This document shows positions 1 through 34,235 of a stretch of 34,235 bases of DNA, in pieces. The notes under the pieces were generated by a model that saw only the letters and a program-made list of their open reading frames with translations, was not told where the DNA came from and ran no database searches. This DNA is from Rhodobacterales bacterium 32-67-9 (lineage in GTDB: Bacteria; Pseudomonadota; Alphaproteobacteria; Rhodobacterales; Rhodobacteraceae). The position numbers were made by a program, and so were the translations under genes. Where the stretch lies: assembly GCA_002280515.1 (NCBI GenBank), contig NCEA01000007.1:1-34235 (forward strand), in the 5' to 3' direction. Every line of letters starts with the position of its first letter. Positions within the stretch are counted from its first letter, which is position 1.

Positions 1-1340
1 GCAATATCCTTGCCATCCTCGTCCTCACGGCGGTCCATCACGATCAGCTTGCCGCCGCGCTTGGTGAACTGTTTGAAATAGGTCGCGGCGACGGGATGGT
101 TCTCGACCGGATTGCAGCCGATCACGATGGCCACGTCGGCATTCTCGATCTCGTTGAAGGTCGCCGTGACGGCACCGGAGCCGACATTCTCAAGAAGGGC
201 CGCCACCGAGGAGGCATGGCAAAGCCGGGTGCAGTGGTCGACGTTGTTGTGCCCGAAGCCCTGACGGATCAGCTTCTGGAAAAGATACGCCTCTTCGTTC
301 GTGCATTTGGCGGAACCGAAACCGGCGATGGCCCGACCACCATGCGCGTCGGTCAGCCGCCTGATCCCGTTCGCGGCGGCGTCCAGCGCCTCGTCCCAGG
401 TCGCTTCGCGGAAATGGTTCTGCCAGTTCGCCGGGTCGACATTCAGCCCCTTGGCCGGCGCGTCGGCGCGCCGGATCAGCGGCTTGGTCAGCCGGTGCGG
501 GTGGTGGATGTAGTCGAAGCCGAAGCGGCCCTTAACGCAGAGGCGGCCTTCGTTCGCGGGGCCGTTGATGCCCTCGACATACTTGACCTTGCCACCCTTG
601 ATCTTGAGCGAGACTTGGCAGCCGACACCGCAGAAAGGGCAGACCGAGGTCGTTTCGCTGTCATAATCCTCCCGGTCGCCAACCTGCGCCGCATCGACCA
701 CCGTCGCCGGCATCAGGGCGCCCGTCGGGCAGGCCTGCACGCATTCGCCGCAGGCGACACAGGTCGATTGACCCATCGGGTCGGCCATGTCGAAGACCGG
801 ATAGGCATCGTGCCCGCGGCCGGCCATGCCGATCACGTCGTTGACCTGAACCTCGCGGCAGGCGCGGACGCAAAGCCCGCACTGGATGCAGGCGTCGAGA
901 TTCACGCGCATCGCGACATGGCTGTCGTCGAGCAGCGGAATGCGCCCGGCGTCGAGCTTCGGGAAGCGGCTTTCGGAAACGCCGCTGGCCTCGGCCATGT
1001 CCCACAGATGCGAGGACTTGTCATGCGCCTTTGCCTGATCCGGCTGATCGGCCAGCAGCAGTTCCATCACCATCTCGCGCGATTTCTTGGCGCGGGGGCT
1101 GTCGGTCTTGACCACCATACCCTTCGCCGGATTGCGGCAGCAGGAGGCGGCAAGCACCCGCTCGCCCTCCACCTCGACCACGCAGGCGCGGCAGTTGCCG
1201 TCCGGGCGGTAGCCTTTCTGGTCCTTGTGGCAGAGATGCGGGATCGTGGTACCTTCGCGCTTGGCAACCTCCCAGATCGTCTCGCCAGGGGCGGCGGAGA
1301 CTTCGCGGCCGTCGAGGGTGAATTTGATCGCGTCGGTCAT
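1..1340 (-). CDS. fdsA: NAD-dependent formate dehydrogenase, alpha (catalytic) subunit, partial
   Basis: Catalytic subunit that oxidises formate to CO2 at a bis-MGD cofactor holding Mo or W. Only the first 446 codons are in the window; the C-terminal half lies beyond the left edge. Domains seen in order: an N-terminal plant-type [2Fe-2S] ferredoxin domain (C37, C50, C53, C67), a two-cluster [4Fe-4S] region beginning CIQCGLC at residue 151, then CPFCGVGC at 234-241 opening the molybdopterin oxidoreductase domain. The metal-ligand position reads VDHCTRLCH, with Cys (not Sec) at residue 374. The start ATG lies one base after the fdsB stop and has a GAGG ribosome site inside the end of fdsB, so the two are translationally coupled. 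The order beta then alpha, and a two-subunit enzyme, match Methylobacterium FDH1, a tungsten enzyme. Sequence alone does not decide between Mo and W; the nearby tungstate transporter favours W by inference. Confidence 0.95.
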   Translation of the reverse strand, partial: MTDAIKFTLDGREVSAAPGETIWEVAKREGTTIPHLCHKDQKGYRPDGNCRACVVEVEGERVLAASCCRNPAKGMVVKTDSPRAKKSREMVMELLLADQPDQAKAHDKSSHLWDMAEASGVSESRFPKLDAGRIPLLDDSHVAMRVNLDACIQCGLCVRACREVQVNDVIGMAGRGHDAYPVFDMADPMGQSTCVACGECVQACPTGALMPATVVDAAQVGDREDYDSETTSVCPFCGVGCQVSLKIKGGKVKYVEGINGPANEGRLCVKGRFGFDYIHHPHRLTKPLIRRADAPAKGLNVDPANWQNHFREATWDEALDAAANGIRRLTDAHGGRAIAGFGSAKCTNEEAYLFQKLIRQGFGHNNVDHCTRLCHASSVAALLENVGSGAVTATFNEIENADVAIVIGCNPVENHPVAATYFKQFTKRGGKLIVMDRREDEDGKDI

Positions 1341-1341
1341 G

Positions 1342-3036
1342 TCAGACCTCATCCGGGAAATGTTTCATCGTCAGGCGGATCGGGTTCGGTGCGGCCTGGC
1401 CGAGGCCGCAGATCGAGGCGTCGCCCATCACCTGGCAGAGGTCTTCGAGCAGGTCCTGGTCCCACTTCGGTGCTTGCATCAGCTTCACCGCCTTCTCGCA
1501 GCCGACGCGGCAGGGCGTGCATTGCCCGCAGGATTCGCTTTCGAAGAAGCGCAGCATGTTGAGCGCGGCGTCCCTGGCACTGTCCTTGTCCGACAGTACG
1601 ACCACGGCGGCCGAACCGATAAATGTGCCGTGTGGCTGCAGCGTGTCGAAGTCGAGCGGCACGTCGGCCATCGAGGCGGGCAAGAGGCCCGACGACGGAC
1701 CGCCAGGTTGGTAGGCCTTGAAGGCATGGCCCTTGGCCATGCCGCCGCAGGCTTCGATGATGTCGGCGATCGTCGACCCTGCCGGCAGCAGATAGACCCC
1801 CGGCTTCGCAACGCGGCCCGAGACGGAGTAGGACCGGAGCCCCTTGCGGCCGTTCTTCTCGGTCGAGTTCAGCACCTCCGGCCCCTCGCGCAGGATGCGG
1901 GCGATCCAGTGCAGCGTCTCGACGTTGTGGACCAGTGTCGGCCGGTCGAAGATGCCGACGGCGGCGACGTAGGGCGGACGCTGGCGCGGGATGCCGCGCT
2001 TGCCTTCGATCGATTCGATCATCGCGGATTCTTCGCCGCAGATATAGGCGCCGGCGCCGCGCCTCAGTTCGACCTCACCCTTGAGTATGATGCCCGCCTC
2101 TTCCAGCGCGGCGATCTCGCGGCGGAGGATTTCCAGGACGGCGGGATATTCGTCGCGCATGTAGATGAAGCAGCGCTCTGCCTCGACCGCCCAGGCGGCG
2201 ATCAGCATGCCTTCCAGCATCAGGTGCGGAGTGCGTTCGAGGTAGTAGCGGTCCTTGAACGTTCCCGGCTCGCCCTCGTCGCCGTTGACGGCAAGGTAGC
2301 GGATGCCGGGATTGGCACGCACGAAACCCCATTTGCGACCCGAGGGGAAGCCGGCGCCGCCAAGTCCGCGCAGGCCCGAGGCGAGGACGGTTTCCTGCAC
2401 CTTCTCCCAGTTGCCGGACTTGCGCAACTCGGCCAGCGTCGCATAGCCGCCCGCCGCCTTGTAGGCCGCGAGACCCTCGTAAGTCGGGATTTCGGCGTGG
2501 AAATGACCGTCTTTCAGTGCCGCCTCGACCTTGGCGGGGGTCGCGTGGTCGATATGCCGGTGACCGATCTCGAGGACCGGCGCGGTGTCGCAGCGGCCCA
2601 TGCACGGCGCGCGCAGGACGCGGATCTTCTTCGGGTCCATGCCCTTTTCCAAAGCCGCGATCAGCGCTTCGGAACCGGCAAGTTCGCAGGACAGCGACTC
2701 GCAGACCCGGATCGTCAGGTCGGGGGGCGGCGTCTCGCCCTCCTTCACCGGATCGAAATGGGCGTAGAAGGTCGCGACCTCCCAGATCTCGGCCATGCCT
2801 GTGCCCAGTTCCTCGGCCACGGCGCGCAGATGCGGGGCCGAAAGGCATCCGTAGCGATCCTGGATCAGGTGCAGGTACTCGATCAAGAGGTCGCGCCGGC
2901 GCGGCCCGTCACCGAGCAGCGTCTTGACCTCGTCCCAGGCGGTGTCGTCGAGTTGGCGGCCCTTCGGGGTCTTGCGGCCCCGGCCCTTGCCCGATTTCCA
3001 GATGCCGTCCTTGTCGTCGAGTGCCATCGTCGTCAT
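1342..3036 (-). CDS. fdsB: NAD-dependent formate dehydrogenase, fused beta subunit (NuoE-NuoF type)
   Basis: Diaphorase subunit passing electrons from the alpha subunit to NAD+ through FMN. It is a fusion of what are separate FdsG and FdsB proteins in other bacteria. Residues about 35-180 are the NuoE-like thioredoxin-fold [2Fe-2S] domain with ligands C112, C117, C145 and C149. Residues about 200-564 are NuoF-like, with the FMN/NAD glycine-rich loop GLGGAGFPSG (224-233), GDEGEPGTF (252-260), GAYICGEESA (329-338), and [4Fe-4S] ligands C503, C506, C509 and C543. The length of 564 aa fits fused beta subunits such as Methylobacterium Fdh1B. Two starts are possible: the ATG at 3036 lies only 3 bases after a GGAAGG site, while the ATG at 3027 (Met4) is better spaced, about 9 bases. 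Cotranscribed with fdsA downstream; the promoter region is shared with the divergent tusA-like gene. Confidence 0.95.
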   Translation of the reverse strand: MTTMALDDKDGIWKSGKGRGRKTPKGRQLDDTAWDEVKTLLGDGPRRRDLLIEYLHLIQDRYGCLSAPHLRAVAEELGTGMAEIWEVATFYAHFDPVKEGETPPPDLTIRVCESLSCELAGSEALIAALEKGMDPKKIRVLRAPCMGRCDTAPVLEIGHRHIDHATPAKVEAALKDGHFHAEIPTYEGLAAYKAAGGYATLAELRKSGNWEKVQETVLASGLRGLGGAGFPSGRKWGFVRANPGIRYLAVNGDEGEPGTFKDRYYLERTPHLMLEGMLIAAWAVEAERCFIYMRDEYPAVLEILRREIAALEEAGIILKGEVELRRGAGAYICGEESAMIESIEGKRGIPRQRPPYVAAVGIFDRPTLVHNVETLHWIARILREGPEVLNSTEKNGRKGLRSYSVSGRVAKPGVYLLPAGSTIADIIEACGGMAKGHAFKAYQPGGPSSGLLPASMADVPLDFDTLQPHGTFIGSAAVVVLSDKDSARDAALNMLRFFESESCGQCTPCRVGCEKAVKLMQAPKWDQDLLEDLCQVMGDASICGLGQAAPNPIRLTMKHFPDEV

Positions 3037-3112
3037 CCACCTTCCGGTCCGCCTGCTCAGGCGTCGCTTCTGACAAAGGCGGGTCCGCCGATCAATCCGG
3101 CAGTCCCGTCAG

Positions 3113-3133
3113 TTGATAGGTTATGTCAATCAA
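3113..3133. promoter_or_regulatory. LysR-type operator-like dyad between fdsB and tusA-like gene
   Basis: The 182-base gap between the divergent fdsB and tusA-like genes contains TTGAT (3113-3117) and ATCAA (3129-3133), perfect inverted arms separated by 11 bases. This is the T-N11-A arrangement typical of LysR-type regulator boxes. It lies about 87 bases upstream of the fdsB start and 96 upstream of the tusA-like start, so one regulator could serve both. Some formate dehydrogenase operons are known to be under LysR-type (FdsR) control. No LysR gene is present in this window, so the assignment is inference. Confidence 0.4.
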
Positions 3134-3138
3134 AAGCG

Positions 3139-3153
3139 GCCTCTTTCAGAGGC
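3139..3153. promoter_or_regulatory. Short perfect inverted repeat in fdsB/tusA divergent region
   Basis: GCCTCT (3139-3144) and AGAGGC (3148-3153) form a perfect 6-base inverted repeat with a 3-base loop (TTC), six bases beyond the LysR-type dyad. It could be a small RNA hairpin in the leader of the tusA-like transcript or a second protein site. There is no T-tract, so it is not a convincing terminator. Confidence 0.3.
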
Positions 3154-3218
3154 TATTTCTGTCACGACGAATCTCAAGATGATGGACAGTATACGGCACT
3201 TTCTCTATCCCCGGCGCC

Positions 3219-3449
3219 ATGAACTGGGATCTTGAACTCGATGCGACCGGGCTTTTGTGTCCGCTGCCCGTGCTGAAGGCGCGCAAGCGGCTTGCGGGAA
3301 TGGCGCCGGGTGCGGTGCTGCGGCTGATCGCGACCGATCCGGCGGCGGTCATCGACGTGCCGCATTTCTGCGCCGAGGCGGGGCACGACCTGATCGGCAC
3401 GGGCGAGGACGGCGGCGCCCAGATCTACCTGATCCGGCGGCGGACCTAG
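3219..3449 (+). CDS. TusA-family sulfurtransferase-like protein
   Basis: A 76-residue single-domain protein of the TusA (SirA/YeeD) family. The diagnostic Cys-Pro motif is present as CPLP at residues 14-17, with C14 the expected persulfide-carrying cysteine, followed by the usual helix and the PAAVIDVPHFC segment. TusA proteins carry sulfur from cysteine desulfurases to tRNA thiolation, molybdopterin synthesis and other acceptors. The location is informative: divergent from fdsBA and tail-to-tail with moeA, inside a molybdenum/tungsten cofactor cluster that also has fdhD. A role supplying sulfur to FdhD or to the pterin dithiolene is therefore plausible but inferred. Its stop codon overlaps the moeA stop in the palindrome CTAG. 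It is shorter by a few residues than E. coli TusA (81 aa). Confidence 0.88.
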   Translation: MNWDLELDATGLLCPLPVLKARKRLAGMAPGAVLRLIATDPAAVIDVPHFCAEAGHDLIGTGEDGGAQIYLIRRRT

Positions 3450-4717
3450 AACCCGAAGCTCGCGAAGGGCAGATACCTGACCGGTGTTCCCGGCGTGATC
3501 TCGGCCGCGGCATCGGGCAATTCGACAAGTCCGGTTGCCCAGCTCAGCCCGCTGATCCGGCCGGATCCTTCGGAGGCGAAGACCTCGGCGCGTCCCTCGG
3601 CGTTGAGCCGGGCGCGCAGGTATTCCCGCCGGCCCGCCTTCTTGCGCTTGGCAAAGGCGGCCGGGACGGTGAAGGCCTGCGGCTCGGCCCAACCGGCGCC
3701 GGCCATCTGCGACAATGCCGGACGGGCGAAGATCAGCGCGCAGACCAGCGCCGCGACCGGGTTGCCCGGCAGGCCGAAGACCGGCGTTCCCTGCCACAGC
3801 GCCAGCGCCAGCGGCCGCCCCGGCTTCATCGCGATGCGCCAGCTCGACAGCGTGCCGCGCGTGCGCAGAAGCACCGAGATGTGATCCTCGTCCCCCGCCG
3901 AGGCGCCGCCAGAGGTCAGGATCACGTCCGCCGCCGCCGCGCCCCGGTCGAGGCACTCGGCGATCGCGGTCGGATCGTCGATGGCATGGCCGAGGTCGAC
4001 CGGCGCGAACCCCCAGCTTTCGGCCAGCGCCAGCAGCATCGGCCGGTTGGCGTCGAAGATCTGGTGCGGTTCCGCCGCCGCGCCGGGATCGTCCACGATC
4101 TCGTCGCCGGTGGAGAGCACCCCGACTCGAAGCGGCCGGTAGACCTCCACCTCGGCGATCCCGAGCGCGGCGAGCAGCGCAAGATCGGGCGGGCGAAGCC
4201 GATGGCCGGCCCGCAGCGCCTCGGCGCCTTCGGTCACGTCCTCGCCGGCCTGCCGGGTGTTGGCGCGGGGCTTCACCGGCCCGTCGAAGGCGACCGTTGT
4301 CGCGTCCGTGGCGCAGTCCTCTTCGAGGACGACGGTATCGACACCGTCGGGCAGGATCGCGCCGGTCAGGATGCGGATCGCCTGCCCCGGCGGGACGACG
4401 CCCGCGAAGGGCTGCCCCGCGGCGGCGCGGCCCTTGACGAGCGACAGGCGCTGCACGCCTTCGCCGGTCGCGGCATGGGCGAAGCCATAGCCGTCCACGG
4501 CGGAATTCGGGCGCGGCGGGTTGGAGCGGCGGGCAATGGCCCCGGCGGCAAGAATGCGGCCAAGTGCGGCACGCCCCGGCAACCGCTCGGTCCCGGCAAT
4601 GGGGAGAAGCGCCGCGCGCAACCGCGCCAGCGCATCCTCCACCGGCACCCAGGACACGCCCTGCGGCATCGCGAAACAGTCGTCGCGCAGGCGCGGCGGG
4701 ATGAGAGGATCGGTCAT
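3446..4717 (-). CDS. moeA: Molybdopterin molybdenumtransferase (metal insertase) MoeA
   Basis: Inserts molybdate (or tungstate) into adenylated molybdopterin, giving Mo/W-MPT, in the cytoplasm. The 423-residue length is normal for the family. Motifs seen: NSAVDGYGF (71-79), LTGAILPDG (117-125), the MogA-like domain with STGDE (202-206) and TSGGASAGDEDH (268-279), KPGRPLA (298-304) and GLPGNPVAA (315-323), then a C-terminal beta domain. The start ATG overlaps the stop of the upstream unknown gene by 4 bases (ATGA), and the gene ends an overlapping operon that begins at fdhD. Its stop overlaps the convergent tusA-like stop. The family does not discriminate Mo from W by any motif I can read. Confidence 0.95.
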   Translation of the reverse strand: MTDPLIPPRLRDDCFAMPQGVSWVPVEDALARLRAALLPIAGTERLPGRAALGRILAAGAIARRSNPPRPNSAVDGYGFAHAATGEGVQRLSLVKGRAAAGQPFAGVVPPGQAIRILTGAILPDGVDTVVLEEDCATDATTVAFDGPVKPRANTRQAGEDVTEGAEALRAGHRLRPPDLALLAALGIAEVEVYRPLRVGVLSTGDEIVDDPGAAAEPHQIFDANRPMLLALAESWGFAPVDLGHAIDDPTAIAECLDRGAAAADVILTSGGASAGDEDHISVLLRTRGTLSSWRIAMKPGRPLALALWQGTPVFGLPGNPVAALVCALIFARPALSQMAGAGWAEPQAFTVPAAFAKRKKAGRREYLRARLNAEGRAEVFASEGSGRISGLSWATGLVELPDAAAEITPGTPVRYLPFASFGF

Positions 4718-5574
4718 GCGGCCTCGCTGTCTGCCGAAGTTCCGGCAAGGCCGAGGATCCAGCCTTCCTCGCGCCGGGCCGTCGGCGGGATATCCGACAA
4801 AGCGGCCGCAAGACGCCCCCGGTCCTGCATCGCAGCGATGCGGGCGGCGAGCGTCCTCACCTGCACCTCATCCCTGATATCGCCCGGCCGCGTCGCCGCC
4901 CGCACCGCATCGGCGTGAAGCGAGGGCCAGACCTCGACCAGCGCAATCGGCGCGTCAAGCGGCTGGAACGGCCAGACGGCGATCTTGCCGGGAAAGCGGG
5001 CGCGAAGCCGGGAAAGGGTGGCCATGCCGGTCATCACCTGCGATCCGACCGCGCCGGCACCGCCCATCTGCCAACAGGTGAAAGCCCCCTTGGCGAAGGT
5101 CTCGCAGAGGCGGCGTTCAACCATGCCGTGATCGCGCCGTGCGTTTCCCTTGCGCGGCAGGTCGGGAATGTCGTCCGTCGAGCCGTTGAACCAGAAGGGG
5201 CCGGTGCCGGGAAATCGGGTGTTGATCCGGCCGGCCAGATGAAAGCGGTTGTTGCCCTTCGGCGCATCATCGAGATGCTGCGCGAACCAGTCCCAAAGTA
5301 GCAAAGGATCGGACGACCCGGTAATCCGGGCAGCGAACCCCTCCGGGTAGCCGAAGGGAAAGTCGAACCCGGCGAAGACCCGTCGCCCGGCGGCAATCTC
5401 CGCCGAGAAGAGGTCGGCCAGCCAGGTCTCGGCGACGCCCCGGTTGCGGTGATAGACCGAAGGTTCCGCGCGGCCCTCACGGATCACGGCCGACCAGATG
5501 GCGTCCTTCTTCGGCGTGGCGCCCCGGTCGTTACCGCCGGACCAGTCGGTGACGACGATGGTGTCGAACCGCAT
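4714..5574 (-). CDS. Uncharacterised DUF429-like (RNase H-fold-like) protein in Mo/W cofactor operon
   Basis: A 286-residue soluble protein with no signal peptide or membrane segment. The N-terminal strand ending in VVTDWSGG (Asp near residue 10) and the later FAGFDFPFGYP (Asp near 71) resemble the acidic strand pattern of DUF429 proteins, which are predicted to adopt an RNase H-like fold; this is a weak fold-level match, not a function. Other distinctive stretches are the GRINTRFPGTGPFW and WQMGGAGAVGSQ segments in the middle and VEVWPSL near residue 210. It is embedded between mobB and moeA: it shares one base with the mobB stop (TGATG) and overlaps moeA by four, so translation is coupled. 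A GTG at 5577 is an alternative start. The placement suggests a part in cofactor maturation, metal selection or regulation, but the molecular role is unknown. Confidence 0.8.
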   Translation of the reverse strand: MRFDTIVVTDWSGGNDRGATPKKDAIWSAVIREGRAEPSVYHRNRGVAETWLADLFSAEIAAGRRVFAGFDFPFGYPEGFAARITGSSDPLLLWDWFAQHLDDAPKGNNRFHLAGRINTRFPGTGPFWFNGSTDDIPDLPRKGNARRDHGMVERRLCETFAKGAFTCWQMGGAGAVGSQVMTGMATLSRLRARFPGKIAVWPFQPLDAPIALVEVWPSLHADAVRAATRPGDIRDEVQVRTLAARIAAMQDRGRLAAALSDIPPTARREEGWILGLAGTSADSEAA

Positions 5575-6068
5575 CACAGCCCCACCTCGCGCAAGATGAA
5601 ATCCGCGATGGCGGTCGTATCGTCGAGGTCGTGGACCGGCAGCGTGAGGCCGGGATGCGCGGTGTCCGACGCCACCGCCCTGACGCTCGGGTTGTCGGGC
5701 GCCAGAAGCGGGCGTCCCGTTGCCGCCCGGTGCGCCTCGACCTTCGGATGGCTTTCGCGCTTGTAGCCCTCCACCAGCACGAGATCGACCGGCGAGAGCT
5801 TCGCCAGAAGCTCGGTCAGCGGCGGCTCCTCCGTTCCCCTGAGTTCGTGCATCAGCGCCCAGCGGACCGGCGAGGCGACGATCACTTCGCGCGCGCCGGC
5901 CTCGCGGTGGCGGAAGCTGTCGCGGCCGGGGTGGTCAATCTCGGTCGCATGATGGGCGTGCTTGACAGTCGAGACGGAGAACCCGCGCCCGGTGATCTCG
6001 GCCACCAGCCGCTCCATCAGGTGAGTCTTGCCGGAGTTCTTCCAGCCGGTGACGCCGAAAACCCTCAT
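5574..6068 (-). CDS. mobB: Molybdopterin-guanine dinucleotide biosynthesis accessory protein MobB
   Basis: Small P-loop GTP-binding protein that assists MobA in forming the bis-MGD cofactor used by formate dehydrogenase. The Walker A loop GWKNSGKT is at residues 8-15, followed by the MobB-typical STVKHAHH and DHPGRDSFRHREAGA segments and LVEGYKRESHPKVE. At 164 aa it has the normal family length. I chose the ATG at 6068 because its first bases overlap the mobA stop (ATGA) and the protein begins directly at the first strand of the P-loop domain; the frame is open further upstream but that reading overlaps mobA. Its stop shares one base with the next start. Confidence 0.95.
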   Translation of the reverse strand: MRVFGVTGWKNSGKTHLMERLVAEITGRGFSVSTVKHAHHATEIDHPGRDSFRHREAGAREVIVASPVRWALMHELRGTEEPPLTELLAKLSPVDLVLVEGYKRESHPKVEAHRAATGRPLLAPDNPSVRAVASDTAHPGLTLPVHDLDDTTAIADFILREVGL

Positions 6069-6673
6069 GTCGCCAGCCTCTCGGCTGCGGCGATGTCGTC
6101 GGGCGTGTTGATGTTGAAGAAGGGATCGAACGGGTCCGAGGGGAATTCCGCGATCCCGGCGCCGTGGCGCTCGGTCCAGAGGACGATCTTCCGAAGCCCG
6201 CCTTCCAATGCCGCCCTGAGGTCGTCGCGCAGCGCGACCGGCCAGAGGCCGAAGGTCGGGTGCTGCCAGAGCTTGCCGTCCGCATCCCGGCTTGCCGCCA
6301 ACGCAAGGCACGAGGACCCGGCAGCGGCGCTAAGCCGCGCCACGAGGTCGCGCGGGAAGAACGGCGTGTCGGCGGCGACGGTGATGATGGAGCCGGCGCC
6401 AAGACCAGCGGCCCAGTCGAGACCGGCGAGGACGCCGGCGAGCGGGCCGGGATGGTCGGGCAGGCTGTCGGGCAGCACCGGCAGGCCGAACTCCGCGAAC
6501 CGCGCCGGATCGCCGTTTGCGTTGATCGCGAGCGGTGCGCACTGGGTGCCGATCCGCTCGATCACATGGTCGATGATCCGCCGCCCGGCCAGCGGCCGGA
6601 ACCCCTTGTCGCCGCCGCCCATCCGCGTCGCGCGGCCGCCGGCAAGGATGATGCCGGGAAGGTCAGTGGGCAT
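6065..6673 (-). CDS. mobA: Molybdenum cofactor guanylyltransferase MobA
   Basis: Transfers GMP from GTP to Mo/W-molybdopterin to make MGD. The nucleotidyltransferase signature LAGGRATRMGGGDK lies at about residues 10-23, followed by LPDSLPDHPGPLAGVLAGLD, the metal-binding AADTPFF strand, and a C-terminal NINTPDD typical of MobA. The 202-residue length is normal. The gene overlaps the upstream GNAT gene by 11 bases and mobB by 4, so it is part of a tightly coupled operon with fdhD. Having mobA, mobB and moeA in one cluster means the bis-MGD branch of the pathway is covered locally; the earlier steps (moaA to moaE) are not in the window. Confidence 0.95.
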   Translation of the reverse strand: MPTDLPGIILAGGRATRMGGGDKGFRPLAGRRIIDHVIERIGTQCAPLAINANGDPARFAEFGLPVLPDSLPDHPGPLAGVLAGLDWAAGLGAGSIITVAADTPFFPRDLVARLSAAAGSSCLALAASRDADGKLWQHPTFGLWPVALRDDLRAALEGGLRKIVLWTERHGAGIAEFPSDPFDPFFNINTPDDIAAAERLAT

Positions 6674-7118
6674 CCGGGTTCTCCCGGAATGCGCGCTCCC
6701 GCTCGGGGTCGAGCCACTTTTGCAGGACCGTCACCGCGTTCTCCTCGTAGCCGAGGGCGTCGTAGAAACCGAGGACCGGCGCGTTAGACCGGCGGACGAG
6801 AAGCTGCAGCTTGGCGTGGCCATGCCGCCGCGCCCAGTCCTCCGCCGCCGTCATCGCCTGCTGTCCGAGGCCTTGCCCGCGCAGGTCGGGATCGGAGCAG
6901 AGGTAGTAGACCCAGGCGCGGTGGCCGCCATCCTCGACCGCGACGCTGGCGACGATCCTGTCGCCCGAACGGGCGACGAGCAGTGCCGATCTCGGATTGG
7001 CACGGATCGCGGCAATATCGGTCTCGGGCGGGTTCCAGGGCCGGGTCATGCCGGCCCGCTCCCAAAGCGCGATGAGGCGGGCTATCTCGTCGTCGCGGAC
7101 CGGGTGGAATTCAGTCAT
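6663..7118 (-). CDS. GNAT family N-acetyltransferase
   Basis: A 151-residue single-domain acyl-CoA-dependent acetyltransferase. The acetyl-CoA pyrophosphate-binding loop reads DLRGQGLGQQAM (about 80-91), preceded by the VYYLCSDP strand and followed by LLVRRSNAPVLGFYDALGYEEN, the usual motif B region with the FY..LGY signature. It resembles the YpeA-type branch. The substrate cannot be read from the sequence. It sits between fdhD and mobA, overlapping fdhD by 8 bases and mobA by 11, so it is expressed with cofactor genes. It may be a passenger or may act on a protein of the pathway. Confidence 0.88.
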   Translation of the reverse strand: MTEFHPVRDDEIARLIALWERAGMTRPWNPPETDIAAIRANPRSALLVARSGDRIVASVAVEDGGHRAWVYYLCSDPDLRGQGLGQQAMTAAEDWARRHGHAKLQLLVRRSNAPVLGFYDALGYEENAVTVLQKWLDPERERAFRENPDAH

Positions 7119-7980
7119 CCCCGGCCCCTTTGCGGCGATGCTTGCGGTCCTCGTCCTCGCCGGTCAGCGCGGCGTCCCGCACCAGCCGCTCCTCTCCCGC
7201 GAGACAGACGAAGCGTTGCCCGCGCATCCGGCCAATGAGCGTCAGGCCGACCTGACGCGCGATTTCCACCCCCCAGGCGGTGAAGCCCGAGCGTGAGGCA
7301 AGCACGGGAATGCCCATCAGCGCCGTCTTGATCACCATCTCCGATGTCAGCCGTCCGGTCGTGTAGAGGATCTTGTCGGCCGCCGGCACGCTCTCGCGGA
7401 ACATGTAGCCGGCGATCTTGTCGACCGCGTTGTGGCGCCCGACATCCTCCATGTAGACAAGCGGCCGGTCACCCTGGCAAAGAACCGTGCCGTGGATCGC
7501 GCCCGCCTCGAGATAGAGCGAGGGCGTCGTGTTGACCTCCTTCGCCAGCGCGTAAAGCCAGCTTGCCCGCACTTCGGCCGGCGGCAGCGCCAGCCCCTCC
7601 AGCCCCTCCATCATGTCGCCAAAGACCGTGCCGACGGCACATCCGGAGGTCCGGGTCTTCTTCCTGACCTTCTCCTCGTAGGAGGTCTGGCGTTCGGTCC
7701 GCACCACGACCGTCTCGATCTCCTCGTCGTAGTCGACGCCGGTCACCACGTCATCGGCGCGCAGCATCCCCTGATTGCGCAGGAAGCCCACGGCAAGGTA
7801 ATCGGGATAATCGCCGATCGTCATCGCCGTCACGATCTCCTGCGCGTTGAGGTAGATCGTCAGCGGCCGCTCCTCCACCACCGAGATCTCGGTCGCGGCG
7901 CCGGTCTGGTCGGTGCCGGTGACGCGCCGCGTCAGCCTCGGATCGGCGGGGTCGGGAAGGATCGGCAGGGCAGGGGGCAT
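7111..7980 (-). CDS. fdhD: Formate dehydrogenase accessory sulfurtransferase FdhD
   Basis: Delivers sulfur from a cysteine desulfurase to the bis-MGD cofactor of formate dehydrogenase, a step needed for activity. Family features include EISVVEERPLTIYLN, TIGDYPDYLAVGFLRNQG, VYMEDVGRHNAVDKI, YTTGRLTSEMV and ASRSGFTAWGVE. The sulfur-carrying cysteine is C114 in TSGCAVGT; the second cysteine of the E. coli CxxC loop is Gly here. I chose the ATG at 7980 (289 aa) because it has a GGAAAG site 7 bases upstream and leaves room for an operator-like repeat; an upstream ATG at 8007 has a poor ribosome site. First gene of an overlapping operon through GNAT, mobA, mobB, the unknown gene and moeA. Divergent from the DUF2478 gene. 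Confidence 0.95.
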   Translation of the reverse strand: MPPALPILPDPADPRLTRRVTGTDQTGAATEISVVEERPLTIYLNAQEIVTAMTIGDYPDYLAVGFLRNQGMLRADDVVTGVDYDEEIETVVVRTERQTSYEEKVRKKTRTSGCAVGTVFGDMMEGLEGLALPPAEVRASWLYALAKEVNTTPSLYLEAGAIHGTVLCQGDRPLVYMEDVGRHNAVDKIAGYMFRESVPAADKILYTTGRLTSEMVIKTALMGIPVLASRSGFTAWGVEIARQVGLTLIGRMRGQRFVCLAGEERLVRDAALTGEDEDRKHRRKGAGDD

Positions 7981-7996
7981 CGGGCGGCTTTCCGTT

Positions 7997-8023
7997 TCGC
8001 CCGGCATCTTGTATTCCGGGCGA
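7997..8023. promoter_or_regulatory. Perfect 8-bp inverted repeat in fdhD / DUF2478 divergent region
   Basis: TCGCCCGG (7997-8004) and CCGGGCGA (8016-8023) are perfect inverted arms separated by 11 bases, with half-site centres 19 bases apart. The repeat fills most of the 63-base gap between the chosen fdhD start (7980) and the DUF2478 start (8044). It could be an operator controlling both directions, or a 5' leader hairpin that affects ribosome access. It argues for the shorter fdhD reading frame. Confidence 0.45.
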
Positions 8024-8043
8024 GGCAGTTTCAAGGGGAAGCC

Positions 8044-8550
8044 ATGCTTGGCTATGTCATCTCGGAAGGGCGCGGCACGGCAGACCGCTATCTGGCCGAG
8101 GTCGTCCACCGGCTTCATGCCGAGGGCGTGGCGGTGGCCGGCGCGGTGCAGGTCAATTCCGACCAGAGCGATCTCCAGCGCTGCGACATGGACCTGCACG
8201 TGATCGGGCCGGGACGGATCGTGCGGATCAGCCAGAATCTCGGGGCGCTCTCCAAGGGCTGTCGGCTCGACCCGGCGGGACTCGAACAGGCGGTCGGGCT
8301 GGTCGAGGCGACGCTCGACGCCACCGACCGGCCCCGGCTTCTGGTGGTCAACAAGTTCGGCAAGCAGGAGATCGAGGGTCGTGGGTTTCGCCCGGTTATC
8401 GGCCGGGCGCTGACCGAGGGCATCGCGGTCCTGACCGCCGTCAACACCGCGAGCCTCGCGGGGTTCCGCGCCTTCGCCGAGGGCATGGAGCAGGAAGTGC
8501 CGCTCGATATCGCTGCGATCCTCGACTGGAGCCGCCGCGCGGCGGGCTGA
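8044..8550 (+). CDS. DUF2478 family protein (degenerate P-loop NTPase-like)
   Basis: A 168-residue cytoplasmic protein recognised as DUF2478 by the segment LLVVNKFGKQEIEGRGFR near residue 100 and its overall pattern. The N-terminus, YVISEGRGTADRYLAEVVHRL, follows the strand-loop-helix layout of MobB or THEP1 nucleotide-binding proteins, but the loop lacks the Lys-Ser/Thr of a true Walker A. DUF2478 members are often annotated as molybdenum-transport related because of their neighbours; their function is not established to my knowledge. Here the gene is divergent from fdhD and followed after 129 bases by tupBCA. Ribosome site AAGGGGAAG precedes the ATG. A role in sensing or handling molybdate/tungstate, or in cofactor binding, is inferred from context only. 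Confidence 0.82.
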   Translation: MLGYVISEGRGTADRYLAEVVHRLHAEGVAVAGAVQVNSDQSDLQRCDMDLHVIGPGRIVRISQNLGALSKGCRLDPAGLEQAVGLVEATLDATDRPRLLVVNKFGKQEIEGRGFRPVIGRALTEGIAVLTAVNTASLAGFRAFAEGMEQEVPLDIAAILDWSRRAAG

Positions 8551-8586
8551 GGCAGCTTCAGCGACGGGCGGGAATGTCGCAAATGT

Positions 8587-8622
8587 GGACAAAATGTCCG
8601 AAGTGATGGTCAACTTGTCCAT
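8587..8622. promoter_or_regulatory. Twin palindromic operator upstream of tupBCA
   Basis: Two similar palindromes lie in the leader of tupB. Site 1 has GGACA-AAA-TGTCC (8587-8599, perfect arms, centre 8593). Site 2 reads ATGGTCAA-C-TTGTCCAT (8606-8622, one mismatch, centre 8614). Aligned on their centres they share TGG.CAA..TGTCC. The centres are 21 bases apart, two helical turns, which suits cooperative binding by a dimeric repressor. A further GCGAC-N10-GTCGC inverted repeat sits just upstream (8561-8580). A metal-oxyanion-responsive regulator is a natural candidate; the motif does not look like the E. coli ModE site. Confidence 0.6.
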
Positions 8623-8679
8623 TTCCTCGCCTATGCTCACCCCCTAAGGATTGGCGCGACCGAGGGGAACGAGCCGGCA

Positions 8680-9384
8680 ATGAACGATATCTATCAAGGC
8701 CTTTACCAGGCGATGCGTCTTCTGGTGACGCTCGATCCCGGCCTTGTGGAAATCACGGCCCGGTCGCTTCAGGTAACCCTGACGGCGACGGTCATCGCCT
8801 CGGCGATCGGGTTGCCGCTTGGTGCGTGGATCGCGGTCAACCGGTTCTGGCTCCGCCGCTATGCCATCGCGATCCTCAATGCGTTGATGGGGTTGCCGCC
8901 GGTCGTCGTCGGGCTGATGGTCTATGTCGTCCTTTCGCGGGCCGGCCCGCTTGGCGTGCTCGGGCTGCTCTTCACGCCCACCGCGATGATCATTGCCCAG
9001 ATCATCATCATTACCCCGATCATCGCCTCGATCTCGCATCAGGCAATCCGTGATCTCTGGGCCGACTACCATGATCTCCTGATCTCGCTCCATGCCAGCC
9101 GCCGGCAGCGGATCGCGACGCTGCTCTGGGACGGGCGGCGGGCGCTGATGACGGCGGCGCTCGCCGGCTTCGGGCGGGCCATCGGCGAGGTCGGCGCGAT
9201 CATGATCGTCGGCGGCAATATCGACCATGCGACGCGGGTCCTGACCACGGCTATCGCGCTCGAGACCGGCAAGGGCGACTTCGCGCTGGCGCTTGCACTT
9301 GGCTTCATCCTCATCGCTCTCGCCATCGCCGTGAACCTTGCTCTGCATATCCTGTCGGGAACCGAAAGGGGCAGCCGATGGTGA
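8680..9384 (+). CDS. tupB: Tungstate ABC transporter, permease TupB
   Basis: Inner-membrane permease of a tungstate importer, 234 aa. Several hydrophobic segments are visible: about 30-52, 60-82, 93-115 and a C-terminal one at about 203-225. The cytoplasmic coupling loop reads GFGRAIGEVGAIMIVGGNI (about 162-180), characteristic of TupB/WtpB/ModB-type permeases that contact the ATPase. The segment ALMGLPPVVVGLMVY and the short length fit TupB better than molybdate permease ModB. First gene of tupB-tupC-tupA, with tupC overlapping by 7 bases. The leader contains paired palindromes. Confidence 0.9.
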   Translation: MNDIYQGLYQAMRLLVTLDPGLVEITARSLQVTLTATVIASAIGLPLGAWIAVNRFWLRRYAIAILNALMGLPPVVVGLMVYVVLSRAGPLGVLGLLFTPTAMIIAQIIIITPIIASISHQAIRDLWADYHDLLISLHASRRQRIATLLWDGRRALMTAALAGFGRAIGEVGAIMIVGGNIDHATRVLTTAIALETGKGDFALALALGFILIALAIAVNLALHILSGTERGSRW

Positions 9385-10094
9385 GCTCGATCCTGCCCCT
9401 GACCCTCGACGCGGTGGAACTTCGACGCGGTGGCAAGCGCATCCTCGGCCCGGTCTCGCTTACCCTCGACGGCGATGGTATCACCATCGTCCTCGGCCCG
9501 AATGGCAGCGGCAAGACAACGCTCCTGCGGACAATGCACGGGCTGGAACGGATCAACCGGGGGCACGCGAGGTGGACCGGCGACGCGGATAGGGTCCACG
9601 CGCGGCAGGCCTTCGTCTTCCAGACCCCGGTGCTGATGCGTCGCTCGGTTCTCGACTGCATCGCCTATCCCTTGCGGCTCGACGGCGTCGACCGGCGCAG
9701 CGCCCGCGACCGCGCCGCCGAAGTCGCTGCATCGGTGGGTCTCACCGCCACGCTCGACGCGCCGGCCCAGATCCTTTCGGGCGGTGAGCGGCAGAAGATG
9801 TCGCTGGCCCGGGCTTTGATCCGCACACCCGAGGTGCTTTTTCTCGATGAACCCTGCGCCAATCTCGACATGGCTTCGATGGCCGAGATCGAGGCGATCC
9901 TGATCCGCACGCGCAATGCCGGCACGCGGATCGTCATGTCCACCCACAACATCGGCCAAGCCCGTCGCCTCGCCGATGACATCCTCTTCCTCCACGACGG
10001 CCGGGTCATCGAATCCGCCCGCCGTGACGCGTTCTTTGCCGGGCCCGGAACGCCAGAGGCCAGGGCCCATATCAACGGAGACCTTCTTCCATGA
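9378..10094 (+). CDS. tupC: Tungstate ABC transporter, ATP-binding protein TupC
   Basis: Cytoplasmic ATPase powering tungstate uptake, 238 aa. Walker A GPNGSGKTT is at 40-48, the Q-loop at FQTP (81-84), the ABC signature LSGGERQ at 133-139, Walker B LFLDEP at 154-159 and the switch His in STHN near residue 193. There is no C-terminal TOBE/molbindin domain of the kind that regulates ModC, which agrees with the TupC type. Overlaps tupB by 7 bases and tupA by 4 (ATGA). Confidence 0.92.
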   Translation: MVSSILPLTLDAVELRRGGKRILGPVSLTLDGDGITIVLGPNGSGKTTLLRTMHGLERINRGHARWTGDADRVHARQAFVFQTPVLMRRSVLDCIAYPLRLDGVDRRSARDRAAEVAASVGLTATLDAPAQILSGGERQKMSLARALIRTPEVLFLDEPCANLDMASMAEIEAILIRTRNAGTRIVMSTHNIGQARRLADDILFLHDGRVIESARRDAFFAGPGTPEARAHINGDLLP

Positions 10095-10894
10095 CCTTCA
10101 AGACCCTGCTTGCCACCGTCTCTGCGCTCTGGCTGGCCACCGCGGCCGGCGCCGAGGAGATGAAGATGGCCGTCACCACCTCCTTCGCCAATTCCGGACT
10201 GGCCGAAATCCTGCTGCCGCAGATCGAGAAGGACACCGGCATCACGGTGGAGCTTCTCGTCGTCGGCACCGGCCAGGCGCTGAAGCTCGGCGCGGCGGGC
10301 GATGTCGATGCCGCCCTCGTCCATGCCCGCGCCGCCGAGGAGAAGTTCGTCGCCGACGGCGACGCCACCCACCGGCGCGAGATCATGTACAACGACTTCA
10401 TCGTCGTCGGCCCCTCGGGCGATCCGGCGGGGGCGAAGGCTGCCACGACCGCGAAGGACGCGTTCGCGACGATCGCGGCGGCGCAGGCCCCCTTCGTCAG
10501 CCGCGGCGATGACAGCGGCACCCACAAGGCGGAACTCGCGATCTGGGCCGCCGCCGGGGTTGAACCCTCGGGCGACTGGTACAAGGCCGTGGGCCAGGGT
10601 ATGGGCGCCGCGCTGAACACCGCCGCCGGGATGGACGCCTATATCTTCGCCGACCGGGCAAGCTGGCTCAATTTCGGAAACAAGGGGGATCTTGCGCTTC
10701 TCTTCGAAGGTGATCCGGCGCTCTTCAACCAGTATGCCTATCTGCCGGTGAACCCCGAAAAGCACCCGCATGTGAAGGCCGAGGCGGCGAAGGCGCTTGA
10801 GAACTGGCTGACGAGCGACACCGCGAAGGCGCTGATCGAAGGCTACACCATCGCCGGTCAGCAGCTCTTCACCTTCAACGCCCAGCCGATGTGA
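10091..10894 (+). CDS. tupA: Tungstate-binding periplasmic protein TupA
   Basis: Periplasmic substrate-binding protein, 267 aa, with a Sec signal peptide (about residues 1-21, ending ATAAGA before EE). TupA-type motifs are present: TTSFANSGL early, LVVGTGQALKLG, ALVHARAAEEKFV, IMYNDFIVVGP and FVSRGDDSGTHKAE. These distinguish it from ModA and resemble the high-affinity tungstate binders that exclude molybdate. It is last in the operon here (B-C-A), whereas A-B-C order is common elsewhere. A GC-rich stem-loop follows the stop. The specificity call rests on family resemblance. Confidence 0.92.
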   Translation: MTFKTLLATVSALWLATAAGAEEMKMAVTTSFANSGLAEILLPQIEKDTGITVELLVVGTGQALKLGAAGDVDAALVHARAAEEKFVADGDATHRREIMYNDFIVVGPSGDPAGAKAATTAKDAFATIAAAQAPFVSRGDDSGTHKAELAIWAAAGVEPSGDWYKAVGQGMGAALNTAAGMDAYIFADRASWLNFGNKGDLALLFEGDPALFNQYAYLPVNPEKHPHVKAEAAKALENWLTSDTAKALIEGYTIAGQQLFTFNAQPM

Positions 10895-10901
10895 ACTCGC
10901 C

Positions 10902-10931
10902 GTGCCGGTCCGCCTTTCGGCGGGCCGGCAC
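10902..10931. terminator. GC-rich stem-loop between tupA and ade (likely bidirectional transcription end)
   Basis: A 13-base stem (10902-10914 with 10919-10931, one G-U pair) and a TTTC loop begin 7 bases after the tupA stop. The arms read GTGCCGGTCCGCC and GGCGGGCCGGCAC. No clear T-tract follows, so it may act as a weak intrinsic terminator or an mRNA 3' stabiliser. The convergent adenine deaminase gene ends about 95 bases further on. Confidence 0.55.
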
Positions 10932-11024
10932 TAGGGTCGGGAACGGCGCTTGGCGGCCGAGAAGGCGCAGGGACGCCGGAAAGGACGCGTCGCGCGATCT
11001 TCCCGCAGGACGGTGTCGCGGTTT

Positions 11025-12722
11025 TCAGCCGGGGATGATCTCGAACTTCTCGACGTCGACCATGCCCCGGTCGGTGATCTTCAGGGCCGGGATGACCGGC
11101 AGCGCCAGAAACGCGAGTTGCAGGAACGGCTCGTCCAGCGTCACCCCAAGGTCACGGGCGGCGGCGCGCAAGGCGACCAGCCGGTCGCGCACGTCCTCAA
11201 AGGGGTTGAGGCTCATCAGCCCTGCGACCGGCAGCGCAAGCTCGGCCAGCACCGCGCCGTCCCGCACGACGACAAATCCGCCCTCGATCTCGCCCAGCCG
11301 GTTGGCGGCGAGCGCCATGTCGGCATAATCCGCCCCCACGACCGCGATATTGTGGTGATCGTGGCAGACCGTCGAGGCGATGGCCCCGGCCTCGATGCCG
11401 AAGCCCTTGACGAAGCCGGTCGCGATGTTGCCGTTCTTTCCGTGCCGCTCCACAACCGCGATCCGCATCAGGTCGCGGGTCGGATCGGGGCGCTTGTCGC
11501 CATCGCTGATCGCGATCTCCTCGCGCAGATGCTCGGTGATGATCTTGCCTTCGAGGATGCCGATCACATCGGTCTCCACCCGGTTTGCCCGGGCGCGGAA
11601 ATCCTCCGGGCGCACACGCGGCGCCTTTACTGACTGGCGTCCGACCGGCGGGATCACCGTCCGCGCGGCAAAGGCCGCGCCGTCGGCCCGCTGCCCTGCA
11701 CACAGCACGAGTTGCGCGTGGCAGCCCTCCAGACTGTCCACCGCGACGATATCGGCGCGTTTGCCCGGCGCGATCTGGCCGCGATCCTTCAACCCGAAGG
11801 CCTCCGCCCCCGACAGCGACGCCGCGCGATAGGCGGCGAGCGGCGCGGTGCCAAGGGCGATCAGCCGGCGGATCATGTAGTCGAGATGGCCGTGCTCGGC
11901 GATGTCGAGCGGGTTCCGGTCGTCGGTGCAAAGGCACATGTAGGCCGAGGTCGCCTCGGTCAGCACCGGCTGCAACGCATCGAGATCCTTGGAGACCGAG
12001 CCTTCGCGGATCAGCACCCGCATGCCCTTGCTCAGCTTCTCCCGCGCCTCCGCGGCCGTCGTCGCCTCGTGCTCGGTCCGTATCCCGGCGGCGATATAGG
12101 CGTTGAGATCGCGGCCCGAGAGTTGCGGGCAATGGCCGTCGATATGGCCGCCCTCGAACAGCCTGAGCTTCGCCATCGCGCCCGGATCGCGGTGGATGAC
12201 GCCGGGATAGTTCATGAACTCGGCCAGCCCGATCCCGGTCTCGTGCCCCATCACCCTTTCCAGATCGGCGGCGTCGATCCGCGCGCCCGCCGTCTCCATC
12301 TCGGTCGAGGGAACGCAGGAGGAGAGCTGCACGCGGATATCCATCACCGTATGGCGCGCCGCTTCCTGGAAATAGCGGATGCCGTCGAGGCCGACCACAT
12401 TGGCGATCTCGTGCGGGTCGCAGATCGCCGTCGTCACACCGCGCGGGGCGACGCAGCGATCAAATTCAAAGGGCGTGACGAGAGAGCTTTCGATATGCAG
12501 ATGCGTGTCGATGAAGCCGGGAACGAGCGTCAGGCCGACGACGTCGATCACCTCGCGCCCTTCGTAGGCGGCGCCTATCCCGACGATCGTGTCGCCGGCG
12601 ATCGCCACATCGCCTTCGATCATCGCCCCGGTCACGACATCGAAGACCCGCCCCCCGCGCAACACCAGATCGGCCGGCGCGTCGCCCCGGCCCTGGGCGA
12701 TCCGTTGTTCGAGTTCCGTCAT
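11025..12722 (-). CDS. ade: Adenine deaminase
   Basis: Amidohydrolase-superfamily enzyme converting adenine to hypoxanthine in purine salvage, 565 aa. The metal-binding DTHLHIESS lies near residue 90, followed by [11 protein letters not shown], a GHCPQLSG segment, [15 protein letters not shown], and a C-terminal adenine-deaminase domain containing [12 protein letters not shown]. Length and domain order are those of bacterial Ade. I chose the ATG at 12722 because a GGGAGG site lies 6 bases upstream and the protein then begins in the usual way; the frame is open for another 51 codons upstream but lacks family resemblance there. Convergent with tupA and divergent from an MFS permease. The exact purine substrate is inferred from the family. 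Confidence 0.92.
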
Positions 12723-12856
12723 GCATGCCTCCCGGGGGTCGGTTCGAAACCTGTCGCCGCCACTCTTCCCCAGCGGCGCCGGCAGTTCAATGGCCGGCAC
12801 CCTTGCATGCCCCCGCAATCTGCCGCAGGGTCGCGCCGAGCGGGCGCGGGGGAACG
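12723..12856. other. Divergent intergenic region ade / MFS with inverted repeat
   Basis: This 134-base gap should hold promoters for both ade and the MFS gene. It contains two GCCGGC arms (12778-12783 and 12793-12798) separated by 9 bases, able to form a hairpin on either strand or serve as an operator. I see no convincing -35/-10 pair. Confidence 0.3.
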
Positions 12857-14041
12857 ATGCGGGCGGGATTGGCATTCTTGGTGGCGGGCTATGTGCTCAG
12901 CCAGTTCTACCGCGCCTTTCTGGCGGTCCTGTCGCCGGTCCTCGGGGCCGAGATCGGGGCGATGCCCGGCGATCTGGCGCTGTCGTCGGGCATCTGGTTC
13001 CTGATCTTCGCGGTGATGCAGATGCCGGTGGGGGCCGCGCTCGACCGGATCGGGCCGAGGATCACCGTCTCGGTTCTGCTCGGGCTTGGCGGTGGCGGCG
13101 GCGCGCTGATCTTCGCGCTGGCCGAGGGGCCGGGCGCGGTGCATCTGGCGATGGCGCTGATCGGGATCGGCTGTTCGCCGGTCCTGATGGCGTCCTACTA
13201 CATCTTCGCGCGGGTCTATTCGCCGGCCGTCTTCGGCACCCTTGCCGGGGCGATCATCGGGCTCGGGTCGCTCGGCAATATCGCCGGGGCGGCGCCGCTG
13301 GCCTGGCTGGCAGAGCTCGCCGGCTGGCGCGAGACCCTATTTGGCCTTGCCGCCGTGACGTTCCTTGTCGCCCTCGCGCTCTGGTTCTTCGTCCGCGATC
13401 CCGAGCGGGTGGAAATGCCGGAGACCGGGCGCGGTTCGGTGATGGACCTCCTGAAGGTTCCCGGCCTCTGGGCGATCGTCCTGATGATGTCGGTCGCCTA
13501 TGCGCCCGCCGCCTCGATCCGGGGGCTCTGGGCCGGGCCGTACCTGTCTTCGGTCTTCGGTGCCGATGCCCAGGCGATCGGGCGGGCGACGCTGGTGATG
13601 GCGCTCGCGATGGTGGCGGGCAACTTCGCCTACGGCCCCCTCGACCGGATCTTCGGCACAAGGAAATGGGTGGTCTTCTGGGGCAACGCGCTGGGCGCGG
13701 CCTGCCTTGCCGCGCTGGTGCTCTGGCCGGCGTCGGGTTTCTGGAGCGCGACAGCACTTCTGGCGGCGTTGGGGTTCTTCGGGTCGTCGTTCCCGGCGAT
13801 CATGGCGCACGCGCGCACGTTCTTTCCGCCGCATCTCGTCGGGCGCGGGGTGACGCTGGTCAACATGTTCGGCATCGGTGGGGCCGGCATCCTGCAATTC
13901 GCTTCGGGGCGATTCCACCGCGTCATGACGGATGGCGCCGCGACGCCCGAGGCGCCCTTCGCCGCGCTTTTCGCCTTCTTCCTCGTGCCGCTCCTGATCG
14001 GCCTCGGACTGTATCTCTTCAGCCGCGACGCGGCGGGCTAG
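12857..14041 (+). CDS. MFS family transporter
   Basis: A 394-residue integral membrane protein with about twelve hydrophobic segments in two halves, in the major facilitator superfamily. The loop after the second segment reads [10 protein letters not shown], the MFS motif-A type, and the cytoplasmic centre [17 protein letters not shown] separates the two halves. The ATG at 12857 has a GGGGGAA site just before it and the first membrane helix begins at once; the upstream 44 codons in frame do not look like protein. Divergent from adenine deaminase, so a purine or related metabolite is a possible substrate, but the sequence does not identify it. Confidence 0.85.
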
Positions 14042-14087
14042 CCTTGCCGGCCCCCGTGCGCTACCCATCGGGTCGGAAGGAGAGGTC

Positions 14088-15140
14088 ATGGCCCCCGACA
14101 TCGCGAAGATCGAGGTTATCGCCCCCAACCTGAAGCGCCGCCTTTCCGGCGTGACGGCGACGATCGTGCGGCTGGTGCCGATGCAGGCCGGAATGATCGG
14201 CATTGCCGCGACGGGGCCGGGCCTGCCCGCCCATGTGCCGCACCTGCCGCTCTGGCGCCTCTTTGTCCTGCCACGCGACCGGGTCCGGGTCTGGCACGCC
14301 CGCCGCAATACCGAGATGCTGCTGGGCCTCATCCTTACAAGGCTTTTCCGGCGGCGGCTGAAACTTCTCTTCACATCGGCTTCGCAGCGCAGACACTCGG
14401 GCTACACCCGATGGCTGATCGCCCGGATGGACGGGGTGGTTGCCACCTCGCGGAAGACCGCGGCCTATCTCGAACGCCCGCCGGTGGTGATCCTGCACGG
14501 CATCGACACGGAAGGGTTTTCGCCCGCCGCCGACCGCGCGGCGCTGCGGCGCCGGCTCGGCCTGCCCGAGGGCCACGCGATCCTTGGCTGCTATGGTCGT
14601 ATCCGGAGCCAGAAAGGCACCGATGCCTTCGTCGAGGTGGCGCTGGCGCTCCTGCCCGGCCGACCGGACGTGACCGCGCTTGTCATGGGGCGCGCGACGG
14701 AGGGGCACGACGGCTTTCTCGCCGGGCTGAAGGGCAAGGTCTCCGAGGCGGGCCTTGCCGACCGCATCCGCTTTCTTCCCGAGGTTCCGGTGCACGAGAT
14801 CGCCGACTGGTACCGTGTGCTCGACCTCTATGTCGCGCCGCAGCGCTGGGAGGGATTCGGCCTGACGCCGATCGAGGCGATGGCCTGCGGCGTGCCGGTC
14901 GTCGCCACCCGCGTCGGCGCCTTCGAAGAGATCGTGACCGGCGATACCGGCACGCTGGTCCCGCCCGGCGACATCCATGCGCTTGCCGACGCCATCGCCC
15001 CCTGGCTCGACGCCCCCGCGCGGCGGCGGGCGGCAGGAGCGGCGGCACTTGCGCGGGTGCGCTCCACCTTCCGGATCGAGGATGAGGCGGCTTCGCTCGT
15101 CGCGGTCTACCGCCGGCTTCTGGCGGGGGAACGCTGGTGA
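14088..15140 (+). CDS. Glycosyltransferase family 4 protein
   Basis: GT-B-fold retaining glycosyltransferase, 350 aa, likely acting on a cell-surface glycan. The C-terminal nucleotide-sugar domain shows GCYGRIRSQKGTD near 165 and the E-x7-E motif EGFGLTPIE beginning at residue 255, then ACGVPVVATRVGAFEEIV. The N-terminal acceptor domain includes FTSASQRRHSG and VVATSRKTAAYL. A GGAAGGAGAGG site precedes the ATG. Its end overlaps the next gene by 4 bases, so it is an operon with the GT29-like protein. Sugar and acceptor are unknown; lipopolysaccharide core is a reasonable guess. Confidence 0.9.
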   Translation: MAPDIAKIEVIAPNLKRRLSGVTATIVRLVPMQAGMIGIAATGPGLPAHVPHLPLWRLFVLPRDRVRVWHARRNTEMLLGLILTRLFRRRLKLLFTSASQRRHSGYTRWLIARMDGVVATSRKTAAYLERPPVVILHGIDTEGFSPAADRAALRRRLGLPEGHAILGCYGRIRSQKGTDAFVEVALALLPGRPDVTALVMGRATEGHDGFLAGLKGKVSEAGLADRIRFLPEVPVHEIADWYRVLDLYVAPQRWEGFGLTPIEAMACGVPVVATRVGAFEEIVTGDTGTLVPPGDIHALADAIAPWLDAPARRRAAGAAALARVRSTFRIEDEAASLVAVYRRLLAGERW

Positions 15141-15757
15141 CGAGGGCGGGCTTCTACCTCGCGCGGACGTTCCGGCGCGATGCGCCCCTCGCGGCGCTTT
15201 CGGAGCCGCAGGCCGCGCTGATGGCCGAGCTTCGGGGCAAGCGGGTCGCGCTTGTCGGCAATGCCCGCTCGCTCACCGACCGGGCCGAGGGGGCGGATAT
15301 CGACGCCGCCGACCTCGTGATCCGCATCAACCGCGCGCCGATGCCCGATCCGCGCTCGCACGGGACGCGCACCGACTGGCTGGCGCTGGCGACCTCGATC
15401 GGGGCCGGGGATCTCGCCCGGCTCCGCCCCTCCCGCATCCTCTGGATGAGCCACAAGCGCAAGCGGCTGCCGTGGCGGGTCGCGACCGCGCCGGGCTTTT
15501 ACCTGCATCCCCTGGTCGACTGGGCGGGCCTGCGCGACCGGCTCCGCGCGCCGCCGACGACCGGGTTGATGATGATCGACCTTGTCGCGGCCAGCGACGC
15601 GGCGGCGCTCCAGCTTCACGGTTTCGATTTCTTCGCCTCGCTGTCGCTGACCGGATCGCGCCGCGCCGATCAGGTTCCGCACGACTTCGCCGCCGAACGC
15701 GATCACGTCGCGGCGCTGATGGAACGCGACCCCCGCGTGAGCCGGGCCGGGACGTGA
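15137..15757 (+). CDS. GT29-like (sialyltransferase-fold) glycosyltransferase
   Basis: A 206-residue protein with the motif order of CAZy family GT29. The L-motif region reads VALVGNARSL (37-46) then ADLVIRINRAP (58-68); the S-motif region reads PPTTGLMMIDL (139-149) and LHGFDFF (160-166); and H182-x4-E187 fits the VS motif HxxxxE that provides the catalytic His. Eukaryotic GT29 enzymes are sialyltransferases using CMP-sialic acid; bacterial members may use another CMP-sugar such as CMP-Kdo. The protein has no membrane anchor, unlike the animal enzymes. Coupled by ATGA overlap to the GT4 gene, pointing to a shared surface glycan. Donor and linkage are not determined. Confidence 0.75.
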   Translation: MTRAGFYLARTFRRDAPLAALSEPQAALMAELRGKRVALVGNARSLTDRAEGADIDAADLVIRINRAPMPDPRSHGTRTDWLALATSIGAGDLARLRPSRILWMSHKRKRLPWRVATAPGFYLHPLVDWAGLRDRLRAPPTTGLMMIDLVAASDAAALQLHGFDFFASLSLTGSRRADQVPHDFAAERDHVAALMERDPRVSRAGT

Positions 15758-15770
15758 CCGGCCTGCCGCA

Positions 15771-15783
15771 GGGCGGATATTTC
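15771..15783. repeat. GGGCGGATATTTC motif after GT29-like gene (possible REP-like copy)
   Basis: The motif begins 13 bases after the GT29-like stop and resembles the GGATATT cores found after two other genes in the window (near 22637 and 26150). It may be a fragment of a dispersed extragenic element. Such short GC-rich strings also occur inside genes, so support is weak. Confidence 0.25.
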
Positions 15784-15864
15784 TGCGCCGCAGCATTTAG
15801 GGCACTTTAACTGACCCCCGCAATCGGATAAGGGGCCTCGTCCTGTGCTGAAGGAGACCCCGGA

Positions 15865-16731
15865 ATGGGCTACAGAGTCGTTGTCGCCGGCGCCACCGGG
15901 AATGTGGGCCGCGAAATGTTGAATATCCTCGCCGAGCGGGAATTCCCCGTCGACGAGATCGTCGCGCTTGCCAGCCGCAAGTCGCTCGGCACCGAAGTTT
16001 CGTTCGGCGACCCGGAAATCCCGCTCGTCGTACCCGAGGTGAACCCCGAAGCCGTCGAGCAGTACAAGAACCGGATGATCATCGCCAACCCCAACTGCTC
16101 GACCGCGCAGATGGTGGTGGCGCTGAAGCCGCTGCACGACCGGGCGAGGATCAAGCGGGTGGTGGTCTCGACCTACCAGTCGGTCTCTGGCGCCGGCAAG
16201 GAAGGCATCGACGAGCTTTGGGATCAGACCAAGGGCATGTATGTGCCGGGCCAGGAAGTGGCGCCGAAGAAGTTCACCAAGCAGATCGCCTTCAACGTGA
16301 TCCCGCATATCGACGTCTTCCTGGATTCGGGCGAGACCAAGGAAGAATGGAAGATGGTCGCCGAGACCAAGAAGATCCTCGACAAGGCGATCAAGGTCAC
16401 CGCGACCTGCGTCCGCGTCCCGGTCTTCGTCGGCCATTCCGAAGCGGTGAACATCGAGTTCGAGGACTTCCTTGACGAGGATGAAGCCCGCGATATCCTG
16501 CGCGAGGCGCCGGGCGTGATGGTCGTCGACAAGCGTGAGAACGGCGGCTACGTGACGCCCGTCGAATGCGTCGGGGATTATGCGACTTTCGTCAGCCGCA
16601 TCCGTCAGGACAGCACGATCGAGAACGGTTTGAACCTCTGGTGCGTCAGCGACAACCTGAGAAAGGGCGCCGCGCTCAACGCCGTGCAGATCGCCGAGGT
16701 TCTCGGCAACCGCTGCCTCAAGAAGGGCTAA
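15865..16731 (+). CDS. asd: Aspartate-semialdehyde dehydrogenase with internal in-frame deletion
   Basis: Asd reduces aspartyl phosphate to aspartate semialdehyde for lysine, threonine, methionine and diaminopimelate. The reading frame is 288 aa, while related enzymes are about 340. The N-terminal GATGNVG loop (9-15) is present, and the catalytic Cys78 (NPNCST), the Gln in STYQSVSG and the His in VGHSEAVN are all kept. After SFGD (residue 49, base 16011) the sequence jumps straight to PEIPLVVPEVN. From memory of homologues, about 52 residues are missing, including the F.IGS.A and VIDNSS segments of the nucleotide-binding domain. The frame is preserved. A folded, active enzyme seems unlikely, yet the gene is usually essential. 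Either a second asd exists or the deletion is an assembly or sequencing artefact. Ribosome site AAGGAG precedes the ATG. Confidence 0.85.
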   Translation: MGYRVVVAGATGNVGREMLNILAEREFPVDEIVALASRKSLGTEVSFGDPEIPLVVPEVNPEAVEQYKNRMIIANPNCSTAQMVVALKPLHDRARIKRVVVSTYQSVSGAGKEGIDELWDQTKGMYVPGQEVAPKKFTKQIAFNVIPHIDVFLDSGETKEEWKMVAETKKILDKAIKVTATCVRVPVFVGHSEAVNIEFEDFLDEDEARDILREAPGVMVVDKRENGGYVTPVECVGDYATFVSRIRQDSTIENGLNLWCVSDNLRKGAALNAVQIAEVLGNRCLKKG

Positions 16732-16785
16732 GGCGCGCCAAGGCGGTCCCATATCTGGTAGAATTTGCGGAAACGTGATGCGCGC

Positions 16786-16798
16786 GTTATGGAATAAC
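16786..16798. promoter_or_regulatory. Small inverted repeat upstream of lolA
   Basis: GTTAT-GGA-ATAAC is a perfect 5-base inverted repeat 26 bases before the lolA start, in the 93-base gap after asd. It may be an operator or promoter-proximal element. It has no T-tract and so is not a good terminator for asd. Confidence 0.3.
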
Positions 16799-16824
16799 CG
16801 CGGACGCCGCCCTAGATTGACGGC

Positions 16825-17436
16825 ATGAAATACGCACGCGTCCTCCTCGCCCCGCTCTTCCTCGCAGCCACCGTCGCACAGGCCCTGGCCGAGCCGATTC
16901 CGTTGCCGGATATATCAAGATATATCAACGACTTGACGACAGCAGAGGCTGATTTCAAGCAGGTCAATGCCGACGGCTCCACCGCCACGGGGAAGGTCTT
17001 CATCCGCCGCCCGGGACGCATGCGGTTCGAATATGCCCCCCCCGATCGCACCCTGGTGCTGGCTTCCGCCGGACAGATCGCGATCTTTGACGGGAAATCC
17101 AACCAGCCGCCCGAGCAGTATCCGCTGTCGAGAACCCCGCTGAACCTGATCCTTGCCGAGACCGTCGACCTCTCGCGCGCCAAGATGGTCGTGGGGCATT
17201 CCGAGGCGAACGGCCTGACAATCGTCACCGCGCAGGACCCCGAGCACCCCGAGCTTGGAACGCTGCAAATGGCGTTCTCCGCCAGCCCCGTCACGCTCAG
17301 GCAATGGGTGGTGACGGACGAGGCCGGCGGCCAGACGACTGTGATCCTCGGGCCGCTGAAAGCCGGCGAGAGCTACGCCACCTCGCTCTTTGCGATCCAG
17401 GCCGAGGCCGACAAGCTCAAGCGCCGCAAAAACTGA
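16825..17436 (+). CDS. lolA: Outer-membrane lipoprotein carrier protein LolA
   Basis: Periplasmic chaperone that receives lipoproteins from LolCDE and passes them to the outer membrane. The 203-residue protein has a Sec signal peptide of about 22 residues ending AQALA, then the LolA pattern: ISRYINDLTTAEADFKQVNADGS, KVFIRRPGRMRFEYAPP, LVLASAGQIAIFD, and TPLNLILAE. The length is normal. It ends 6 bases before the convergent lytic transglycosylase-like lipoprotein gene. In several Rhodobacterales lolA follows ftsK; here the upstream gene is asd. A tandem 10-base repeat (16909-16928) falls within the coding region and does not disturb the frame. Confidence 0.92.
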   Translation: MKYARVLLAPLFLAATVAQALAEPIPLPDISRYINDLTTAEADFKQVNADGSTATGKVFIRRPGRMRFEYAPPDRTLVLASAGQIAIFDGKSNQPPEQYPLSRTPLNLILAETVDLSRAKMVVGHSEANGLTIVTAQDPEHPELGTLQMAFSASPVTLRQWVVTDEAGGQTTVILGPLKAGESYATSLFAIQAEADKLKRRKN

Positions 17437-17442
17437 TGACGC

Positions 17443-18021
17443 TCAGAGCTTGCCGCAGGCGATGAGCTGGCGTTGGTAAAGCTCCGCCCGCGCGCCGACC
17501 TCTGCCGCGACCCGCAAGAGCCAGGCCTTGTCATTGTGGCTGCCGCGCGAGTAGCCGCCATGGCCCTCGTGATAGGCAAGGTACTGGCTCGTCGCGTCCC
17601 ATTTTGAGAGGCCGAGCTTCTTTTCCGACTGGTCCATGTACCATCCGATGAAATCGGTCGCGTCGGTGATCTTGTTGCGCCGGGCACCGTAGCTGCGGGT
17701 GGCCTTGACGTAGTCATCCCAGGTCCCGTCCAGCGCCTGCGAATAGCCGTAGGCCGAGCTTTTCCGGCCCATGGGAATGATGCCGAGCGCGAAGCGGCGC
17801 GGGGTCTTGGCGTTGCCGATGAATTTCGATTCCTGGTAGATCGTCGCCATCTGGACGTGGATCGGCACGCCCCAGTTGCGTTCGGCGCGCTGCATCGCCG
17901 TCAGGTATTCCGGCCGCTGTTCGAGGACCGAACAGGCATTGTCGAGATTGCGCGGAGCGGAATTGTTCCCGCCGCATGACACCAGAAGCAACAGGACACC
18001 CAGCCGGAGAAGTCTGCTCAT
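17443..18021 (-). CDS. Lipoprotein with lytic transglycosylase (SLT-like) domain
   Basis: A 192-residue predicted lipoprotein: the signal sequence ends in the lipobox LVSC with Cys16 as the lipid-attachment residue. The mature part has a lysozyme-like layout, with the candidate catalytic Glu64 in YQESKF, followed by AYGYSQALDGTWDDY and LAYHEGHGGYSRG. Such enzymes cleave peptidoglycan glycan strands, forming anhydromuropeptides. The start ATG at 18021 immediately precedes the basic n-region MSRLLR; the frame is open further upstream but that would bury the signal sequence. Convergent with lolA, which transports lipoproteins, though a functional link is not shown. Confidence 0.85.
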   Translation of the reverse strand: MSRLLRLGVLLLLVSCGGNNSAPRNLDNACSVLEQRPEYLTAMQRAERNWGVPIHVQMATIYQESKFIGNAKTPRRFALGIIPMGRKSSAYGYSQALDGTWDDYVKATRSYGARRNKITDATDFIGWYMDQSEKKLGLSKWDATSQYLAYHEGHGGYSRGSHNDKAWLLRVAAEVGARAELYQRQLIACGKL

Positions 18022-18283
18022 ACTGCCTCGCTCGATCTTCTTTTTCCGGCAGTTTACGAAAATTCCTCGGCGGGGGAAATCACAAAGCGGGGCGATGCGG
18101 TCAGGCACCGCCGAACGGCCCAGGACGGGGCGATCCCGTCTGGGGTGAATACCGTGCCTTCGGCGCAACGGCTGGCAATAACTGTAAGGATGAACTCCAC
18201 AGACTGTTTCCGTCCGAATCGGTCTGAGACATGGACATCAGGCCCGTCAAGGGGGTAAAAAGAAACTAGGGACTTAGGAAGCT
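18022..18283. other. 262-base divergent intergenic region (transglycosylase / hspQ)
   Basis: No open reading frame here looks like protein. A perfect inverted repeat GACGGG-GCGAT-CCCGTC lies at 18124-18140. The region should hold the promoters of both flanking genes; a heat-shock type promoter would be expected for hspQ, but I cannot point to convincing -35/-10 elements. Confidence 0.3.
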
Positions 18284-18610
18284 ATGCTGAAAACGAATGC
18301 GAAATATCATCTCGGACAGGTGGTGCGGCACCGCAAGCACCCGTTCCGGGGAGTCGTGTTCGATGTTGACGCAATGTTCTCCAACACGGACGAATGGTAC
18401 GCGGCAATCCCCGAGGACAGTCGCCCGGCGAAGGAACAGCCGTTCTATCACCTCCTGGCCGAGAACGACGAAAGCTATTACGTCGCCTATGTCTCGGAAC
18501 AGAACCTCATCGCGGATTATTCCGGCGAACCGGTGGATCACCCCGACCTGCCCGATCTTTTCGGGGATTTCGAGGATGGCCGCTACCCGTTGCACTTCCA
18601 GTTGAACTGA
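18284..18610 (+). CDS. hspQ: Heat shock protein HspQ
   Basis: A 108-residue protein of the HspQ/YccV (hemimethylated DNA-binding fold) family. Typical stretches are KYHLGQVVRHRKHPFRGVVFDVDA at the N-terminus, then DEWYA, QPFYHLLAEN, YVAYVSEQNL and HPDLPDLFG. In enterobacteria HspQ is a heat-induced specificity factor that promotes Lon-dependent degradation. The length is close to the E. coli protein. It is convergent with the gamma-glutamyltransferase gene, with 13 bases between the stops. Confidence 0.92.
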   Translation: MLKTNAKYHLGQVVRHRKHPFRGVVFDVDAMFSNTDEWYAAIPEDSRPAKEQPFYHLLAENDESYYVAYVSEQNLIADYSGEPVDHPDLPDLFGDFEDGRYPLHFQLN

Positions 18611-18623
18611 CCGGCAGGCCCGG

Positions 18624-20204
18624 TCAATAGCCGAGGGCGCAGCCGTCCTTTCGCGGGTCCGACGCGCCGTGCAGGATGCCGCGCGCATGGTCGATGAGGA
18701 TTGCCTGGCCGCCGCCAAGTGGCCCGTCCGGCGTCGTCACCTGGTGTCCTATCGCCGCGAGCGCCCGCAAGGTCGTATCCGGGTATCCGCGCTCCGCCTT
18801 CAGGATGCCGTTCTCGGCCATCGACCGGGGCGCGTCGATCGCGCTCTGCGGACCCAGCCCGTAATCGAGCAGGTTCGACACGACATGAGCATGGCCCATC
18901 GGCTGATAGGACCCGCCCATGACGCCGAAGGGCAGGATCACGCGGCCCTCGTGACGCAGCATCGCCGGGATGATCGTGTGCATCGGCCGTTTGCCGCCCG
19001 CGACCTCGTTCGGATGGCCCTCGGTCAGGGTGAAACCGGCGCCGCGGTTCTGGAAGAGGATGCCGAACTTTTCGGACGCGATGCCCGAGCCGAAGCCCCA
19101 GTAGGTCGAATAGATCAGCGAAACCGCCATCCGGTCACGGTCGACGACAGTCAGGTAGACCGTGTCGCGGTGCACCGCCTCGGTCCGCTTCGCCACCTGT
19201 TCCATCGCCCGCCTTGGGTCGATCAGCGCCGCCAGACGTGCCGCCGTGGCATCGGCGATCATATGGCCGAGACGGGTCGTGCAGTCCGGATCGGCGATGA
19301 ACCGGTCGCGTGCGTCATAGGCGAGCTTCGCGGCCTCGGCCTCCAGATGCGCGCGTTCGGGACCGAGGGGATCGAGCGCCGCGATGTCGAAATGCGACAG
19401 GATCTTCAGGATGAGGATCGCCGTCGCGCCCTGTCCGTTGGGCGGATGCTCCAGCAGGTCGTGCCCGCGATACTGGCCTTCGACCGGCTCGGTCCAAATG
19501 CATTCGGTTGCCGCGAAATCGGCGAGGTCGTGCGTGCCGCCCGCCGCACGGAGCGAGCGCACCATGTCCTCGGCCACCTCGCCATCGTAGAATCCGGCGC
19601 GGCCTTCCTTCGCGATCCGCCGCAACACCTCGGCCTGGCCCGGCGCGCGGAAGATATCGCCGGTGGTCAGCGGCGCGCCGCCCCTGAGGTAGAAATCCCG
19701 CGCCGCACCGGTCAGGCGCGCGCCGCTTTCGGGCCAGTCGAAGGCGACGCGGGGGGCGACAGGAATGCCCTCTTCGGCATAGCGGATCGCCGGGGCGAGG
19801 CTCGCGGCAAGGCCAAGCCGTCCGAATCGCCCGGACAGCGCGCAGAAGGCGTCGATCGCGCCGGGGACCGTCACCGACTCGACGCTTTCCGTGCCGATCG
19901 CGGTCACGCCGCGTTCGCGCATCGCCGCCGCGCTCAACCCCCTGGGCGCCCGCCCCGATCCGTTCAGGGCTACCACGTGTTCCGTGCCGGCCGGCTTCAC
20001 CAGCACGAAGCAATCACCGCCGATGCCGCAGCTTTGCGGCTCGGCGAAGCCCAGCAATACCGCGCCGGCGATTGCCGCGTCGACGGCGTTGCCGCCGGAT
20101 TGCAGGATGTCGAGCGCGGTCTTCGCCGCCAACGGGTGCGACGTGGCGCAAACCGCGTTCGCGGCCAGCACCGGGGATCGTCCTGGAAGTTGGAAATCGC
20201 GCAT
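18624..20204 (-). CDS. ggt: Gamma-glutamyltransferase family protein
   Basis: Self-processing Ntn-hydrolase that splits glutathione or other gamma-glutamyl compounds, 526 aa. The nucleophile formed on cleavage is Thr348 (RDTVYLTVVD), placed seven residues before Asp355 as in E. coli GGT. Other family signatures are SGGNAVDAAIAG (36-47), CGIGGD (59-64), PPNGQGATA, NRGAGFTL and GGKRPMHTIIPA. No signal peptide is visible, so unlike E. coli GGT it may act in the cytoplasm, as YwrD-like members do. The second of two adjacent ATGs (20204) is best spaced from an AGGAGG site. Substrate preference (glutathione hydrolase versus acylase) is not clear. Confidence 0.9.
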   Translation of the reverse strand: MRDFQLPGRSPVLAANAVCATSHPLAAKTALDILQSGGNAVDAAIAGAVLLGFAEPQSCGIGGDCFVLVKPAGTEHVVALNGSGRAPRGLSAAAMRERGVTAIGTESVESVTVPGAIDAFCALSGRFGRLGLAASLAPAIRYAEEGIPVAPRVAFDWPESGARLTGAARDFYLRGGAPLTTGDIFRAPGQAEVLRRIAKEGRAGFYDGEVAEDMVRSLRAAGGTHDLADFAATECIWTEPVEGQYRGHDLLEHPPNGQGATAILILKILSHFDIAALDPLGPERAHLEAEAAKLAYDARDRFIADPDCTTRLGHMIADATAARLAALIDPRRAMEQVAKRTEAVHRDTVYLTVVDRDRMAVSLIYSTYWGFGSGIASEKFGILFQNRGAGFTLTEGHPNEVAGGKRPMHTIIPAMLRHEGRVILPFGVMGGSYQPMGHAHVVSNLLDYGLGPQSAIDAPRSMAENGILKAERGYPDTTLRALAAIGHQVTTPDGPLGGGQAILIDHARGILHGASDPRKDGCALGY

Positions 20205-20207
20205 CAT

Positions 20208-20478
20208 GCCCTCCTGTCGGCGGTACGCTATCGCGTTTCCTGGCCACAATGAATCGAATTTCGGATCGTGCTGGCCGATTGTCGTCGACCGGCCGTTCGG
20301 GGCTGGTCAACGGGCGCGCCTGATCGCAATCGCCGCGGATCGACGTGCGAGCCTGCCGGCCCGGGCCTGATGCTGTCGGGAAGGGGAAAGACCTCGGCGC
20401 CGCGCAATGGGTGGGGGCTGTTGAACGCGACGCCGAGGGAAGCCTTAAGCAGCTACAGGTCCCATACTTGCGTGGCAT
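20208..20478. other. 271-base region between ggt and the anti-sigma gene
   Basis: Upstream of ggt and downstream of the anti-sigma gene, both on the minus strand. It must hold the ggt promoter and probably the end of the STAS/anti-sigma transcript. Short frames exist on both strands but none resembles a protein, and I see no strong hairpin. Confidence 0.3.
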
Positions 20479-21015
20479 TCAGGCCGAGTTTGGGAGGTAT
20501 TGCGGCATCTTTGCGGCGGTTCGCCCGAGTTGCGCGGTCAGGGGAATGCGGAATGTCAGCCGGTTTCGGCCGTTTTCCCTCGTGTAGCAGATGTCGGTTG
20601 TAAGATCCCGTATCAGCGCCCAGCCCCATCCTCCCTCTGCCAGCCCACCGGCCGTCGTGGCCAACGACGGCATCGCGCCCTCGGGCAATATCCTACCGGG
20701 CATCGGATGGCCCTGATCCTCGACAAGACAGTGCAAAGCCGCCCCCGCCCGCCGCAGGTCAAGCCGAACAGGACCCGGAGGCAGGCCCGCATAGCCGTGT
20801 TCGACGACATTGTTCAGCACTTCCGCCAAAGCAAGTTCCAGCGTCCCGGCATCGTCGGGCGTGATGCGCCGCGCGAAGCGCGCCACGGCGCCCCGCAGCG
20901 CGATGCGAACCGCCGTCGGTTCGGCGGAAAAGACCTGCCGGAACAGATCGCCGTCCCCCGGCGCCGGCCCGTCCCGCAAAATGCCGCCGGCCTGCGTGGA
21001 AGAGTCAGTCAGCAT
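20479..21015 (-). CDS. RsbW-like anti-sigma factor / serine kinase
   Basis: A 178-residue protein with a GHKL ATPase fold of the HATPase_c_2 (RsbW/SpoIIAB) type. The N-box reads ALAEVLNNVVEHGY (62-75), followed by the G1 box VEDQG near 100 and a later GGWGWALIRDLTTD segment. Such kinases phosphorylate an STAS antagonist and sequester a sigma factor or output protein. The start at 21015 overlaps the end of the STAS gene by 11 bases, so the pair forms a partner-switching unit. A proline/threonine-rich tail of about 25 residues precedes the kinase core. No sigma factor or PP2C phosphatase is in the window, so the output is unknown. Confidence 0.85.
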   Translation of the reverse strand: MLTDSSTQAGGILRDGPAPGDGDLFRQVFSAEPTAVRIALRGAVARFARRITPDDAGTLELALAEVLNNVVEHGYAGLPPGPVRLDLRRAGAALHCLVEDQGHPMPGRILPEGAMPSLATTAGGLAEGGWGWALIRDLTTDICYTRENGRNRLTFRIPLTAQLGRTAAKMPQYLPNSA

Positions 21016-21349
21016 TCCCGACGTTCCCGAGCGTTTCCGGGGCGGTCGCATGGATCGGAAAGACGCTGTCCATACGGGTGAGGCGGAAGACCTTGCCGAC
21101 ATTCGGCGTCAGTGCCGCAAGTTCGAGCTGCATGTGCGGGGCCAGGAACTTCATCACCGCGACGATCGCGCCGAGCCCGGAACTGTCGACGAAAGTCACC
21201 CGCGACAGGTCGAGGATGACCGGCCCCTGGCCGCCGCCCGTCAACTCGCGCATCCGGTCCTTGAACTGGATCGCGACGGCCGCGTCGATCCGCTCCTCGT
21301 TTACGCGCACGATCAGCGCATCGGGTCTGGCTTCGGTGGAAAGGTGCAT
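21005..21349 (-). CDS. STAS-domain anti-sigma factor antagonist
   Basis: A 114-residue single STAS domain. The phosphorylation loop reads DSSGLGA beginning at residue 55, preceded by GPVILDLSRVTFV and followed by VAVMKFLAPHMQLEL, as in SpoIIAA/RsbV. In its unphosphorylated state the family binds the anti-sigma kinase and frees its partner. First gene of a two-gene operon with the RsbW-like kinase, which overlaps it by 11 bases. Divergent from the thiolase gene. Confidence 0.9.
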   Translation of the reverse strand: MHLSTEARPDALIVRVNEERIDAAVAIQFKDRMRELTGGGQGPVILDLSRVTFVDSSGLGAIVAVMKFLAPHMQLELAALTPNVGKVFRLTRMDSVFPIHATAPETLGNVGNAD

Positions 21350-21440
21350 GGCTCCGCCCTCGGTCTTGTCACGTGAAGGCTAGACGCCAATCCTTACTAT
21401 TCGGTATGCCTCCGGGGGCCAGACCCGGAAGGAGCATGAA

Positions 21441-22619
21441 ATGGAAGAGGTTGTGATCGCCGGCGCCGCGCGGACCGCGATGGGCGGCTTCCAGGGCGCC
21501 TTTGCCGGAACCGACGCGGCGACCCTCGGCGGCGTGGCCATTGCCGCGGCACTCGCCGACGCCGGCGCGGCGGCGGACCAGGTCGAGGAGCTGCTGATGG
21601 GCTGCGTCCTGCCCGCCGGCCAGGGCCAGGCCCCGGCGCGGCAGGCCGGGTTCAAGGCCGGCCTCGGGCAGGAGGTGCCGGCCACCACGCTCAACAAGAT
21701 GTGCGGCTCGGGGATGAAGGCGGCGATGATCGCCTTCGACCAGATCGCGCTCGGGCAGACCGGGATCATGGTCGCCGGCGGGATGGAGAGCATGACCAAC
21801 GCGCCCTATCTCCTGCCGAAGATGCGCTCCGGCGCGCGCCTCGGCCATGCGACTGCGCTCGACCACATGTTCCTCGACGGGCTCGAGGACGCCTACGACA
21901 AGGGCCGGCTCATGGGCACCTTCGCCGAGGATTGCGCGAGTGCCTTCCAGTTCACCCGCGCCGCCCAGGACGACTACGCGCTCGCCTCGCTCTCCCGCGC
22001 GCTTGACGCCGGGCGGACCGGCGCCTTCGCGGGTGAGATCGCGGCTGTCACCGTCGGCACCCGCGCCGGCGAGGCGACCGTTGCCGCCGACGAACAGCCG
22101 GGCCTCGCCCGGCCCGAGAAGATCCCGACCCTGAAACCCGCCTTCCGCAAGGACGGCACGGTGACGGCGGCCAATTCCTCCTCGATCTCCGACGGCGCCG
22201 CCGCCCTCGTCCTCGCCTCCCGCGCCGCCGCCGGGGCGGCCGGCCTCAAGGTCCGCGCCCGCATCCTCGGCCATGCGAGCCATGCCCAGGCGCCCGCCGA
22301 TTTCCCGACGGCGCCGATCCCGGCCGCGCAAAAACTCCTCGACCGGCTTGGCTGGACCAAGGACGATGTCGACCTATGGGAGGTGAACGAGGCCTTCGCT
22401 GTCGTGCCGATGGTCTTCATGCAGGCGCTCGGCATCGACCATGCAAAGCTGAACGTCAACGGCGGCGCCTGCGCGCTTGGCCACCCGATCGGCGCCTCGG
22501 GTGCGCGGATCATGGTCACGCTCCTCAACGCCCTCGAAAAGCGCGGCCTCAAGCGCGGCATCGCCGCCATCTGCATCGGTGGCGGCGAAGGTACGACCAT
22601 CGCCATCGAACGGTGCTGA
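21441..22619 (+). CDS. Acetyl-CoA acetyltransferase (thiolase)
   Basis: Condenses two acetyl-CoA or cleaves acetoacetyl-CoA, 392 aa, a length normal for biosynthetic thiolases. The catalytic residues are Cys88 (NKMCGSG), His348 (GHPIGASG) and Cys378 (CIGGGEG). The GGMESMTNAPYLLP stretch and loop structure fit the PhaA/AtoB group rather than long-chain degradative thiolases; a secondary-metabolism paralogue is possible. A strong GGAAGGAG site precedes the ATG, next to a TCCGGG/CCCGGA inverted repeat (21411-21429). It is the first of a run of plus-strand genes but is followed by a stem-loop, so it may be transcribed alone. Confidence 0.92.
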   Translation: MEEVVIAGAARTAMGGFQGAFAGTDAATLGGVAIAAALADAGAAADQVEELLMGCVLPAGQGQAPARQAGFKAGLGQEVPATTLNKMCGSGMKAAMIAFDQIALGQTGIMVAGGMESMTNAPYLLPKMRSGARLGHATALDHMFLDGLEDAYDKGRLMGTFAEDCASAFQFTRAAQDDYALASLSRALDAGRTGAFAGEIAAVTVGTRAGEATVAADEQPGLARPEKIPTLKPAFRKDGTVTAANSSSISDGAAALVLASRAAAGAAGLKVRARILGHASHAQAPADFPTAPIPAAQKLLDRLGWTKDDVDLWEVNEAFAVVPMVFMQALGIDHAKLNVNGGACALGHPIGASGARIMVTLLNALEKRGLKRGIAAICIGGGEGTTIAIERC

Positions 22620-22636
22620 CCTTCATCTTGCCGGAA

Positions 22637-22671
22637 ATATCCTCGGGGGTCCGGGGGCCGACAGCCCCCGG
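22637..22671. repeat. REP-like element with stem-loop after the thiolase gene
   Basis: Starting 18 bases past the thiolase stop, the sequence reads ATATCCTCGGGGGTCC and then a perfect 8-base stem CCGGGGGC / GCCCCCGG (22651-22658 and 22664-22671) with loop CGACA. No T-tract follows. The ATATCC(T/C)CG edge recurs inverted after the homocysteine methyltransferase gene. It may mark a dispersed extragenic palindrome that also ends transcription. Confidence 0.45.
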
Positions 22672-22692
22672 CCGGCCGCAACAGGAGCTTAC

Positions 22693-23148
22693 ATGACCGT
22701 CGACTACCCCACGCTCGCCAAGGTGATCGAAAGCCTCACCGAGGGCGAGGATGACACGATCGCGCTGATGGCCACCGTCGCCTGCGAGGTGCACCAGTCC
22801 GACGCCCGTTTCGACTGGACCGGCTTTTACCGGGTGACCGCGCCGGAGATGCTGAAGATCGGACCCTATCAGGGCGGCCATGGCTGCCTCACCATCCCCT
22901 TCGGCAAAGGCGTCTGCGGAGCCGCCGCGCGCACGGGCGAGGTCCAGATCGTCCCCGACGTCGACGCCTTCCCCGGCCACATCGCCTGCGCTGCCTCGAC
23001 CCGGTCCGAGATCGTCATGCCGGTCTTCGGCAAGGATGGCCGGCTCATCGCGGTCTTCGACATCGACAGCAACCGGCCCGACGCTTTCACCGACGAAGAC
23101 GCGGCCGGCCTCTCGGCGATCCTCAGGTCGGTTTTCGGCGCAAGGTGA
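22693..23148 (+). CDS. msrC: Free methionine-(R)-sulfoxide reductase (GAF domain)
   Basis: Reduces free L-methionine-(R)-sulfoxide using thioredoxin-type reductant, protecting methionine pools from oxidation. The 151-residue protein is a single GAF domain with the three cysteines diagnostic of fRMsr: Cys65 (HGCLTIP), Cys75 (GVCGAAA) and Cys99 (HIACAAS). Their spacing, 10 and 24 residues, matches E. coli fRMsr (84, 94, 118). The segments GPYQGGHGC and STRSEIVMPV also fit. I chose the ATG at 22693, which follows AGGAGC; the frame runs 72 codons further upstream over the thiolase end and the hairpin but is not protein-like. GAF proteins are often called generic sensors, but the cysteine triad makes the enzyme assignment strong. 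Confidence 0.92.
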   Translation: MTVDYPTLAKVIESLTEGEDDTIALMATVACEVHQSDARFDWTGFYRVTAPEMLKIGPYQGGHGCLTIPFGKGVCGAAARTGEVQIVPDVDAFPGHIACAASTRSEIVMPVFGKDGRLIAVFDIDSNRPDAFTDEDAAGLSAILRSVFGAR

Positions 23149-23194
23149 CGCGGCCGGACGCGCCTGCCACCCCGACGGGCGCCACGCTCGGCCC

Positions 23195-23977
23195 ATGACC
23201 GAAGGACATGTCCATTCCGGAAGCTGCCTCTGCGGCGGCGTGCGCTTCGAGGCCGACGGCCCGCTGCGTGACGTCTGGGCCTGCCATTGCGGCCAGTGCC
23301 GGCGGACCAGCGGACATTACTGGGCGGCGACCTCCGTTCCGCTGGAGCGGCTGCGCCTCGTCGCGGACGACACGCTCACCTGGTTCGACAGTTCCGCCGC
23401 CGCCCGGCGCGGCTTCTGCCGGCGCTGCGGCGCGAGCCTTTTCTGGAAACCCGCCGGAGAGGAGCGCTTGGCCATTGCCGCCGGTGCCTTCGACGGGCCG
23501 ACCGGGCTCGGGACCGCGCGGCATATCCATACCGGGGACGCGGGCGACTATTACCGGCCCGAAGGTCCGCCACCGGATACCGTCGCGGCGCCGTCCCGTC
23601 TCGACTGTGCCTGCCTCTGCGGCGCCTGCGCCTTCGAGCTTCCCGGTGCGGCGGGGGCGATCACCGCGTGCCACTGCCGGCAATGCCGCAAGCTCTCCGG
23701 CCACTACTCCGCCTCCTTCGACGCCGACGAAAGCCGGCTGGACTGGCACCGCCGCGATACGCTTGCCGAATACCGGACCCCCGGCGGTGGCCGGCGCGGC
23801 TTCTGCTCTCGATGCGGGTCGAGCCTGTGGTTCCGCTCGGCGGCGGGCGAGTTTTCGGTCGAGGCCGGCGCCGTCCTCGGACCGACCGGCGGCCGGCTCA
23901 CCAATCACATCTTCGTCGCCAGCAAGGGCGACTACTACCTTATCGACGACGGCCTGCCGCAATCCGGCGCCTGGTAG
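23195..23977 (+). CDS. Tandem GFA-domain protein (duplicated Zn-binding CENP-V/GFA fold)
   Basis: A 260-residue protein made of two GFA (glutathione-dependent formaldehyde-activating-like, Mss4-fold) domains. Domain 1 (about 8-125) has C11, C13, CHCGQC (30-35) and FCRRCG (74-79). Domain 2 (about 137-255) has C140, C142, CHCRQC (159-164) and FCSRCG (203-208). Both keep all zinc-site cysteines and the GHYxA and RRGFC signatures. Single GFA domains of about 120-140 aa are the norm. Members have been linked to S-hydroxymethylglutathione formation, but this activity is disputed and many have unknown function. The ATG at 23195 begins just before domain 1; the longer frame reaches back over msrC and is rejected. 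Confidence 0.88.
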   Translation: MTEGHVHSGSCLCGGVRFEADGPLRDVWACHCGQCRRTSGHYWAATSVPLERLRLVADDTLTWFDSSAAARRGFCRRCGASLFWKPAGEERLAIAAGAFDGPTGLGTARHIHTGDAGDYYRPEGPPPDTVAAPSRLDCACLCGACAFELPGAAGAITACHCRQCRKLSGHYSASFDADESRLDWHRRDTLAEYRTPGGGRRGFCSRCGSSLWFRSAAGEFSVEAGAVLGPTGGRLTNHIFVASKGDYYLIDDGLPQSGAW

Positions 23978-23998
23978 ACGCCCCTTGGGTCGCGGCGC

Positions 23999-24421
23999 TC
24001 AGAGCCGCCGGCTCGGCACCCAGGCATAGCCGTTCCCGCAGAGGATCACGCATTCCCGGAGCCCATGCGGCTTGTCCGCCGGCGCCTGCAAAACGGTCGC
24101 ATCGGGAAAGGCGGCGGCGCGGGCGGCGGCCGCGTCAGGGTCGGTCTCGTACAGACGTATCTCGATGCCCGCGCCGCGCGCCCCGGCCTCCGGCAGAAGC
24201 GAGGGCAGGGGATGCGCATGATAGGTCGGGTCGGCATGAAGCTGAAAGACCTCGCCGTGATAAGTCATGATCGCGAAATCCTTCGACATCCGGTGCGCCG
24301 ACATGCCGAAGACCTCGGTCAGGAACCCGGCAAGCGTCCCCACGTCGCGGACGAGGAGGTTGAGACCGATCCCGCTCAGCGACCGGCCGAAATCCTCCGG
24401 CGATACGGTGTCGAAATCCAT
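23999..24421 (-). CDS. VOC family (glyoxalase/dioxygenase-fold) protein
   Basis: A 140-residue protein with vicinal-oxygen-chelate beta-alpha-beta-beta-beta repeats: GIGLNLLVRDVGTLAGFLTEVFG at the start, MTYHGEVFQLHAD in the middle, and IEIRLYETDPDAAAARAAAF then CVILCGNGYAWVPSR at the end. Metal-binding His/Glu candidates are present but not aligned well enough to assign an enzyme. Convergent with the GFA gene, 21 bases apart. Function unknown beyond the fold. Confidence 0.82.
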   Translation of the reverse strand: MDFDTVSPEDFGRSLSGIGLNLLVRDVGTLAGFLTEVFGMSAHRMSKDFAIMTYHGEVFQLHADPTYHAHPLPSLLPEAGARGAGIEIRLYETDPDAAAARAAAFPDATVLQAPADKPHGLRECVILCGNGYAWVPSRRL

Positions 24422-24582
24422 CCCGGCCTCCTCCGCACCCCGCCACGCTGGCGATCTTCGCCGCCGTCGTCAACTGCGGCGCGGGCAGCCCGAGACGGTC
24501 AGCCCGACACGGTCCGCTCGAGACGGGCGGCTTGACGCGGACGGCGCTTTCCGTCAGCGCTGGCGGCGAAGGAGCCTGTCAC

Positions 24583-25206
24583 ATGTGGGAAACGATCCAG
24601 ACCTTTCCATCCGCCCAGCTTCTGGCCTTCACCCTGGCCGGGCTGGTACTGAATCTCACGCCGGGGGCGGATGTGATGTTCGCCACCGCTTCGGGCCTGC
24701 GCGGCGGTCCGCGCGCCGGAATGGCGGCCGGGCTCGGCGTCGGGCTTGGCGGTGCGCTGCACGTGACGCTCGCAGCACTCGGCCTCTCGGCGCTGATCGC
24801 CGCGCATCCGGCGGCATTGACCGCGATCCGCTGGGTCGGCGCGGGCTACCTCTTGTGGCTTGCCGTTCAGGCCTGGCGGACCGGGCCGCCCGATGCCGCC
24901 GAGTGGGGCGCGACACGGCCCGTCCGCGCCCTTGGCCGGGGATTCCTCGCCAATGCGCTCAATCCGAAGGTGATCCTCTTCATCCTCGCCTTCCTGCCGC
25001 AGTTCACCGATCCCGCCTATGGTCCGGTCTGGCAGCAGATCGTGTTTCTGGGCGGAATATTCACGGTCACCGGAACCCTGGTGACCGTGAGCTATGGCGC
25101 GATCGCCGGGGCGATGGGGCAGGCGCTCGGCCGCCGCCTCGGGGCGCTGAACCGGATCGCGGCGCTGGTCTTCGCCGGCCTCGCGGCCCGGCTGGTATGG
25201 GAGTGA
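24583..25206 (+). CDS. LysE family translocator
   Basis: A 207-residue inner-membrane protein of the LysE/RhtB exporter family, with about five to six hydrophobic helices. The N-terminal signature LVLNLTPGADVMF and the NALNPKVILFILAFLPQF stretch are characteristic. Such proteins export amino acids or related compounds; the substrate cannot be told. The ATG at 24583 follows AAGGAG at a spacing of 9 bases; the frame extends 17 codons upstream but those are not membrane-like. It precedes the homocysteine S-methyltransferase gene by only 4 bases, so they are probably cotranscribed. Confidence 0.88.
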   Translation: MWETIQTFPSAQLLAFTLAGLVLNLTPGADVMFATASGLRGGPRAGMAAGLGVGLGGALHVTLAALGLSALIAAHPAALTAIRWVGAGYLLWLAVQAWRTGPPDAAEWGATRPVRALGRGFLANALNPKVILFILAFLPQFTDPAYGPVWQQIVFLGGIFTVTGTLVTVSYGAIAGAMGQALGRRLGALNRIAALVFAGLAARLVWE

Positions 25207-25210
25207 GACG

Positions 25211-26107
25211 ATGGCGGACGTAACCCTTCTCGATGGCGGCATGGGGCAGGAGCTGATCGCGCGCTCCGGTGACAAGGCGACCGCGCTCTGGGCGACGCAG
25301 GTGATGATGGATCATCCCGGCCTCGTCCGCGCTGTGCACGACGATTACTTCAAGGCCGGCGCCACGGTGGCGACGACGAACACCTATTCCATCCATCACG
25401 ACCGGCTGCGCAAGGCCGGCCTCGACGATCGCTTCACCGCCCTGCACATGCAGGCCCTGGCCGAGGCCGCGAGTGCCCGCGCCGCGCATGGCGCAGGCCG
25501 CATCGCCGGCTCGCTTGGCCCGCTCGTCGCCTCCTATCGGCCCGAGACCCATCCGCCCCATGCCGAGGCGGTCGGCAAATATGCCGAGGTCGCGGCGCTT
25601 CTGGCGCCCGCCGTCGATCTTTTCCTGGCCGAGACGGTCGCCTCCCTGGCCCATGCGCGGGCGGTCCTCGACGGGGCAAGGGCGGGCGGCAAGCCGGTCT
25701 GGCTTTCGGTGACGGTCGATGACGAGGACGGCAGCCGGCTCCGCTCCGGCGAGGCGCTGACGGGCCTCGGGCCGGTCCTGACCTCGGGCGGCGCTTCGGC
25801 GGTCCTCGCCAACTGCTCGGCGCCCGAGGCGATGGCGGCGGCGCTCGGGGCCCTGCGCGGTTTCGGCCTGCCGTTCGGCGCCTATGCCAACGGGTTCCAG
25901 CAGATCACCAAGGCATTCCTGAAAGACAGCCCGACGGTCGACGTGCTGTCGGCCCGGCCCGAGATGACGCCGGAGCTTTACGCCGATTTCGCGATGCGCT
26001 GGGTCGATATGGGGGCCACCATCGTCGGCGGTTGCTGCGAGACGGGTCCGGCCCATATCGCCGAGATCGCGCGGCGGCTGAAGGCGGCCGGGCACCGGAT
26101 CGTCTGA
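25211..26107 (+). CDS. Homocysteine S-methyltransferase family protein
   Basis: A 298-residue (beta/alpha)8 zinc enzyme transferring a methyl group to homocysteine to form methionine, or a betaine/S-methylmethionine-type relative. The zinc cysteines are Cys202 (LANCSAP) and Cys275-Cys276 (VGGCCETGP). The opening LLDGGMGQEL and the TTNTYS motif fit the family. The methyl donor is uncertain (S-methylmethionine, AdoMet, betaine or dimethylsulfonio compounds). Likely in an operon with the upstream LysE exporter. Confidence 0.9.
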   Translation: MADVTLLDGGMGQELIARSGDKATALWATQVMMDHPGLVRAVHDDYFKAGATVATTNTYSIHHDRLRKAGLDDRFTALHMQALAEAASARAAHGAGRIAGSLGPLVASYRPETHPPHAEAVGKYAEVAALLAPAVDLFLAETVASLAHARAVLDGARAGGKPVWLSVTVDDEDGSRLRSGEALTGLGPVLTSGGASAVLANCSAPEAMAAALGALRGFGLPFGAYANGFQQITKAFLKDSPTVDVLSARPEMTPELYADFAMRWVDMGATIVGGCCETGPAHIAEIARRLKAAGHRIV

Positions 26108-26129
26108 GCGCGTGGCCGGTCGCGGCGGC

Positions 26130-26160
26130 GGGCGGCGGATGCCTCCGGCGGGGATATTGG
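26130..26160. repeat. REP-like extragenic motif after homocysteine methyltransferase
   Basis: The region GGGCGGCGGATGCCTCCGG followed by CGGGGATATTGG lies 22 bases after the stop and before the RluA gene. Its GGGGATATT core is the reverse of the ATATCCTCG edge after the thiolase gene. I recall similar GCCTCCGGCGGGGATATT strings at many gene ends in Rhodobacteraceae; that is memory, not a search. Confidence 0.4.
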
Positions 26161-26221
26161 CACCAAGTGGAAACGCGAGGGGGAGTGCGGAACCCGTGGT
26201 CGCGTGTTACGGGGGGCCGCC

Positions 26222-26878
26222 ATGACCGATGCCGCCTACGCCCCGCCCGACGAGCCGCTCCGCGTGATCCATGCCGATCATGCGATCCTTGTCGTCGACA
26301 AGCCCGCCGGGCTTCTGACCGTGCCGGGCAAGGGCGAGGATCTGGCCGATTGCCTGATCGCGCGGGTGCAGAAGGTGTTTCCCGAGGCGCTTCTGGTGCA
26401 CCGGCTCGACCGCGACACCTCGGGCGTCATCGTCTTCGCGCTGACCCGTCATGCCCAGCGGGTGCTGTCGGCGGGGTTCGAGGCGCGCAAGACCAAAAAG
26501 GCCTACCGCGCCCGGCTCTGGGGCCATCTCGAGCCGAAGGAGGGCCGCGTCGACCTGCCGCTGATCGTCGACTGGCCGAACCGCCCCCGCCAGCATGTGA
26601 ACCACGAGACCGGCAAGCCGGCCCAGACCGACTGGCGGGTGCTCGGCCATGACGAGGACGGCACGACGCGGGTGCGGCTTTTTCCGATCACCGGGCGCAG
26701 CCACCAGTTGCGCGTCCACATGAAGGAGATCGGCCATCCGATCCTCGGCGATCCGCTCTATGCCGAGGGGCCGGCCCGCGAGTTTCCGCGGCTCATGCTC
26801 CATGCCGAAAGCCTGCGGATCGCCCATCCCGAGACCGGTAAGGGCATGACCTTCACCGCGCCCTGTCCTTTTATATGA
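26222..26878 (+). CDS. RluA family pseudouridine synthase
   Basis: A 218-residue enzyme that isomerises uridine to pseudouridine in rRNA and/or tRNA. The catalytic aspartate is Asp63 in HRLDRDTSG, with VVDKPAGLLTVPG before it and GRSHQLRVHM and GDPLYA later. There is no S4 domain, as in RluA itself (dual 23S rRNA/tRNA position) and unlike RluC/D. The ATG at 26222 follows a GGGGGG site at good spacing; a GTG at 26204 is an alternative. Its end overlaps the next gene by 4 bases (ATGA). Confidence 0.92.
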   Translation: MTDAAYAPPDEPLRVIHADHAILVVDKPAGLLTVPGKGEDLADCLIARVQKVFPEALLVHRLDRDTSGVIVFALTRHAQRVLSAGFEARKTKKAYRARLWGHLEPKEGRVDLPLIVDWPNRPRQHVNHETGKPAQTDWRVLGHDEDGTTRVRLFPITGRSHQLRVHMKEIGHPILGDPLYAEGPAREFPRLMLHAESLRIAHPETGKGMTFTAPCPFI

Positions 26879-27402
26879 TCACGCGTTGCCATGTCGCCGC
26901 GGGCACCCGGTCCGAGGCGCTCTATTCGGAGTGCGAGGCCTACCGTTACCTCCTCAGCCGTGACTGGGGCGAGGGCGGGCGGATCCTCTACGTCCTTCTC
27001 AACCCCTCGACCGCGACCGAGGAGCGCAATGACCCGACGATCAAGCGTTGCGAGCGGCGGGCGCGGGCGGCGGGGTTCGGCGGCTTTGCCGTGGCGAACA
27101 TCTTCGCCTTCCGCGCCACCGATCCCCGCGACCTGAAGCGGGCGGCGGACCCGGTCGGGGCCGCGAACGACGGCGTCCTTGCCGAAGTGGTCGCCGATGC
27201 CGCGATGATCCTCTGCGGCTGGGGTGCGCATGGCGGCCATCGCGGGCGCGGGGAGGCGGTCGCGCGCCAACTCCGCGCCGGCGGGCACATGCTCTGGCAT
27301 CTGGGGCTGACCAAGGCTGGGCACCCGCGCCACCCGCTCTACATCGGCTGTGCGCGCGCACCCGAGCTTTGGTGCGCCGGCGGGAAAAATACCGACAATT
27401 GA
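26875..27402 (+). CDS. DUF1643 domain-containing protein
   Basis: A 175-residue protein matching DUF1643 by the sequence ILYVLLNPSTATEERNDPTIKRC near residue 38, GGFAVANIFAFRATDP, and LCGWGAHG. Families of this type are widespread but uncharacterised; some members are found near phage or toxin genes, though nothing like that is here. The ATG overlaps the end of the RluA-type gene by 4 bases, so it is translationally coupled to it. I have no firm function to offer. Confidence 0.88.
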   Translation: MITRCHVAAGTRSEALYSECEAYRYLLSRDWGEGGRILYVLLNPSTATEERNDPTIKRCERRARAAGFGGFAVANIFAFRATDPRDLKRAADPVGAANDGVLAEVVADAAMILCGWGAHGGHRGRGEAVARQLRAGGHMLWHLGLTKAGHPRHPLYIGCARAPELWCAGGKNTDN

Positions 27403-27507
27403 GGCCAAGCGGGCAACGTTGGCCGGTTCTTAACTCTCCTCCGCTTCACTCTCCGCCGGGGTGCGCCGGTCATGGGGATGTCCGGCCATGCAACGTTGGG
27501 GTGCGAC

Positions 27508-28464
27508 ATGTTCATGCTGGCCAGTCTGTTCGGGATTCTCATGGTGGGGGCGGCGGTCGATTTCACCGGGGTCCTGAAACCGGAGGAAGAGGACGACGAC
27601 CTTGCCGCCTCCGGTGAGGGCGATCTGCCGGAAAACACCATCGAAGGCACGCCGCTGGCCGAGATCATTGCGGGCGACGCCGGGGGCGAGGTGCTGTCAG
27701 GCGCTGGCGGCGATGACCAGATCGGCGGCTACGAGGGCGCCGATACGCTCGATGGCGGCGCCGGTGCCGACGATCTGCACGGAATGGCGGGGGACGACGT
27801 GATCCTTGGCGGCGACGGCAACGACACGCTCCACGGCGAGGATGGGGCCGACCGGATCGACGGTGGCGCGGGCGACGACCTCGTGTCGGGCTACGAGGGC
27901 GACGACGACCTCGCGGGCGGCGACGGCAACGACGCGCTGATCGGCGGCGGCGGAGCGGACCGGCTCGACGGAGGCGCGGGCGATGATGCGCTCGAAGGGG
28001 CACTCGGCGACGACACTCTGATGGGTGGGACGGGGCAGGATACGCTGATGGGCGGGGACGGGGACGATGTGCTGGACGGCCGGCAGCCGGCGGATGGGTC
28101 GCCCGACATCGACGGGCGCGACTTCCTGAACGGCGGGCGCGGCAATGACACGCTCTTCATTGGTCAGGACGACTGGGCGGACGGCGGCGAAGGCGCGGAC
28201 AGCTTCGTGCTGTCGGACTGGCTTGGCGACACCGACGCGCCCGCGACGATCGACGATTACGATCCGGCCGAGGATCAGCTTGTCGTGGTCTATGACCCGC
28301 TGAGCCATCCCGATCCCGAACTCTCGGTAGTGCCCGACGAGGCAGCGGAGGGGGCCGTGCAGATTGTCCTCGACGGGGCCGTCATTGCGAGAGTGCTCGG
28401 CAATTCCGGGCTGACAGCCGACGACATCACGCTTGTCGCCGAGGACGCGGCCCGCGCAGCCTGA
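27508..28464 (+). CDS. Membrane-anchored RTX (calcium-binding repeat) protein
   Basis: The chosen reading frame is 318 aa, starting at the ATG preceded by GGGGTG. The first 20 residues, MFMLASLFGILMVGAAV, form a likely N-terminal membrane anchor or uncleaved signal. Then comes an acidic stretch (KPEEEDDD), followed by about fourteen consecutive nonapeptide RTX repeats of the form GGxGxDxLx (roughly bases 27697-28080). Two more partial repeats and a beta-rich C-terminal domain complete the protein. RTX repeats bind Ca2+ in a parallel beta-roll and are common in proteins secreted by type I systems. A C-terminal type I secretion signal is not obvious, and no secretion genes are nearby. An ATG at 27472 would add 12 residues. 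Confidence 0.85.
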   Translation: MFMLASLFGILMVGAAVDFTGVLKPEEEDDDLAASGEGDLPENTIEGTPLAEIIAGDAGGEVLSGAGGDDQIGGYEGADTLDGGAGADDLHGMAGDDVILGGDGNDTLHGEDGADRIDGGAGDDLVSGYEGDDDLAGGDGNDALIGGGGADRLDGGAGDDALEGALGDDTLMGGTGQDTLMGGDGDDVLDGRQPADGSPDIDGRDFLNGGRGNDTLFIGQDDWADGGEGADSFVLSDWLGDTDAPATIDDYDPAEDQLVVVYDPLSHPDPELSVVPDEAAEGAVQIVLDGAVIARVLGNSGLTADDITLVAEDAARAA

Positions 28465-28636
28465 CTGGGACGCCTGATTGGGCCATCCGGTTGGGCCGAG
28501 GTGATTGAGGCTTCCCTTTCGCCGCATTCTCCCCTATACGCGCGCATCCGCTGGAAACGGCGGCAACTACTCCACGGGCCCTGCTGGACGACATCCCGGC
28601 TTGCGCCATAACCCTCATTTACGAAAGGAGACCCCG

Positions 28637-28796
28637 ATGTCGATCACGGTTGAAGAAAAAGCCCGCGTCATCAAGGAATTCGGCACCAAGGAAGGCGACA
28701 CCGGTTCGCCCGAAGTCCAGGTCGCCATCCTGTCGTCGCGGATTGCCCGAAGCGCGCTATCAGGCCCTGATCCAGCGCCTCGGCATCCGCCGCTGA
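28637..28796 (+). pseudogene. rpsO: 30S ribosomal protein S15, frameshifted internal deletion
   Basis: The first 37 codons match S15 well ([20 protein letters not shown] and [11 protein letters not shown]), with an AAAGGAG site before the ATG. After Ala37 (base 28747) one C intervenes and then, in another frame, [15 protein letters not shown] and a TGA at 28794-28796 give the exact S15 C-terminus. Against the usual 89 aa, about 37 residues (roughly 110 bases) of the middle are missing, and the frame is shifted. Translation in the starting frame reads on past the terminator. A broken S15 with an intact promoter region, ribosome site, C-terminus and terminator is more like an assembly or sequencing gap than natural decay. 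If genuine, another rpsO copy would be expected. Confidence 0.88.
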
Positions 28797-28816
28797 TCGC
28801 ACCTGCCGCCTATCGG

Positions 28817-28846
28817 AAACGCCCGCCCCTCGGAGCGGGCGTTTTT
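28817..28846 (+). terminator. Intrinsic terminator of rpsO
   Basis: A perfect 10-base stem AAACGCCCGC / GCGGGCGTTT (28817-28826 and 28835-28844) with an 8-base loop ends in five Ts (28842-28846). It is 20 bases past the S15 stop. This is the clearest intrinsic terminator in the window. Confidence 0.9.
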
Positions 28847-28901
28847 CATTGGCGGGGCGCGAAGGGGGATTTCGCCGGTTCGCCGCCGGCCGGGTGTGGG
28901 G

Positions 28902-30032
28902 TCACACCTCCTCCACCCGCCGCATGAATTGCGAGAGGTGGCCGACCTCGTCCAGCCACCGCGCCACGATCCGCGGATCATGCGGCGCGCCGTGCAGGCC
29001 GACGGGGATTTCCCGTGCCAGCACGCTCTCGACTGCAAGGGCGACGGTCCCCGACACCAGCCGCGCCATGGCCGAACCGCGGACGTCCCCTTCGGCGTCG
29101 AGAACCCAGGTCCGGTGCCAGACCGGCACGCCCGCCCGCTCCGCCTTCAGCGATACGCAAAGGACCACCCGGTCCGGTTCCCCCTCCGCCAGCGGGTATT
29201 TGCCCAAGAGATCGTCCGAAAGCGCCTTCAGCCGCGCCTCTGTCGGTTTCGCCGCCAGCTCGTCGAAGATCCCGGCCCAGGCCTCCGCCCAGCCGTTCAG
29301 CCGGAGCGTGCCGCGCACGAATTCCTTCACTTTCCAGTCCGGGTCGAAGTGATAGTCGGCGATGAATGGCACCGAATCCCGGTTCGGATACACCTCGAAC
29401 GTCTCCGGCTGGCGGAGCGGTGCGGAATAGGCCCGCACCGCGTCCCAGGGATGCGCCACCCGCAACACCGAGAAATCGCGCACCGAGCGCGCCGGCGCCA
29501 TCAGCGCCTTCAGAACGCCGAGCGGCGACCACGAGAACTTGTAGCGGAAGGCGTTCGGCCGGGCCGGCAGCCCGCCGCAATAGGAGGTGAAGGAAAGAAC
29601 GTTGTCGCGGTCATAGGCCTTCGACGCGCGGTAGCCCGCGACCAGATCGTGGGCCATCAGGTGGTCGATGCCGGGATCGAGCCCGACCTCGTTGACCACG
29701 ACAACCCCGGCCCGCCGCGCCGGTTCGTCAAGCTCGCGCATCTCGGGCGAGATGTAGCTGGACGAGACGAAATGGACCTTGTGCGCCACGCAGTGCCGGG
29801 CGAGATCGGCATGCAAGTCGGCGGGCAGCATCGAGACGACGATATCGCCGGGCCGCAGCGCCTCGTCGAGCGCGCCCGGCTCCATCGGCCTTATGTCCTC
29901 GGCGATGTCGCCCACCGCCGCGACCGCCGCTTCGACAGGCAGGTTCCAGACCGTGACCGGATGCCCGGCCAAGATGAGCCGCCGCAAACCGGGGCGCGAA
30001 GACAGCCCGGTGCCGCACCAGTGAATTCGCAT
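28902..30032 (-). CDS. Saccharopine dehydrogenase family protein
   Basis: A 376-residue NAD(P)-dependent oxidoreductase resembling saccharopine dehydrogenase (LYS9-like). The N-terminus [21 protein letters not shown] is the start of a Rossmann domain with a variant GxGxxxxxG loop. Then [19 protein letters not shown] and [14 protein letters not shown] are family hallmarks, and [21 protein letters not shown] belongs to the substrate domain. Such enzymes make or split saccharopine in lysine metabolism. No lysine-alpha-ketoglutarate reductase is in the window. Convergent with rpsO and about 96 bases downstream of the response regulator. Confidence 0.9.
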
Positions 30033-30128
30033 CGCTCCACCTCCGCGCAGGGTTCCGCGTCAGACTGCTGCCGCACGGGCGCCGGGGCAAGTCCTCATGC
30101 GTTCGGACATGCGTCGGCGCGGCTTCCG

Positions 30129-30848
30129 TCAGCCCCAGCTTACGTCGCCAAGAAAGATGTAGCCGGCGCCATAGATCGTCTTGATCAGGCGCGGGTTCTT
30201 CGGGTCCTCGCCAAGCTTGGTCCGGAGCCGCGAGATCCGCACGTCCATCGCCCGGTCGAAGCTTTCGCCGGCCGCGCCGCCAAGGCTTTCCTGCATCTGC
30301 GCGCGGGAGATCAGCCGCTTAGGGCTGTCGAGGAAGAGCCGCAGCACCTCGCCCTCGGCATGGCTGAACGGCACTTCCTCGCCGCTGTCGCTGAGCAGGA
30401 CGTAGCGGTCGAAATGGGCGGTCCAGCCCGCAAAATGCGCGATCGCGGCGGCGCGGTCGGGGTCGGCGCGGCCTTTCCTGAGCCGGGCGCGGATGCGGGC
30501 CACGACCTCGGCCGGGTCGAAGGGCTTGATGATGTAGTCGTCGGCGCCAAGTTCCAGCCCCATCACCCGGTCCTGCACCTGCGCGCGGCCCGAGATGATG
30601 ATGATCGCCGCGCCGGATTCGAGCGCCAGCCGATGCACCAGCGCCAGCCCGTCGCGGTCGGGCAGGCCGAGATCGACGAGGCAGACGTCGGGCGCCGTGC
30701 GTTTCAGCGCCGCCTCGAATTCGGTGGCCCGGGCATAGGAGGACGTCCGAAACCCCGCCTCTTCCAGTGCGTCCGACAGCATCCGCCGGATCTCCGGCTC
30801 GTCGTCGAGGATCGCCACATGGGCGCGGGTGTCGCCGGGCGCGATCAT
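30129..30848 (-). CDS. OmpR/PhoB-type response regulator
   Basis: A 239-residue two-domain regulator. The receiver has the acidic pair D15/D16, phosphoacceptor Asp59 (LVDLGLPDRDG), and Lys108 (IIKPF). The C-terminal winged helix (about 140-235) shows the typical LDSPKRLISRAQM, RAMDVRISRLRTKLGED and IKTIYGAGYIF elements. It overlaps the end of the upstream histidine kinase gene by 4 bases (ATGA), so the two form a two-component pair. Its target genes cannot be read from the sequence; the kinase has its own receiver as well. Confidence 0.93.
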   Translation of the reverse strand: MIAPGDTRAHVAILDDEPEIRRMLSDALEEAGFRTSSYARATEFEAALKRTAPDVCLVDLGLPDRDGLALVHRLALESGAAIIIISGRAQVQDRVMGLELGADDYIIKPFDPAEVVARIRARLRKGRADPDRAAAIAHFAGWTAHFDRYVLLSDSGEEVPFSHAEGEVLRLFLDSPKRLISRAQMQESLGGAAGESFDRAMDVRISRLRTKLGEDPKNPRLIKTIYGAGYIFLGDVSWG

Positions 30849-32773
30849 GCCGCCTCCTTCCGGGTCAGGAAGGCCGCAAGCTCGGCCACCCCGAAGGGTT
30901 TCGTGAGGACGGGAACCGCCCCGGCCCGGCTGCGAAGCGCGTCGCCGGGCGGCAGCGAGGTCATCAGCACGACGCGCGCCGGATGGCCCCGGTCGATCAG
31001 CCCCCGGACGAAATCGACGCCGTTGGTGCCGCCGGGTAGGCCGATATCCGACAGGATCAGGTCGAGCCCCGGCAGGTCGAGAAGCTCCGCCGCCTCGTCC
31101 GCGCTCGCGGCCTCGACCACGTTATGGCCGAGGTCGCGCAGCATTTCGCGGACATCGGTGCGAATTTCCTCGGTATCCTCGACGAGCAGGACCAGAAGCG
31201 GCTCGGCCGGGGTAGCGCCCGCCGTGCGAAGTGGCAGCCGAAGCGTCACCTTGGCGCCGCCTTCGGGGCGGTTCGCGAGCTTGACCGTGCCGCCCGAAAG
31301 CTTGGTGTGGTCGTAGACCATCGACAACCCGAGGCCCGTGCCTTCGCCGCCCTTGGTGGTGAAGAACGGGTCGAGTCCGCGGTGAAGCGCCTCGGCCGAA
31401 AACCCCGGCCCGGTGTCGGCAACGGAAATCTCGAGCCAGGTGTCACGCACCGGCCGTGCCGTCAGGGTGATCCGCCCGACGCCCGCCCCGATCGCATCCT
31501 TGGCGTTGAGGATCAGATTGAGAAGGGAATCCTGCAGCGATCCGGCATCGAGCAGCACCGGCCCCGGCAGATCCGACACGAGGATATCAAGGCCGATCCC
31601 CTCGGGCAGCGACGGGCCGGCCATGATCCGAAGATCGGCCAGAAGGGAGGCGAGGTCGGTGGGCTGCGGCCGCACCTGGCGCGGTCCGGAGATCGCGGCG
31701 ATGCGGTCGAGGAGCGTGCCCCCGCGCCGCGCGGCGGCGAGCGTGGCACGCGCCAGTTCGCCCGCGTCGGCGGGCAGGCCGGGCAGACGTTCGAGCCGGC
31801 CCTGAAGCCCGAGAATGATGGTCAGGAGATTGGCGAAATCGTGGGCGAGGCCAGAGGTCAGCTGTGCCGCGAGTTCACGCTTCGCGACCTGACTCAGGGC
31901 GGCGCGGCTTTGCGCCTCTTCGGTGACGTCCATCGACAATGCGTAGACGCCCTGCGGCTGATCCGCGCCGCCTTGGTCGGGTGTCAGCGCGATGCGGATG
32001 CGCCGTCCGGACGCATCATGCGTGATCTCGAAGACATTCGCCTCGCCCGAGAGCGCCCGGCGCAGGCCGGGTTCGATCTTGGCGAAGGCCTCGGCACCGA
32101 GCGCTTCGGGGGCCGGTCGGCCGACGATGTCGGAGAGGCTTCCGGGCATCACCGCCGACAACCGCCGGTTCGAGAACGTGTAACGCAAGTCGGGCCCGAT
32201 ATGAGCGATATGGGCTGGCATCATCTCGGTCACGAGCCTTGTGCGGGCCTCCATTTCGGTCAGTTCGCGCTTGGCCTCCTCGAGGGCCGCGTTGGTGGCG
32301 GCCAGTTTTCGGTTGGCCTGCGCCAGCCGCTCGGCGTGGGTGAGAAGCTCCTCCGAGAGTTCCTCGGACCGGCCGCGCAGAAGCGCCTCCTGCGCTTTGA
32401 TCTCGGTAATGTCGGTGTAGACGGTTACCCAGCCGCCCTGCTGGAGCGGCGACCCCTCGACCGAGATGGTGCGGCCGTTGGCGCGCCGGCGTTCCATGTA
32501 ATGCGGGGTGAAGGTGCGGGCCTGATCGACGCGCAGGCGCACGGCGTCTTCGGCATCCTCCACCTCACCGTACTCGCCGCGCAGGACCAGGTAGCGGATC
32601 GTCTCCTCGAACGAGGTGCCGGGCCGCGTCAGTTCCACGGGCAGGTCGAACATCAGCTGATACTGACGGTTTGAAACGGCAAGCCGCAGGTCGTGGTCGA
32701 AGATCGACAGGGCCTGCTGAATGTGGTTCAGCCCGGCCTGCGTCAGCTTCGCGCGCATGTCTTCGCGGTCCAT
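30845..32773 (-). CDS. Cytosolic PAS hybrid sensor histidine kinase
   Basis: A 642-residue kinase without membrane segments. Residues about 12-125 form a PAS-7-type domain ending in YTDITEIKAQE; a coiled coil follows (125-180), then a second PAS domain (about 185-290, ending SMDVTEEAQ). The phosphorylatable His311 is in SGLAHDFANLL, followed by N-box LNLILNAKDAIG (418-429), G1 DTGPGF (453-458) and G2 GEGTGLGL (476-483). A C-terminal receiver with Asp576 (LILSDIGLPGG) makes it a hybrid. It resembles NtrB-like HisKA kinases in soluble form. The ATG at 32773 follows GGAGGAGGG. Paired with the downstream OmpR-type regulator, it implies a multi-step relay or feedback on cytoplasmic signals such as redox or a small ligand; no PAS cofactor residue is obvious. 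Confidence 0.9.
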   Translation of the reverse strand: MDREDMRAKLTQAGLNHIQQALSIFDHDLRLAVSNRQYQLMFDLPVELTRPGTSFEETIRYLVLRGEYGEVEDAEDAVRLRVDQARTFTPHYMERRRANGRTISVEGSPLQQGGWVTVYTDITEIKAQEALLRGRSEELSEELLTHAERLAQANRKLAATNAALEEAKRELTEMEARTRLVTEMMPAHIAHIGPDLRYTFSNRRLSAVMPGSLSDIVGRPAPEALGAEAFAKIEPGLRRALSGEANVFEITHDASGRRIRIALTPDQGGADQPQGVYALSMDVTEEAQSRAALSQVAKRELAAQLTSGLAHDFANLLTIILGLQGRLERLPGLPADAGELARATLAAARRGGTLLDRIAAISGPRQVRPQPTDLASLLADLRIMAGPSLPEGIGLDILVSDLPGPVLLDAGSLQDSLLNLILNAKDAIGAGVGRITLTARPVRDTWLEISVADTGPGFSAEALHRGLDPFFTTKGGEGTGLGLSMVYDHTKLSGGTVKLANRPEGGAKVTLRLPLRTAGATPAEPLLVLLVEDTEEIRTDVREMLRDLGHNVVEAASADEAAELLDLPGLDLILSDIGLPGGTNGVDFVRGLIDRGHPARVVLMTSLPPGDALRSRAGAVPVLTKPFGVAELAAFLTRKEAA

Positions 32774-32976
32774 CGGCCCTCCTCCGGTCCTATCGCTAGC
32801 ACCGTTGGGCGGGGCGACGGAAGGGGCAAGGAGGGCGTGTTACAATTCGTAAGGATTGCGAAAAAGTCAGGAAATCTTTGACGGCGATGGCTGGTCGCGC
32901 AACGCTGGCGGCGACGGAGGAATCGCCTATACGGCGAAAAAGCGCGACCGACGCACGGCGCGGGGGAGGACCATCG
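32774..32976. promoter_or_regulatory. Divergent promoter region, histidine kinase / acyl-CoA ligase
   Basis: A 203-base gap between divergent genes. It contains an imperfect palindrome TTACAATTCGTAA (32840-32852) followed by an AT-richer stretch (GCGAAAAAGTC, GAAATCTTTG) unlike its GC-rich surroundings, a sensible place for promoters. No clear -35/-10 pair can be assigned. Confidence 0.35.
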
Positions 32977-34235
32977 GTGGTACAGAACGCGACGTCGGGC
33001 GCATTGCACTCCATTCCGGCCCTTCTGGCGCGCAACGCCGCCGAATGGGGCGCCTTGCCGGCCTTCCGCGAAAAGGAATTCGGCATCTGGCAAAGCTGGA
33101 CCTGGGCCGAAACCGCCGAGGAAGTCCGTGCGATGGCGCTGGGCTTCATGACCCTCGGGATCGAGCGCGGCGATCATGTCGCGATCATCGGCCGCAACCG
33201 TCCGGCACTCTACTGGTCGATGGTCGCGGTGCAGATGTGCGGCGCGGTGCCTGTGCCGCTTTACCAGGATGCCGTCGCCGAGGAGATGACCTATGTGTTC
33301 GAGCATTGCGGCGCGCGCTTCGTCGTCGCCGGCGATCAGGAACAGGTCGACAAGGTCCTCGACGTCCAGGAAAGCCTGAAGGGCAAGGGCACGAAGCTTC
33401 ACCACATCGCCTATCTCGACAAGCGGGGTATGCGGAAATACGACCATTCGCACATGAACGCTCTGGCCGATATCGCCGCCGAGGGCAAGGCCGCGCATCA
33501 CCGCTATGGCGCCGAGCTTGATGCCCGGATTGCCGAGCTCGGTTACGACCATACCTGCGTGATGCTCTATACCTCCGGCACGACCGGCAAGCCGAAAGGC
33601 GTGGTCCTGTCGAACCGCAACATCATCGAAACCTCGAAGAATTCCGCCGAGTTCGACCATCTGAAACGCGATGACGATGTCGTGGCCTATCTGCCGATGG
33701 CCTGGGTCGGCGACTTCATCTTCTCGATGGGGCAGGCGATGTGGACCGGGTTCACCGTCAATTGCCCCGAAAACGCCTCCACCATGATGACCGACCTGCG
33801 CGAGATCGGCCCGACCTACTTCTTCGCCCCGCCGCGTGTTTTCGAGACCCAGCTGACCAACGTCATGATCCGCATGGAGGATGCCGGGCGACTGAAGAAG
33901 CGCATGTTCGACCATTACATGGGTATCGCCCGACGAGTCGGCCCGGCGATCCTCGACGGCAAGCCGGTCTCGGGGCTCGACCGGTTCCGCTACTGGCTCG
34001 GCAACATCCTCGTCTATGGCCCGCTAAAGAACACGCTCGGCTTCAGCCGCATCCGCGTCGGCTACACGGCGGGCGAGGCGATCGGGCCGGAGATCTTCGA
34101 TTTCTACCGCTCGCTCGGGATCAACCTGAAGCAGCTTTACGGTCAGACCGAGGCGTCGGTCTTCATCACCCAGCAGCCCGACGGTCAGGTTCGCTCGGAC
34201 ACGGTCGGCGTGCCCTCGCCGGGTGTCGAGGTGAA
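32977..34235 (+). CDS. AMP-dependent long-chain acyl-CoA ligase, partial
   Basis: Activates fatty or aromatic acids to acyl-CoA via an acyl-adenylate. The window holds the first 419 codons; the C-terminal lid domain is cut off by the right edge. The AMP-binding P-loop YTSGTTGKPKG starts at residue 198, followed by YLPMAWVGDF, FFAPPRVFE, GYTAGEAI and the YGQTE motif near residue 388. The GTG at 32977 is the likely start: it follows GGGGGAGGA at 6-base spacing, and the protein then begins as homologues do. Relatives of this branch are often found next to branched-chain amino acid (Liv) transport genes in Rhodobacterales, which would lie outside the window. Substrate is not determined. Confidence 0.92.
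   Translation, partial: MVQNATSGALHSIPALLARNAAEWGALPAFREKEFGIWQSWTWAETAEEVRAMALGFMTLGIERGDHVAIIGRNRPALYWSMVAVQMCGAVPVPLYQDAVAEEMTYVFEHCGARFVVAGDQEQVDKVLDVQESLKGKGTKLHHIAYLDKRGMRKYDHSHMNALADIAAEGKAAHHRYGAELDARIAELGYDHTCVMLYTSGTTGKPKGVVLSNRNIIETSKNSAEFDHLKRDDDVVAYLPMAWVGDFIFSMGQAMWTGFTVNCPENASTMMTDLREIGPTYFFAPPRVFETQLTNVMIRMEDAGRLKKRMFDHYMGIARRVGPAILDGKPVSGLDRFRYWLGNILVYGPLKNTLGFSRIRVGYTAGEAIGPEIFDFYRSLGINLKQLYGQTEASVFITQQPDGQVRSDTVGVPSPGVEV

Follow-up and report, generated by a model that had tools for sequence, protein, structure and literature searches.

A gene island predicted to carry tungsten from uptake to an NAD-linked formate dehydrogenase

How cells deliver two near-identical oxyanions each to its proper enzyme has long been asked. 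A tungsten route of the kind considered here is already known from Methylorubrum extorquens, where it includes a moeA1-mobB-tupBCA cluster and was published in April 2026 (PMC13197769). That report covers genetics, metal content, and the residues of MoeA1. Deletions described there established that MoeA1, MobB, and FdhD are required, and an arginine and an alanine of MoeA1 were tied to the choice of tungsten; the order of the steps and the step given to MobA stand as the authors' model (PMC13197769). The same report places Ser303 of E. coli MoeA at the position of the alanine (PMC13197769). According to a second report, E. coli makes active MeFDH1, the tungsten enzyme of M. extorquens, at low yield if ModABC or TupBCA imports tungstate (PMC13396061). 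Because this activity is obtained with the MoeA of E. coli itself, a MoeA with the Arg/Ala pair is not chemically indispensable.

A literature search on tupA, fdhD, and moeA together in Alphaproteobacteria found nothing, and one on tungstate transport and formate dehydrogenase in Rhodobacterales listed a single paper, on methanotrophs. The locus described here unites uptake, metal insertion, cofactor completion, and enzyme in one island. Judging from its genes and their residues, the island very probably constitutes a tungsten route that serves an NAD-linked formate dehydrogenase of the MeFDH1 type.

Gene content and order of the island

The window, a stretch of 34,235 nt from Rhodobacterales bacterium 32-67-9, begins at base 1 of a contig of 134,609 bases (C59), and for this reason fdsA is cut after 450 codons. 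A sequence-only reading of this DNA had placed a formate dehydrogenase, a tusA-like gene, moeA, mobA, mobB, fdhD, a DUF2478 gene, and tupBCA within 11 kb. Every gene that it named was found, and the content of positions 1-10894 is as follows.

1..1352, minus strand: fdsA, NAD-linked formate dehydrogenase, catalytic alpha subunit (codons 1-450; remainder beyond the contig start)
1342..3036, minus strand: fdsGB, fused gamma-beta (NADH/FMN) subunit (domains; PDB match 7e5z_B)
3219..3449, plus strand: tusA-like sulfur carrier (NCBIfam TusA match)
3446..4717, minus strand: moeA, MoeA1 type (tungstate insertase; Arg301, Ala322)
4714..5577, minus strand: unnamed gene, putative MobA/MobB/MoeA partner (NCBIfam PRK14495; fusions)
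5574..6068, minus strand: mobB (PF03205, E=6e-48)
6065..6673, minus strand: mobA, molybdenum cofactor guanylyltransferase (TIGR02665, 195 bits; cut-off 152)
6663..7118, minus strand: GNAT acetyltransferase (NF002959, 132 bits; cut-off 124)
7111..7980, minus strand: fdhD, sulfurtransferase for formate dehydrogenase (PF02634, E=2e-72)
8044..8550, plus strand: DUF2478 protein (PF10649, 163 bits; gathering score 22.3)
8680..9384, plus strand: tupB, tungstate ABC permease (NF041773, E=6e-50, below cut-off)
9378..10094, plus strand: tupC, ABC ATPase (generic ABC ATPase matches only; sits between tupB and tupA)
10091..10894, plus strand: tupA, tungstate-binding protein (NF041772, E=2e-56, below cut-off; PDB 3lr1)

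The genes from fdhD through the GNAT gene, mobA, mobB, and the unnamed gene to moeA form a minus-strand run of six with overlapping ends. Divergent from this run are DUF2478, tupB, tupC, and tupA on the plus strand, with a gap of 63 bases between fdhD and DUF2478 if the start has been chosen correctly for both genes. The tusA-like gene lies outside the moeA operon, since it is read from the plus strand, towards moeA and away from fdsGB. Its match to the TusA model (E=4e-18, 65 bits) falls below the cut-off of 78; of 80 related loci, 54 contain a tusA match. Chance is ruled out as an explanation for the arrangement because other genomes show the genes in this order too. Scans of the window with Rfam at gathering scores and for tRNAs found none.

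Enzyme, transporter, and MoeA in the window and across the family

The fdsGB gene joins 2Fe-2S_thioredx, Complex1_51K, SLBB, and NADH_4Fe-4S domains in a single frame, and thus fuses FdsG and FdsB into one beta chain as in MeFDH1-type enzymes. Its best PDB match is the beta subunit of a tungsten formate dehydrogenase (7e5z_B), with 698 bits over positions 16-562, compared with 261 bits over 188-562 only for the beta chain 6tg9_B of Rhodobacter capsulatus, which is without a gamma part and scores lower against the fused protein as a result. The available 450 codons of fdsA encode Fer2_4, 4Fe-4S, Molybdop_Fe4S4, and Molybdopterin domains. Because the window chain is cut, the full-length comparison was made with a relative (L280) that is 94% identical to the window stretch in a tblastn match. 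This relative scores 1357 bits against the MeFDH1 alpha subunit and 637 bits against R. capsulatus FdsA, which places the alpha subunit nearer to MeFDH1 than to the molybdenum FdsA. The MeFDH1-like architecture proposed earlier is borne out by the fused beta chain and these nearest matches, and by such measures the enzyme belongs with MeFDH1, the tungsten enzyme of M. extorquens.

The sole NCBIfam match of TupA is the tungstate model, at 191 bits against a curated cut-off of 400, and the match to the tungstate-binding protein 3lr1 has E=4e-71. TupB scores highest against a general permease model (260 bits), ahead of the tungstate TupB model (170 bits; cut-off 320). The motif VTTS replaces TTTS in this TupA, as it does in 51 of the 53 TupA copies read.

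In the oxyanion pocket, Arg301 and Ala322 of the window MoeA stand at the positions of Arg291 and Ala312 of M. extorquens MoeA1. Another MoeA, encoded elsewhere in the same genome, has Lys and Ser at these positions, and we take E. coli MoeA to have Lys at the first of them. The MoeA1 type is also recognized by a nearby mobB and by tupA in the genome, both of which are present here, in the order mobB, unnamed gene, moeA.

These features were surveyed in 120 genomes of the family, representing 119 genera, with tupA as the tup gene searched. All 84 MoeA proteins of the window kind that were read carry Arg and Ala, and the 34 housekeeping copies read have Lys without exception and Ser in 33. MoeA of the window kind occurs in 84 of 86 tupA genomes and in one genome (G042) without tupA. 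Beside it, among 85 loci, are found mobB (83), mobA (82), and fdhD (78); MobB is present in 83/85 genomes with this MoeA versus 8/35 without it. At class level, where 69 MoeA copies from 59 of 142 genomes were read, picked mostly among the best-scoring hits, an Arg-type copy was found in 42 of the 45 tupA genomes with a MoeA read and in none of the copies from the other three, and nine genomes without tupA also have an Arg MoeA. A tree places all 63 Arg/Ala rows together on one side, which means that the 84 cases did not arise independently of one another.

The sequence-only reading had proposed, as a check, to see whether tupBCA co-occurs with the fused fdsB. Fused fdsGB was found in 79 of the 120 genomes, and tupA in every one of these. 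Seven genomes have tupA without fdsGB and 34 have neither, so that 34 of the 41 genomes lacking fdsGB also lack tupA. Co-location of tup and fds is not the rule: the two genes are less than 10 kb apart in 4 of the 79 genomes, and 13 of 80 records, chosen by MoeA similarity, hold tupA, fdsGB, and moeA in one locus. Defluviimonas salinarum CAU 1641 (L321) and Donghicola tyrosinivorans DSM 100212 (L300) are relatives that combine tup, the maturation genes, and fds at a single locus. Gain or loss of tupA, fused fdsGB, and the Arg/Ala MoeA thus goes together, a rule that is testable in many genera and extends beyond one methylotroph. This joint presence predicts that roughly two of every three sampled genomes (79/120) encode a tungsten formate dehydrogenase. 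The sampled family is, we assume, that of R. capsulatus, whose own well-studied formate dehydrogenase is a molybdenum enzyme.

One alternative is that the locus is a general bis-MGD and formate dehydrogenase maturation island, serving whatever formate dehydrogenase adjoins it. In G088, G092, and G070 the maturation genes lie 7-9 kb from a different gene, 33-34% identical to fdsA; the one in G092, incomplete at the locus end and the sole one scanned, is of the Fdh-alpha kind and is preceded by a TorD-like gene. These three genomes nevertheless keep tupA and the Arg/Ala MoeA, for which reason their other enzyme may be a tungsten enzyme too, and we regard a general island as somewhat unlikely.

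A second alternative, which we judge improbable, holds that the enzyme uses molybdenum or either metal and that tup and the Arg/Ala MoeA merely travel along. R. capsulatus FdsABG belongs to the same superfamily and is reported to depend on molybdenum (PMC13396061). Moreover, only 4 of the 79 genomes have fdsGB and tupA less than 10 kb apart. Against this reading stand the complete absence of fused-fdsGB genomes without tupA, the MoeA1 residues, and MeFDH1 bit scores for fdsGB and the full-length fdsA relative that are at least double those obtained with the R. capsulatus chains, the missing gamma part lowering the latter score for beta.

Genes without an assigned role

The unnamed gene between mobB and moeA had been labelled DUF429-like, a label that is not borne out. 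Among 58 relatives, Pfam gave no PF04250 match at E<=1, and a profile comparison (hhalign) with four true PF04250 proteins returned a probability of 1.2%, its E=0.043 resting on 13 columns that surround a D-x-P-x-G motif common to both sides. No Pfam family matched, PDB searches gave no credible match, and a literature search on MobB "unknown domain fusion" found nothing. Closest among the models comes NCBIfam PRK14495, "MobB/unknown domain fusion", at positions 167-441.

The gene is fused in frame to MoeA in 32 loci and to MobB in three, and of the 50 genomes with both it and the window kind of moeA, 42 have it directly before that moeA. It also occurs in 17 genomes without such a MoeA or tupA, following mobA or mobA-mobB in 13 of these, and directly behind mobA in six genomes in which no MobB was found. 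Conversely, 35 genomes have the window kind of MoeA without it. Its presence is not associated with that of tupA (both, 50 genomes; tupA only, 36; gene only, 17; neither, 17; p=0.42). Due to these fusions and this distribution, the protein is probably a general cofactor-assembly partner in the late steps of MobA, MobB, and MoeA rather than a selector of tungsten. Its invariant residues (Asp10, Asp71, Glu214, and Asp235) would, speculatively, suit a metal-dependent site for cutting phosphoesters. The chances seem evenly balanced that it is an unrecognised part of late Moco/Wco assembly, as a bridging or catalytic subunit of a MobA-MobB-MoeA relay, and that the Arg/Ala MoeA is the tungstate insertase of much of the class; if the latter is true, tungsten use could be read from sequence.

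DUF2478 is likewise not associated with tupA (both, 43 genomes; tupA only, 43; gene only, 21; neither, 13; p=0.31). In 11 of 85 loci it and fdhD point away from each other, and the other copy that this genome has follows narJ and narI. PDB searches gave no credible match for it, and in a literature search it appeared only as one table entry. The GNAT gene is present in 3 of 80 related loci, which rules it out as a core part; among 182 loci compared earlier, its sole match (L002) was itself part of the window. It is probably a lineage-specific passenger.

That these three genes discriminate tungsten from molybdenum, as the sequence-only reading had suggested, is highly improbable: the adjacency and fusion of the unnamed gene to moeA and the occasional pairing of DUF2478 with fdhD would favour such a role, whereas the first two are distributed independently of tupA, the unnamed gene and the window kind of MoeA often occur apart, the other DUF2478 copy accompanies nar genes, and the GNAT gene is rare. 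Discrimination more likely sits in TupA and MoeA. The other part of that reading, a dedicated tungsten route from uptake to active enzyme, is well supported by the co-occurrence, the MoeA1 residues, and the M. extorquens genetics.

Proposed route and comparison with known systems

In the proposed tungsten route, TupBCA, by its family, would import tungstate, and MoeA (Arg301/Ala322) with MobB would insert tungsten into molybdopterin. By homology, MobA would then add GMP to give W-bis-MGD, and FdhD would add the sulfido ligand and load FdsA, with sulfur probably supplied to FdhD by TusA. The unnamed protein may assist MobA, MobB, and MoeA as a general partner. FdsA-FdsGB would oxidize formate with NAD+ or act in the reverse direction, and the housekeeping MoeA (Lys/Ser) elsewhere in the genome would serve molybdenum enzymes such as Nar.

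Compared with Desulfovibrio alaskensis TupABC, the selectivity-linked Arg118 is conserved, as Arg138, and the TTTS motif of that system is VTTS here (PMC5517513). The NCBIfam models PRK14495 and PRK14491 (MobB-MoeA fusion) describe the same parts joined in one frame elsewhere, whereas in the window they are three separate, overlapping genes. R. capsulatus FdsG and FdsB are presumably separate chains. The FdsABG enzyme of that organism (PDB 6tg9/6tga, a molybdenum enzyme) resembles the window enzyme in being NAD-linked, in the N-terminal Fe-S domain of FdsA, and in its NuoE/NuoF-like diaphorase, but its similarity is lower.

As far as the available portions of its description go, the tungsten branch of M. 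extorquens AM1 shares the two-subunit enzyme with fused beta chain, the MoeA with an Arg/Ala pocket, MobB, MobA, FdhD, TupBCA, and a separate MoeA for molybdenum (PMC13197769). There, moeA1-mobB-tupBCA are clustered and mobA and fdhD have distant locus numbers (Table 1 of PMC13197769), whereas here uptake, late maturation, and enzyme occupy one 11 kb stretch, which also includes tusA, DUF2478, and an additional gene that separates mobB from moeA.

Gene content of the island

The genome (3.72 Mb in 60 contigs) carries the island at the end of one contig (C59), of which the window is bases 1-34235. Six genes on the minus strand, reading away from 8 kb, run from fdhD to moeA such that every gene overlaps its successor. 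They are followed on the same strand by fdsGB and then by the start of fdsA, which is truncated by the contig start.

Genes of the island and its flank
1342-3036, minus: fdsGB
3219-3449, plus: tusA-like gene, standing alone
3446-4717, minus: moeA
4714-5577, minus: unnamed gene
5574-6068, minus: mobB
6065-6673, minus: mobA
6663-7118, minus: GNAT gene
7111-7980, minus: fdhD
8044-8550, plus: DUF2478 gene, divergent from fdhD
8680-10894, plus: tupB, tupC and tupA, downstream of DUF2478 and divergent from fdhD
11025-12875, minus: adenine deaminase, left out of the island

Farther along, an aspartate-semialdehyde dehydrogenase gene (15865-16731, plus strand) encodes 288 residues, some 50 fewer than its models have. 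The gap is in frame within the NAD-binding half and is either a true deletion or an assembly fault.

FdsGB combines NuoE-like and NuoF-like parts in a single chain. Among solved proteins it comes closest to the beta subunit of MeFDH1, the tungsten (W) formate dehydrogenase of Methylorubrum extorquens (7e5z_B), at 698 bits over 16-562, versus 261 bits over 188-562 for 6tg9_B, a beta chain without the gamma part. We take 6tg9 to be the Mo enzyme of R. capsulatus. Its sister entry, 6TGA, is assigned to that species (PMC10869683). The fdsA match in L280, a related locus, is 94% identical to the window's partial fdsA stretch, and for the full-length FdsA encoded there (930 residues) the scores are 1357 bits with MeFDH1 alpha and 637 with 6tg9_A. 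The formate dehydrogenase of this organism probably contains W, and TusA presumably feeds FdhD. At three loci in other genomes (L043 of G092, L047 of G088 and L050 of G070), the same set of maturation genes for W stands 7-9 kb away from a different formate dehydrogenase-like alpha gene, 33-34% identical to fdsA; in G092 this gene is preceded by a TorD-like gene.

The top match of TupA among solved proteins is the tungstate-binding 3lr1 (E=4e-71). In D. alaskensis TupA, the oxyanion site is reportedly lined by Arg118 and a TTTS motif (PMC5517513). The window's TupA (10091-10894, plus strand) keeps the Arg, as Arg138, but reads VTTS in place of TTTS. Among 53 TupA copies read, which include the window's own and perhaps some genomes twice, VTTS occurs in 51 and Arg in 52, with one unreadable for Arg. 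The NCBIfam scores of the window's Tup proteins fall below the cut-offs of the tungstate models, and therefore the assignment to tungstate is based on the best match, the retained Arg and the neighboring genes, which make TupBCA a probable tungstate importer. Family TupA proteins fall roughly into two tiers of identity to the window's (about 57-75%, its own tier, and about 41-56%), and a weak second copy stands at 31%.

Co-occurrence and co-location

Searches with FdsGB, MoeA, MobB, DUF2478, tupA and the unnamed protein of the window covered 120 genomes of the family, from 119 genera. Fused FdsGB was found in 79 of these, at only 56-59% identity to the window's in six genomes and 64-100% in the others, and all 79 also carry tupA. 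The association of tupBCA with fused fdsB expected by the sequence-only reading is therefore borne out among related genomes, as judged by tupA. Only tupA was found in seven genomes and neither gene in 34 (Fisher p=2e-23, kinship ignored). Of the 85 genomes that have the window's kind of MoeA (W-type; 43-100% identity), 84 also carry tupA. Two genomes have tupA without such a MoeA (G030, and G008, which is 82% complete), one has the reverse (G042), and 33 have neither. In G010, from the window genome's own genus, neither tupA nor MobB nor the unnamed protein was matched and no fused FdsGB was found, and one MoeA of the housekeeping kind is present. The set can therefore be present or absent within one genus.

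In 85 loci from 84 genomes besides the window, the genes around W-type moeA include mobB (83), mobA (82), fdhD (78) and the unnamed gene (40); among the genomes missing a part, G102, G119, G019 and G054 have moeA near a contig end. MobB exceeds the family cut-off in 83/85 genomes with W-type MoeA versus 8/35 without, as scored among the best 31 candidates per genome, such that absence is not strict. This distribution fits the report of MobB as part of the W branch in M. extorquens (PMC13197769).

Co-location is much rarer than co-occurrence. Within 10 kb, tupA is accompanied by fdsGB in four of the 120 genomes and by W-type moeA in seven, and tupA, fdsGB, moeA, the unnamed gene and DUF2478 stand together in two (the window's and G039), counts that are lowered by fragmented assemblies in many genomes. 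A further set of 80 named loci, chosen by MoeA similarity and so biased toward close kin, has tupA in 23 and tupA, fdsGB and moeA in 13; these loci are 3.4-19.3 kb long, some too short to show every part, and overlap the family sample by at least seven contigs, judged from identical lengths. The GNAT gene appears in three of them (L280, L289 and L325), always between fdhD and mobA. The closest named match to the window's MoeA, at 88% identity, is from a Rhodobacteraceae MAG.

Several irregular copies were also encountered. G045 has two W-type moeA and two tupA genes. W-type moeA lies in two pieces at G009:C3 1948596-1949836, and the fdsGB match at G039:C34 148015-149706 contains one in-frame stop; each reflects decay or sequencing error.

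Two residues of the probable tungstate insertase

For M. extorquens, it has been reported that W in MeFDH1 requires MoeA1, MobB and FdhD, that MoeA2 serves Mo formate dehydrogenases, and that Arg291 and Ala312 bias MoeA1 toward W. When these were changed to the usual Lys/Ser, in a strain still carrying MoeA2, some Mo appeared in the enzyme (PMC13197769). The corresponding residues in the window's MoeA are Arg301 and Ala322. Besides the window, 85 W-type MoeA loci were fetched, one of them incomplete and unreadable (L146 of G089), and Arg and Ala are present in 84/84 readable copies (83 genomes), as well as in 80/80 of the named set. Among 34 housekeeping copies, Lys is found in all and Ser in 33, the exception being G117 (Lys, Ala). 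The other MoeA of the window's genome (contig C4) has Lys and Ser.

In a class-level sample of 142 genomes, nearly all from different families, tupA occurs in 46. The residues were read in 69 MoeA copies belonging to 59 genomes, mostly the best-scoring matches of the list. An Arg copy is present in 42 of 45 tupA genomes read (39 Arg/Ala; none in G171, G183 and G239), the remaining tupA genome being G149, and in 9 of 14 read without tupA (8 Arg/Ala). Many of the 82 further genomes without tupA have no MoeA match at all.

A tree was built from 118 copies, which comprised the 34 of the housekeeping kind, roughly a fifth of the 84 from the family, and those class copies with more than 300 residues aligned. 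One side (46 rows) includes 44 of 46 Lys/Ser rows, and the other (72 rows) includes all 63 Arg/Ala rows; the split, from a quick method, has an SH-aLRT of 93, under the 95 mark, and many forks are weak. Arg/Ala therefore seem to characterize a single old subfamily instead of having arisen by many independent changes. On the Arg/Ala side, Lys at the Arg position is found in 3/13 tupA-less rows versus 2/59 tupA rows (p=0.04, rows not independent), a hint that this site may drift back once tungstate uptake is lost. Against a strict reading, E. coli reportedly made active MeFDH1, at low yield and activity, with tungstate entering via ModABC or TupBCA (PMC13396061), and therefore its own MoeA can insert W.

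Accessory genes and the published pathway

The unnamed gene directly precedes W-type moeA in 42 of 50 genomes having both, with a gap of 0-73 bases, or 561 in G009, where moeA is in pieces. In-frame fusions join the unnamed protein to MoeA at 32 loci, MobB to MoeA at 13, and MobB to the unnamed protein at three. A role in W/Mo discrimination had been proposed for this gene, but the gene is not bound to tungsten: of the 67 genomes that carry it, 17 have neither W-type MoeA nor tupA. At 13 of these 17 loci mobA lies upstream, with mobB between in seven and mobA as direct neighbor in six; in the latter six genomes, MobB over the cut-off was not found among the best 31 candidates each. Neither mobA nor mobB was seen beside the gene in G026, G107, G118 and G028, the last two at a contig end. 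From its neighbors and distribution, the unnamed protein therefore looks like a MobA/MobB partner adopted by the W operon, and it probably assists MobA, MobB and MoeA. The available text of open-licence PubMed Central papers yielded no description of an extra MobB/MoeA partner. Residues invariant in 58 members include Asp10, Trp11, Ser12, Asp71, Glu214, Asp235 and Glu270. The earlier "DUF429-like" label did not hold; by eye, the order of short motifs resembles that of four true DUF429 proteins.

DUF2478, also put forward for W/Mo discrimination, gains no support in that role, being present in 64/120 family genomes with no association with tupA. A second copy in the window's genome (L260 1109-1708, contig C41) follows narJ, narI and a NifM-like gene, and 18 copies in other genomes have mixed neighbors. 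From the 19 loci fetched (the gene was not called in L279), a home-made rule called 137 ORFs, and of the 90 scanned near DUF2478, own-genome locus included, 11 match ABC permeases, seven ABC ATPases and six NnrU. In the window's genome, DUF2478 genes thus accompany one gene set for nitrate reductase and one for formate dehydrogenase.

The W pathway itself has already been published, in a report that also pointed out a moeA1-mobB-tupBCA cluster in M. extorquens and noted that W transporters are often linked to W-use operons (PMC13197769). Among 3683 Mo-using bacteria in an earlier Mo/W survey, 685 were counted as having TupABC (PMC6147048). What is added here, as read from genome sequences, is the gene content, order, co-occurrence, residues and fusions of this island and its relatives, to be set beside a W branch that was established in M. 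extorquens.
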